23,748 nt of DNA from a virus. Where the stretch lies: the IMG/VR virus record IMGVR_UViG_3300032265_002014, positions 1 through 23,748 of that record. One strand, written 5' to 3'. The notes under the pieces are model-generated. The model had not been told where the DNA came from. It worked only from the letters and a program-made list of their open reading frames with translations, and ran no database searches. This document shows, piece by piece, positions 1 to 23,748 of the stretch (the stretch's first letter is position 1; each line of letters begins with the position of its first letter). The position numbers and the translations under genes are program-made.

Positions 1-603
1 CTTTCTTCTTAAGTATACATCACAAAACATTGTATTTTCAATACAAAATCCTATAATTTCCCAATCTGGATTTTCCGATAAAAATGAGTTTACAACAAAA
101 ACTGTTCCAAAAGGTTCATTATGCACATAATCCGCAATAGCATAATCATTAATTCCAATAATCCCTGTTTCTGAGCATAGTCTTAAGGCTTCTGAAAAAT
201 CTTTTGAAAATGCCTCTATTCCACTATCTGCATCTAAATAAATAAAATCAAAAAATTTATCTGGAAGTGATGGAAGAATATCTTCAGAATTACCCTTAAG
301 TAACTCTGTATTATAGGCAGCAAACTTAGTTTTTACAAAATCAAAATTAGTGTCTTTGTCAAACCTAACGACATGCTCTTTACCTTCTCCAAGAACCATA
401 TAATCTTCATTTTCAAATCTATCCACTAGGGTTATTGATATAGGATTATTTTTAAGAGCAAAATCATGTGAAAAATCGCCTGCTGCAACGCCTACTTCTA
501 AAAATCTTGAATTTTGAGGAATTAGAATCGTCATGTTATATCTAGAAGTATAGACCTTACAATTTTCAACACTTTCTTGTGGTATTGGAAATGGAAAATT
601 CAT
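1..603 (-). CDS. Class I SAM-dependent methyltransferase-like protein, partial at 3' end
   Basis: The frame is open from an ATG at 603 to the window edge (201 codons), so the C-terminus is missing. The segment RFLEVGVAAGDFS (from about residue 33) resembles the glycine-rich SAM-binding motif I. It is followed by an acidic strand end (LVDRFE) and by DFIYLDADSG, like the post-I/motif IV region of the Methyltransf_24 type. The start shares one base with the stop of the upstream gene (TAATG), so translation is probably coupled to the virion gene at 603-1121. Such enzymes in phage fibre clusters may modify sugars or virion parts, but the substrate cannot be told from sequence. Fold fairly confident, role unknown. 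Confidence 0.65.
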   Translation of the reverse strand, partial: MNFPFPIPQESVENCKVYTSRYNMTILIPQNSRFLEVGVAAGDFSHDFALKNNPISITLVDRFENEDYMVLGEGKEHVVRFDKDTNFDFVKTKFAAYNTELLKGNSEDILPSLPDKFFDFIYLDADSGIEAFSKDFSEALRLCSETGIIGINDYAIADYVHNEPFGTVFVVNSFLSENPDWEIIGFCIENTMFCDVYLRRK

Positions 604-1121
604 TAACTTAGACCGTTTTTCAAAGATCCCCAGGTTCCATTGCCTCTTGCTTCAATAACAATAATTCCGTTAGAGGCATCGGCATAAGCACATACTCCAA
701 TTGCAACAGAACCAGTAGATGGTCTTGTTTTAGTTAATCCGCCAGTTGCAGAAACATAAAGAACGTCTCCTGCTACAAAAGATGAAGTATTTACTTGTGG
801 CAAAACACCAGATACAACACAAATTCCTTCAGCATTATTTGCAATACTAGTTTTAGTTAATCCAAGAACAGGTTGAGTAGTAGAAGATAGAGATGCAGCA
901 ACTGTTGTTTTTCCATTATACCCAGTAACATAGACTGGTGTTGCTGCAGGTATAGTAGAACCACTTACATTTTTAACATCTAACTTCATATACGATAAAC
1001 CAAGTCCTTGCAAAGTTGTATCTAGTGTAGATACTAAAGATGCAACATCTCCATGAACATTGACGTTATCATCAACTTGTGGATATGGTAATAAATATGT
1101 TTGTGAACGACCTGTAGCCAT
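603..1121 (-). CDS. Probable virion/tail fibre protein, beta-rich
   Basis: 172 aa, rich in Thr, Ser, Gly and Val, with no membrane segment or signal peptide. The central part (GSTIPAATPVYVTGYNGKT, later VAGDVLYVSATGGLT and AIGVCAYADASNGIIVIE) has the regular short beta-strands of phage decoration or fibre proteins, where a 'value, status, cost of property' repeat is typical. An extended -10 (TGGTATAAT) lies 6 nt before the ATG, so the mRNA would start at the start codon. The stop shares one base with the start of the methyltransferase gene. Assignment is from composition and from its place in a run of structural genes; no family is firmly recognised. Confidence 0.6.
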   Translation of the reverse strand: MATGRSQTYLLPYPQVDDNVNVHGDVASLVSTLDTTLQGLGLSYMKLDVKNVSGSTIPAATPVYVTGYNGKTTVAASLSSTTQPVLGLTKTSIANNAEGICVVSGVLPQVNTSSFVAGDVLYVSATGGLTKTRPSTGSVAIGVCAYADASNGIIVIEARGNGTWGSLKNGLS

Positions 1122-1127
1122 ATTAAG

Positions 1128-1136
1128 ATTATACCA
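1128..1136 (-). promoter_or_regulatory. Extended -10 promoter, leaderless, for the 1121 gene
   Basis: TGGTATAAT on the minus strand, followed by 6 nt and the ATG at 1121. No good -35 is seen 16-18 nt upstream. One of seven copies of this nonamer in the window. Confidence 0.65.
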
Positions 1137-1232
1137 CTTACTTTAATTTTTAGTAACAAAACACAATTATGTTCTTACTAATAAAATAATTAATTATTTT
1201 TTTTATTATCTTACTATAGAGCATGTTTTAGT

Positions 1233-1262
1233 TTGACTTAAACAAGAAAGCCATGTTATACT
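1233..1262 (+). promoter_or_regulatory. Sigma70-type promoter of the endolysin gene
   Basis: TTGACT, 18-nt spacer, TATACT. Transcription would begin near 1269, giving a leader of about 40 nt that includes the hairpin at 1272-1287 and a strong ribosome binding site. Confidence 0.7.
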
Positions 1263-1271
1263 AGTTAGTAG

Positions 1272-1287
1272 ACACCTACCAAGGTGT
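1272..1287 (+). other. Leader hairpin upstream of endolysin
   Basis: ACACCT and AGGTGT form a perfect 6-bp stem with an ACCA loop at the very 5' end of the predicted mRNA. It may protect the transcript or act as a weak attenuator; a full T-run is absent. Confidence 0.45.
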
Positions 1288-1310
1288 TATTGTTTTCTAA
1301 GGAGGAAACT

Positions 1311-1880
1311 ATGAAGAAGGATCAAAAACTTATCATTGGGCTACTCACTGCAGTTTTAACATTTTCAGTATTTTCAAATATTGCTAATGCTACAACTAAA
1401 AATAATCTAAGTACCAACCAGTCTACTACTACAGCAACCGCTAAGGCGGTTTTTTTGGTTTCTACAACTAAAAATATTACACATTTGACAAAAAATGTAA
1501 ATACATTATTGAAGTATCAAAATTCAACAACACTATCAGATCGTCAATTAAAAGAACTACTCTCTGCTATTGGGTTTAAGGGAAAACATCTTATTGAGGC
1601 TTGGGCAGTTGCCAAAAAAGAAACCCATGGCAATCCTCTTGCCCACAATGGCAATGCTAAAACTGGAGACGATTCATTTGGAATGTTTCAAATTAACATG
1701 TTAAGGGATTTAGGGCCAGACCGAAGAGCCAAATTCGGACTTAATTTTAATGCTGATTTATTAAACCCAGTACTAAATGCTCAAGTTGCATATTTCATGA
1801 GTAATGGTGGAAAAGACTGGTCTTCATGGCATGGATTAACATTAAAAACTAAAATGTGGATGAAGAAATTTCCTAAATAA
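1311..1880 (+). CDS. Secreted lysozyme/transglycosylase-like endolysin
   Basis: 189 aa. The ATG at 1311 is chosen over an upstream GTG because AAGGAGG lies 6 nt before it and because it begins a clear signal peptide (MKKDQK, a hydrophobic run to about residue 22, then ANA-TT as likely cleavage site). Residues 90-189 form a lysozyme-fold muramidase/soluble lytic transglycosylase domain: probable catalytic Glu104 in AKKETHGNP, then TGDDSFGMFQINM, the S-x-G-xx-Q-I motif of this fold, and a final DWSSWHG. It should cleave glycan strands of host peptidoglycan after Sec export, or act in entry or release. It is the only plus-strand gene within the structural block, has its own promoter, and its 3' end overlaps the convergent gene by 8 bp. 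No holin is adjacent. Confidence 0.85.
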   Translation: MKKDQKLIIGLLTAVLTFSVFSNIANATTKNNLSTNQSTTTATAKAVFLVSTTKNITHLTKNVNTLLKYQNSTTLSDRQLKELLSAIGFKGKHLIEAWAVAKKETHGNPLAHNGNAKTGDDSFGMFQINMLRDLGPDRRAKFGLNFNADLLNPVLNAQVAYFMSNGGKDWSSWHGLTLKTKMWMKKFPK

Positions 1881-2349
1881 TACCTATTGACTTTAAATAA
1901 AAGTCTACATTATTTCTTAAATCTGAGTAAAGCCCAAATTCAAATTCTGAATCTTGGGTTTTTCTCATATATGGGCAAAAAATTCTTGCTTGTTTCATGC
2001 ATTCAATATGGTGTGGATGTATATCTGATTTTACCCTTGGACCATTTTCTGTAGGAATTACGTCTGTTGCTGTCCATCTAACAACAAAGTCTGTATCTAT
2101 AAACTTAATACCGCAATAAGAACACAAAGATTCTTTATAAACTTTAGACTCGTTTTCTTTTATTAAAGATATTGGCCTAGTTCTAAAATTTGGTTTTGTT
2201 TGCCAAGGCATTGGTATTCTTTGATGCAAAAAGAAAACACCTTTTTTAAAAATTGCTTTTATTGGAGTTTTTACATATGGTCTAGGTAAACCAAGTAAAT
2301 CTTTTGTTTGTTCTGACCAAATTAAATTATTTTTAAAATATTTGCTCAT
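1873..2349 (-). CDS. Phage protein with Cys/His metal-binding cluster
   Basis: 158 aa, basic N-terminal half, then CSYC (about residues 76-79) and HPHHIEC with a following FCP (about 111-125). The CxxC plus HH-x2-C spacing suggests a zinc site. No known family is recognised. The start directly abuts the stop of the preceding minus-strand gene (2350), so both belong to one operon. The last 8 bp overlap the end of the endolysin gene on the other strand. Confidence 0.6.
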   Translation of the reverse strand: MSKYFKNNLIWSEQTKDLLGLPRPYVKTPIKAIFKKGVFFLHQRIPMPWQTKPNFRTRPISLIKENESKVYKESLCSYCGIKFIDTDFVVRWTATDVIPTENGPRVKSDIHPHHIECMKQARIFCPYMRKTQDSEFEFGLYSDLRNNVDFYLKSIGII

Positions 2350-2574
2350 TTACCATTTGCCAATAGGGCATTTAGAAGAACTTATTTTTGTTTTTAATTT
2401 CATAAAGCAACCACATTCTTTACATCTTTTTGACATTTTTAAAAATTGAGGGCAATTTTTACAAATTGAATATCTTTCATCTGCTACTTCGCTTAATGCT
2501 GGTTTTGTCTTTGGATTTAAAAGATCTAAAGGAGTAGACCCATGTTTTGCTTTATATTCTTCCCAAGCAGACAT
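2350..2574 (-). CDS. Small cysteine-rich zinc-ribbon-like protein (DUF6171-like)
   Basis: 74 aa. Cysteines form the series SICKNCPQF, KRCKECGCFM and SSKCPIGKW: two CxxC knuckles, an extra Cys, and a final CP before a terminal GKW. This resembles DUF6171-type phage proteins, which are thought to bind zinc; their function is not known. It sits in the middle of a three-gene minus-strand operon with gaps of 0-1 nt, so it is probably translated with its neighbours. Confidence 0.65.
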   Translation of the reverse strand: MSAWEEYKAKHGSTPLDLLNPKTKPALSEVADERYSICKNCPQFLKMSKRCKECGCFMKLKTKISSSKCPIGKW

Positions 2575-2575
2575 T

Positions 2576-2935
2576 TTAATGATCCAATATTAAAAAGTCG
2601 TTATCAATAAATTTTGCATGTGGCGATTCAACTTTTCTACCATTAGGATAATCTGCTAAATTCAACACAAGTGGATTGCTTAGTAAAATTGATCCAAAGT
2701 AATCACTAGTAGTTAATGTTTCTAATAAATCATTATCTTTATATAGTTCAATAACCATTGTTTCTGGCATAGCATCTAATGGTGTAATGTTTTTAACATT
2801 ATTAGTTTTTAAAAATATTTCTGCATGCTCTGTTGTCATGGCTTCATCATAAACGCAATCTTCGCCAATAACCCATACTAAAGCAACTCCTGGTGTTCCA
2901 GAATATACAAATTCTAAGTCAGTATCTGTTAACAT
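2576..2935 (-). CDS. Hypothetical phage protein
   Basis: 119 aa, acidic, mixed alpha/beta, with no recognised domain. An AAGGAG ribosome binding site lies 6 nt before the ATG, and a promoter (TTGCCC, 17 nt, TATAAT) lies just upstream. It is therefore the likely first gene of the 2935-1873 operon. In the structural cluster it could be a small tail or assembly protein, but nothing in the sequence proves this. Confidence 0.6.
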   Translation of the reverse strand: MLTDTDLEFVYSGTPGVALVWVIGEDCVYDEAMTTEHAEIFLKTNNVKNITPLDAMPETMVIELYKDNDLLETLTTSDYFGSILLSNPLVLNLADYPNGRKVESPHAKFIDNDFLILDH

Positions 2936-2952
2936 TATTCTCCTTTTACTTA

Positions 2953-2981
2953 ATTATACCAAACTTAATTACTGAGGGCAA
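2953..2981 (-). promoter_or_regulatory. Promoter for the 2935-1873 operon
   Basis: Minus strand TTGCCC, 17-nt spacer, TATAAT, with TGG before the -10 (extended -10). The -35 lies in the last codons of the upstream gene. Unlike others in this set it is followed by a leader with a ribosome binding site. Confidence 0.6.
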
Positions 2982-3532
2982 CCCATTACTGATCCACTTC
3001 CATATGCAGAACATCCTGTTCCAGAACAAGCACCGATTGCACGATCTGCTGCAGTACAGTGATGGTTCCAAAGTATACTCTGACTAAAAGAAAACACAGA
3101 AAATGGTGAAAAACCAAAAACAGAGAATGGTGAAAAGCCAAAAACAGCGAATGGTGAAAAACCAAAAACAGAGAATGGTGAAAAGCCAAAAACAGAGAAT
3201 GGTGAAAAACCAAACACAGAAAATGGTGAGAATCCAAAAACGCCAAACGGTGAAAAAGAAAATACAGAAAACGGAGTAAAAGAAAAATTTCTCCAGGTAA
3301 CATTTACTGGGGTTTCATAATCTTGTGGGGTTGTTGCAGTTGGTGTTTGATTAATAACTTTATTATGATTTGTTTGTTCTGTTGAAACATCGGAATCTGA
3401 TTGTGTTACTATTCCTACTCGAAATCCCTGTGTAACAATATCTGTTTGTGCTGTTGTTTTATCTATGCCAATCCAACTTGGCAAAAGTTTCATTCCTTTA
3501 GATGCAGCCCATCTTCCAATATATCCAAGCAT
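2969..3532 (-). CDS. Virion-associated protein with eight aromatic octapeptide repeats
   Basis: 187 aa in three parts. Residues 1-82 form a mixed N-terminal region, ending in a Thr/Gln-rich linker. Residues 83-146 are eight tandem copies of an octapeptide close to FGFSPFSV, with Phe at positions 1, 3 and 6 and Pro at 5. The C-terminus (about 152-187) has CTAADRAIGACSGTGC and a last Cys-Pro-Gln. The regular alternation of Phe and small residues suggests a stacked beta or beta-helix stalk, perhaps in a tail tip. It lies between tail-fibre-like genes and shares their orientation. No characterised family is known to me, and the function is unproven. Confidence 0.7.
   Translation of the reverse strand: MLGYIGRWAASKGMKLLPSWIGIDKTTAQTDIVTQGFRVGIVTQSDSDVSTEQTNHNKVINQTPTATTPQDYETPVNVTWRNFSFTPFSVFSFSPFGVFGFSPFSVFGFSPFSVFGFSPFSVFGFSPFAVFGFSPFSVFGFSPFSVFSFSQSILWNHHCTAADRAIGACSGTGCSAYGSGSVMGCPQ
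3095..3286 (-). repeat. 24-bp tandem repeat, 8 copies, in coding sequence
   Basis: Eight in-frame 24-bp units encode the FGFSPFSV repeats. Copies differ by a few bases, mostly synonymous or Ser/Gly/Ala swaps, which suggests duplication followed by selection on the protein. Confidence 0.9.
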
Positions 3533-3539
3533 GGAATAC

Positions 3540-4190
3540 CTACGCTATCAAATCGCCAATTAAAATCCAGGTATTGGTATCAACCTTAACCAATGTAGCA
3601 CCAGAATATTGAGCAGCAATATTTTTATTAGAATTCTTGCTATTAATAGTTACACCAACACCCGCAGCAATTGTAACTGCTCCAGTTCCTAACCTTAAAA
3701 TATCTAACCTTGATCCATTTGGAAAAGCAACATTTGAGTTTGGAGGAACAGAAACTGTATAAGTTGCTGTAGAGTTAAATGTTAAACTTTTGCTAATATC
3801 ATCTAGGCTAAGAGTATATGTTCCGCCACCTGCTGCAGTATTACTTGTTAATAAAGCAATACCCTCATAAGGTCTCCAAGCAGTTCCATCATAAAATTGA
3901 ATTTGATTTACAGCAACTGAAGATGCATCTTGTCTAATAAAACAAACTGTTCCTCTTACTGGAGACGTTAATGCTGCATCTCTAGCAGCGGGATTTAAAA
4001 AGTTATTAACTCCAGCCTTTGCTTGTACAACAGAATTCACATCAGAAAAAGTTACATTGCTTCCAAAAGAATGAGTTCCAGACCAACTATAGTTTGCTGC
4101 AGTATTTGTTGTTGCTGCCAATGAATACCAAGTATCGGTATCTGCATCATACATATAAGCAGTTTTACCAGATGTATTTAATGTTGCCAT
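3540..4190 (-). CDS. Probable tail fibre/receptor-type virion protein
   Basis: 216 aa, low in charge, rich in Thr, Ser, Asn, Ala and Gly. The N-terminus (YMYDADTDTWYSLA) matches the 'YD-x-T-x-TW' theme also found at the end of the 4294-4734 protein. The middle holds a FYDGTAWRPYEG segment. The C-terminal half (TYTLSLDDISKSLTFNSTATYTVSVPP ... GTGAVTIAAGVGVTI) looks like the beta-rich shafts common in fibres. The start overlaps the stop of a 34-aa gene by one base. Confidence 0.65.
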   Translation of the reverse strand: MATLNTSGKTAYMYDADTDTWYSLAATTNTAANYSWSGTHSFGSNVTFSDVNSVVQAKAGVNNFLNPAARDAALTSPVRGTVCFIRQDASSVAVNQIQFYDGTAWRPYEGIALLTSNTAAGGGTYTLSLDDISKSLTFNSTATYTVSVPPNSNVAFPNGSRLDILRLGTGAVTIAAGVGVTINSKNSNKNIAAQYSGATLVKVDTNTWILIGDLIA

Positions 4191-4294
4191 TATGCGTTCA
4201 ACCCCAATGCTCTAAGTTCTTCTTCTGTTAACCCAAGTGCGACTAATTTAGCAATTGCAATTTCTTTTAATTCTTGATCTGAAGTTTTTGTCAT
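4190..4294 (-). CDS. 34-aa small protein between fibre genes
   Basis: The short open frame begins MTKTSDQELKEIAIAKL and ends TEEELRALGLNA. It is one or two amphipathic helices, with the second resembling a helix-capping 'LTEEELRAL' unit. Both ends are joined to neighbours by one-base TAATG overlaps, which strongly supports translation. It could be a peptide linker or chaperone for the adjoining fibre proteins; no family is known. Confidence 0.65.
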   Translation of the reverse strand: MTKTSDQELKEIAIAKLVALGLTEEELRALGLNA

Positions 4295-4734
4295 TATGCA
4301 CCTATGGTCTTCCATGTAGATGTAGCAGAATCATAAATTTTCATTAATAATGGAGAACTTCCTTTAACTACCCACAAAGTTCCATCTGTAGGAGATGAAG
4401 GGGTTGCAGTTGTATAAATTGCTGTAGGATTCATAGGGGCGACCCCTGGAGTAGATGTTGAGTCTACCCACATATATCCTTCTGGTTTATTTGTTGGTAA
4501 TGTTGCAGATACCTGTCCACCCGCACCAAGTGCATTAATAGCATCAATTGAATCTTGAATTGTTTTTAAATGATACGCTATAGATGGATTAACTAATTGA
4601 GTTCTATCTGTATTTGTTGTTGTATATGTTCCAGAACCATAATGATATAACCGAAGGGCTGCCTGAATATCTGCAGGAGCATCATATCCTGGAACCTTCG
4701 TTTCATAAATATTACCTATACTTACATCAGCCAT
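4294..4734 (-). CDS. Virion protein, probable tail fibre component
   Basis: 146 aa. The N-terminus (ADVSIGNIYETKVPGYDAPADIQAALRLYHYG) is followed by DSIDAINALG, a short coiled segment, and then a Thr/Pro-rich beta part ending YDSATSTWKTIGA. The closing motif resembles the opening of the 3540-4190 protein, as expected for related fibre modules. A TGGTATAAT promoter and a weak GATGG ribosome binding site precede the ATG. The stop shares a base with the next start. Confidence 0.65.
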   Translation of the reverse strand: MADVSIGNIYETKVPGYDAPADIQAALRLYHYGSGTYTTTNTDRTQLVNPSIAYHLKTIQDSIDAINALGAGGQVSATLPTNKPEGYMWVDSTSTPGVAPMNPTAIYTTATPSSPTDGTLWVVKGSSPLLMKIYDSATSTWKTIGA

Positions 4735-4752
4735 TTGTTATCACCATCTTTT

Positions 4753-4761
4753 ATTATACCA
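4753..4761 (-). promoter_or_regulatory. Extended -10 promoter for the 4734 gene
   Basis: TGGTATAAT on the minus strand, 18 nt before the ATG. No convincing -35 at the usual distance. Confidence 0.6.
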
Positions 4762-5341
4762 CTATAGATATGCTTATTTGTACAGTTTTTGTACCAGTCA
4801 AAGCAGACCAAGTTCCTCCAGAATATTCAACACCATGAAAGGTAAGAGGAAGAACATAGTTTGTTGTTCCGCTTTCTGTAAATGGTGCCCCAATTGAAAC
4901 AGATGAAGCAATTGGATTTGTTCCTTGAATATTAAATTGAACACTAAAATTTGAAGCAGTTAAACTTTGTGCTGTGGTCAAATCCGTAATTGTTCCAATT
5001 GGAATATTAAAAGTTTTATTACCAGAAACAAATGATCCTGACCAGTTTTTATTATAAATTCCAGGATTCAGTTTAATGATTGGATCCCACTGATAAGTTC
5101 CATCTAATGCAGCATTATATTGATAAACATAAGAATAATGAGAATCTGTTGTTAAATAATTAATGCAAAGATCTTTTGGGTTTGGAGATTGTCCAACTAA
5201 AGCAGTATTAGGGTTTCCAGGGGAAACAAAAACATATGTACCACGAGTACCCTGTTGCCCAAAATCTACTGATAACTGAATTTCTGTTGGTCCATTAATA
5301 ACAACTAATTCTTCTGAAGAAATTGTAGTTTCAATCGCCAT
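4754..5341 (-). CDS. Virion structural protein, probable fibre or tail-tip
   Basis: 195 aa, beta-rich. It starts MAIETTISSEELVVINGPTEIQLSVDFGQQG, with GQQGTRGTYVF just before the main domain, and ends in a run of alternating hydrophobics (KTVQISISIVV). The short collagen-like GQQGTRG is similar to elements of the 5804-6544 fibre. It is one base after the stop of the 5343-5687 gene, in the same operon. The -10 of the next gene overlaps its last codons. No characterised family is recognised. Confidence 0.6.
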   Translation of the reverse strand: MAIETTISSEELVVINGPTEIQLSVDFGQQGTRGTYVFVSPGNPNTALVGQSPNPKDLCINYLTTDSHYSYVYQYNAALDGTYQWDPIIKLNPGIYNKNWSGSFVSGNKTFNIPIGTITDLTTAQSLTASNFSVQFNIQGTNPIASSVSIGAPFTESGTTNYVLPLTFHGVEYSGGTWSALTGTKTVQISISIVV

Positions 5342-5342
5342 A

Positions 5343-5687
5343 TTAGGCTCCAGTTACATCTGCTGTTACAGAGATGCTACCTTTTAACAGAGTATAAACA
5401 TTATCTGATTTTGAAATTTGAACATCATAAAAATATATAGTTTGTGGAGTTAAAGTCGAACCAGTTGTTGGAGAAATTTTACATGAAATATAAGAATGTG
5501 TAGAGTCAATTGATGCCGTTGCTCCAACTGAAAAAGATGGGGAATGTCCAGTTGCCGATGCAATATTAAAAGCAACAGAATATCCAGTTAAATCAAATAC
5601 TGCACCTGTTGCAGTTTTTGGATAAATATTAAACTCATAAGAGTCACCATGATAATAGTTAATATTATTCGTTGCTGGAAATGCCAC
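5343..5687 (-). CDS. Small virion protein, paralogue of the 6662-7030 protein
   Basis: 114 aa with a strong AAGGAGG ribosome binding site. The pattern HGDSYEFNIYPKTATGAVFDLTGYSVAFNIAS, then ISCKISP, and a close in GSISVTADVTGA parallels the 6662-7030 protein (RGDSSSIRLDF ... GIISVLGDVSG). The layout (polar ligand, hydrophobic strand, 'V-x-x-DV-x-G' end) resembles the N-terminal Ig-like domain of phage baseplate upper proteins such as BppU; this link is an inference. Confidence 0.6.
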   Translation of the reverse strand: MAFPATNNINYYHGDSYEFNIYPKTATGAVFDLTGYSVAFNIASATGHSPSFSVGATASIDSTHSYISCKISPTTGSTLTPQTIYFYDVQISKSDNVYTLLKGSISVTADVTGA

Positions 5688-5706
5688 AATTCCTCCTTAT
5701 ACTAGG

Positions 5707-5777
5707 CTTTGGGTGAAGGGATCGAACCTTCGTTTTCAGGTTCGGAACCTGGCGTACTGCCGTTATACGAACCCAAA
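5707..5777 (-). tRNA. tRNA-Arg (anticodon CCG)
   Basis: The minus strand folds as a cloverleaf. A 7-bp acceptor stem pairs TTTGGGT with ACCCAAA. The T arm is GAAGG-TTCGATC-CCTTC. The anticodon stem CCAGG/CCTGA has one terminal mismatch, and the loop TTCCGAA gives CCG. The D stem is 3 bp. The discriminator is G, and the 3' CCA is not encoded (CCT follows). It reads CGG, a codon likely rare in an AT-rich genome. A TGGTATAAT box lies about 16 nt upstream, so it may have its own transcript. Confidence 0.85.
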
Positions 5778-5792
5778 ATGGCCTGCTGAATT

Positions 5793-5801
5793 ATTATACC
5801 A
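5793..5801 (-). promoter_or_regulatory. Extended -10 promoter upstream of tRNA-Arg
   Basis: TGGTATAAT on the minus strand; transcription would begin near 5786, about 9 nt before the mature tRNA. It sits between the collagen-like gene and the tRNA. Confidence 0.55.
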
Positions 5802-5803
5802 TG

Positions 5804-6544
5804 TTATACAACTGAAACATAGATACTTTTTAGTTTTACAGATGCATCAAAATCTGTTCGCATTTGAGGCGATGCTCCTGTAGCCCACATACTCTTATCT
5901 TCAATGAAAAATTCTTGATCTACAGATAAATCGTAGGTGTACTGATATTTAAAAGATCCAATAAACTTAGTTGGACAAAATCCTAAATCTTTAAAATCAG
6001 TTCTTATCCATAATTCTGTATTATTTACAAAAGTAGTAAGTTCAAAATTATAGGTAACTCTTACTATGGAACCAACATTAATTCCTTTAAAATTTAATAG
6101 TCTAGATAGTGGATTATAAAATGAAACACAATCTTCTGGTAAAAATTTTTCATTGCCTTCGCCTTTACCATCAATATAAATAGAAACCCAGCCATCATCT
6201 CCTCTAGAAATTCCAAGAGCCTGAGGCTTTGTATTTAAATCAAAATAACTTGCCCAACCAGCCTGTTGCCCAGAAGAAGATAAAGAAGTTTTGCCATCTT
6301 TACCATTTTGTCCATTTTGTCCTTTTTCACCTTTAGGTCCATTTTGTCCGTCTTTTCCTGAATCTCCTTTATCTCCCTTTTCGCCCTTTTCACCTTTAGG
6401 ACCTCTTTCACCTTGTGGTCCAGAAACGGGTATATAAGATAACGATGGAGATAGTGTTTGATTTGCTTGTTCTATAACCTGACTAGCATAGCCGTTTGAA
6501 GGCCTAGCATCCTCTGGGAAGCCCATACTTTTACTAACTGCCAT
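5804..6544 (-). CDS. Collagen-like tail fibre protein
   Basis: 246 aa. After a 41-residue N-terminal attachment segment, residues 42-86 are about fifteen Gly-X-Y triplets (GPQGERGPKGEKGEKGDKGD and on), which should form a trimeric collagen-type helix. Lys/Glu/Asp at X and Y stabilise such helices without hydroxyproline. Residues 90-246 are a globular beta-rich domain (ASYFDLNTKPQALGISRGDDGWVSIYIDG ... VRVTYNFELTTFVNNTELWI), likely the trimerisation or receptor-binding head. It is preceded by a 33-aa gene; both belong to the leftward structural operon. Confidence 0.85.
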   Translation of the reverse strand: MAVSKSMGFPEDARPSNGYASQVIEQANQTLSPSLSYIPVSGPQGERGPKGEKGEKGDKGDSGKDGQNGPKGEKGQNGQNGKDGKTSLSSSGQQAGWASYFDLNTKPQALGISRGDDGWVSIYIDGKGEGNEKFLPEDCVSFYNPLSRLLNFKGINVGSIVRVTYNFELTTFVNNTELWIRTDFKDLGFCPTKFIGSFKYQYTYDLSVDQEFFIEDKSMWATGASPQMRTDFDASVKLKSIYVSVV

Positions 6545-6560
6545 CTAGGGCACCCCCTTA

Positions 6561-6662
6561 TTACTTTTTAACTTTAATTATCTTAGTATCTCCAGTTGAG
6601 GCTGTTATTTTAACAACATCTGGAAGATTGGGTTTACGATTTGTAATTTTTACTACAGCCAT
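6561..6662 (-). CDS. 33-aa small basic protein
   Basis: The frame encodes MAVVKITNRKPNLPDVVKITASTGDTKIIKVKK. It is strand-rich, basic at the end, and coupled to the 6662-7030 gene by a one-base TAATG overlap. GGGGGTG follows the stop, ahead of the collagen gene's start. Function unknown; the overlap is the main support for translation. Confidence 0.55.
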   Translation of the reverse strand: MAVVKITNRKPNLPDVVKITASTGDTKIIKVKK

Positions 6663-7030
6663 TACAAAGTTCCGCTAACGTCACCAAGAACAGATATAAT
6701 TCCTGTTACTGGTGTCCAAACGGTCTCCCCAATAGTAACTTCAACATCAAAATTTAATTCGGCAATTTGTGTTTTATATCCAGTACCCCAATTTGAACTC
6801 AAAGATGCTGGAATTTTAACATCTACATATCCAGATCCATGAGAAATTGTTAAATAATCTAGAATATCAGTTTTTGGATCATAGGCTGAAGCCTTGTAGG
6901 TCCAAGAGTCAGTATTATAGTGAGTAATCTCGTCATTGTGTAAAAAGTCTAAGCGAATTGAAGAAGAATCTCCACGAATAACAGTCCACTTAATAATGGC
7001 GGGATCTGAACCAAAATTTTCAATACTCAT
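6662..7030 (-). CDS. Small virion protein, baseplate-like, paralogue of 5343-5687
   Basis: 122 aa. RGDSSSIRLDFLHNDEITHYNTDSWTYKASAYDPKTD is followed by VTGIISVLGDVSGTL at the end. The same order of elements is present in the 5343-5687 protein, so one arose from the other or both from a repeated domain. The likely role is an Ig-like adaptor in the tail tip. The leaderless-type promoter at 7039-7047 makes this the first gene of the main leftward structural operon. Confidence 0.6.
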   Translation of the reverse strand: MSIENFGSDPAIIKWTVIRGDSSSIRLDFLHNDEITHYNTDSWTYKASAYDPKTDILDYLTISHGSGYVDVKIPASLSSNWGTGYKTQIAELNFDVEVTIGETVWTPVTGIISVLGDVSGTL

Positions 7031-7038
7031 AATAGATG

Positions 7039-7047
7039 ATTATACCA
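7039..7047 (-). promoter_or_regulatory. Extended -10 promoter, near-leaderless, of the structural operon
   Basis: TGGTATAAT, then 8 nt to the ATG at 7030. A second TATAAT overlaps it just upstream. The usual -35 is absent. Confidence 0.6.
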
Positions 7048-7064
7048 TTATATAAAGAAAAAGT

Positions 7065-7115
7065 GTCTAATACCTATTCTGGGTGGGTATCAGAGAACAG
7101 AAATAAGTATTAGAC
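7065..7115 (-). terminator. Long hairpin, probable terminator or leader structure
   Basis: GTCTAATAC and GTATTAGAC are a perfect 9-bp pair, extended inward by TATTCTG/CAGAAATA with one bulge; the loop is about 16 nt. On the minus strand it is followed by ACTTTTTC, so it could end transcripts from the 7614 gene before the next promoter. Confidence 0.45.
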
Positions 7116-7329
7116 TTTTAAATTATATCATAAAGCGGACAATCAGGACACTGAGATTAAAGTTTACCTAATTGTTACAATTGATAATGTCCATTTTGTA
7201 CTATTAAGTTATAGAATGTCAAGAATTGCGATAGTGTATACTTTAAATATATAAAGAAAAGAAAACTATCTCTAAAGTGTAATATTAAAATATATTATAT
7301 ATATATTATATATAAGGAAAAATCTCTAA

Positions 7330-7614
7330 TTATTTTGAACGAGAAATATAGTCTAGCAGAACTTCATACATATGATCAATTTTTGCGTTTGTATCTTTAC
7401 GCATTTCTCTTGCTTCTTCTTGTTCGCACTTAATTGCTTTAATTTCATCACGCATTGAAGTTCCGCCGTTAGTTTTAGTTTCGGACCGAATATCAGCAAC
7501 CATTTCAACAATAGGATCGGTTTGTACTTTGATATACCAACGAAGTCCACCAAGAACAATTCCACCGATAGATAAAAATGTGAGTATTAAGCCAGCCCAT
7601 TCTTGTGTGCTCAT
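7330..7614 (-). CDS. Single-TM protein with cytoplasmic coiled coil (holin/DUF2746-like)
   Basis: 94 aa. The ATG at 7614 is preferred because it begins a compact protein: a hydrophobic segment (AGLILTFLSIGGIVLGGL, residues 7-24), then RWYIKV, then a charged helical tail (residues 55-85) rich in Glu, Lys and Arg. One transmembrane helix plus a coiled coil is the build of DUF2746-type phage membrane proteins and of some small holins. Lysis is plausible since the endolysin is exported, but it lies far from it. TATAAT is 9 nt before the start, without a ribosome binding site. Confidence 0.6.
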   Translation of the reverse strand: MSTQEWAGLILTFLSIGGIVLGGLRWYIKVQTDPIVEMVADIRSETKTNGGTSMRDEIKAIKCEQEEAREMRKDTNAKIDHMYEVLLDYISRSK

Positions 7615-7623
7615 AACTATATT

Positions 7624-7629
7624 ATTATA
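7624..7629 (-). promoter_or_regulatory. Possible -10 box of the 7614 gene
   Basis: TATAAT on the minus strand, 9 nt before the ATG; the last 11 nt before the ATG are the same as at the 21461 gene. No good -35. Confidence 0.4.
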
Positions 7630-7709
7630 ACTAGTGTTTTCGAAAAAATAAAACGCTTTTACGTTGTCGCCGAAAATAGAGATTACTAAACCACATACAA
7701 ACAACATTT

Positions 7710-7728
7710 GAATGCAAGCATTCTTTTT
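7710..7728 (+). terminator. Palindrome GAATGC-AA-GCATTC with T-run
   Basis: A 6-bp inverted repeat followed by TTTTT in the strand-switch region. It could be an operator or terminator; no plus-strand gene precedes it, so an operator role is possible. Confidence 0.35.
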
Positions 7729-7761
7729 GTTTGATAGTAGGTTATATTTTCTAATATACGC

Positions 7762-7767
7762 TATAAT
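7762..7767 (+). promoter_or_regulatory. Possible -10 box of the 7799 operon
   Basis: TATAAT within TATACGCTATAATAG; -35 not convincing. The leader would be about 25 nt with a short GGGG. Confidence 0.35.
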
Positions 7768-7798
7768 AGTATATATACAAAAGAACGGGGTATTTATA

Positions 7799-7984
7799 AT
7801 GTATAGAGAAGAAGCAGTAGCACTAATGTGTGACACAATTAATAAAATGAATAGGCAAATGGCACGAGATGCAAATATGCCAAAAGATCAAATTGAGTCT
7901 TTTATCGAACAAGGTAAAGAGCAGTTATTGCATGTTAATGGTTTGCTATATGATACACTAAGAGATCATGGCGTAATTGCCTAA
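7799..7984 (+). CDS. Hypothetical helical protein
   Basis: 61 aa (MYREEAVALMCDTINKMNRQ and on), predicted mainly alpha helical, acidic and basic in equal parts, no known motif. It is the first gene on the right side of the strand switch. The ATG is chosen because upstream codons fall in the promoter region. It is probably cotranscribed with 7997-8149. Confidence 0.55.
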   Translation: MYREEAVALMCDTINKMNRQMARDANMPKDQIESFIEQGKEQLLHVNGLLYDTLRDHGVIA

Positions 7985-7996
7985 AAGGAGATCAAG

Positions 7997-8149
7997 ATGG
8001 AAATGAATGAAGACCTAAAAGGTTTTTTAATGAATTGTGATATAGAAGATTTGAATGATTCTACTTTTTCAAAATATGAATTAACAGCAATAGAACGTAA
8101 AAATACCGAGCAATATTGGAGAGATCGTATCTCTGCTGAAAATTCATAA
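7997..8149 (+). CDS. Hypothetical acidic protein, 50 aa
   Basis: The frame encodes MEMNEDLKGFLMNCDIEDLN and on to RISAENS. A strong AAAAGGAG lies 6 nt before the ATG, just after the stop of the previous gene, which supports translation in a two-gene operon. No family recognised. Confidence 0.6.
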   Translation: MEMNEDLKGFLMNCDIEDLNDSTFSKYELTAIERKNTEQYWRDRISAENS

Positions 8150-8171
8150 AATTAATTAAATGTTTTATAAT
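8143..8171 (+). promoter_or_regulatory. Leaderless promoter of the HTH gene
   Basis: TTCATA, 17 nt, TATAAT, then exactly 6 nt to the ATG at 8178. Confidence 0.65.
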
Positions 8172-8177
8172 TGATCT

Positions 8178-8360
8178 ATGGTTGCAAATAAATTATTACA
8201 AGACCGTGTGTGGCTTGAAAAACAATATGTCGATAATGAAAAATCAATAGATCAATTGGCTCAAATGTGTAATGCCGATAGGTCTTTAGTTATATATTAT
8301 CTCAACGAATTTCGTATCTACCGCAAATATAATAGAGACATTCATCCTAAGCGTTGGTAG
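8178..8360 (+). CDS. Small helix-turn-helix DNA-binding protein
   Basis: 60 aa, mostly one domain. VWLEKQYVDNEKSIDQLAQMCNADRSLVIYYLNEFRI matches the pattern of a homeodomain-like HTH (helix, 'KSIDQLAQMCNADRSLV' turn and recognition helix), as found in phage regulators and at the ends of homing HNH proteins. No HNH residues are present, so it is probably a regulator. The gene has a leaderless promoter and stands alone; its end overlaps the convergent 8347-8478 gene by 14 bp. Confidence 0.7.
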   Translation: MVANKLLQDRVWLEKQYVDNEKSIDQLAQMCNADRSLVIYYLNEFRIYRKYNRDIHPKRW

Positions 8361-8478
8361 GTCTTCCTAGATCTTCCCAAAATTTTTCTCTACCCATAGC
8401 ATCAGTTTGAAGTATAGGTTTGGATTCAAATTCAAAATTCTCATCCCAGGCATTTTCTAGATTTTCTAATATTCCCAT
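8347..8478 (-). CDS. 43-aa acidic protein, leaderless
   Basis: The minus-strand frame encodes MGILENLENAWDENFEFESK, followed by PILQTDAMGREKFWEDLGRPTNA. Support for a real gene is the extended -10 TGGTAAAAT exactly 6 nt before the ATG and a plausible acidic, aromatic composition. Function unknown; the gene faces the HTH gene tail to tail. Confidence 0.55.
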   Translation of the reverse strand: MGILENLENAWDENFEFESKPILQTDAMGREKFWEDLGRPTNA

Positions 8479-8484
8479 AAATCC

Positions 8485-8493
8485 ATTTTACCA
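8485..8493 (-). promoter_or_regulatory. Leaderless extended -10 promoter for the 8478 gene
   Basis: TGGTAAAAT on the minus strand, 6 nt before the ATG. Confidence 0.55.
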
Positions 8494-8539
8494 TAAATCT
8501 GAATATTTTTAGCAGATGTATGATACACACTTTGCAAAA

Positions 8540-8580
8540 CAAAAACACAAAAATATAGTGAGCACATAATAGGTACTCAC
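8540..8580 (-). terminator. Rho-independent terminator of the 8820 gene
   Basis: On the minus strand GTGAGTAC and GTGCTCAC pair (8 bp, one G-U) around a 7-nt loop, followed by a T-rich run (TATATTTTTGTGTTTTTG). It lies about 30 nt after the stop at 8611. Confidence 0.7.
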
Positions 8581-8610
8581 CATAAAAGTTTTAACACTAG
8601 AGTGTACATG

Positions 8611-8820
8611 TTATTTAGTAACATGCCACTTAGAGTAAACAGTACCTCTATCCTCATCATAGAATGAGAATGAATCGATATTTTGTTCACATACTTCACA
8701 GAATGTAAAGTAATCAGCACTATAAAAATCTTGTGCTATAACTGAGATAGACTCCTTGTGTGGAGTATGTCCCTTAGCACAGAGAGTAGTAGTAGTATTG
8801 TTATTTGTTAGTGTAGTCAT
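8611..8820 (-). CDS. Small Cys/His protein, CRP-site-controlled
   Basis: 69 aa. After a Thr/Asn-rich start (MTTLTNNNTTTTL) come CAKGH and, later, FCEVC, which may form one zinc site. The closing part is aromatic and acidic. Promoter (8878-8907), CRP-like site (8940-8955) and terminator (8540-8580) all fit a monocistronic minus-strand unit. GAAAGGTGG serves as ribosome binding site. Function unknown. Confidence 0.6.
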   Translation of the reverse strand: MTTLTNNNTTTTLCAKGHTPHKESISVIAQDFYSADYFTFCEVCEQNIDSFSFYDEDRGTVYSKWHVTK

Positions 8821-8877
8821 TTGAGACCACCTTTCTTTTTAGTAATTGAGAACCTTTCTCAACCTTCTATACCTAGA

Positions 8878-8907
8878 AGTATAACATAGACCACTGACAT
8901 TTGTGGG
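8878..8907 (-). promoter_or_regulatory. Promoter of the 8820 gene
   Basis: Minus strand CCCACA (weak -35), 18 nt, TATACT. The spacer shares ACAAATGTCAGTGGTCT with the promoter at 14698, so an activator or common operator is likely. Confidence 0.55.
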
Positions 8908-8939
8908 TGTACAAATCGGACATAGCAGACAATTGGGAT

Positions 8940-8955
8940 TGTGAATCACATCACA
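8940..8955. promoter_or_regulatory. CRP/GlxR-type palindrome 1
   Basis: TGTGA-ATCACA-TCACA, perfect arms. Centre is 64.5 bp from the -10 of the minus-strand promoter at 8883. Confidence 0.75.
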
Positions 8956-9026
8956 TTTTTGGGGTGTACATATAGGATAAATCGGACATTGGGACCGCCC
9001 TCACTCGGGCGTGTCTGGGGATAAGG

Positions 9027-9035
9027 TGTGGATAA
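9027..9035 (-). promoter_or_regulatory. Isolated DnaA box
   Basis: TGTGGATAA on the plus strand, i.e. TTATCCACA on minus, the strict DnaA box. It lies alone, 5 bp before a CRP-like site. Confidence 0.5.
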
Positions 9036-9039
9036 CTAA

Positions 9040-9055
9040 TGTGACCTATATCACA
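9040..9055. promoter_or_regulatory. CRP/GlxR-type palindrome 2
   Basis: TGTGA-CCTATA-TCACA, perfect, with the central TA typical of GlxR sites. Centre is 61.5 bp upstream of the -10 at 9109. Confidence 0.8.
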
Positions 9056-9085
9056 AAAATAAATTGCGACACGCCGTGTTTCGAC

Positions 9086-9114
9086 TTGACTTTTTGATAT
9101 TTTTGTGCTATACT
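9086..9114 (+). promoter_or_regulatory. Promoter of the 9152 gene
   Basis: TTGACT, 17 nt, TGC-TATACT. Nearly the same sequence recurs at 9305-9333. Confidence 0.8.
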
Positions 9115-9151
9115 TACAGTATTAGAAAATAAAGAAAGGTTAGGTTAAAAA

Positions 9152-9262
9152 ATGACTAACACTAGAAATCAAGGGCTTAAATGCTCAGAATGTGGCAAAA
9201 TTCAGGCTTGGACAACTTGTACAAATTGCCAAATAAAGTACATAAAAGATAATAGAGTGTGA
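9152..9262 (+). CDS. 36-aa zinc-ribbon protein
   Basis: The short protein has CSECGK and CTNCQ, a complete four-Cys zinc ribbon (CxxC-x11-CxxC). AAAGAAAGGTTAGG precedes the ATG. The gene has its own promoter and CRP-like site, and its stop codon overlaps the next CRP-like site (9258-9273). Too small for an enzyme; a DNA-, RNA- or protein-binding adaptor is the likely kind of role. Confidence 0.65.
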   Translation: MTNTRNQGLKCSECGKIQAWTTCTNCQIKYIKDNRV

Positions 9263-9273
9263 CGCAAATCACA
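9258..9273. promoter_or_regulatory. CRP/GlxR-type palindrome 3
   Basis: TGTGA-CGCAAA-TCACA, perfect. Centre is 62.5 bp upstream of the -10 at 9328. Its first arm contains the stop codon of the 9152 gene. Confidence 0.8.
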
Positions 9274-9304
9274 CAGAAAATGTCCGAATTGTCCGTGTCT
9301 AAAC

Positions 9305-9333
9305 TTGACTTTTTGACATTTCTATGCTATACT
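9305..9333 (+). promoter_or_regulatory. Promoter of the 9486 gene
   Basis: TTGACT, 17 nt, TGC-TATACT; a duplicate of the 9086 promoter including the ACTTACAGTAT downstream part. Confidence 0.8.
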
Positions 9334-9339
9334 TACAGT

Positions 9340-9485
9340 ATCGAAAATTAAATAAGAATAAATCCTAGTTGAGCCTCTGAGCCTACCAAATAATCCGAAA
9401 GGTGAGCGTAGCAAATAAGAGCAAATAACACTAGGCAAGGAAATAGGTTAGAAAGTCTAATCGAATTAAAAGAAAGGTGTTCATA
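9340..9485 (+). other. Long structured 5' leader
   Basis: A 146-nt leader without a convincing reading frame. CCTAGT (about 9364) can pair with ACTAGG (about 9430), and GGTTAGA/TCTAATC (9446-9462) forms a 7-bp hairpin just before the ribosome binding site. It may be a cis-regulatory RNA; no known riboswitch is recognised. Confidence 0.4.
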
Positions 9486-9662
9486 ATGAATACACTAATA
9501 GAATACAAAACAGTAACTCTCCCTTGCGAAATGTGCAATGGTAGAGAGCATACCTTCCAAATTGTCGAGGGGTGTGAGCGTTGTGGCTCTGCTCATGGAC
9601 CTAGTCACGAGCCTTTCACTAAGGGTCATCGTCCACATTGCACAGGTAACTGTTGCTTCTAG
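9486..9662 (+). CDS. Small protein with two Cys clusters
   Basis: 58 aa. CEMC and CERC lie 20-odd residues apart and form a probable zinc ribbon, followed by a His-rich part (HGPSHEPFTKGHRPHC) and a closing CTGNCCF. The ATG at 9486 follows AGAAAGGTG. It resembles zinc-finger microproteins common in actinophage genomes; exact role unknown. Confidence 0.6.
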   Translation: MNTLIEYKTVTLPCEMCNGREHTFQIVEGCERCGSAHGPSHEPFTKGHRPHCTGNCCF

Positions 9663-9678
9663 TGTGGCATAAGTCACA
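9663..9678. promoter_or_regulatory. CRP/GlxR-type site 4, one mismatch
   Basis: TGTGG-CATAAG-TCACA with the central TA. It begins just after the stop of the 9486 gene and lies upstream of the 9766 operon, where a weak -10 TATCTG is at 9715. Confidence 0.55.
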
Positions 9679-9765
9679 CTTCGCCTTAGGGCGTGTCGCT
9701 ATACAATGTCAGTGCTATCTGATAAACTAATCCTAATAAACAAACTAAAGAAAGGTAGTCTATAA

Positions 9766-9957
9766 ATGACTTACACTATCAAAATCGAAAACTACTCTGG
9801 TACAGAAACCAGAATCGCTCTACCCTCTAAGGGTGCTGTTGCTCAGTTTATCTCTGAGTACCCTGCTAAGTTGCCTGTTGGTATCGCTGTCCGTATATCG
9901 TGTGACGCTCTAGGCGTTTCAGGTATCTTGCGAGGAAAGGCGTTGGTGTCTAACTAA
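9766..9957 (+). CDS. Hypothetical protein, first gene of a TAATG-coupled operon
   Basis: 63 aa (MTYTIKIENYSGTETRIALP and on), beta-strand pattern, ending LGVSGILRGKALVSN. AAAGAAAGGTAG precedes the ATG. Its TAA shares a base with the next ATG. Four further genes follow with the same one-base overlap, so the five make one operon ending at the hairpin at 10592. No family recognised. Confidence 0.6.
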   Translation: MTYTIKIENYSGTETRIALPSKGAVAQFISEYPAKLPVGIAVRISCDALGVSGILRGKALVSN

Positions 9958-10121
9958 TGAAACGACTAATCTCAATCGTGCTAATTGCATTACTCATGCC
10001 AATACCACTAGCACAAGCAAAAGGTCACAGCACACATCACTCATATGGTAAAACACATCATAAACTAACAGGCACTAAGCAACATCGCTACCTACACGCT
10101 ACTCATAGAAAGCATAAATAA
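9957..10121 (+). CDS. Small secreted His-rich protein
   Basis: 54 aa. MKRLISIVLIALLMPIPLAQA is a signal peptide (AQA cleavage), leaving a 33-residue mature peptide with nine His and many Lys/Arg. The signal part is nearly identical to that of the 11887 protein (MKRLIGIVLVALLLPVPIAEA), so they are paralogues in their export part. The mature chain could bind metals or act at the cell surface; unproven. Confidence 0.65.
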   Translation: MKRLISIVLIALLMPIPLAQAKGHSTHHSYGKTHHKLTGTKQHRYLHATHRKHK

Positions 10122-10285
10122 TGAATAAAGAATGTTCCGTAATGAATTGCAATAATACCAATTTGGTGTATAGTGGCGTAGATGCCTTTATGCTAGGTGG
10201 TATCCCTACAGAAAAGTATTGCTACACTTGTGCTGCTGCTTATCTTCAAATTTCCTATGATGTAGAAAATATGGTGAAACTCTAA
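10121..10285 (+). CDS. 54-aa Cys-rich protein
   Basis: The frame encodes MNKECSVMNCNNTNLVYSGV and on, with C-x4-C near the start and CYTC later, a likely zinc knuckle pair. Stop and start share bases with both neighbours. No family known. Confidence 0.6.
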   Translation: MNKECSVMNCNNTNLVYSGVDAFMLGGIPTEKYCYTCAAAYLQISYDVENMVKL

Positions 10286-10458
10286 TGGCTATCTATACTC
10301 GTAAAACTTTTATCTCTGTTTCTAATATCTTAAATGAATTCGTTGAAGATATTGACGAAGTTACTTTCCTTGATTTAGTCGAGGCGTTTGGAGATTTATT
10401 CTATGAAGATAATCCAAACTTTGATTCTGCAAAATTTAGAGAGGCGTGTACAAAATAA
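10285..10458 (+). CDS. 57-aa acidic helical protein
   Basis: The frame encodes MAIYTRKTFISVSNILNEFV followed by an acidic helix (EDIDEVTFLDLVEAFGDLFYEDNP). Its shape recalls small phage proteins that bind other proteins. Coupled on both sides by TAATG. Function unknown. Confidence 0.6.
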   Translation: MAIYTRKTFISVSNILNEFVEDIDEVTFLDLVEAFGDLFYEDNPNFDSAKFREACTK

Positions 10459-10580
10459 TGGTTAGACTAATAACTTCACTCGTTCAAATATTTTTATTTA
10501 TTCCCGCAATGATCGGATTGCATTGGATGTATTTAGATATAAAAAATGAATACAAAAATTTAAATTCACAAATTAAATAA
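10458..10580 (+). CDS. 40-aa single-TM protein
   Basis: The frame encodes MVRLITSLVQIFLFIPAMIG with a membrane helix at about residues 4-24, then a Lys/Asn-rich tail. It is the last gene of the 9766-10580 operon. A membrane role is likely, for example a spanin or holin accessory, but this is not supported by motif. Confidence 0.55.
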   Translation: MVRLITSLVQIFLFIPAMIGLHWMYLDIKNEYKNLNSQIK

Positions 10581-10591
10581 AATAAAATTCC

Positions 10592-10619
10592 TGAGCAAGA
10601 ATAAAAACTGCTCATTTTT
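10592..10619 (+). terminator. Terminator hairpin, copy of the AAAAC-loop family
   Basis: TGAGCA and TGCTCA pair around an 11-nt loop ending AAAAC, followed by TTTTT. It ends the 9766-10580 operon and is one of four related hairpins (see 14118, 15200, 16423). Confidence 0.75.
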
Positions 10620-10644
10620 GAGGCCGACGCTCTCGGGCGTGTCG
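10620..10644 (+). repeat. GC-rich GGCCGACGC...GCGTGTCG element
   Basis: CGACGC can pair with GTGTCG (one G-U) as a small hairpin. Similar elements lie at 12300-12323, and partial ones at 8994-9016, 9066-9074, 9683-9698, 10782-10789, 13507-13547, 15247 and 16559. Confidence 0.6.
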
Positions 10645-10658
10645 TGATTTACGTACGA

Positions 10659-10674
10659 TGTGATTTTTCTCACA
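10659..10674. promoter_or_regulatory. CRP/GlxR-type palindrome 5
   Basis: TGTGA-TTTTTC-TCACA, perfect. Centre is 72.5 bp upstream of the -10 at 10739, one helical turn more than sites 2 and 3. Confidence 0.75.
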
Positions 10675-10715
10675 CCAGTTGAGCGTCTCAATATTTGGAA
10701 TTACTGGCTAGTAAG

Positions 10716-10744
10716 TTGATATTTTTAGACTAATAGGATAGACT
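10716..10744 (+). promoter_or_regulatory. Upstream promoter of the 10859 operon
   Basis: TTGATA, 17 nt, TAGACT, followed by TACAGAGTAAG, like the 9086 and 9305 promoters. Confidence 0.6.
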
Positions 10745-10791
10745 TACAGAGTAAGAAAAAATAAATATTTAAGTATCTACGGCGTGTCGAG

Positions 10792-10820
10792 TTGATAATG
10801 TCAGACCCATATGCTAAGAT
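10792..10820 (+). promoter_or_regulatory. Downstream promoter of the 10859 operon
   Basis: TTGATA, 17 nt, TGC-TAAGAT. An imperfect operator TGATAATGTCA overlaps the -35. Confidence 0.7.
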
Positions 10821-10858
10821 ATTTATATCAAGTTAAATAAAGAAAGAAGGTAGTCAAT

Positions 10859-11080
10859 ATGGCTAACACTTACTCAATAGAAAGCCTCTTAGAGGGAACC
10901 TACTATCGTTCTTATTCTCGCAAGGGATTAGACGGAATTATCCAATACGCAGAAAAGCGTTCTGATGTATGGTATGACAATGCAGAAGCGTATGTCGTTA
11001 AAGTACGCCCCACCTATGACGGAAAAGGTATCTTCCGTAATGACTTCTATGCGACAGTAGTCGTAAAGGTTGGTGACTAA
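10859..11080 (+). CDS. Hypothetical protein, 73 aa
   Basis: The frame encodes MANTYSIESLLEGTYYRSYS and on, with many Tyr and Arg and a final VVVKVGD strand. AAAGAAAGAAGG precedes the ATG. Two promoters and a CRP-like site lie upstream; it opens the 10859-12288 operon. No family recognised. Confidence 0.6.
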   Translation: MANTYSIESLLEGTYYRSYSRKGLDGIIQYAEKRSDVWYDNAEAYVVKVRPTYDGKGIFRNDFYATVVVKVGD

Positions 11081-11082
11081 TA

Positions 11083-11247
11083 ATGGGAAATATTCTAGAT
11101 GAACTCTCAGATGTAACAGTTGTATCTTGTGATGAGTGCAATGGTGCAGGATTTATATTTTGGGGTAACGATAATGATTTTGACGTTATGTCCTGCGATT
11201 GTGTAGAAGAAAATAACGATGAACTAACTTTAGATTGGAATAACTAA
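11083..11247 (+). CDS. 54-aa zinc-ribbon-like protein
   Basis: The frame has CDECNGAGFIFWG and, later, CDC: a DnaJ-like CxxCxGxG knuckle followed by a half knuckle. The rest is acidic. Two bases separate it from the previous stop (TAATAATG), so reinitiation is likely. Function unknown. Confidence 0.6.
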   Translation: MGNILDELSDVTVVSCDECNGAGFIFWGNDNDFDVMSCDCVEENNDELTLDWNN

Positions 11248-11248
11248 T

Positions 11249-11464
11249 ATGGAATACTTATACTCAGTAACTTGTACCTATGATAATGACACAACACCTA
11301 AGTGGATTGGTCGTTACTCAGACGCACTATCCGCAGTAGAAGTCTATCAGAAGTTTATAGACCACGGATTTGCTAATGAATACTCAACAGTTAATCTATC
11401 AGAGCCTAGTGGCAAAATGCACACTAAGGTATTTTATCGCAATGGAAATGTGAGTGTGAAATAA
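11249..11464 (+). CDS. Hypothetical protein, 71 aa
   Basis: The frame encodes MEYLYSVTCTYDNDTTPKWI and on: an alternating strand, a helix (SDALSAVEVYQKFIDHG) and two further strands, an alpha/beta mini-domain. Stop shares a base with the next ATG. It lies in the 10859-12288 operon; no family known. Confidence 0.6.
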   Translation: MEYLYSVTCTYDNDTTPKWIGRYSDALSAVEVYQKFIDHGFANEYSTVNLSEPSGKMHTKVFYRNGNVSVK

Positions 11465-11604
11465 TGCCAGTTTTTCAGTTTAATACTTATATAGACGTAG
11501 AAGCAGCAGACCAAGATGAAGCAGTAAGTTGGTTTGATTATCAGATGTCAAAAACTAATGGATTTTTAGATCGTATATATGTCGCAGAAATAGAGGAGAA
11601 ATAA
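11464..11604 (+). CDS. 46-aa acidic protein
   Basis: The frame encodes MPVFQFNTYIDVEAADQDEA and on to EIEEK. The pattern strand, 'AxDxDEAxxW' helix, strand is similar to that of the 18424-18612 protein (EAVDEIDAEDQV), so both may belong to the same small ferredoxin-like phage family. Coupled by TAATG upstream. Confidence 0.55.
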   Translation: MPVFQFNTYIDVEAADQDEAVSWFDYQMSKTNGFLDRIYVAEIEEK

Positions 11605-11606
11605 TA

Positions 11607-11885
11607 ATGGGAAGCGTAACAGCAATTGGACTTGCAGAGTCAGAATTAGATTTAGAAAAGCAATTGGCATATCACTTGCAAGGTAATCACTATCCACCAG
11701 TGCCACTATCTATGGTGCAACCTTGCATAGATGCTATTGATGCAGCCTATGATGAAGACTATGATAGAGAAATTGAAATGCCCGAAGGCGTATCGTATAA
11801 AGGTTTGACAACAGCACCAGCGTGGGCTATTATTGAACAGCACCACCTTGATTGGTTCATTAACCCAGCAGAAGATGAGGAATAA
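11607..11885 (+). CDS. Hypothetical protein, 92 aa
   Basis: The frame encodes MGSVTAIGLAESELDLEKQL and on, acidic at both ends, with a helix around SMVQPCIDAIDAAYDEDYDRE and an aromatic end (HHLDWFINPAEDEE). AGAGGAG precedes the ATG. It lies between a 46-aa gene and the secreted paralogue at 11887. No recognised domain. Confidence 0.6.
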   Translation: MGSVTAIGLAESELDLEKQLAYHLQGNHYPPVPLSMVQPCIDAIDAAYDEDYDREIEMPEGVSYKGLTTAPAWAIIEQHHLDWFINPAEDEE

Positions 11886-11886
11886 A

Positions 11887-12036
11887 ATGAAAAGACTAAT
11901 TGGAATTGTATTGGTTGCCCTACTATTACCCGTACCAATTGCAGAGGCTAAAGTGTGTGGGGTAAGTCGTACCTACCACGTTAGTGGCTACAAGCATAAA
12001 ACAACTGTCCGCATGACCTACTCTTGCACTAAGTAA
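11887..12036 (+). CDS. Small secreted protein, paralogue of 9957-10121
   Basis: 49 aa; the ATG at 11887 starts a signal peptide MKRLIGIVLVALLLPVPIAEA with likely cleavage after AEA. The mature part (about 28 aa) has two Cys, could form a disulfide, and is basic. The leader matches that of 9957-10121 at about two thirds of positions, while the mature parts differ. It sits one base after the previous stop. Confidence 0.65.
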   Translation: MKRLIGIVLVALLLPVPIAEAKVCGVSRTYHVSGYKHKTTVRMTYSCTK

Positions 12037-12045
12037 AGGAATAAA

Positions 12046-12288
12046 ATGCCTGCTACAATGTTAAACATGGAATTGATACACGCAGACTCACTATCACCAG
12101 ATCAATTAATGGAAGGCGATTTGGTTGAAATTGAAGAAGGAGTTGTTGAAGTAATTTCTTTACAGTCAGATGCGACTGGAGATAATTATTTTGTTGAATG
12201 GCAAAATGAATTTGGTGAACGTGATGAAATTAAAATTAACGTTGATGAAAAAATAAAGTTATTTGTTTTTATTGAAGACAACAAATAA
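12046..12288 (+). CDS. Small beta-barrel-like protein
   Basis: 80 aa: a hydrophobic start, then SLSPDQLMEGDLVEIEEGVVEVISL and on, a pattern of an SH3-like or Hint-like barrel with 'GD-x-V' after a helix. AAAGGAATAAA precedes the ATG. Last gene of the operon that begins at 10859. Nucleic-acid or protein binding is possible, function unknown. Confidence 0.55.
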   Translation: MPATMLNMELIHADSLSPDQLMEGDLVEIEEGVVEVISLQSDATGDNYFVEWQNEFGERDEIKINVDEKIKLFVFIEDNK

Positions 12289-12299
12289 ACTGCAAAACT

Positions 12300-12323
12300 G
12301 AGGCCGACGCAGACGGCGTGTCG
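12300..12323 (+). repeat. GC-rich GGCCGACGC...GCGTGTCG element
   Basis: Second clear copy of the hairpin seen at 10620: GAGGCCGACGC, short loop, GCGTGTCG. It again lies between an operon end and a CRP-like site. Confidence 0.6.
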
Positions 12324-12325
12324 CA

Positions 12326-12341
12326 TGTGAGATTAATCACA
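12326..12341. promoter_or_regulatory. CRP/GlxR-type palindrome 6
   Basis: TGTGA-GATTAA-TCACA, perfect. Centre is 42.5 bp before the -10 at 12376 and 54.5 bp before the ATG that is also the predicted transcription start. Confidence 0.8.
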
Positions 12342-12351
12342 TTTACGTAAG

Positions 12352-12381
12352 TTGACATTTTTGCCCAATGTGTGCTAAGAT
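12352..12381 (+). promoter_or_regulatory. Leaderless promoter of the 12388 gene
   Basis: TTGACA, 18 nt, TGC-TAAGAT, then exactly 6 nt to ATG. Confidence 0.8.
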
Positions 12382-12387
12382 TAATTT

Positions 12388-12534
12388 ATGAAAACAAGAA
12401 AAAGCCCTGAGGAGTTACGCAAACTTATGGAGTTGCGTCGCTCTAATGCTGCCTCTTGCGTTCCCTCAAAGAAAGTCTATCGTAGAACTAGACAAAGCAC
12501 TAGGAAAATGTTAGAATTAACTAAAGAACAATAA
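12388..12534 (+). CDS. 48-aa basic protein, leaderless
   Basis: The frame encodes MKTRKSPEELRKLMELRRSN and on to LELTKEQ, with a Lys/Arg share near one third. It is predicted helical and may bind nucleic acid. Start is fixed by the -10 box 6 nt upstream and by the absence of a ribosome binding site. First gene of a unit with 12547-12693 and GP88. Confidence 0.65.
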   Translation: MKTRKSPEELRKLMELRRSNAASCVPSKKVYRRTRQSTRKMLELTKEQ

Positions 12535-12546
12535 GGAGACCCCCTA

Positions 12547-12693
12547 ATGGAAAACCAATATATCTGCAATAGTTGCAATGAAAACTTAGTTGATGAGTAT
12601 GAAGAGAAGTGTGTGCACTGTATGCTTGAAGAAATGTCTGTAATCTATAATGAAGATATTGCACTAGAAATGAGTCTTGGCCTTGACTACTAA
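12547..12693 (+). CDS. 48-aa zinc-ribbon protein
   Basis: CNSCNE and CVHCMLEE make a CxxC-x11-CxxC ribbon, followed by an acidic helix. AAGGAG lies 9 nt before the ATG. Its end overlaps the GP88 start by 17 nt in another frame, so the two are probably coupled. Confidence 0.65.
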   Translation: MENQYICNSCNENLVDEYEEKCVHCMLEEMSVIYNEDIALEMSLGLDY

Positions 12694-13417
12694 TACACTT
12701 AAACTAAAACGCTCCAATGATCGTAAAGTTGCTAATCTAGTAACTAAGAATGGCAAGCAGGCTGCAATTGCTAATACCTTTGGCCTTCCCGCAGGTAAAG
12801 AATATTCTTGCCCTGGTGCTACTAGCGTATGCGAATCTGTATGCTATGCAGGTAAATTAGAAAAACTCTTCAAGGGTGTAAAGGTTAACCTATTGCATAA
12901 TTGGGACCTATTGAAAGACGCTGATTTACAAACAATGTACACGTTACTTTCTGAGATGATTGCAGAATTTAAAACTGACTGTGTAAAGAAGAATGCACCT
13001 ATGCTATTTCGCATTCATTGGGATGGCGATTTCTTTAACGATGACTACACTCAAGCATGGCGTTTAGTTATTGAAGAACAGCCAGACATTCAATTCTGGG
13101 TATACACTCGTGTAAAGTCTGCTGCTCTTATCCTTAAAGATATTGATAACCTATCTCTTTATTTCAGTACTGATAGTGAGAATGTAAAAGTTGGTGTGGA
13201 CCTTAAAATTAATTCTGGTGTACGCCTTGCATACCTTGCTAAAAACTTTGCAATAGGTCAAGCAGACATGAAAGAAATGATTGGTAAGCCTGGTGCTAAA
13301 TGTCCTGAAAATAATAAACAAATTCCATTGATTAGCGAGAAAGGCTCCGCTTGCGTTTCATGCTCACTTTGTGTATACTCAAAAGCAGACATTGTATTTT
13401 CTGCGAGTAAGAAATGA
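12677..13417 (+). CDS. GP88-family phage protein
   Basis: 246 aa. The protein starts at TTG 12677 (or TTG 12683); no ATG or GTG precedes the conserved part. KNGKQAAIANTFGLPAGKEYSCPGATSVCESVCYA is the hallmark of the family of mycobacteriophage gene product 88, found in actinophages with unknown function. Cysteines 45, 52 and 56 form one cluster; C209, C226, C229 and C232 (ACVSCSLC) form another at the C-terminus, as in iron-sulfur or zinc sites. The middle has HWDGDFF and FWVYTRVKSA, which may be active-site strands. It follows a zinc-ribbon gene and precedes a 19-aa hydrophobic ORF. Confidence 0.8.
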   Translation: MALTTNTLKLKRSNDRKVANLVTKNGKQAAIANTFGLPAGKEYSCPGATSVCESVCYAGKLEKLFKGVKVNLLHNWDLLKDADLQTMYTLLSEMIAEFKTDCVKKNAPMLFRIHWDGDFFNDDYTQAWRLVIEEQPDIQFWVYTRVKSAALILKDIDNLSLYFSTDSENVKVGVDLKINSGVRLAYLAKNFAIGQADMKEMIGKPGAKCPENNKQIPLISEKGSACVSCSLCVYSKADIVFSASKK

Positions 13418-13425
13418 GTTAAACA

Positions 13426-13485
13426 ATGGCACAAATTGTAATTGGAATCTTTGGTCTAATTTTTATTTTATTTTTATTTCAATGA
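13426..13485 (+). CDS. 19-aa hydrophobic micropeptide
   Basis: The frame encodes MAQIVIGIFGLIFILFLFQ, almost entirely one transmembrane helix. It begins 8 nt after the GP88 stop, with AGTTAAACA and no clear ribosome binding site. It is too short for gene finders; the composition is far from random, but translation is unproven. Confidence 0.4.
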   Translation: MAQIVIGIFGLIFILFLFQ

Positions 13486-13547
13486 CTTGATAAGTCCCCC
13501 GAAATGGGGCCGACGCAAAATGATCCATTTGTCAAGTTACGACACGC
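13484..13547 (+). other. Complex stem-loop region after GP88
   Basis: GACTT-GAT-AAGTC and CCCC-GAAAT-GGGG are two adjacent hairpins; ACTTGA can also pair with TCAAGT at 13532-13537. GGCCGACGC and a reversed GCGTGTCG lie in it. Probably a terminator-like boundary or processed RNA end. Confidence 0.4.
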
Positions 13548-13555
13548 TTTAAGAA

Positions 13556-13571
13556 TGTGATGTTTATCACA
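13556..13571. promoter_or_regulatory. CRP/GlxR-type palindrome 7
   Basis: TGTGA-TGTTTA-TCACA, perfect. Centre is 51.5 bp before the proposed -10 at 13615. Confidence 0.75.
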
Positions 13572-13590
13572 AGAAAAATGGGCATTTGGA

Positions 13591-13620
13591 TTGGTATTTT
13601 TGACATTTTTAGTGTAGAAT
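13591..13620 (+). promoter_or_regulatory. Promoter of the 13655 gene
   Basis: TTGGTA, 18 nt, TAGAAT, with the T-rich spacer TTTTTGACATTTTT also found in the 9086/9305 family. A second TTGACA at 13600 fits less well. Confidence 0.5.
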
Positions 13621-13654
13621 TAAACTATAACCCAAACAGAAAGGAAAGACCCCA

Positions 13655-13825
13655 ATGACACTTCACGGATACACTTACCAAATTGGTGACCTATTCACAA
13701 CCAGCAAGACAGGCGTTACAGGTCGTATCGCTAGTTTTTCACCAATCAGTAATAAGGTTACCAGAGTTAGTCTAGTTTTGGCAAATGGCTCTCGTCGCTT
13801 GGCTATGGTCAAGACTTCTAAGTAA
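13655..13825 (+). CDS. Small beta-barrel protein, paralogue of 13929-14093
   Basis: 56 aa. YQIGDLFTTSKTGVTGRIAS matches YKVGDTFTTQKSKVTGTIME of the next gene, and both close with a short strand of small polar residues. The pattern looks like an SH3-like or KOW-like mini-domain, which often binds RNA or DNA; this is an inference. AGAAAGGAAAG precedes the ATG, and the leader is also shared with the next two genes. Confidence 0.65.
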   Translation: MTLHGYTYQIGDLFTTSKTGVTGRIASFSPISNKVTRVSLVLANGSRRLAMVKTSK

Positions 13826-13856
13826 TCTCAAAATGTGAGAAATGTTAGATTTCGAT

Positions 13857-13886
13857 TTGACATTTCAATCTGCAAAATGTTATACT
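13857..13886 (+). promoter_or_regulatory. Promoter of the 13929 gene
   Basis: TTGACA, 18 nt, TATACT. It lies directly after the stop of the paralogous gene. Confidence 0.75.
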
Positions 13887-13928
13887 AATACAGTAAGCAA
13901 AACCCCTAACAGAAAAGGAAATAAACAA

Positions 13929-14093
13929 ATGACAGTAAATACAGCAACTTACAAGGTAGGCGATACTTTCACTACACAGAAGTCAAAGGTAACAGGAACA
14001 ATTATGGAAATTAACCCACAGGCTAATGGAAATGTTCGTGTTAAGTTAGATGTAAATGGTACATCACGCTACACAACTTGGACAGCAAAGTAA
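13929..14093 (+). CDS. Small beta-barrel protein, paralogue of 13655-13825
   Basis: 54 aa with the ATG at 13929, which follows AGAAAAGGAAA; a longer reading from 13842 would cover its own promoter. YKVGDTFTTQKSKVTGTIMEINPQ and a closing TTWTAK share the plan of the preceding gene. Tandem duplication is likely. Function unknown. Confidence 0.65.
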   Translation: MTVNTATYKVGDTFTTQKSKVTGTIMEINPQANGNVRVKLDVNGTSRYTTWTAK

Positions 14094-14117
14094 GTAATTA
14101 GCAATCGCTAAATGACC

Positions 14118-14142
14118 TGAGTAAGTCAATTAAAACTGCTCA
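14118..14142 (+). other. AAAAC-loop hairpin, copy 2
   Basis: TGAGTA and TGCTCA pair (one G-U) around a loop ending AAAAC. No T-run follows, so RNA polymerase may pass into the 14180 gene, which shows no promoter of its own. Confidence 0.6.
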
Positions 14143-14179
14143 ACTCAAACCCCCAACTAACAGAAAAGGAAAGACCCAA

Positions 14180-14602
14180 ATGGCAAGAGGAAAAGCAATC
14201 TCAGTAAAAATCCCTACTGAGCGAGTAATCACGGCACTAGAGGCATCACTAGCAAAACTAGAGTCAGACTACGCATCACAAGAAGCAAACGAAGCAGAGT
14301 ATGAAGTTGCTCGTAAGGCTTGGCAAAAAGAAATCCAAGCGTATGCAATCGCTAACATCACAAATGCTGAGAACTTTCGCACAAACTATCGTTCTTGGAA
14401 TAACAATCTTAACATTGACTTTGATTTGACAGTATCCGAAAAGGATTTGCCAAAAGAGCCAAGCAGAGAGTTCGTAACTCTGCACCAACACACATACAAT
14501 GAGCAAAAAGAGGAAATCGCAAACGCAATTCGTATCCTCAAAATGACAGATGAGGAAGTTGTAAATACTTCCACATACAACGCAGTTGCTCGTTATCTTT
14601 AA
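14180..14602 (+). CDS. Hypothetical helical protein, 140 aa
   Basis: Long helix around residues 10-60 (VITALEASLAKLESDYASQEANEAEYEVARKAWQKEI), probably a coiled coil, then a more mixed middle and a second helix (EQKEEIANAIRILKM). It starts after the same AGAAAAGGAAAGACCCAA leader as 13655. No membrane part and no catalytic motif; a structural or nucleoprotein role is possible. Confidence 0.65.
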   Translation: MARGKAISVKIPTERVITALEASLAKLESDYASQEANEAEYEVARKAWQKEIQAYAIANITNAENFRTNYRSWNNNLNIDFDLTVSEKDLPKEPSREFVTLHQHTYNEQKEEIANAIRILKMTDEEVVNTSTYNAVARYL

Positions 14603-14627
14603 TTAGATAATCGAAACAGGGGCAGTT

Positions 14628-14680
14628 TAGAGAGTGTTCTCGCCCAATGTCGTAAGTAAGAACTCTCCCCCTCTGGGGGT
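14628..14680 (+). other. Two stem-loops in the 14603-14759 gap
   Basis: GAGAGT(G)TTC pairs with GAACTCTC (8 bp with one bulged G), followed directly by CCCCC-TCT-GGGGG (14667-14679), a very stable 5-bp hairpin. No T-run. Likely an RNA boundary or processing site. Confidence 0.45.
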
Positions 14681-14697
14681 AGCCAAATGGATCGCAA

Positions 14698-14727
14698 TTG
14701 ACAAATGTCAGTGGTCTCGTGTACAAT
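14698..14727 (+). promoter_or_regulatory. Promoter of the 14760 gene, with operator
   Basis: TTGACA, 18 nt, TACAAT. TGACA-AA-TGTCA is a perfect palindrome over the -35. ACAAATGTCAGTGGTCT is shared with the 8907 promoter. Confidence 0.75.
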
Positions 14728-14759
14728 TAAATTAATCAAACAAACAGAAAGAGGCCCCC

Positions 14760-15176
14760 ATGGACCAAAACATCACCGTAGTAAATGCAACACATGAATT
14801 CCTTCAAACACAAATCAGTGCACTGCAGGAGTCAATTACATCTAAGGATGAATTCATTCAGCGGTTAAACCAACGTTCATATGCAGATTCAGCAAACCTT
14901 AACCGTATTGTTGAAGACATGCAACAGTGGACCTTGGAATCACTTAGCAATGAATCAATTACAACTTCGCAGGCAGAAGAGATTGCAGCAATCTGCGGAT
15001 TTGAATTAACAAAAGAAGTTGAAGTTGAAGTTACCGTAACTTATAACTTGACACTGCAGGTACCCCATGACGAGGACGAAGAATCAATTGTTAACGATAT
15101 CGATTTTGATTCTGTATCTTATAATTCTGACTACGTCACTTGGCTAAGTTCAAATGTAGACCGTATCGATTTTTAG
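14760..15176 (+). CDS. Hypothetical protein with N-terminal coiled coil, 138 aa
   Basis: Residues 10-60 (HEFLQTQISALQESITSKDEFIQRL ...) form a coiled coil. SEQ from about 65 (SLSNESITTSQAEEIAAICGFEL) is a helical hairpin, and a strand-rich tail (VEVEVTVTYNLTLQVPHDEDE ... YVTWLSSNVDRIDF) follows. AGAAAGAGG precedes the ATG. No family recognised. Gene stands alone between two hairpins. Confidence 0.6.
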   Translation: MDQNITVVNATHEFLQTQISALQESITSKDEFIQRLNQRSYADSANLNRIVEDMQQWTLESLSNESITTSQAEEIAAICGFELTKEVEVEVTVTYNLTLQVPHDEDEESIVNDIDFDSVSYNSDYVTWLSSNVDRIDF

Positions 15177-15199
15177 TAGGGGGCTACTAAATAAATTCC

Positions 15200-15226
15200 T
15201 GGGCCATGAATTAAAACTGGCCCTTT
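15200..15226 (+). terminator. AAAAC-loop hairpin, copy 3, with altered stem
   Basis: GGGCCA and TGGCCC pair around a loop ending AAAAC, then TTTC. The stem differs from copies 1, 2 and 4 in both arms together, which is compensatory change. Confidence 0.6.
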
Positions 15227-15257
15227 CAAAATCCCTGAAAATTTTGGGTCGGCCTCA

Positions 15258-15273
15258 TGTGATGAATCTCACA
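15258..15273. promoter_or_regulatory. CRP/GlxR-type palindrome 8
   Basis: TGTGA-TGAATC-TCACA, perfect. Centre is 89.5 bp upstream of the -10 of the DUF932 gene. Confidence 0.75.
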
Positions 15274-15331
15274 GTGTGTTTAAGATCACGTTTAAGAAAT
15301 GTCCGATTTGCCCCATGTTTACTAAGACGAT

Positions 15332-15360
15332 TTGACTTTGTCAGTCCCCTCTGCTAAGAT
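15332..15360 (+). promoter_or_regulatory. Promoter of the DUF932 gene
   Basis: TTGACT, 17 nt, TGC-TAAGAT. TGAC-TTT-GTCA overlaps the -35 (15333-15343). Confidence 0.8.
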
Positions 15361-15391
15361 TAGGTTATACCCAAAAAGAAAGAAGGAAAAA

Positions 15392-16408
15392 ATGGCTCAT
15401 GAACTCGAAACCCAAAATGGGGTTGCAAGTTTTGCATCATTCCGTGAACCTGCTTGGCATGGTCTCGGAACTGTATTCACAGAAGAAAAAAATACTGCTG
15501 AAATGTTAGAAGCAGCAAATCTAAATAAATGGAATGTACGTCTTGAGGACGTAGTTGTTCCTGAAACATTATCATCAGACAAGAATTATTTTTATGTCGT
15601 GCGTGATAATCCTACTACTGAATCGCAGACTGATATTCTTGGTGTAGTTGGTGAACGTTATCACACATTGCAGAATGAAGATTTATTCTCATTCGGGGAT
15701 AACATTCTCGATGGTGGTGGACGTTGGGAGACTGCTGGTTCACTTAAGGGTGGACGTGTAGTCTTTGGCTCTCTCGCTCTTGAACGTGAAACTGTTCTTG
15801 ACCCTACTGGTGTTGCTGATAAAATCAAAACTTATCTTTTGATTAACACATCACACGATGGTTCTATTGCAATTCAAGCAAGCATAACACCTGTTCGTGT
15901 TGTTTGTGCTAACACTCTCAACATTGCACTTAATCGCACACGCAAGAAGAATGGTGTCAAGCAATCTTTCAAGATTCGCCACACGCAGACAGCAAATGGC
16001 AAGGTGCAAATTGCTCGTGAGACTCTTGGTCTTGCTAATGCTTATATGGATTCATTCGATGTAATGGCTAAGTCACTTTTTGAGAAAGAAGTGAACGCTA
16101 AGCAATTTAACGATATTATTCTTGCAGCGTACCCTAAGCCTGAAAAGGACACTAAGGGTGCTCTCACTAAGTGGGAAAATAAAGTTGATACAATCAACGA
16201 TATTTACACAGGCGAATTTAACGGCATGATTGCTGGTAATGGTTGGGGTGCGTTTAACGCTCTTACTGAACGTCTTGATTGGTATCGCTCTGCTCGTGGT
16301 GGTTCTAACGAATCTATTCTTGCAGCAGCAAGTGGATTTGACCCTGCAATTAACGCAGAGAAAAATCGTTTGCTAAATGTTGTTCGTGACGTTTTGCAGA
16401 TTGCATAA
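15392..16408 (+). CDS. DUF932 phage/plasmid-like protein
   Basis: 338 aa; the ATG at 15392 is used because AAGAAGGAAA lies before it and because the preceding codons cover the promoter. PAWHGLG near the N-terminus, GVVGERYHTLQNEDLF, then TYLLINTSHDGSIAIQASITPVRVVCANTLNIAL are the typical marks of DUF932 (TIGR03299-type), found on phages and plasmids; it has been linked to nucleic-acid metabolism but has no proven activity. Length is usual for the family. The gene is monocistronic with its own promoter and CRP-like site, and ends before the hairpin at 16423. It is the longest gene of the early region, which suggests an important early function. Confidence 0.9.
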   Translation: MAHELETQNGVASFASFREPAWHGLGTVFTEEKNTAEMLEAANLNKWNVRLEDVVVPETLSSDKNYFYVVRDNPTTESQTDILGVVGERYHTLQNEDLFSFGDNILDGGGRWETAGSLKGGRVVFGSLALERETVLDPTGVADKIKTYLLINTSHDGSIAIQASITPVRVVCANTLNIALNRTRKKNGVKQSFKIRHTQTANGKVQIARETLGLANAYMDSFDVMAKSLFEKEVNAKQFNDIILAAYPKPEKDTKGALTKWENKVDTINDIYTGEFNGMIAGNGWGAFNALTERLDWYRSARGGSNESILAAASGFDPAINAEKNRLLNVVRDVLQIA

Positions 16409-16422
16409 CTAAATAAAAATCC

Positions 16423-16445
16423 TGAGCAAGATTTAAAACTGCTCA
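16423..16445 (+). other. AAAAC-loop hairpin, copy 4
   Basis: TGAGCA and TGCTCA pair around AGATTTAAAAC, as in copy 1. It lies 3 nt before the tRNA-Asp, so it may end the DUF932 mRNA or mark tRNA processing. Confidence 0.6.
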
Positions 16446-16448
16446 TCT

Positions 16449-16522
16449 GGTTCCATAGATCAATTGGTTAGATCGCTACCCTGTCACGGTAGAGGCTACG
16501 GGTTCAAGTCCCGTTGGAATCG
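16449..16522 (+). tRNA. tRNA-Asp (anticodon GTC)
   Basis: 74 nt, complete cloverleaf. The acceptor pairs GGTTCCA with TGGAATC (one G-U), the D arm is GATC/GATC, the anticodon arm CTACC-CTGTCAC-GGTAG, and the T arm ACGGG-TTCAAGT-CCCGT. The discriminator is G, as expected for Asp, and CCA is not encoded. It reads GAC/GAU, common in the acidic small proteins nearby. It has no clear promoter and may be cut from the DUF932 transcript. Confidence 0.92.
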
Positions 16523-16530
16523 CAATAAAT

Positions 16531-16603
16531 AAAAATGCAATGCAATGCATAAAAATGCAGGCCGACCAAAAATGTCATTCTCAAAATCAATTACGAAGTC
16601 GGC
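16531..16603 (+). repeat. ATGCA repeats and GCCGAC inverted repeat
   Basis: ATGCA occurs three times in a row (about 16535-16550) and again at 16554. GCCGAC (16561-16566) and GTCGGC (16598-16603) can form a stem with a 31-nt loop. No gene seen in the 16523-16680 gap. Confidence 0.45.
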
Positions 16604-16645
16604 ATATATTTCCAAAAATGTCAAATCAAAATGTTATTAAGATAG

Positions 16646-16674
16646 TTGACATATTTCCCCAAACATGGCATAAT
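16646..16674 (+). promoter_or_regulatory. Leaderless promoter of the 16681 operon
   Basis: TTGACA, 17 nt, CATAAT, then exactly 6 nt to ATG. Confidence 0.75.
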
Positions 16675-16680
16675 TGTCAT

Positions 16681-16848
16681 ATGACCCAAACATACAAACC
16701 TTATACCATAGACGAATTAGTTACTCTCATTTATGAGGATAATCTAGAACATTTTGAGCAAGCCACAGAAGACTGCGACTGCCATTTACATATCACTCTT
16801 AATACTATTGTAAAGTATTGGGAGCAAGACTATGTGGAGACTTACTAA
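16681..16848 (+). CDS. Hypothetical acidic protein, 55 aa, leaderless
   Basis: The ATG at 16681 is 6 nt after the -10 box, so a longer reading from 16540 is rejected. The frame encodes MTQTYKPYTIDELVTLIYED and on, mostly helix, with CDCHLH as possible metal site. Its stop shares a base with the next start. No family recognised. Confidence 0.65.
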   Translation: MTQTYKPYTIDELVTLIYEDNLEHFEQATEDCDCHLHITLNTIVKYWEQDYVETY

Positions 16849-16958
16849 TGCATAAACATCAATGGCTATGTAGCGATGTCCCTGGAGTATATACCTGTGG
16901 ATTTGATTGTGGGTTTGGATATTGGAATCCCGCTAAAGAAATAATAGAGGAGGGGTAA
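16848..16958 (+). CDS. 36-aa Cys/Trp-rich protein
   Basis: The frame encodes MHKHQWLCSDVPGVYTCGFD and on to EIIEEG, with three Cys, a His pair and several Trp/Gly. Coupled on both sides by TAATG. A small zinc-binding protein is possible. Confidence 0.6.
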   Translation: MHKHQWLCSDVPGVYTCGFDCGFGYWNPAKEIIEEG

Positions 16959-17113
16959 TGGCTAAACAATCCTGGTCTTGTGCCACATGTGGTGCTACTA
17001 CAACAGATCCTGAGCATAGGCTAATAGTATACTTTCACATGAACTGTCCAGGGAATGTGACAAAGGTCACACCCGTAGAACTTGACCCTGTCAGCCCAAA
17101 CCCCTATAATTAA
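16958..17113 (+). CDS. 51-aa zinc-binding protein carrying a CRP-like site in its gene
   Basis: CATCGATTTDPEHRL and, later, HMNC give a Cys2-HisCys zinc site (CxxC ... HxxC). AGAGGAGGGG precedes the ATG, which shares a base with the previous stop. Codons for NVTKVT form the CRP-like palindrome at 17056, and the -35/-10 for the next operon lie in its last codons. Confidence 0.6.
   Translation: MAKQSWSCATCGATTTDPEHRLIVYFHMNCPGNVTKVTPVELDPVSPNPYN
17056..17071. promoter_or_regulatory. CRP/GlxR-type palindrome 9, inside a coding region
   Basis: TGTGA-CAAAGG-TCACA, perfect arms. Centre is 41.5 bp before the -10 at 17105 and 53.5 bp before the ATG/transcription start at 17117. Confidence 0.75.
17082..17110 (+). 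promoter_or_regulatory. Leaderless promoter of the 17117 operon
   Basis: TTGACC, 17 nt, TATAAT, exactly 6 nt to ATG. TGAC-CCT-GTCA (17083-17093) overlaps the -35. Confidence 0.85.
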
Positions 17114-17116
17114 TAT

Positions 17117-17275
17117 ATGGACCTAAACACATTAACAGAATATATAAAGATACATCTTATCAGTGTCCAACAAGACTATGATAAGGTACCCGAAGGGGAT
17201 AGAGATTCTATCATCCACCTTAATGGACAACAGTATGCCCTTAATCATATACTAGGAGTATTAGGTGAGCGATAA
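17117..17275 (+). CDS. 52-aa helical protein, leaderless
   Basis: The frame encodes MDLNTLTEYIKIHLISVQQD and on to LGVLGER. All-helical pattern. Start is set by the promoter; the stop lies 11 nt inside the next gene. It opens the seven-gene operon to 18964 (17265, 17504, 17717, 17982, 18424, 18614). No family recognised. Confidence 0.65.
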   Translation: MDLNTLTEYIKIHLISVQQDYDKVPEGDRDSIIHLNGQQYALNHILGVLGER

Positions 17276-17507
17276 GTATCCCTTTATCCCCGAACATTTA
17301 GAAAAGGCTCTTGAGGATATAACTATCCCATTAATCGACCTTATGCATGGACACCTTAAAGTAGAAATGCTTGACTTAGAAGAACTCCTTGACGGAGACA
17401 ATGATGATAGATTTTTGCAAGGGTATATGGAAGCCTTGACAAATATGTATTGCCTAACGTATAATTTATCTATAGACCGTAAACACATAGAGGAGACCCT
17501 AGTATGA
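17265..17507 (+). CDS. 80-aa acidic helical protein, GTG start
   Basis: The frame starts at GTG 17265 (AGGAGTATTA before it) and encodes MSDKYPFIPEHLEKALEDIT and on. It shares its helical layout and acidity with the 17504 and 17717 products. It overlaps both neighbours (11 and 4 nt), which supports coupled translation. Function unknown. Confidence 0.6.
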   Translation: MSDKYPFIPEHLEKALEDITIPLIDLMHGHLKVEMLDLEELLDGDNDDRFLQGYMEALTNMYCLTYNLSIDRKHIEETLV

Positions 17508-17716
17508 CAGACCTAGTTATAGTAAAAGCAACACTTGAAGAAGAAATAGATGAGGCTTGGCATATCTTTAATAAAATTGCCACTGAGGAGGAAGAAGATG
17601 ACTACTCAGACGCTATGCAGTCTATGGAACGAACTGAGGCAAATGGTTTTGCAGTTGGTTTAGAACGTGCCTACTATATTTTATTTAACGAACGCTATAC
17701 TCCAAAGGATAACTAA
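17504..17716 (+). CDS. 70-aa acidic protein
   Basis: The frame encodes MTDLVIVKATLEEEIDEAWH and on; helix-rich, with a run of Glu/Asp in the middle. Start in an ATGA overlap with the preceding stop. AGAGGAG is placed 8 nt before it. No family recognised. Confidence 0.6.
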   Translation: MTDLVIVKATLEEEIDEAWHIFNKIATEEEEDDYSDAMQSMERTEANGFAVGLERAYYILFNERYTPKDN

Positions 17717-17989
17717 ATGGGAATGCGTGATGAATCATGGTGTGCAGGCTGTGGCTGTAGCATAACTTATACAGACGACGAAACTGCCCAATGTGGTACA
17801 TGTGAACGTGATGACGCTATTTCATTTATCGAGGGAATCATTAACTATATAGAGAATGAAAAGAATGAACTCGAAGAGCGTTTGACAAATGTTGACGGGG
17901 CTGATAGTATTTACCCATACCTAGAAGGTGCTGTTGAATACGTTGACCTAATCCTATCGGAAGTAAAGGACAGATACCAAAATGCTTGA
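17717..17989 (+). CDS. Zinc-ribbon protein with helical tail, 90 aa
   Basis: CAGCGC (residues 9-14) and CGTCERDD give a CxxC-x14-CxxC ribbon, with a spare Cys in the first knuckle. The rest is a long acidic coiled coil (FIEGIINYIENEKNELEERL ...). The start abuts the previous stop; the end overlaps the next gene by 8 nt. DNA-binding or adaptor role is likely for such a build. Confidence 0.65.
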   Translation: MGMRDESWCAGCGCSITYTDDETAQCGTCERDDAISFIEGIINYIENEKNELEERLTNVDGADSIYPYLEGAVEYVDLILSEVKDRYQNA

Positions 17990-18437
17990 TACATTTATTG
18001 AAATGGATTTTGATGAATGGGTAAAAACATACAAACCTATTCTTAATCAAATAGACCCCACCTCTTCATTTGATATGGGTGAGGGTGGAACAATGTTTGA
18101 AACATATGGCAAAGAAGTAGAATTCGTCAAGGAGCAAAATGATTCTAATATTTGGATGTATGGCGATGGCGACGATGGTGGTTCTTATATTTGGAGTGGT
18201 TGGGGTTTTGTTAATCGTATTGGTTACTTTATTACTGAAGTCCCTTGCCCACCTAATACAACTATTCAGATTCAAGTTTCTGTACCTTGGTTCTATTGCG
18301 AGAACTGCGATGCAGAGATTGAAGATGAAGGTGGATTAATCAGTGACAAGTTCGGTGGCTTTGATTTTGATTGCTGCCCTGAATGTGCAACCCCTGAACA
18401 ACTAAAAGAGATAGAGGAAACAAATGCCCAGATATAA
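17982..18437 (+). CDS. Hypothetical protein with C-terminal zinc ribbon, 151 aa
   Basis: Residues 1-100 are mixed and aromatic (GDGDDGGSYIWSGWGFVNRIGYFITEVPCP). CENC (about 106-109) and CCPEC (about 131-135) form a second zinc ribbon, with an acidic helix after it. No known family. Located in a tight operon, overlapping the next gene by 14 nt. Confidence 0.65.
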   Translation: MLDTFIEMDFDEWVKTYKPILNQIDPTSSFDMGEGGTMFETYGKEVEFVKEQNDSNIWMYGDGDDGGSYIWSGWGFVNRIGYFITEVPCPPNTTIQIQVSVPWFYCENCDAEIEDEGGLISDKFGGFDFDCCPECATPEQLKEIEETNAQI

Positions 18438-18612
18438 TGTAACTGCAACACGAGAAACCGTCTATGAGTTTGAAATTGAGGCTGTCGATGAAATCGATGC
18501 TGAAGATCAAGTAAGACAATTAGAACTTGAAGGTGAAGTTGAAACTTATGCAATTGACTGGTATCCTTTAGAGATTGAATCCGTAGAAGAAGAAGAAGAG
18601 GAAGAGGAATAA
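18424..18612 (+). CDS. Small acidic protein with poly-Glu tail, 62 aa
   Basis: The frame encodes MPRYNVTATRETVYEFEIEA, a strand pair, then VDEIDAEDQVRQL helix and a strand (TYAIDWYPLEIESV), followed by nine Glu. The fold resembles DpnD/PcfM-like small proteins and the 11464 product. The acid tail could mimic DNA or bind a host protein; this is speculation. Confidence 0.6.
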   Translation: MPRYNVTATRETVYEFEIEAVDEIDAEDQVRQLELEGEVETYAIDWYPLEIESVEEEEEEEE

Positions 18613-18613
18613 A

Positions 18614-18964
18614 ATGGGAGCACGTATTAATTTTGTATTCAAGGACTCAGAGGATGGACCTAGCGTCGTCTTATACAGTCACTGGGGCCAAGATGGCTGG
18701 GAGACAGACATTGCAGGTGCCCTGCAGCATTCACGTCCACGTTGGTCTGATTCATCATATGCGACCAGAATGATGATTAGTTATCTTATTCAACACAATG
18801 TCCTGGATGAAACAGGTTTTGGTATCTATGCTATCACTGGGAATAACTATGACCTAGGCGAACAGACTGTAGTCATCGACTTTACTGATAAAACTATTAC
18901 TGATAATGTATCAGTTGACTGGGATAAATTTGTGGCTGCGTATTGTACGCCACTCCTAGTCTAG
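18614..18964 (+). CDS. Conserved-type phage hypothetical, 116 aa
   Basis: The frame encodes MGARINFVFKDSEDGPSVVLYSHWGQDGWETDIAGAL and on, ending VDWDKFVAAYCTPLLV. The order strand, 'LYSHWGG/Q-x-G' turn, helix, strand is familiar from unassigned phage early proteins. Last gene of the operon; its stop lies in the 9-bp stem at 18957-18984. Confidence 0.6.
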   Translation: MGARINFVFKDSEDGPSVVLYSHWGQDGWETDIAGALQHSRPRWSDSSYATRMMISYLIQHNVLDETGFGIYAITGNNYDLGEQTVVIDFTDKTITDNVSVDWDKFVAAYCTPLLV

Positions 18965-18984
18965 GCCATGGGTCACCTAGACTA
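18957..18984 (+). other. Perfect 9-bp hairpin over a stop codon
   Basis: TAGTCTAGG and CCTAGACTA flank a 10-nt loop. No T-run; it may stabilise the 3' end of the operon. Confidence 0.5.
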
Positions 18985-18994
18985 ACTAAATAAA

Positions 18995-19038
18995 GAGGCA
19001 GGGGTGTTAGAGGGGTCTTGCATTCCTGTCCTCTTTTT
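18995..19038 (+). terminator. Rho-independent terminator touching the next promoter
   Basis: GAGGCAGG and CCTGTCCTC pair (8 bp, one bulge), then TTTTT at 19034-19038. The last T is the first base of the next extended -10. Confidence 0.75.
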
Positions 19039-19046
19039 GGTATAAT
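19038..19046 (+). promoter_or_regulatory. Extended -10 promoter of the 19064 gene
   Basis: TGGTATAAT directly after the terminator T-run; the leader has AAAGGGAG. No -35 match. Confidence 0.6.
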
Positions 19047-19063
19047 GGAAAGGGAGATGAGAA

Positions 19064-19288
19064 ATGACAATCAGAATCAAACATAAATTAACAGATGAAG
19101 AAAAGTTGGCAATTAAGTTAAGTAATCTAGTCGTAGATTTGCGGGTAGATTTAGAATTAGTAGGAAGATACCTAGCAAGACTAACTCCTACTGTCGTGTA
19201 TAATAGATTCATAACCATAGCAGAATCAGCCCAATATGAGAAAGAAGGAAAGCATGACGACAGCAAATATCAAGACTCCCTATACTAA
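19064..19288 (+). CDS. Basic helical protein, 74 aa
   Basis: The frame encodes MTIRIKHKLTDEEKLAIKLS and on; two or three helices, mixed charge, no motif. AAGGGAG precedes the ATG. The last 35 nt overlap the next gene in another frame. Function unknown. Confidence 0.6.
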   Translation: MTIRIKHKLTDEEKLAIKLSNLVVDLRVDLELVGRYLARLTPTVVYNRFITIAESAQYEKEGKHDDSKYQDSLY

Positions 19289-19541
19289 CATTTGTGCAAT
19301 ACTAGCAGAGTTATGGCTAGACTATAAGACAGACCCTGAGTTTGTTGATTTTATTGAATACAATGATTTGGGATTGCCTCTAGCCTTTGCTATTCATGAA
19401 GGCATTGTAGAAGATACACTTATGTCTGCTGCATACATTCAAGAAACTTGGGACTTATTCATTACTTCCTTAGAGATTGAAGATACAGGGTTTGACAACC
19501 TTAATGAAGTAATCTCTTCTGTTGGACCAAAAGAGATCTAA
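19254..19541 (+). CDS. Hypothetical acidic protein, 95 aa
   Basis: The ATG at 19254 has AGAAGGAAA before it and is preferred over 19236. The frame encodes MTTANIKTPYTNICAILAEL and on; helical, Asp/Glu-rich, one Cys. Overlaps the end of the 19064 gene. No family recognised. Confidence 0.6.
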   Translation: MTTANIKTPYTNICAILAELWLDYKTDPEFVDFIEYNDLGLPLAFAIHEGIVEDTLMSAAYIQETWDLFITSLEIEDTGFDNLNEVISSVGPKEI

Positions 19542-19567
19542 CCCGAGACCGAGTTTTTTAAAACGCT

Positions 19568-19609
19568 CCTTTACGAAGGGGCCTTTACGATCCCTGGTTT
19601 ACGATCCCC
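19568..19609 (+). repeat. Three 14-bp direct repeats with TTTACGA core
   Basis: CCTTTACGAAGGGG, CCTTTACGATCCCT, GGTTTACGATCCCC, end to end. They lie 36-77 bp upstream of the transcription start of a promoter lacking a -35, the usual place for activator sites. A fourth TTTACGA is at 19956. Confidence 0.6.
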
Positions 19610-19629
19610 AAACCCTATTTGCCAAACAA

Positions 19630-19638
19630 TGGTATAAT
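19630..19638 (+). promoter_or_regulatory. Leaderless extended -10 promoter of the 19645 gene
   Basis: TGGTATAAT, then 6 nt to ATG; no -35. Confidence 0.7.
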
Positions 19639-19644
19639 TTATAT

Positions 19645-19881
19645 ATGGCCAGAGATCATTTTGCACAATACAAAAAGAATGAACCACAAGAGTATGCTGC
19701 TTTTAGTAATGCGATGTGGGATTCATTTGTTAGTGTTACTAAGATTGTTGGTCTTGGTAAGTTCTTCTCTTTTACCCCCGACAAACTTGACATCACAGAT
19801 TACGATCCCGAACTTACAGGTGCTGCCCTTGGCGAAGTCTACAATTTTTCGCAGGGGATAGAAGATACACCTGATCTATAG
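19645..19881 (+). CDS. Hypothetical protein, 78 aa, leaderless
   Basis: The frame encodes MARDHFAQYKKNEPQEYAAF and on, helical, with an acidic second half (PDKLDITDYDPELTG). The ATG at 19645 is fixed by the promoter; a frame that starts at 19522 would cover the direct repeats and is rejected. Last gene before the origin-like region. No family recognised. Confidence 0.6.
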   Translation: MARDHFAQYKKNEPQEYAAFSNAMWDSFVSVTKIVGLGKFFSFTPDKLDITDYDPELTGAALGEVYNFSQGIEDTPDL

Positions 19882-20014
19882 TATAAAACACCTTATATAA
19901 AACAATAGAAAAACAATATAAAACATTTAAATTTGTTTTGATTTGTTTTGATTCCTTTACGAAAACATTCAAGAATCTCCCAAAGTTGTCAAAAAATTTG
20001 CTATGCAAATAAAG

Positions 20015-20043
20015 TTGACAAATTGGGACAAACATTGTATAAT
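20015..20043 (+). promoter_or_regulatory. Perfect sigma70 consensus promoter without an obvious gene
   Basis: TTGACA, 17 nt, TATAAT. Only a 9-codon frame follows, so it may make a primer or regulatory RNA for the origin region. Confidence 0.75.
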
Positions 20044-20082
20044 TCGCTATCCAAATATGCCAGATATGCCAGATATAAAGGT

Positions 20083-20111
20083 TTGACAAAGGTTTGAATA
20101 TGTGGTATAAG
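20083..20111 (+). promoter_or_regulatory. Near-consensus promoter in the origin region
   Basis: TTGACA, 17 nt, TATAAG; AGGTTTG repeats flank both ends. A GAGG and an ATG at 20122 follow. Confidence 0.65.
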
Positions 20112-20121
20112 AGGTTTGGAT

Positions 20122-20256
20122 ATGGCCCCAGGTAAAAAAAAGATTACGATGGCCCCTTTAAATCTGCTTTATACTCCACTATCCTCCACAACACTCCACT
20201 TCATGCTATCTAATAATCTAATCAGTAAGATCTATATGTGGATAACATGTGGATAA
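20122..20256 (+). CDS. Possible 44-aa protein (doubtful)
   Basis: The frame encodes MAPGKKKITMAPLNLLYTPL and on to WITCG, ending in the second DnaA box. GAGG is 7 nt before the ATG and a promoter lies at 20083. Composition is plausible but it has no motif and overlaps two DnaA boxes, so it may be chance. Confidence 0.25.
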   Translation: MAPGKKKITMAPLNLLYTPLSSTTLHFMLSNNLISKIYMWITCG

Positions 20257-20300
20257 CTACCAAACATATGTAATAGATATGTTCTATAGCCTGTGGATAA
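20237..20300 (-). promoter_or_regulatory. Cluster of three DnaA boxes
   Basis: TGTGGATAA at 20237-20245, 20248-20256 and 20292-20300, all in one direction (TTATCCACA on the minus strand). A fourth is at 20513-20521, over the stop of the next gene. Confidence 0.7.
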
Positions 20301-20317
20301 CTCTGTTAACCTTGATG

Positions 20318-20326
20318 TGATACTAT
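20318..20326 (+). promoter_or_regulatory. Leaderless extended -10 promoter of the 20333 gene
   Basis: TGA-TACTAT, then 6 nt to ATG; no -35 match. Confidence 0.55.
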
Positions 20327-20332
20327 AGACAT

Positions 20333-20521
20333 ATGATAACAATAATCGCAATAGCATTAACTTGGTATGCTACAAAGGTATACTACACAAAACAATTTAT
20401 AATTGAGGTAGCAGAAAAAGATCCAACAATGAGCCATATTCAATGTTCTGGATGCTCTCAAATCATATACACAAATAAGGAAAACTTTAGAGTTCCTTAC
20501 TACTGTATGACCTGTGGATAA
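20333..20521 (+). CDS. Single-TM zinc-ribbon protein, 62 aa
   Basis: The N-terminus MITIIAIALTWYATKVYYTK is a membrane anchor. HIQCSGCSQI and YYCMTCG form a CxxC-x17-CxxC zinc ribbon at the C-terminus, on the cytoplasmic side by the positive-inside rule. It is leaderless, and 9 nt separate it from the hydrolase gene. A membrane-tethered ribbon could recruit a host factor; unproven. Confidence 0.65.
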   Translation: MITIIAIALTWYATKVYYTKQFIIEVAEKDPTMSHIQCSGCSQIIYTNKENFRVPYYCMTCG

Positions 20522-20530
20522 CTTTAATTA

Positions 20531-21148
20531 ATGCAAATATTATACGAAGATAGTAATCTAAAAATCTCTAAAAAACAGGGGGATTCAGATAATGTATTTC
20601 TTTGTTTTTCTGGCGTTGGCAAGGCTATGGGTGGTATCAATATTCAGCAAGAAGAATTTAACAAAGCAACTAATGGGGCTACAGCCATATTTATTATAGA
20701 TAAAACCAGATCATGGGGAAATATAGATTGGAATCTGCTATCTGAGGTTATATCTCCATATCTAGTTAACAGGAGAGTATTTACTATAGGTAATTCTATG
20801 GGAGGTTTTTGTGCCATCCTTGCTTCCCGCCATTTTTTGATAGAAAAGGCTATTGCTTTTGTACCTCAATACTCTGTGCATAAATCTATAGTTCCACTTG
20901 AGACTAGATGGTTAATGTATTCACAAAAAATAACTAACTGGCATTACATATCTTTAGAAGATTGCTTTAGTGATCAAACTGAATATCATATTTTTTATGG
21001 TAATGACCCTTACGATGCTATCCATAAAGCATGCTTTCCTAAACAAAAAAATATTATTATGCATGATTACGAAGGAGATCATTATTTAGTTAAAGATCTT
21101 AAGTCTAAAGGTTTGCTTTATAGTTTAATATCAAATATAGTTAATTAA
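20531..21148 (+). CDS. Alpha/beta-hydrolase-fold protein
   Basis: 205 aa. VFLCFSGVG (residues 22-30) looks like the strand and oxyanion turn. TIGNSMGGFCA (85-95) is the nucleophile elbow with probable Ser89. FYGNDPYDA (155-163) may hold the acid (Asp159 or Asp162), and EGDHYLV (181-187) the base, His184. The triad and its order fit an esterase or acyl hydrolase of small size. The 'FSGVGKAMGG ... DKTRSWGN' part resembles hydrolases found beside bacterial surface-glycan genes, so it may act on an acyl group of host glycan or on a metabolite. No signal peptide, so cytosolic. No own promoter found; probably cotranscribed with the 20333 gene. Confidence 0.75.
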   Translation: MQILYEDSNLKISKKQGDSDNVFLCFSGVGKAMGGINIQQEEFNKATNGATAIFIIDKTRSWGNIDWNLLSEVISPYLVNRRVFTIGNSMGGFCAILASRHFLIEKAIAFVPQYSVHKSIVPLETRWLMYSQKITNWHYISLEDCFSDQTEYHIFYGNDPYDAIHKACFPKQKNIIMHDYEGDHYLVKDLKSKGLLYSLISNIVN

Positions 21149-21461
21149 CTAATTTAATGGTTTTGTTGACCATTCGTATTAAACTTCTTTTAGTTACTTT
21201 ACTAGCGTCAAAAGTCTCTGTATAGCCATTTTGAGGCATGTCCTGCTTACTTAAGAAGTGTCCGTGTTTATCTCTCAATGTTTTTAATACTATAGATTCG
21301 ACTGCTCTTGCTTTATCCCCTTCAAAAAAATGCCAATAGGATACAAGCATCCATCCTTTGGTCCTATGGGCAGCAAACCTTTTTCCATCTATAGATGATA
21401 TGCCTATCTTAACAGCCTTATAATATGGGCTATATAAAATATAAAGAATAGATTCATTCAT
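21141..21461 (-). CDS. GIY-YIG-like nuclease (T5orf172/Mug113 type)
   Basis: 106 aa. YILYSPYYKAVKIGIS (residues 7-22) fits the GIY-YIG core with Tyr-Ile-Leu and Lys-Ile-Gly as the two halves, as in T5orf172 proteins. RFAAHRTKGWMLV, Glu55 in the following helix and GYTETF at 79-84 fit the rest of the domain. It may be a structure-specific or homing-type nuclease, free-standing without DNA-binding domain. On the minus strand with a leaderless -10 6 nt before the ATG; its end overlaps the hydrolase gene by 8 bp. Confidence 0.7.
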   Translation of the reverse strand: MNESILYILYSPYYKAVKIGISSIDGKRFAAHRTKGWMLVSYWHFFEGDKARAVESIVLKTLRDKHGHFLSKQDMPQNGYTETFDASKVTKRSLIRMVNKTIKLVN

Positions 21462-21467
21462 AACTAT

Positions 21468-21473
21468 ATTATA
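21468..21473 (-). promoter_or_regulatory. Leaderless -10 box of the 21461 gene
   Basis: TATAAT on the minus strand, 6 nt before the ATG. It is one base from the -35 of the divergent 21510 promoter. Confidence 0.6.
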
Positions 21474-21474
21474 C

Positions 21475-21503
21475 TTGACTTAACCCTCAAAGCATGATAT
21501 CCT
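21475..21503 (+). promoter_or_regulatory. Leaderless promoter of the 21510 gene
   Basis: TTGACT, 17 nt, TGA-TATCCT reading (TGA before the -10), then 6 nt to ATG. Confidence 0.7.
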
Positions 21504-21509
21504 CAATAT

Positions 21510-22211
21510 ATGTCAATTTTTGATTTAGAACAGTTTAAGGCTGATGTTTGGTACTATTCAGGACTTGAAGGAGTTATTAAATCAGACACTTGGGAGCAGA
21601 TAATTGCTCACTGCGTTAATGGCAGAGTCATTCCTGGCGATCATTTTATGGCTGATGTAGTTAATGATAAATATTGTTTTAATGTTAAATCTATCAAAGA
21701 GCAGGCTGTATCTAAAACTGGCAATAAAACTATAGATTTTGTTCAGTGTCGTACTCCTATTGCTAATGATAGGCTATTATCGCAAGATGACCTATCCCAG
21801 GAAATATTACGAACTCTCGATAACAAACTTCAAGAAAGTTTAAACACTTTTGAATCTGAAAAAATGATCGATATTATTGTACTGCATAAACGTTATGATA
21901 ATAAGTATCATGCATCTGTTTATATGTTGGATCATCCAGACTTTAACTCATATGCTTTAGAGTGGTCAAATGGAGAGGGCAGACTATCTTCTGAATCCCC
22001 TTGGCTAATCAAAAGAAGATATAGCGATGAACTACATAGACAAACCTGTACATCTATCAAACAAAAATATTATAAAGAAAATATGGTTGCTGAAGTTATG
22101 CTAAATTCAATTGATAATCATAATATATCTAAAGAAAACATTATGGATCAATATAAAATGTCATTGGGGATAATAACCGATAGTGAGTCGCAAGACTCAT
22201 ATAGTGGTTAA
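21510..22211 (+). CDS. Possible PD-(D/E)XK-type nuclease, 233 aa
   Basis: The segment IPGDHFMADVVNDKYCFNVKSI (residues 41-62) has Asp49, then Asn58-x-Lys60 on a hydrophobic strand, which fits a restriction-endonuclease core with Asn or Gln in place of the usual Glu. A helix (DDLSQEILRTLDNKLQESLN) and strand MIDIIVLHKRY follow, as in such folds. The call is tentative. No methyltransferase is next to it. It is leaderless and lies between a GIY-YIG gene and a flavin monooxygenase; it could degrade host DNA. Confidence 0.4.
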   Translation: MSIFDLEQFKADVWYYSGLEGVIKSDTWEQIIAHCVNGRVIPGDHFMADVVNDKYCFNVKSIKEQAVSKTGNKTIDFVQCRTPIANDRLLSQDDLSQEILRTLDNKLQESLNTFESEKMIDIIVLHKRYDNKYHASVYMLDHPDFNSYALEWSNGEGRLSSESPWLIKRRYSDELHRQTCTSIKQKYYKENMVAEVMLNSIDNHNISKENIMDQYKMSLGIITDSESQDSYSG

Positions 22212-22260
22212 CCAACCTCTTTTCGCCGAACTTTAAAAGATTTTATTTTTTGCCGTGCTG

Positions 22261-22266
22261 TATAAT
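22261..22266 (+). promoter_or_regulatory. Leaderless -10 box of the monooxygenase gene
   Basis: TATAAT, exactly 6 nt before the ATG at 22273; -35 not clear. Confidence 0.6.
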
Positions 22267-22272
22267 GATTAT

Positions 22273-23079
22273 ATGTCAATAAACATTCACTGGATGCAAA
22301 GAGATCATTGGCCTTGTACTAATGCTGGATTAAGACAAATGGCAAAGGAACTAGAGGATATTGGGGTATGTTCTGTTTTGCTTCCATATGGACCAGGAAC
22401 AGAAGATTTTGTAGTACATTTACCAGATATTTTTAGAGATACAAAAACTATTAGAATGATGGTTGCTTGGGGTGCATATGCTGTTACTCCAGAATATGCA
22501 ATAAGAACTTTTGATTCAATTCAAGCCTTTGGAAATAGCCGAACTGATCTTAATCTTGTTGCTGGAAGATATAGCCCAGAATTTGAAAATATGGCAATAG
22601 AATTTTATTCTGGTGATCCTGCATTAATAGATACACATGAAAAAAGGGTAATGATTACCAAAAAATGGATGGAAAAGTTTTCTAAATTAGTTAGGAATAA
22701 AGAGTATAAAACAAAATTAGCCGTAGTTGGAACATCCGATACAACAATTGAAGTTGCTAATAAGTATACAGATTATATAATTACAACTGGTATAAATCTT
22801 TATAATAAAGAGTATATGGATAAGATTAAAAATTGTTCTATTCTTTTGCTTATAAACCCATTAATTATTGAAGATGGGCAAGATGAGTCAAGCATCGAAT
22901 ATGATGATTCAAAATTTGCAGTCAAAGGTGGTCATTGGCCTAAAGGAACTTATGAAGAGGTAAAAAATACCATTATAGAAATATATGAAAATTTAAACGT
23001 AAAAGATTTTTTGCTTCATACTGATCAAAAAGATATTAGTCAATTAACTAAATTAGTAAAAGATATAACAACGTTTTGA
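22273..23079 (+). CDS. Luciferase-like flavin-dependent monooxygenase (LLM class)
   Basis: 268 aa; ATG at 22273, 6 nt after a -10 box. The N-terminus (INIHWMQRDHWP ... AGLRQMAKELEDIGVCSVLLP) and TIRMMVAWGAYAVTPEYAIRTFDSIQAFGNSRTDLNLVAGRYSPEF match the bacterial-luciferase/alkanesulfonate-monooxygenase fold, where the second part lines FMN and carries the 'GR-x-x-x-N-V-x-G' theme. The family usually has 330-380 residues, so this is a shortened form lacking C-terminal helices. Whether it still binds flavin is uncertain. As an auxiliary metabolic gene it could desulfonate an organosulfur compound or act in host redox chemistry; this is an inference. Confidence 0.75.
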   Translation: MSINIHWMQRDHWPCTNAGLRQMAKELEDIGVCSVLLPYGPGTEDFVVHLPDIFRDTKTIRMMVAWGAYAVTPEYAIRTFDSIQAFGNSRTDLNLVAGRYSPEFENMAIEFYSGDPALIDTHEKRVMITKKWMEKFSKLVRNKEYKTKLAVVGTSDTTIEVANKYTDYIITTGINLYNKEYMDKIKNCSILLLINPLIIEDGQDESSIEYDDSKFAVKGGHWPKGTYEEVKNTIIEIYENLNVKDFLLHTDQKDISQLTKLVKDITTF

Positions 23080-23082
23080 TAT

Positions 23083-23111
23083 TTGACTTTACCCATTAAA
23101 ATTGATATACT
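23083..23111 (+). promoter_or_regulatory. Leaderless promoter of the glycosylase gene
   Basis: TTGACT, 17 nt, TATACT, exactly 6 nt to ATG. Confidence 0.85.
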
Positions 23112-23117
23112 GAATAC

Positions 23118-23594
23118 ATGCAAACATTTCTGCCATCATCAGATTACGAATACTCTGCCCAATCACTAGACAATAAGCGTTTAAATAAACAAATCCTAGA
23201 AGGCTATCAAATCCTCAAAGTCCTATCTGGTGCTTCAGAGTCTGGTGCTTGGAAAAATCACCCAGCAGTACTTATGTGGAAAAACTCTGAAAACCACCTT
23301 ATGGAGTATATCGATCATATGGTTTATGAAGCAGAGTGGAGAGGCATTAAGACTGATAAAAATGTTTTAAACCTTAAAACCCTTAAGTCAGCCTTTAGTC
23401 ATCTATGGGGCAATAGCCTTCCCGTTTGGCAAAAGCCAGAGCATGTAATCCGTGTTGTTAATAGCCATAAGGCTAATCTATATCGTAAAGATCCTATTAT
23501 TTATTCTTCTTTTAAATCCTATACCGCCGAACCCTGCTGCGATAAATGTTTATATTATTGGCCTACCCATGTTGAAAGAAAATTGAGTGTTTGA
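23118..23594 (+). CDS. Pyrimidine-dimer DNA glycosylase-like protein (Pyr_excise type)
   Basis: 158 aa. MQTFLPSSDYEYSAQSLDNKRLNKQILEGYQILKVL, with NHPAVLMW and, later, HKANLYRKDP, is the pattern of actinobacterial proteins in the pyrimidine-dimer glycosylase family. T4 DenV uses its N-terminal Thr2 amine as nucleophile; here Thr is residue 3, so catalysis may differ. Expected role is repair of UV dimers in phage or host DNA, useful in sunlit water. The gene is leaderless. A C-terminal CCDKCLYYWP may bind zinc. Confidence 0.8.
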   Translation: MQTFLPSSDYEYSAQSLDNKRLNKQILEGYQILKVLSGASESGAWKNHPAVLMWKNSENHLMEYIDHMVYEAEWRGIKTDKNVLNLKTLKSAFSHLWGNSLPVWQKPEHVIRVVNSHKANLYRKDPIIYSSFKSYTAEPCCDKCLYYWPTHVERKLSV

Positions 23595-23619
23595 CTAAAA
23601 CAATGATATGGAGTACAAT
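23591..23619 (+). promoter_or_regulatory. Leaderless promoter of the 23626 gene
   Basis: TTGACT, 17 nt, TACAAT, exactly 6 nt to ATG. The -35 overlaps the stop codon of the glycosylase gene. Confidence 0.8.
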
Positions 23620-23625
23620 TGAACT

Positions 23626-23748
23626 ATGATTAAAAATATTATTATAATCGTTTTGGCATTTTTGCTTACTGTCGTAGCAATTGACGATGACCATCAACGT
23701 GCTTTGGTTAATGAACTTAATACTTATATTGTACAAATTGGAGAATAA
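23626..23748 (+). CDS. 40-aa single-TM protein
   Basis: The frame encodes MIKNIIIIVLAFLLTVVAID followed by an acidic tail to EIGE-like end (YIVQIGE); its stop is the last codon of the window. A membrane helix at about 3-19 and a short polar end give a small membrane peptide or uncleaved signal anchor. Start is well supported by the promoter. Function unknown. Confidence 0.65.
   Translation: MIKNIIIIVLAFLLTVVAIDDDHQRALVNELNTYIVQIGE

Follow-up and report, generated by a model that had tools for sequence, protein, structure and literature searches.

Palindromes and predicted promoters in the window

The window, a stretch of viral DNA of 23,748 nucleotides, carries a series of small-gene operons, among them the genes for a GP88 family protein and a DUF932 protein, and a set of TGTGA-N6-TCACA palindromes (Table 1). 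All eight perfect copies and the one-mismatch copy at 9663 listed in the original prediction are indeed present, and the window holds no perfect site beyond 8940-17071, in agreement with the earlier remark that the structural half lacks the motif. An additional one-mismatch copy lies at 15650, within the DUF932 gene. The motif is as rare by chance as had been claimed: 0.026 perfect sites are expected in the whole window from base composition and 0.04 from a first-order Markov model, against the eight observed. TGTGA with an N6 spacer is also the commonest palindrome with 5-bp arms in the window, no other reaching more than four copies at spacings of 0-14.

The original prediction placed each palindrome upstream of a promoter. 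Promoters are predicted at these positions, but their scores are weak at 13556, at 9663 and to the left of 8940. The distances from palindrome centre to -10 reported earlier were reproduced, at 41.5 bp (17056), 42.5 bp (12326), 51.5 bp (13556), 61.5 bp (9040), 62.5 bp (9258), 64.5 bp (8940, leftward reading), 72.5 bp (10659) and 89.5 bp (15258); for site 9663 the distance is 52.5 bp. The centre of site 9040 lies 73.5 bp from its assumed start. These eight distances alone are insufficient to establish the helical phasing that had been read from them; the relatives described below do so.

Table 1 Palindromic sites, predicted promoters and annotated genes of the module
Feature	Position	Strand	Remarks
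Perfect CRP/GlxR-type palindrome TGTGAATCACATCACA	8940..8955	.	Best fit: leftward gene 8611-8820
Extended -10 TGTTATACT	near 8883	-	Predicted, poor -35; serves leftward gene 8611-8820
Perfect palindrome TGTGACCTATATCACA	9040..9055	.	5' of TTGACT-N17-TGCTATACT
Predicted promoter TTGACT-N17-TATACT, extended -10	9086..9114	+	Score 17.7
Perfect palindrome TGTGACGCAAATCACA	9258..9273	.	5' of promoter nearly copying that at 9086
Predicted promoter TTGACT-N17-TATACT	9305..9333	+	Score 17.7
One-mismatch site TGTGGCATAAGTCACA	9663..9678	.	5' of operon whose first gene is 9766-9957
Perfect palindrome TGTGATTTTTCTCACA	10659..10674	.	5' of operon beginning 10859
Predicted promoter TTGATA-N17-TAGACT	10716..10744	+	Score 15.6
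Perfect palindrome TGTGAGATTAATCACA	12326..12341	.	5' of 12388, operon containing GP88
Predicted promoter TTGACA-N18-TAAGAT	12352..12381	+	Score 14.2
GP88 family protein (PF17338)	12683..13417	+	Homologue within terminal repeat of Streptomyces BE phages
Perfect palindrome TGTGATGTTTATCACA	13556..13571	.	5' of 13655; promoter poorly defined
Perfect palindrome TGTGATGAATCTCACA	15258..15273	.	5' of DUF932 gene
Predicted promoter TTGACT-N17-TGCTAAGAT	15332..15360	+	Score 16.1
DUF932 protein (PF06067)	15392..16408	+	Homologue in BE-phage terminal repeat, ~54% identical
Perfect palindrome TGTGACAAAGGTCACA	17056..17071	.	In 3' end of ORF 16958-17113; 5' of operon beginning 17117
Predicted promoter TTGACC-N17-TATAAT	17082..17110	+	Score 8.5

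Conservation of the sites in related phages

Loci of related phages were collected in two ways, by a neighbouring DUF932 gene (59 loci, 0.97 Mb) and by GP88 (80 loci), with some contigs common to both sets. The DUF932 loci contained 220 perfect sites, compared with one, none and none for reversed arms, N7 and N5, respectively; the GP88 loci contained 432 against three for the control, and every one of the 80 had a site. Only the AT-rich composition speaks for a chance or compositional artefact, an explanation refuted by the combined 652 sites of the two overlapping locus sets, in which reversed arms gave only four, and by the 0.03-0.04 sites expected in the window; we give it a negligible probability.

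In 11 large relatives (49-122 kb), every perfect site lies within one cluster of 3-10 kb per contig, at a density of roughly one site per kb, and no avoidance of GTG-N8-CAC was seen in the phage outside the cluster. The sequence TGTGATTTTTCTCACA is the commonest exact variant in relatives and is carried by at least 118 loci. Among the matches listed, 90 of these loci match window proteins and most of them have several sites, whereas the remaining 28 have a single site each, except one with two, indicating that site clustering is a property of the window's phage family, a widespread group of aquatic actinobacterial phages. At the DNA level, the 8.8-9.5 kb segment had no match among GenBank phages.

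We then scored distinct orthologues of the window's genes for a perfect or one-mismatch site in the 260 nt upstream, a test in which 12% of random segments of the relatives' loci have a site. The site is kept by all 74 orthologues of 10859 (85% of them with a perfect copy), by 90% of 42 for 17117, 72% of 43 for 8611-8820 (median 120 nt upstream), 65% of 85 for 12388, 62% of 87 for the DUF932 gene at 15392 and 56% of 78 for 13655. A site was likewise found for 56% of 80 orthologues of 9766, mostly perfect and at a median of 91 nt upstream. Second genes behind a site scored 80% (12547) and 53% (17265), compared with 0-4% for most operon-internal genes and 7-15% for 12683, 16681, 17504, 17717 and 19064. 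Absence of the motif from the same promoters in related phages had been named in advance as a result that would overturn the prediction; with 53-100% of site-preceded orthologues carrying it, the prediction survived this test.

The 168 non-redundant sites have a T directly after TGTGA in 51% and an A or T at spacer position 3 in 88%. One-mismatch copies are also enriched (215 versus ~40 for permuted arms), and their mismatches fall mostly at the outer T1 or A5, the GTG/CAC core being seldom hit. Arms, N6 spacing and a most constrained GTG/CAC core are those of a CRP/GlxR site, and the tolerated mismatches and A/T centre agree with the GlxR consensus TGTGANNTANNTCACA (PMC4254451). Binding of a CRP at the palindromes is predicted from this likeness.

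Phages often repeat their own operators through early regions, and the palindrome might be read by a DNA-binding protein of the phage's own that is unrelated to CRP and coordinates the module. Many of the family's proteins lack an assigned function, and next to the cluster lies a small HTH-like ORF (8178-8360). However, arms, spacing, tolerated mismatches and centre all fit the CRP/GlxR consensus, and the candidate hosts have both a matching CRP and a shortage of the same dyad (see below), which makes such a protein a quite unlikely reader of the sites.

Promoter geometry in relatives

Sites and background were not told apart by an initial promoter score that used generic E. coli weights. It was replaced by a two-block model (TTGAnn, 17 bp, extended -10 TGnTAnnnT) that was trained on the site set, with the reverse strand and random segments as checks. 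With this model, a promoter was found 3' of the site in 54% of cases, compared with 7% for the reverse strand and 5% for random segments; the 54% is somewhat optimistic because these forward sequences had also served for training. A simpler TTGA/TAnnnT rule without training matched 78 of 167 in the forward direction and 24 in reverse, with a random rate of 15%.

With the start assumed 7 nt after the -10, the centre-to-start distances peak at about 53.5, 63.5, 74.5 and 85, and the best period is 10.5 bp (p about 0.0004 on 42 gene-by-distance events, with similar sequences merged). The sites thus lie upstream of the -35 and on one helical face, as at class I-type promoters, which bears out in relatives the activator geometry proposed for the window. 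In E. coli, class I sites are centred at -61.5, -72.5 and -82.5. The phage peaks do not coincide with these positions, their phase being off by 2-3 bp when calculated from assumed starts, an offset that may not be real since the starts are assumed. We therefore call the promoters class-I-like rather than class I.

Activation rather than repression is the effect that this geometry predicts. A host CRP might also bind the sites and repress or time the module, given that CRP/GlxR orthologues can repress and that the promoters have a reasonable -35 and an extended -10. Most site centres, however, are 53-86 bp ahead of the start rather than over the -35 or -10, and the helical phase suits activation better, so that we consider such a brake unlikely.

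Relationship to Streptomyces BE phages

The best GenBank matches of the window DUF932 protein are Streptomyces BE-cluster phages, ~54% identical, and those of the GP88 protein are mycobacteriophages. A 114-kb relative resembles Streptomyces phage NootNoot in its portal (47% identical), protease (40%) and capsid (42%). The family counts as Stanwilliamsviridae/BE-like by its homologous portal, protease, capsid and terminal-repeat genes, and identities of 40-54% indicate a distant relative rather than a BE member.

BE phages have a direct terminal repeat of ~11 kb (PMC5764925; PMC8612146), and in NootNoot GP88 and DUF932 lie inside this repeat, which is present at both ends. The window shares with the Streptomyces BE phages (Stanwilliamsviridae; NootNoot, Riptide) the order and direction of GP88 and DUF932, in a module matching the terminal repeat. 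From this homology, the module is probably among the first expressed. The large contigs are linear without end repeats in IMG/VR, and a collapsed repeat would look identical. In contrast to the window, the BE terminal repeats examined are devoid of TGTGA-N6-TCACA, and the host and G+C of the BE phages are unlike those of the aquatic family. Inheritance of the sites from BE phages was rejected because the sites are absent there; for the same reason, the proposed CRP wiring is not common to the whole group.

Candidate host and its regulator

We searched 12 large relatives for a phage-encoded CRP and found no CRP HTH or cNMP domain, and a profile of candidate-host CRPs retrieved nothing from 6,173 phage ORFs. 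A phage-encoded CRP was rejected on these empty searches, in line with the original proposal that the regulator is supplied in trans.

Every one of the 11 large relatives tested encodes WhiB, an actinophage marker (PMC10202952). A close DUF932 relative turned up in a single genome contig, 4.7 kb long, of the MAG Actinomycetota bacterium WB8_2xO_007, and this contig carries one perfect site; the phage GP88 gene was found in none of 296 candidate-family genomes besides that MAG. WhiB and this one small contig point to the actinobacterial family of the MAG as the only candidate host family. A CRP HTH scores above the curated cut-off in 47 of 61 genomes of this family, whose link to the phage is weak. 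The candidate-host CRP proteins that were read have the recognition helix GASRETVNK, and the best PDB matches of one of them are M. tuberculosis CRP (E=6e-79) and C. glutamicum GlxR.

Across the phylum, 119 genomes hold 209 perfect sites against 28 for the control. In two single-contig genomes of the candidate family, GTG-N8-CAC is depleted relative to other spacers that keep the codon phase (106 versus 168, z -4.7; 108 versus 181, z -5.4), its count being below that of every other same-phase spacer tested in both genomes. GTGA-N6-TCAC is likewise scarce in them (4 versus 14; 5 versus 19), and among the 64 N8 dyads GTG ranks first for avoidance in one genome and second in the other. This depletion indirectly suggests that spurious sites for a CRP of such specificity have been purged. 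No one-mismatch sites were found between genes in one candidate-host genome (G014), and GTG-N8-CAC is in no excess between genes in this genome or in a second one (G029); no host regulon with a TGTGA-N6-TCACA consensus was thus seen in them.

With the consensus purged from candidate-host genomes, replicating phage DNA could hold most of a cell's perfect sites, and the sites might serve mainly as a sponge that titrates the host CRP and disturbs host regulation. Such a sponge, however, would need no conservation of promoter, strand, orthologue or helical phase, and we regard it as very unlikely to be their main role.

The original prediction further tied the regulon to cAMP or host energy state. 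Class III adenylate cyclase (PF00211) was absent from 20 candidate-family genomes and 11 phage relatives, in a search that covered class III only, took the host family as a candidate and found the cyclase in C. glutamicum as a positive control. Owing to this absence from candidate hosts and phage relatives, the energy-state proposal is unsupported here. The data suggest that a functional CRP persists in the candidate hosts despite the lack of a visible adenylate cyclase.

Discussion

Taken together, the palindromes are likely host CRP/GlxR sites that activate the phage small-gene module in a class-I-like manner, a reading drawn from sequence comparison. Of the interpretation first proposed, the predicted multi-operon regulon addressed to a host CRP/GlxR-type protein is retained, but its control by cAMP or energy state is not. 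In the mechanism that we propose, the phage family encodes no such protein and would borrow that of its actinobacterial host. The host CRP/GlxR orthologue, a dimeric regulator of the CRP/FNR family, would bind the palindromes on a single helical face, ~53, 64, 74 or 85 bp ahead of the start. Bound CRP would recruit host RNA polymerase to the extended -10 promoters by class-I-like activation, and the small-gene operons would thereby be turned on together.

A more far-reaching version, which we consider doubtful, is that a takeover module of an aquatic actinophage family is hard-wired to a cAMP-independent host CRP. The hosts would have lost the cyclase and purged strong CRP sites, and the phage would supply most of the best targets, both recruiting and diverting the regulator. 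The predicted regulon would connect infection with host regulatory state in a way that can be tested, and site plus phase provide a sequence signature for finding the module.

The closest known operators are those of C. glutamicum GlxR and M. tuberculosis CRP (Rv3676), which share TGTGA-N6-TCACA and an A/T-rich centre with the phage sites; the candidate-host CRPs are clear orthologues with an RETVNK recognition helix. GlxR acts mainly as an activator (PMC4254451, PMC7999487). The phage sites differ in their location, at ~1 per kb in the cluster versus 209 in 119 whole actinobacterial genomes, and in that no adenylate cyclase (PF00211) was found in the candidate host family. We found no precedent for a phage module run by CRP/GlxR in the literature searched, with most subscription journals outside the search. 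Single host-regulator sites in phage promoters are already known. In GIL01, phage promoters are under the control of host LexA, of which the phage has no copy (PMC4551915), which resembles the arrangement proposed here. LexA, however, is a repressor at the lysogeny promoter, whereas the present sites are predicted to serve an activator-type global regulator at many operons. What had no counterpart in the papers searched is a conserved multi-operon module, in a large environmental phage family, that appears to be addressed to one global host activator, a factor that the phages do not encode.

Short motifs around the palindromes

Several short words accompany the predicted CRP/GlxR-type palindromes (TGTGA-N6-TCACA), and their frequencies in related aquatic actinobacterial phage loci were compared with those of the reversed word as a control. 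An ATGTCCG box, counted in these relatives 254 and 100 times on the two strands versus 24 for its reversed word, lies close to several palindromes. Intergenic copies of GGCGTGTCG adjoin them, and GCGTGTCG was found 156 and 162 times per strand in the relatives, versus 0 for the reversed word.

Many promoters carry TGTCAG immediately 3' of the -35 element. Across the 80 relatives, AATGTCAG occurred 435 times on the coding strand, versus 54 on the opposite strand and 7 for the reversed word. TGTCAG is possibly the site of a second regulator or a promoter element. Hairpin-like elements of the form CCTGAGCA...TGCTCA, repeated at the ends of operons in the window, the weaker copy included, and plentiful in the relatives, are likely terminators or processing sites. 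The product of a small HTH-like ORF is a possible phage DNA-binding protein.

Additional features of the window
Feature	Position	Strand	Context
ATGTCCG	9280, 15299	+	close to several palindromes
ATGTCCG	8917, 8983	-	close to several palindromes
TGTCAG	9707, 10799, 14706, 15339, 17089	+	
TGTCAG	8894	-	
GGCGTGTCG	9690, 10636, 10781, 12315	+	intergenic, adjoins palindromes
GGCGTGTCG	9067	-	intergenic, adjoins palindrome
CCTGAGCA...TGCTCA	10580-10615, 16411-16446		ends of operons
CCTGAGCA...TGCTCA, weaker copy	15189-15224		
Small HTH-like ORF, 60 aa	8178-8360		adjoins palindrome cluster
ORF weakly like luciferase-like monooxygenases	22255-23079		match below Pfam cut-off
Pyrimidine-dimer glycosylase gene	23118-23594		adjoins ORF 22255-23079

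Candidate-host genomes

In G014 and G029, two single-contig genomes of the candidate host family, GTG-N8-CAC, the core dyad of the palindrome, is strongly avoided. No class III adenylate cyclase was found in either genome, yet both retain the GlxR orthologue, and their CRP may function independently of cAMP.

Follow-up and report, generated by a model that had tools for sequence, protein, structure and literature searches.

A conserved non-coding element with optional DnaA boxes: a candidate lytic replication origin at the terminal-repeat edge of relatives of Streptomyces phages

A non-coding element of ~110 bp, comprising ATTACGA, three copies of CTCCAC with 10-bp spacing, AT-rich DNA ending in CAGTAANAT and tandem DnaA boxes, recurs among viral relatives of the window studied here, a stretch of 23,748 bp that is an entire IMG/VR record (one that carries no completeness estimate). 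From sequence comparison the element is best read as a cis-acting phage locus adjoining the inner edge of a long terminal repeat. We put the probability that it is a lytic replication origin at that edge, with host DnaA as an optional helper, at about 0.5. The element bears on how phages copy long direct terminal repeats, and on whether host DnaA helps to start lytic replication despite a phage-encoded polymerase and helicase.

Anatomy and conservation of the element

The features of the window are as follows.

8515..8567, + strand: signature of the other terminal-repeat edge, GATGTATG/ATACAC (slash at the edge) plus ATAGTGAGCACAT, with 1 mismatch in 14 nt
8523..20142, no strand: predicted direct terminal repeat, ~11.6 kb, from the outer-edge signature and relatives
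15332..16408, + strand: DUF932 gene, read towards the element; within the terminal repeat in Streptomyces relatives
20015..20043, + strand: perfect sigma-70-type promoter, TTGACA-N17-TATAAT; upstream promoter in 80/96 relatives vs ~7 in shuffles
20079..20118, + strand: AGGTTTG repeats (20079, 20090, 20112), overlapping the second promoter and possibly operator repeats; GGTTTG in at least two copies in 81% of 96 relatives, spacing variable
20083..20111, + strand: second promoter, TTGACA-N17-TATAAG, seen in the sequence
20143..20149, + strand: ATTACGA, where the conserved core starts, also the predicted inner terminal-repeat edge; 92-98 bp from box 1 in 100/100
20174..20199, + strand: three CTCCAC direct repeats (20174, 20184, 20194), iteron-like, at exact 10-bp spacing; spacing 10 in 119/122 gaps across relatives
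20223..20231, + strand: CAGTAANAT motif, ending the AT-rich stretch; in 67/72 core elements found without using CAGTAANAT, among the matches listed, and kept with and without DnaA boxes
20237..20245, - strand: DnaA box 1 (TTATCCACA), first of the tandem pair; position kept in 100 element-matched relatives (the search pattern required box 1)
20248..20256, - strand: DnaA box 2, separated from box 1 by 2 nt; 84/100 pattern-selected elements have such a tandem pair, the spacer being 2-3 nt
20292..20300, - strand: DnaA box 3; 60/100 relatives have one more box within 120 nt, position variable
20333..20521, + strand: 62-aa ORF with two CxxC pairs, first ORF past the element (from the ORF list)
20513..20521, - strand: fourth TTATCCACA, sharing its letters with the last codons of the 62-aa ORF

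Every motif named in a first-pass annotation lies where that annotation had placed it, namely the four TTATCCACA boxes, all on the - strand, the AGGTTTG repeats at 11- and 22-bp spacing, the direct repeats ATATGCCAG (20055 and 20064) and ATTTGTTTTG (19931 and 19941), and the perfect promoter. The second promoter, the three CTCCAC repeats, ATTACGA (20143) and CAGTAA (20223) were absent from it. Its statement that no gene follows the promoter was too strong, as + strand ORFs of 62 and 205 aa begin at 20333 and 20531. With a fifth copy at 9027, the window holds five TTATCCACA against 0.30 expected, a count reached in 0 of 100 shuffles. The proposed cluster of four boxes holds for the phased boxes 1-3, whereas the fourth copy coincides with the codons TGT GGA TAA (Cys-Gly-stop) that end the 62-aa ORF, so that it calls for no regulatory explanation and is probably not a functional box.

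Relatives were gathered via the DUF932-like gene, which gave 58 related contigs. In many of these, box pairs lie 3.3-5.5 kb past the gene, and side-by-side reading revealed one element. A scan with CAGTAANATNWWWNTGTGGATAA returned at least 119 IMG/VR viral stretches against 5 unrelated matches in 257 Gb of bacterial genomes; host mimicry was rejected because the bacterial chromosomes gave only these five scattered single matches. After removal of near-duplicates, the matches listed contain at least 100 distinct loci with ATTACG 92-98 bp before box 1 and with the CTCCAC spacing given above. The search pattern fixed box 1 and CAGTAANAT, and a later filter selected for ATTACG, hence the presence of these three in the 100-element set is by selection and their spacing is not. 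Downstream of the boxes conservation drops sharply. Each of the seven largest genomes examined carries exactly one copy of the element. No conserved hairpin was found after ATTACGA, where folding energies resemble those of shuffles, a search for known RNA families gave nothing but two tRNAs, and direct DNA comparison gave no similarity to named phages.

The large relatives are 98-123 kb in size. By DnaE and DUF932 the closest named phages are Streptomyces phages of the Stanwilliamsviridae, at 52-55% identity, and on these best matches the present phages are probably relatives of that group. Since the closest named phages infect Streptomyces, the host is probably an actinobacterium.

DnaA boxes, trinucleotide run and replication genes

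Some relatives that seemed to lack the site do have its ATTACGA and CTCCAC repeats in place, and usually CAGTAANAT as well, but no box. A box-independent scan, for which ATTACGA and two CTCCAC repeats were the sole requirements, found 72 distinct elements among the matches listed. An exact box occurs at the site in 43 of them and a tandem pair in 37 (compared with the 84 of 100 found by pattern), and 29 have none; at least one of these 29 (L500) looks like a chance match. Because 29 of the 72 lack boxes, conservation of the element does not come from DnaA alone, and the sequences point to the DnaA sites being a common but optional part of it. Among 31 loci that span the region, a number that includes near-duplicate contigs, 27 have a box at the element site, a box pair at a second site within the predicted repeat, or both.

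This second pair, oppositely oriented and often ATTCACAT-TGTGGATAA, is found inside the predicted repeat in many relatives (for example L030:4606-4626 and L035:4947-4967) and is not flanked by a trio-like stretch; in the window a single box, the copy at 9027, lies in the region 8990-9060. We rejected the second pair as the other repeat edge because of its position within the predicted repeat and because the outer-edge signature occurs at a different place.

Bacterial unwinding modules consist of tandem DnaA boxes followed by trinucleotides with a central A, the DnaA-trios (PMC8287927), and the tandem boxes of the element with the adjacent stretch of A at every third base fit this layout of bacterial origins. 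In a set chosen via the DUF932 gene and box pairs only, trio runs average 5.45; shuffled sequence gives 2.70 (sd 0.25), unrelated viral box pairs 2.18 and the second box pair of these phages 1.50. Members of the set are related, so that these values are not statistically independent. In the window a run of 4 occurs at a spacer of 5, by a criterion of at least three NAN trios within 16 bp of the box. Box-free elements contain a similar stretch and keep most of the trio-like pattern, and the trios are therefore a fit and not a proof, without specificity for DnaA; we set them aside as proof of DnaA dependence. As the pattern persists without boxes, the stretch appears to have a role independent of DnaA. 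The resemblance to the basal unwinding system of bacterial oriC (PMC8287927) thus lies in tandem boxes 2-3 nt apart, a short spacer and a central-A trinucleotide run, whereas the element differs in being phage-borne, in its CTCCAC repeats and terminal-repeat edge, and in keeping the trio-like stretch where boxes are absent.

The trio comparison apart, the element invites comparison with iteron origins. In those with DnaA boxes, of the P1 oriR type, direct repeats, AT-rich DNA and DnaA boxes stand side by side, and the usual iterons are long. The element likewise has direct repeats, AT-rich DNA and adjacent DnaA boxes, but its repeats are of 6 bp at 10-bp spacing rather than long iterons, and no rep gene was found alongside, nor any initiator family among the neighbours scanned.

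A Pol III alpha subunit and a DnaB-type helicase are encoded in all 11 large relatives tested, and neither a family A polymerase nor DnaA was found in any of the 11, in searches whose controls behaved. The DnaE and DnaB genes lie tens of kb from the element. The earlier argument that a phage without its own polymerase would leave initiation to the host fails, as these relatives have their own Pol III alpha and DnaB. The first-pass annotation had also held that the lack of a GC-skew switch would count against an origin. Raw skew in seven large relatives shows no switch at the element, and skew at fourfold sites split by gene strand gave no consistent replication-strand effect; however, the skew of these phages tracks gene strand and has little power to test for an origin.

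The terminal repeat and its edges

In Jay2Jay the DUF932 gene lies within the direct terminal repeat. For eight phages of the Jay2Jay subcluster the ends were set from read starts at single positions and from twofold coverage (PMC5764925); the Jay2Jay repeat measures 10,778 bp in the table of that paper and 11,438 bp in the deposited record. All seven Streptomyces phages compared have a box TGTGGATAA at a distance of exactly 71 bp from the first base of the deposited repeat, on its outer side, and a second box at 93-95 bp on that side, with GTGTGTAAT standing at the edge. The box stretch is the best-conserved part of this edge intergenic region across 43 records. A limited search of the open-access literature found no report of DnaA boxes at terminal-repeat edges. 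Given that seven isolates have a box exactly 71 bp from the deposited end and that ~100 aquatic relatives have a conserved site in the matching place, both of the questions raised at the outset become testable in culturable Streptomyces phages.

In Streptomyces cluster BE (Stanwilliamsviridae, Boydwoodruffvirinae; Jay2Jay, Samisti12, Braelyn, LilMartin, EGole, Peebs and Riptide), as predicted for the window, intergenic DnaA boxes lie at the edge of the terminal repeat, on the side that DUF932 reads towards; Jay2Jay has the same outer-edge signature, and the DUF932 and DnaE proteins are ~52-55% identical. The cluster differs in that the boxes are inverted and 13-15 nt apart, CTCCAC, CAGTAA and the trio run are lacking, and GC content is ~50%.

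The opposite, outer edge reads ATGTAT/CATACATC, with ATGGGCGCACTAT inside, and is common to Jay2Jay and BillNye. The signature recurs in the relatives, 11.3-14.5 kb upstream of the element and in the same strand orientation, with 0 matches in 1.54 Mb of reversed control; four of seven large genomes gave no match at that stringency. In the window the strand of the signature and its distance from the boxes (11.7 kb) are as expected, which predicts a repeat at ~8523-20142 with the element just outside it. Assembly would collapse such a repeat, which would then stand once in the record. The inner edge is predicted at ATTACGA by analogy with CATTACACAC at the Streptomyces phage repeat edge, and is less certain than the outer one. 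Six contigs start close to ATTACGA, a weak clustering of contig ends that was spotted after the fact.

In BillNye (Loccivirinae) a conserved intergenic cluster of DnaA boxes, shared by 35 Streptomyces records, occupies the same part of the genome as in the window, and the outer-edge signature is the same. BillNye has a repeat of 2.26 kb, however, whose edge is ~5.4 kb away from this cluster, so that boxes and edge are separable, which favours an origin. The cluster consists of three boxes with a fourth ~255 bp on, far from the short terminal repeat (L369:22340-22640; BillNye 119.4-119.7 kb).

Two minor observations concern sequence ends. TTACGA recurs on the + strand near the predicted repeat end (19571-19611, 19799, 19957 and 20143), sometimes followed by a C-rich run. 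In IMGVR_UViG_3300002835_000041 (G022; 118,981 bp) the first bases recur at 115,547, giving an overlap of ~3.4 kb away from the predicted terminal repeat that is probably a circular assembly overlap.

Candidate functions

The conserved anatomy, the single copy, the presence of DnaB and DnaE without DnaA in the relatives, and the link to a terminal-repeat edge in related phages are the observations on which the origin reading is built. From these we infer protein binding, unwinding and initiation at the element, as well as the exact inner edge in the window phage. A phage protein would bind the three CTCCAC repeats, and host DnaA, where boxes are present, would bind the tandem pair and help to open the AT-rich stretch ending CAGTAANAT. 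Transcription from the two repeat-edge promoters would cross the site and aid opening or priming, and phage DnaB and DnaE would load afterwards. The origin first proposed for this region thus keeps its support in a conserved, non-coding, single-copy site that is AT-rich beside tandem boxes and has promoters reading across it; it is weakened by the box-free elements (29 of the 72 among the matches listed) and by the lack of a skew switch. The absence of CTCCAC repeats and trio run from the Streptomyces relatives also counts against it, as do the remoteness of the DnaE and DnaB genes and the lack of any initiator family among the neighbours scanned.

Since the element lies just outside the predicted 11.6-kb repeat, end-processing is a serious alternative and the main rival, one that the first-pass annotation missed, although we consider it less likely than an origin. 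A terminase or nicking enzyme would read CTCCAC and cut near ATTACGA to make the inner end, with the DnaA boxes accessory, like IHF at lambda cos. Such a packaging site is consistent with the invariant 71 bp between box and deposited edge and with GTGTGTAAT at that edge in seven of seven Streptomyces phages, whose subcluster ends were determined by read pile-ups (PMC5764925), as well as with the six contigs that begin near ATTACGA and the conservation of the core where it is box-free. However, the BillNye box element is 5.4 kb from its repeat edge, the Streptomyces phage repeat edge has no CTCCAC repeats, and cutting needs neither an AT-rich stretch nor promoters across the site. The origin and end-processing readings could both be true. 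A more specific and rather improbable proposal makes initiation of replication at the element, using host DnaA in most members, the event that both delimits the terminal repeat and copies it; synthesis would start a fixed distance outside the inner edge and run through to a terminase-cut outer edge.

It is unlikely that the element is instead a regulatory leader, in which an untranslated leader would, together with promoters and operator repeats, govern the variable downstream genes and DnaA would act as a transcription factor or be titrated. Strong promoters do overlap the AGGTTTG repeats, the + strand ORFs at 20333 and 20531 follow with no other good promoter between, and the second DnaA-box pair in the predicted repeat occurs without origin-like features. 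Yet the best-conserved part lies downstream of the start sites, with fixed spacing, a 10-bp helix periodicity and no conserved hairpin; a separate promoter is present past the boxes in 25% of relatives, and the element is conserved where the sequence past the boxes is not. Chance clustering of DnaA-box-like words in AT-rich DNA would suit the fourth copy, a mere set of Cys-Gly-stop codons, but is extremely improbable for the whole given the shuffles, and for boxes 1-3 is refuted by conservation of the same arrangement in at least 100 distinct relatives.

The genes just past the element (20531-23594) have the look of variable cargo. One product has few relatives (found in 3 contigs), another shows weak luciferase-like similarity, and a third is of a pyrimidine-dimer glycosylase family. 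Elsewhere in the window, an ORF on the - strand (2969-3532) contains repeated FGFSPFSV units.
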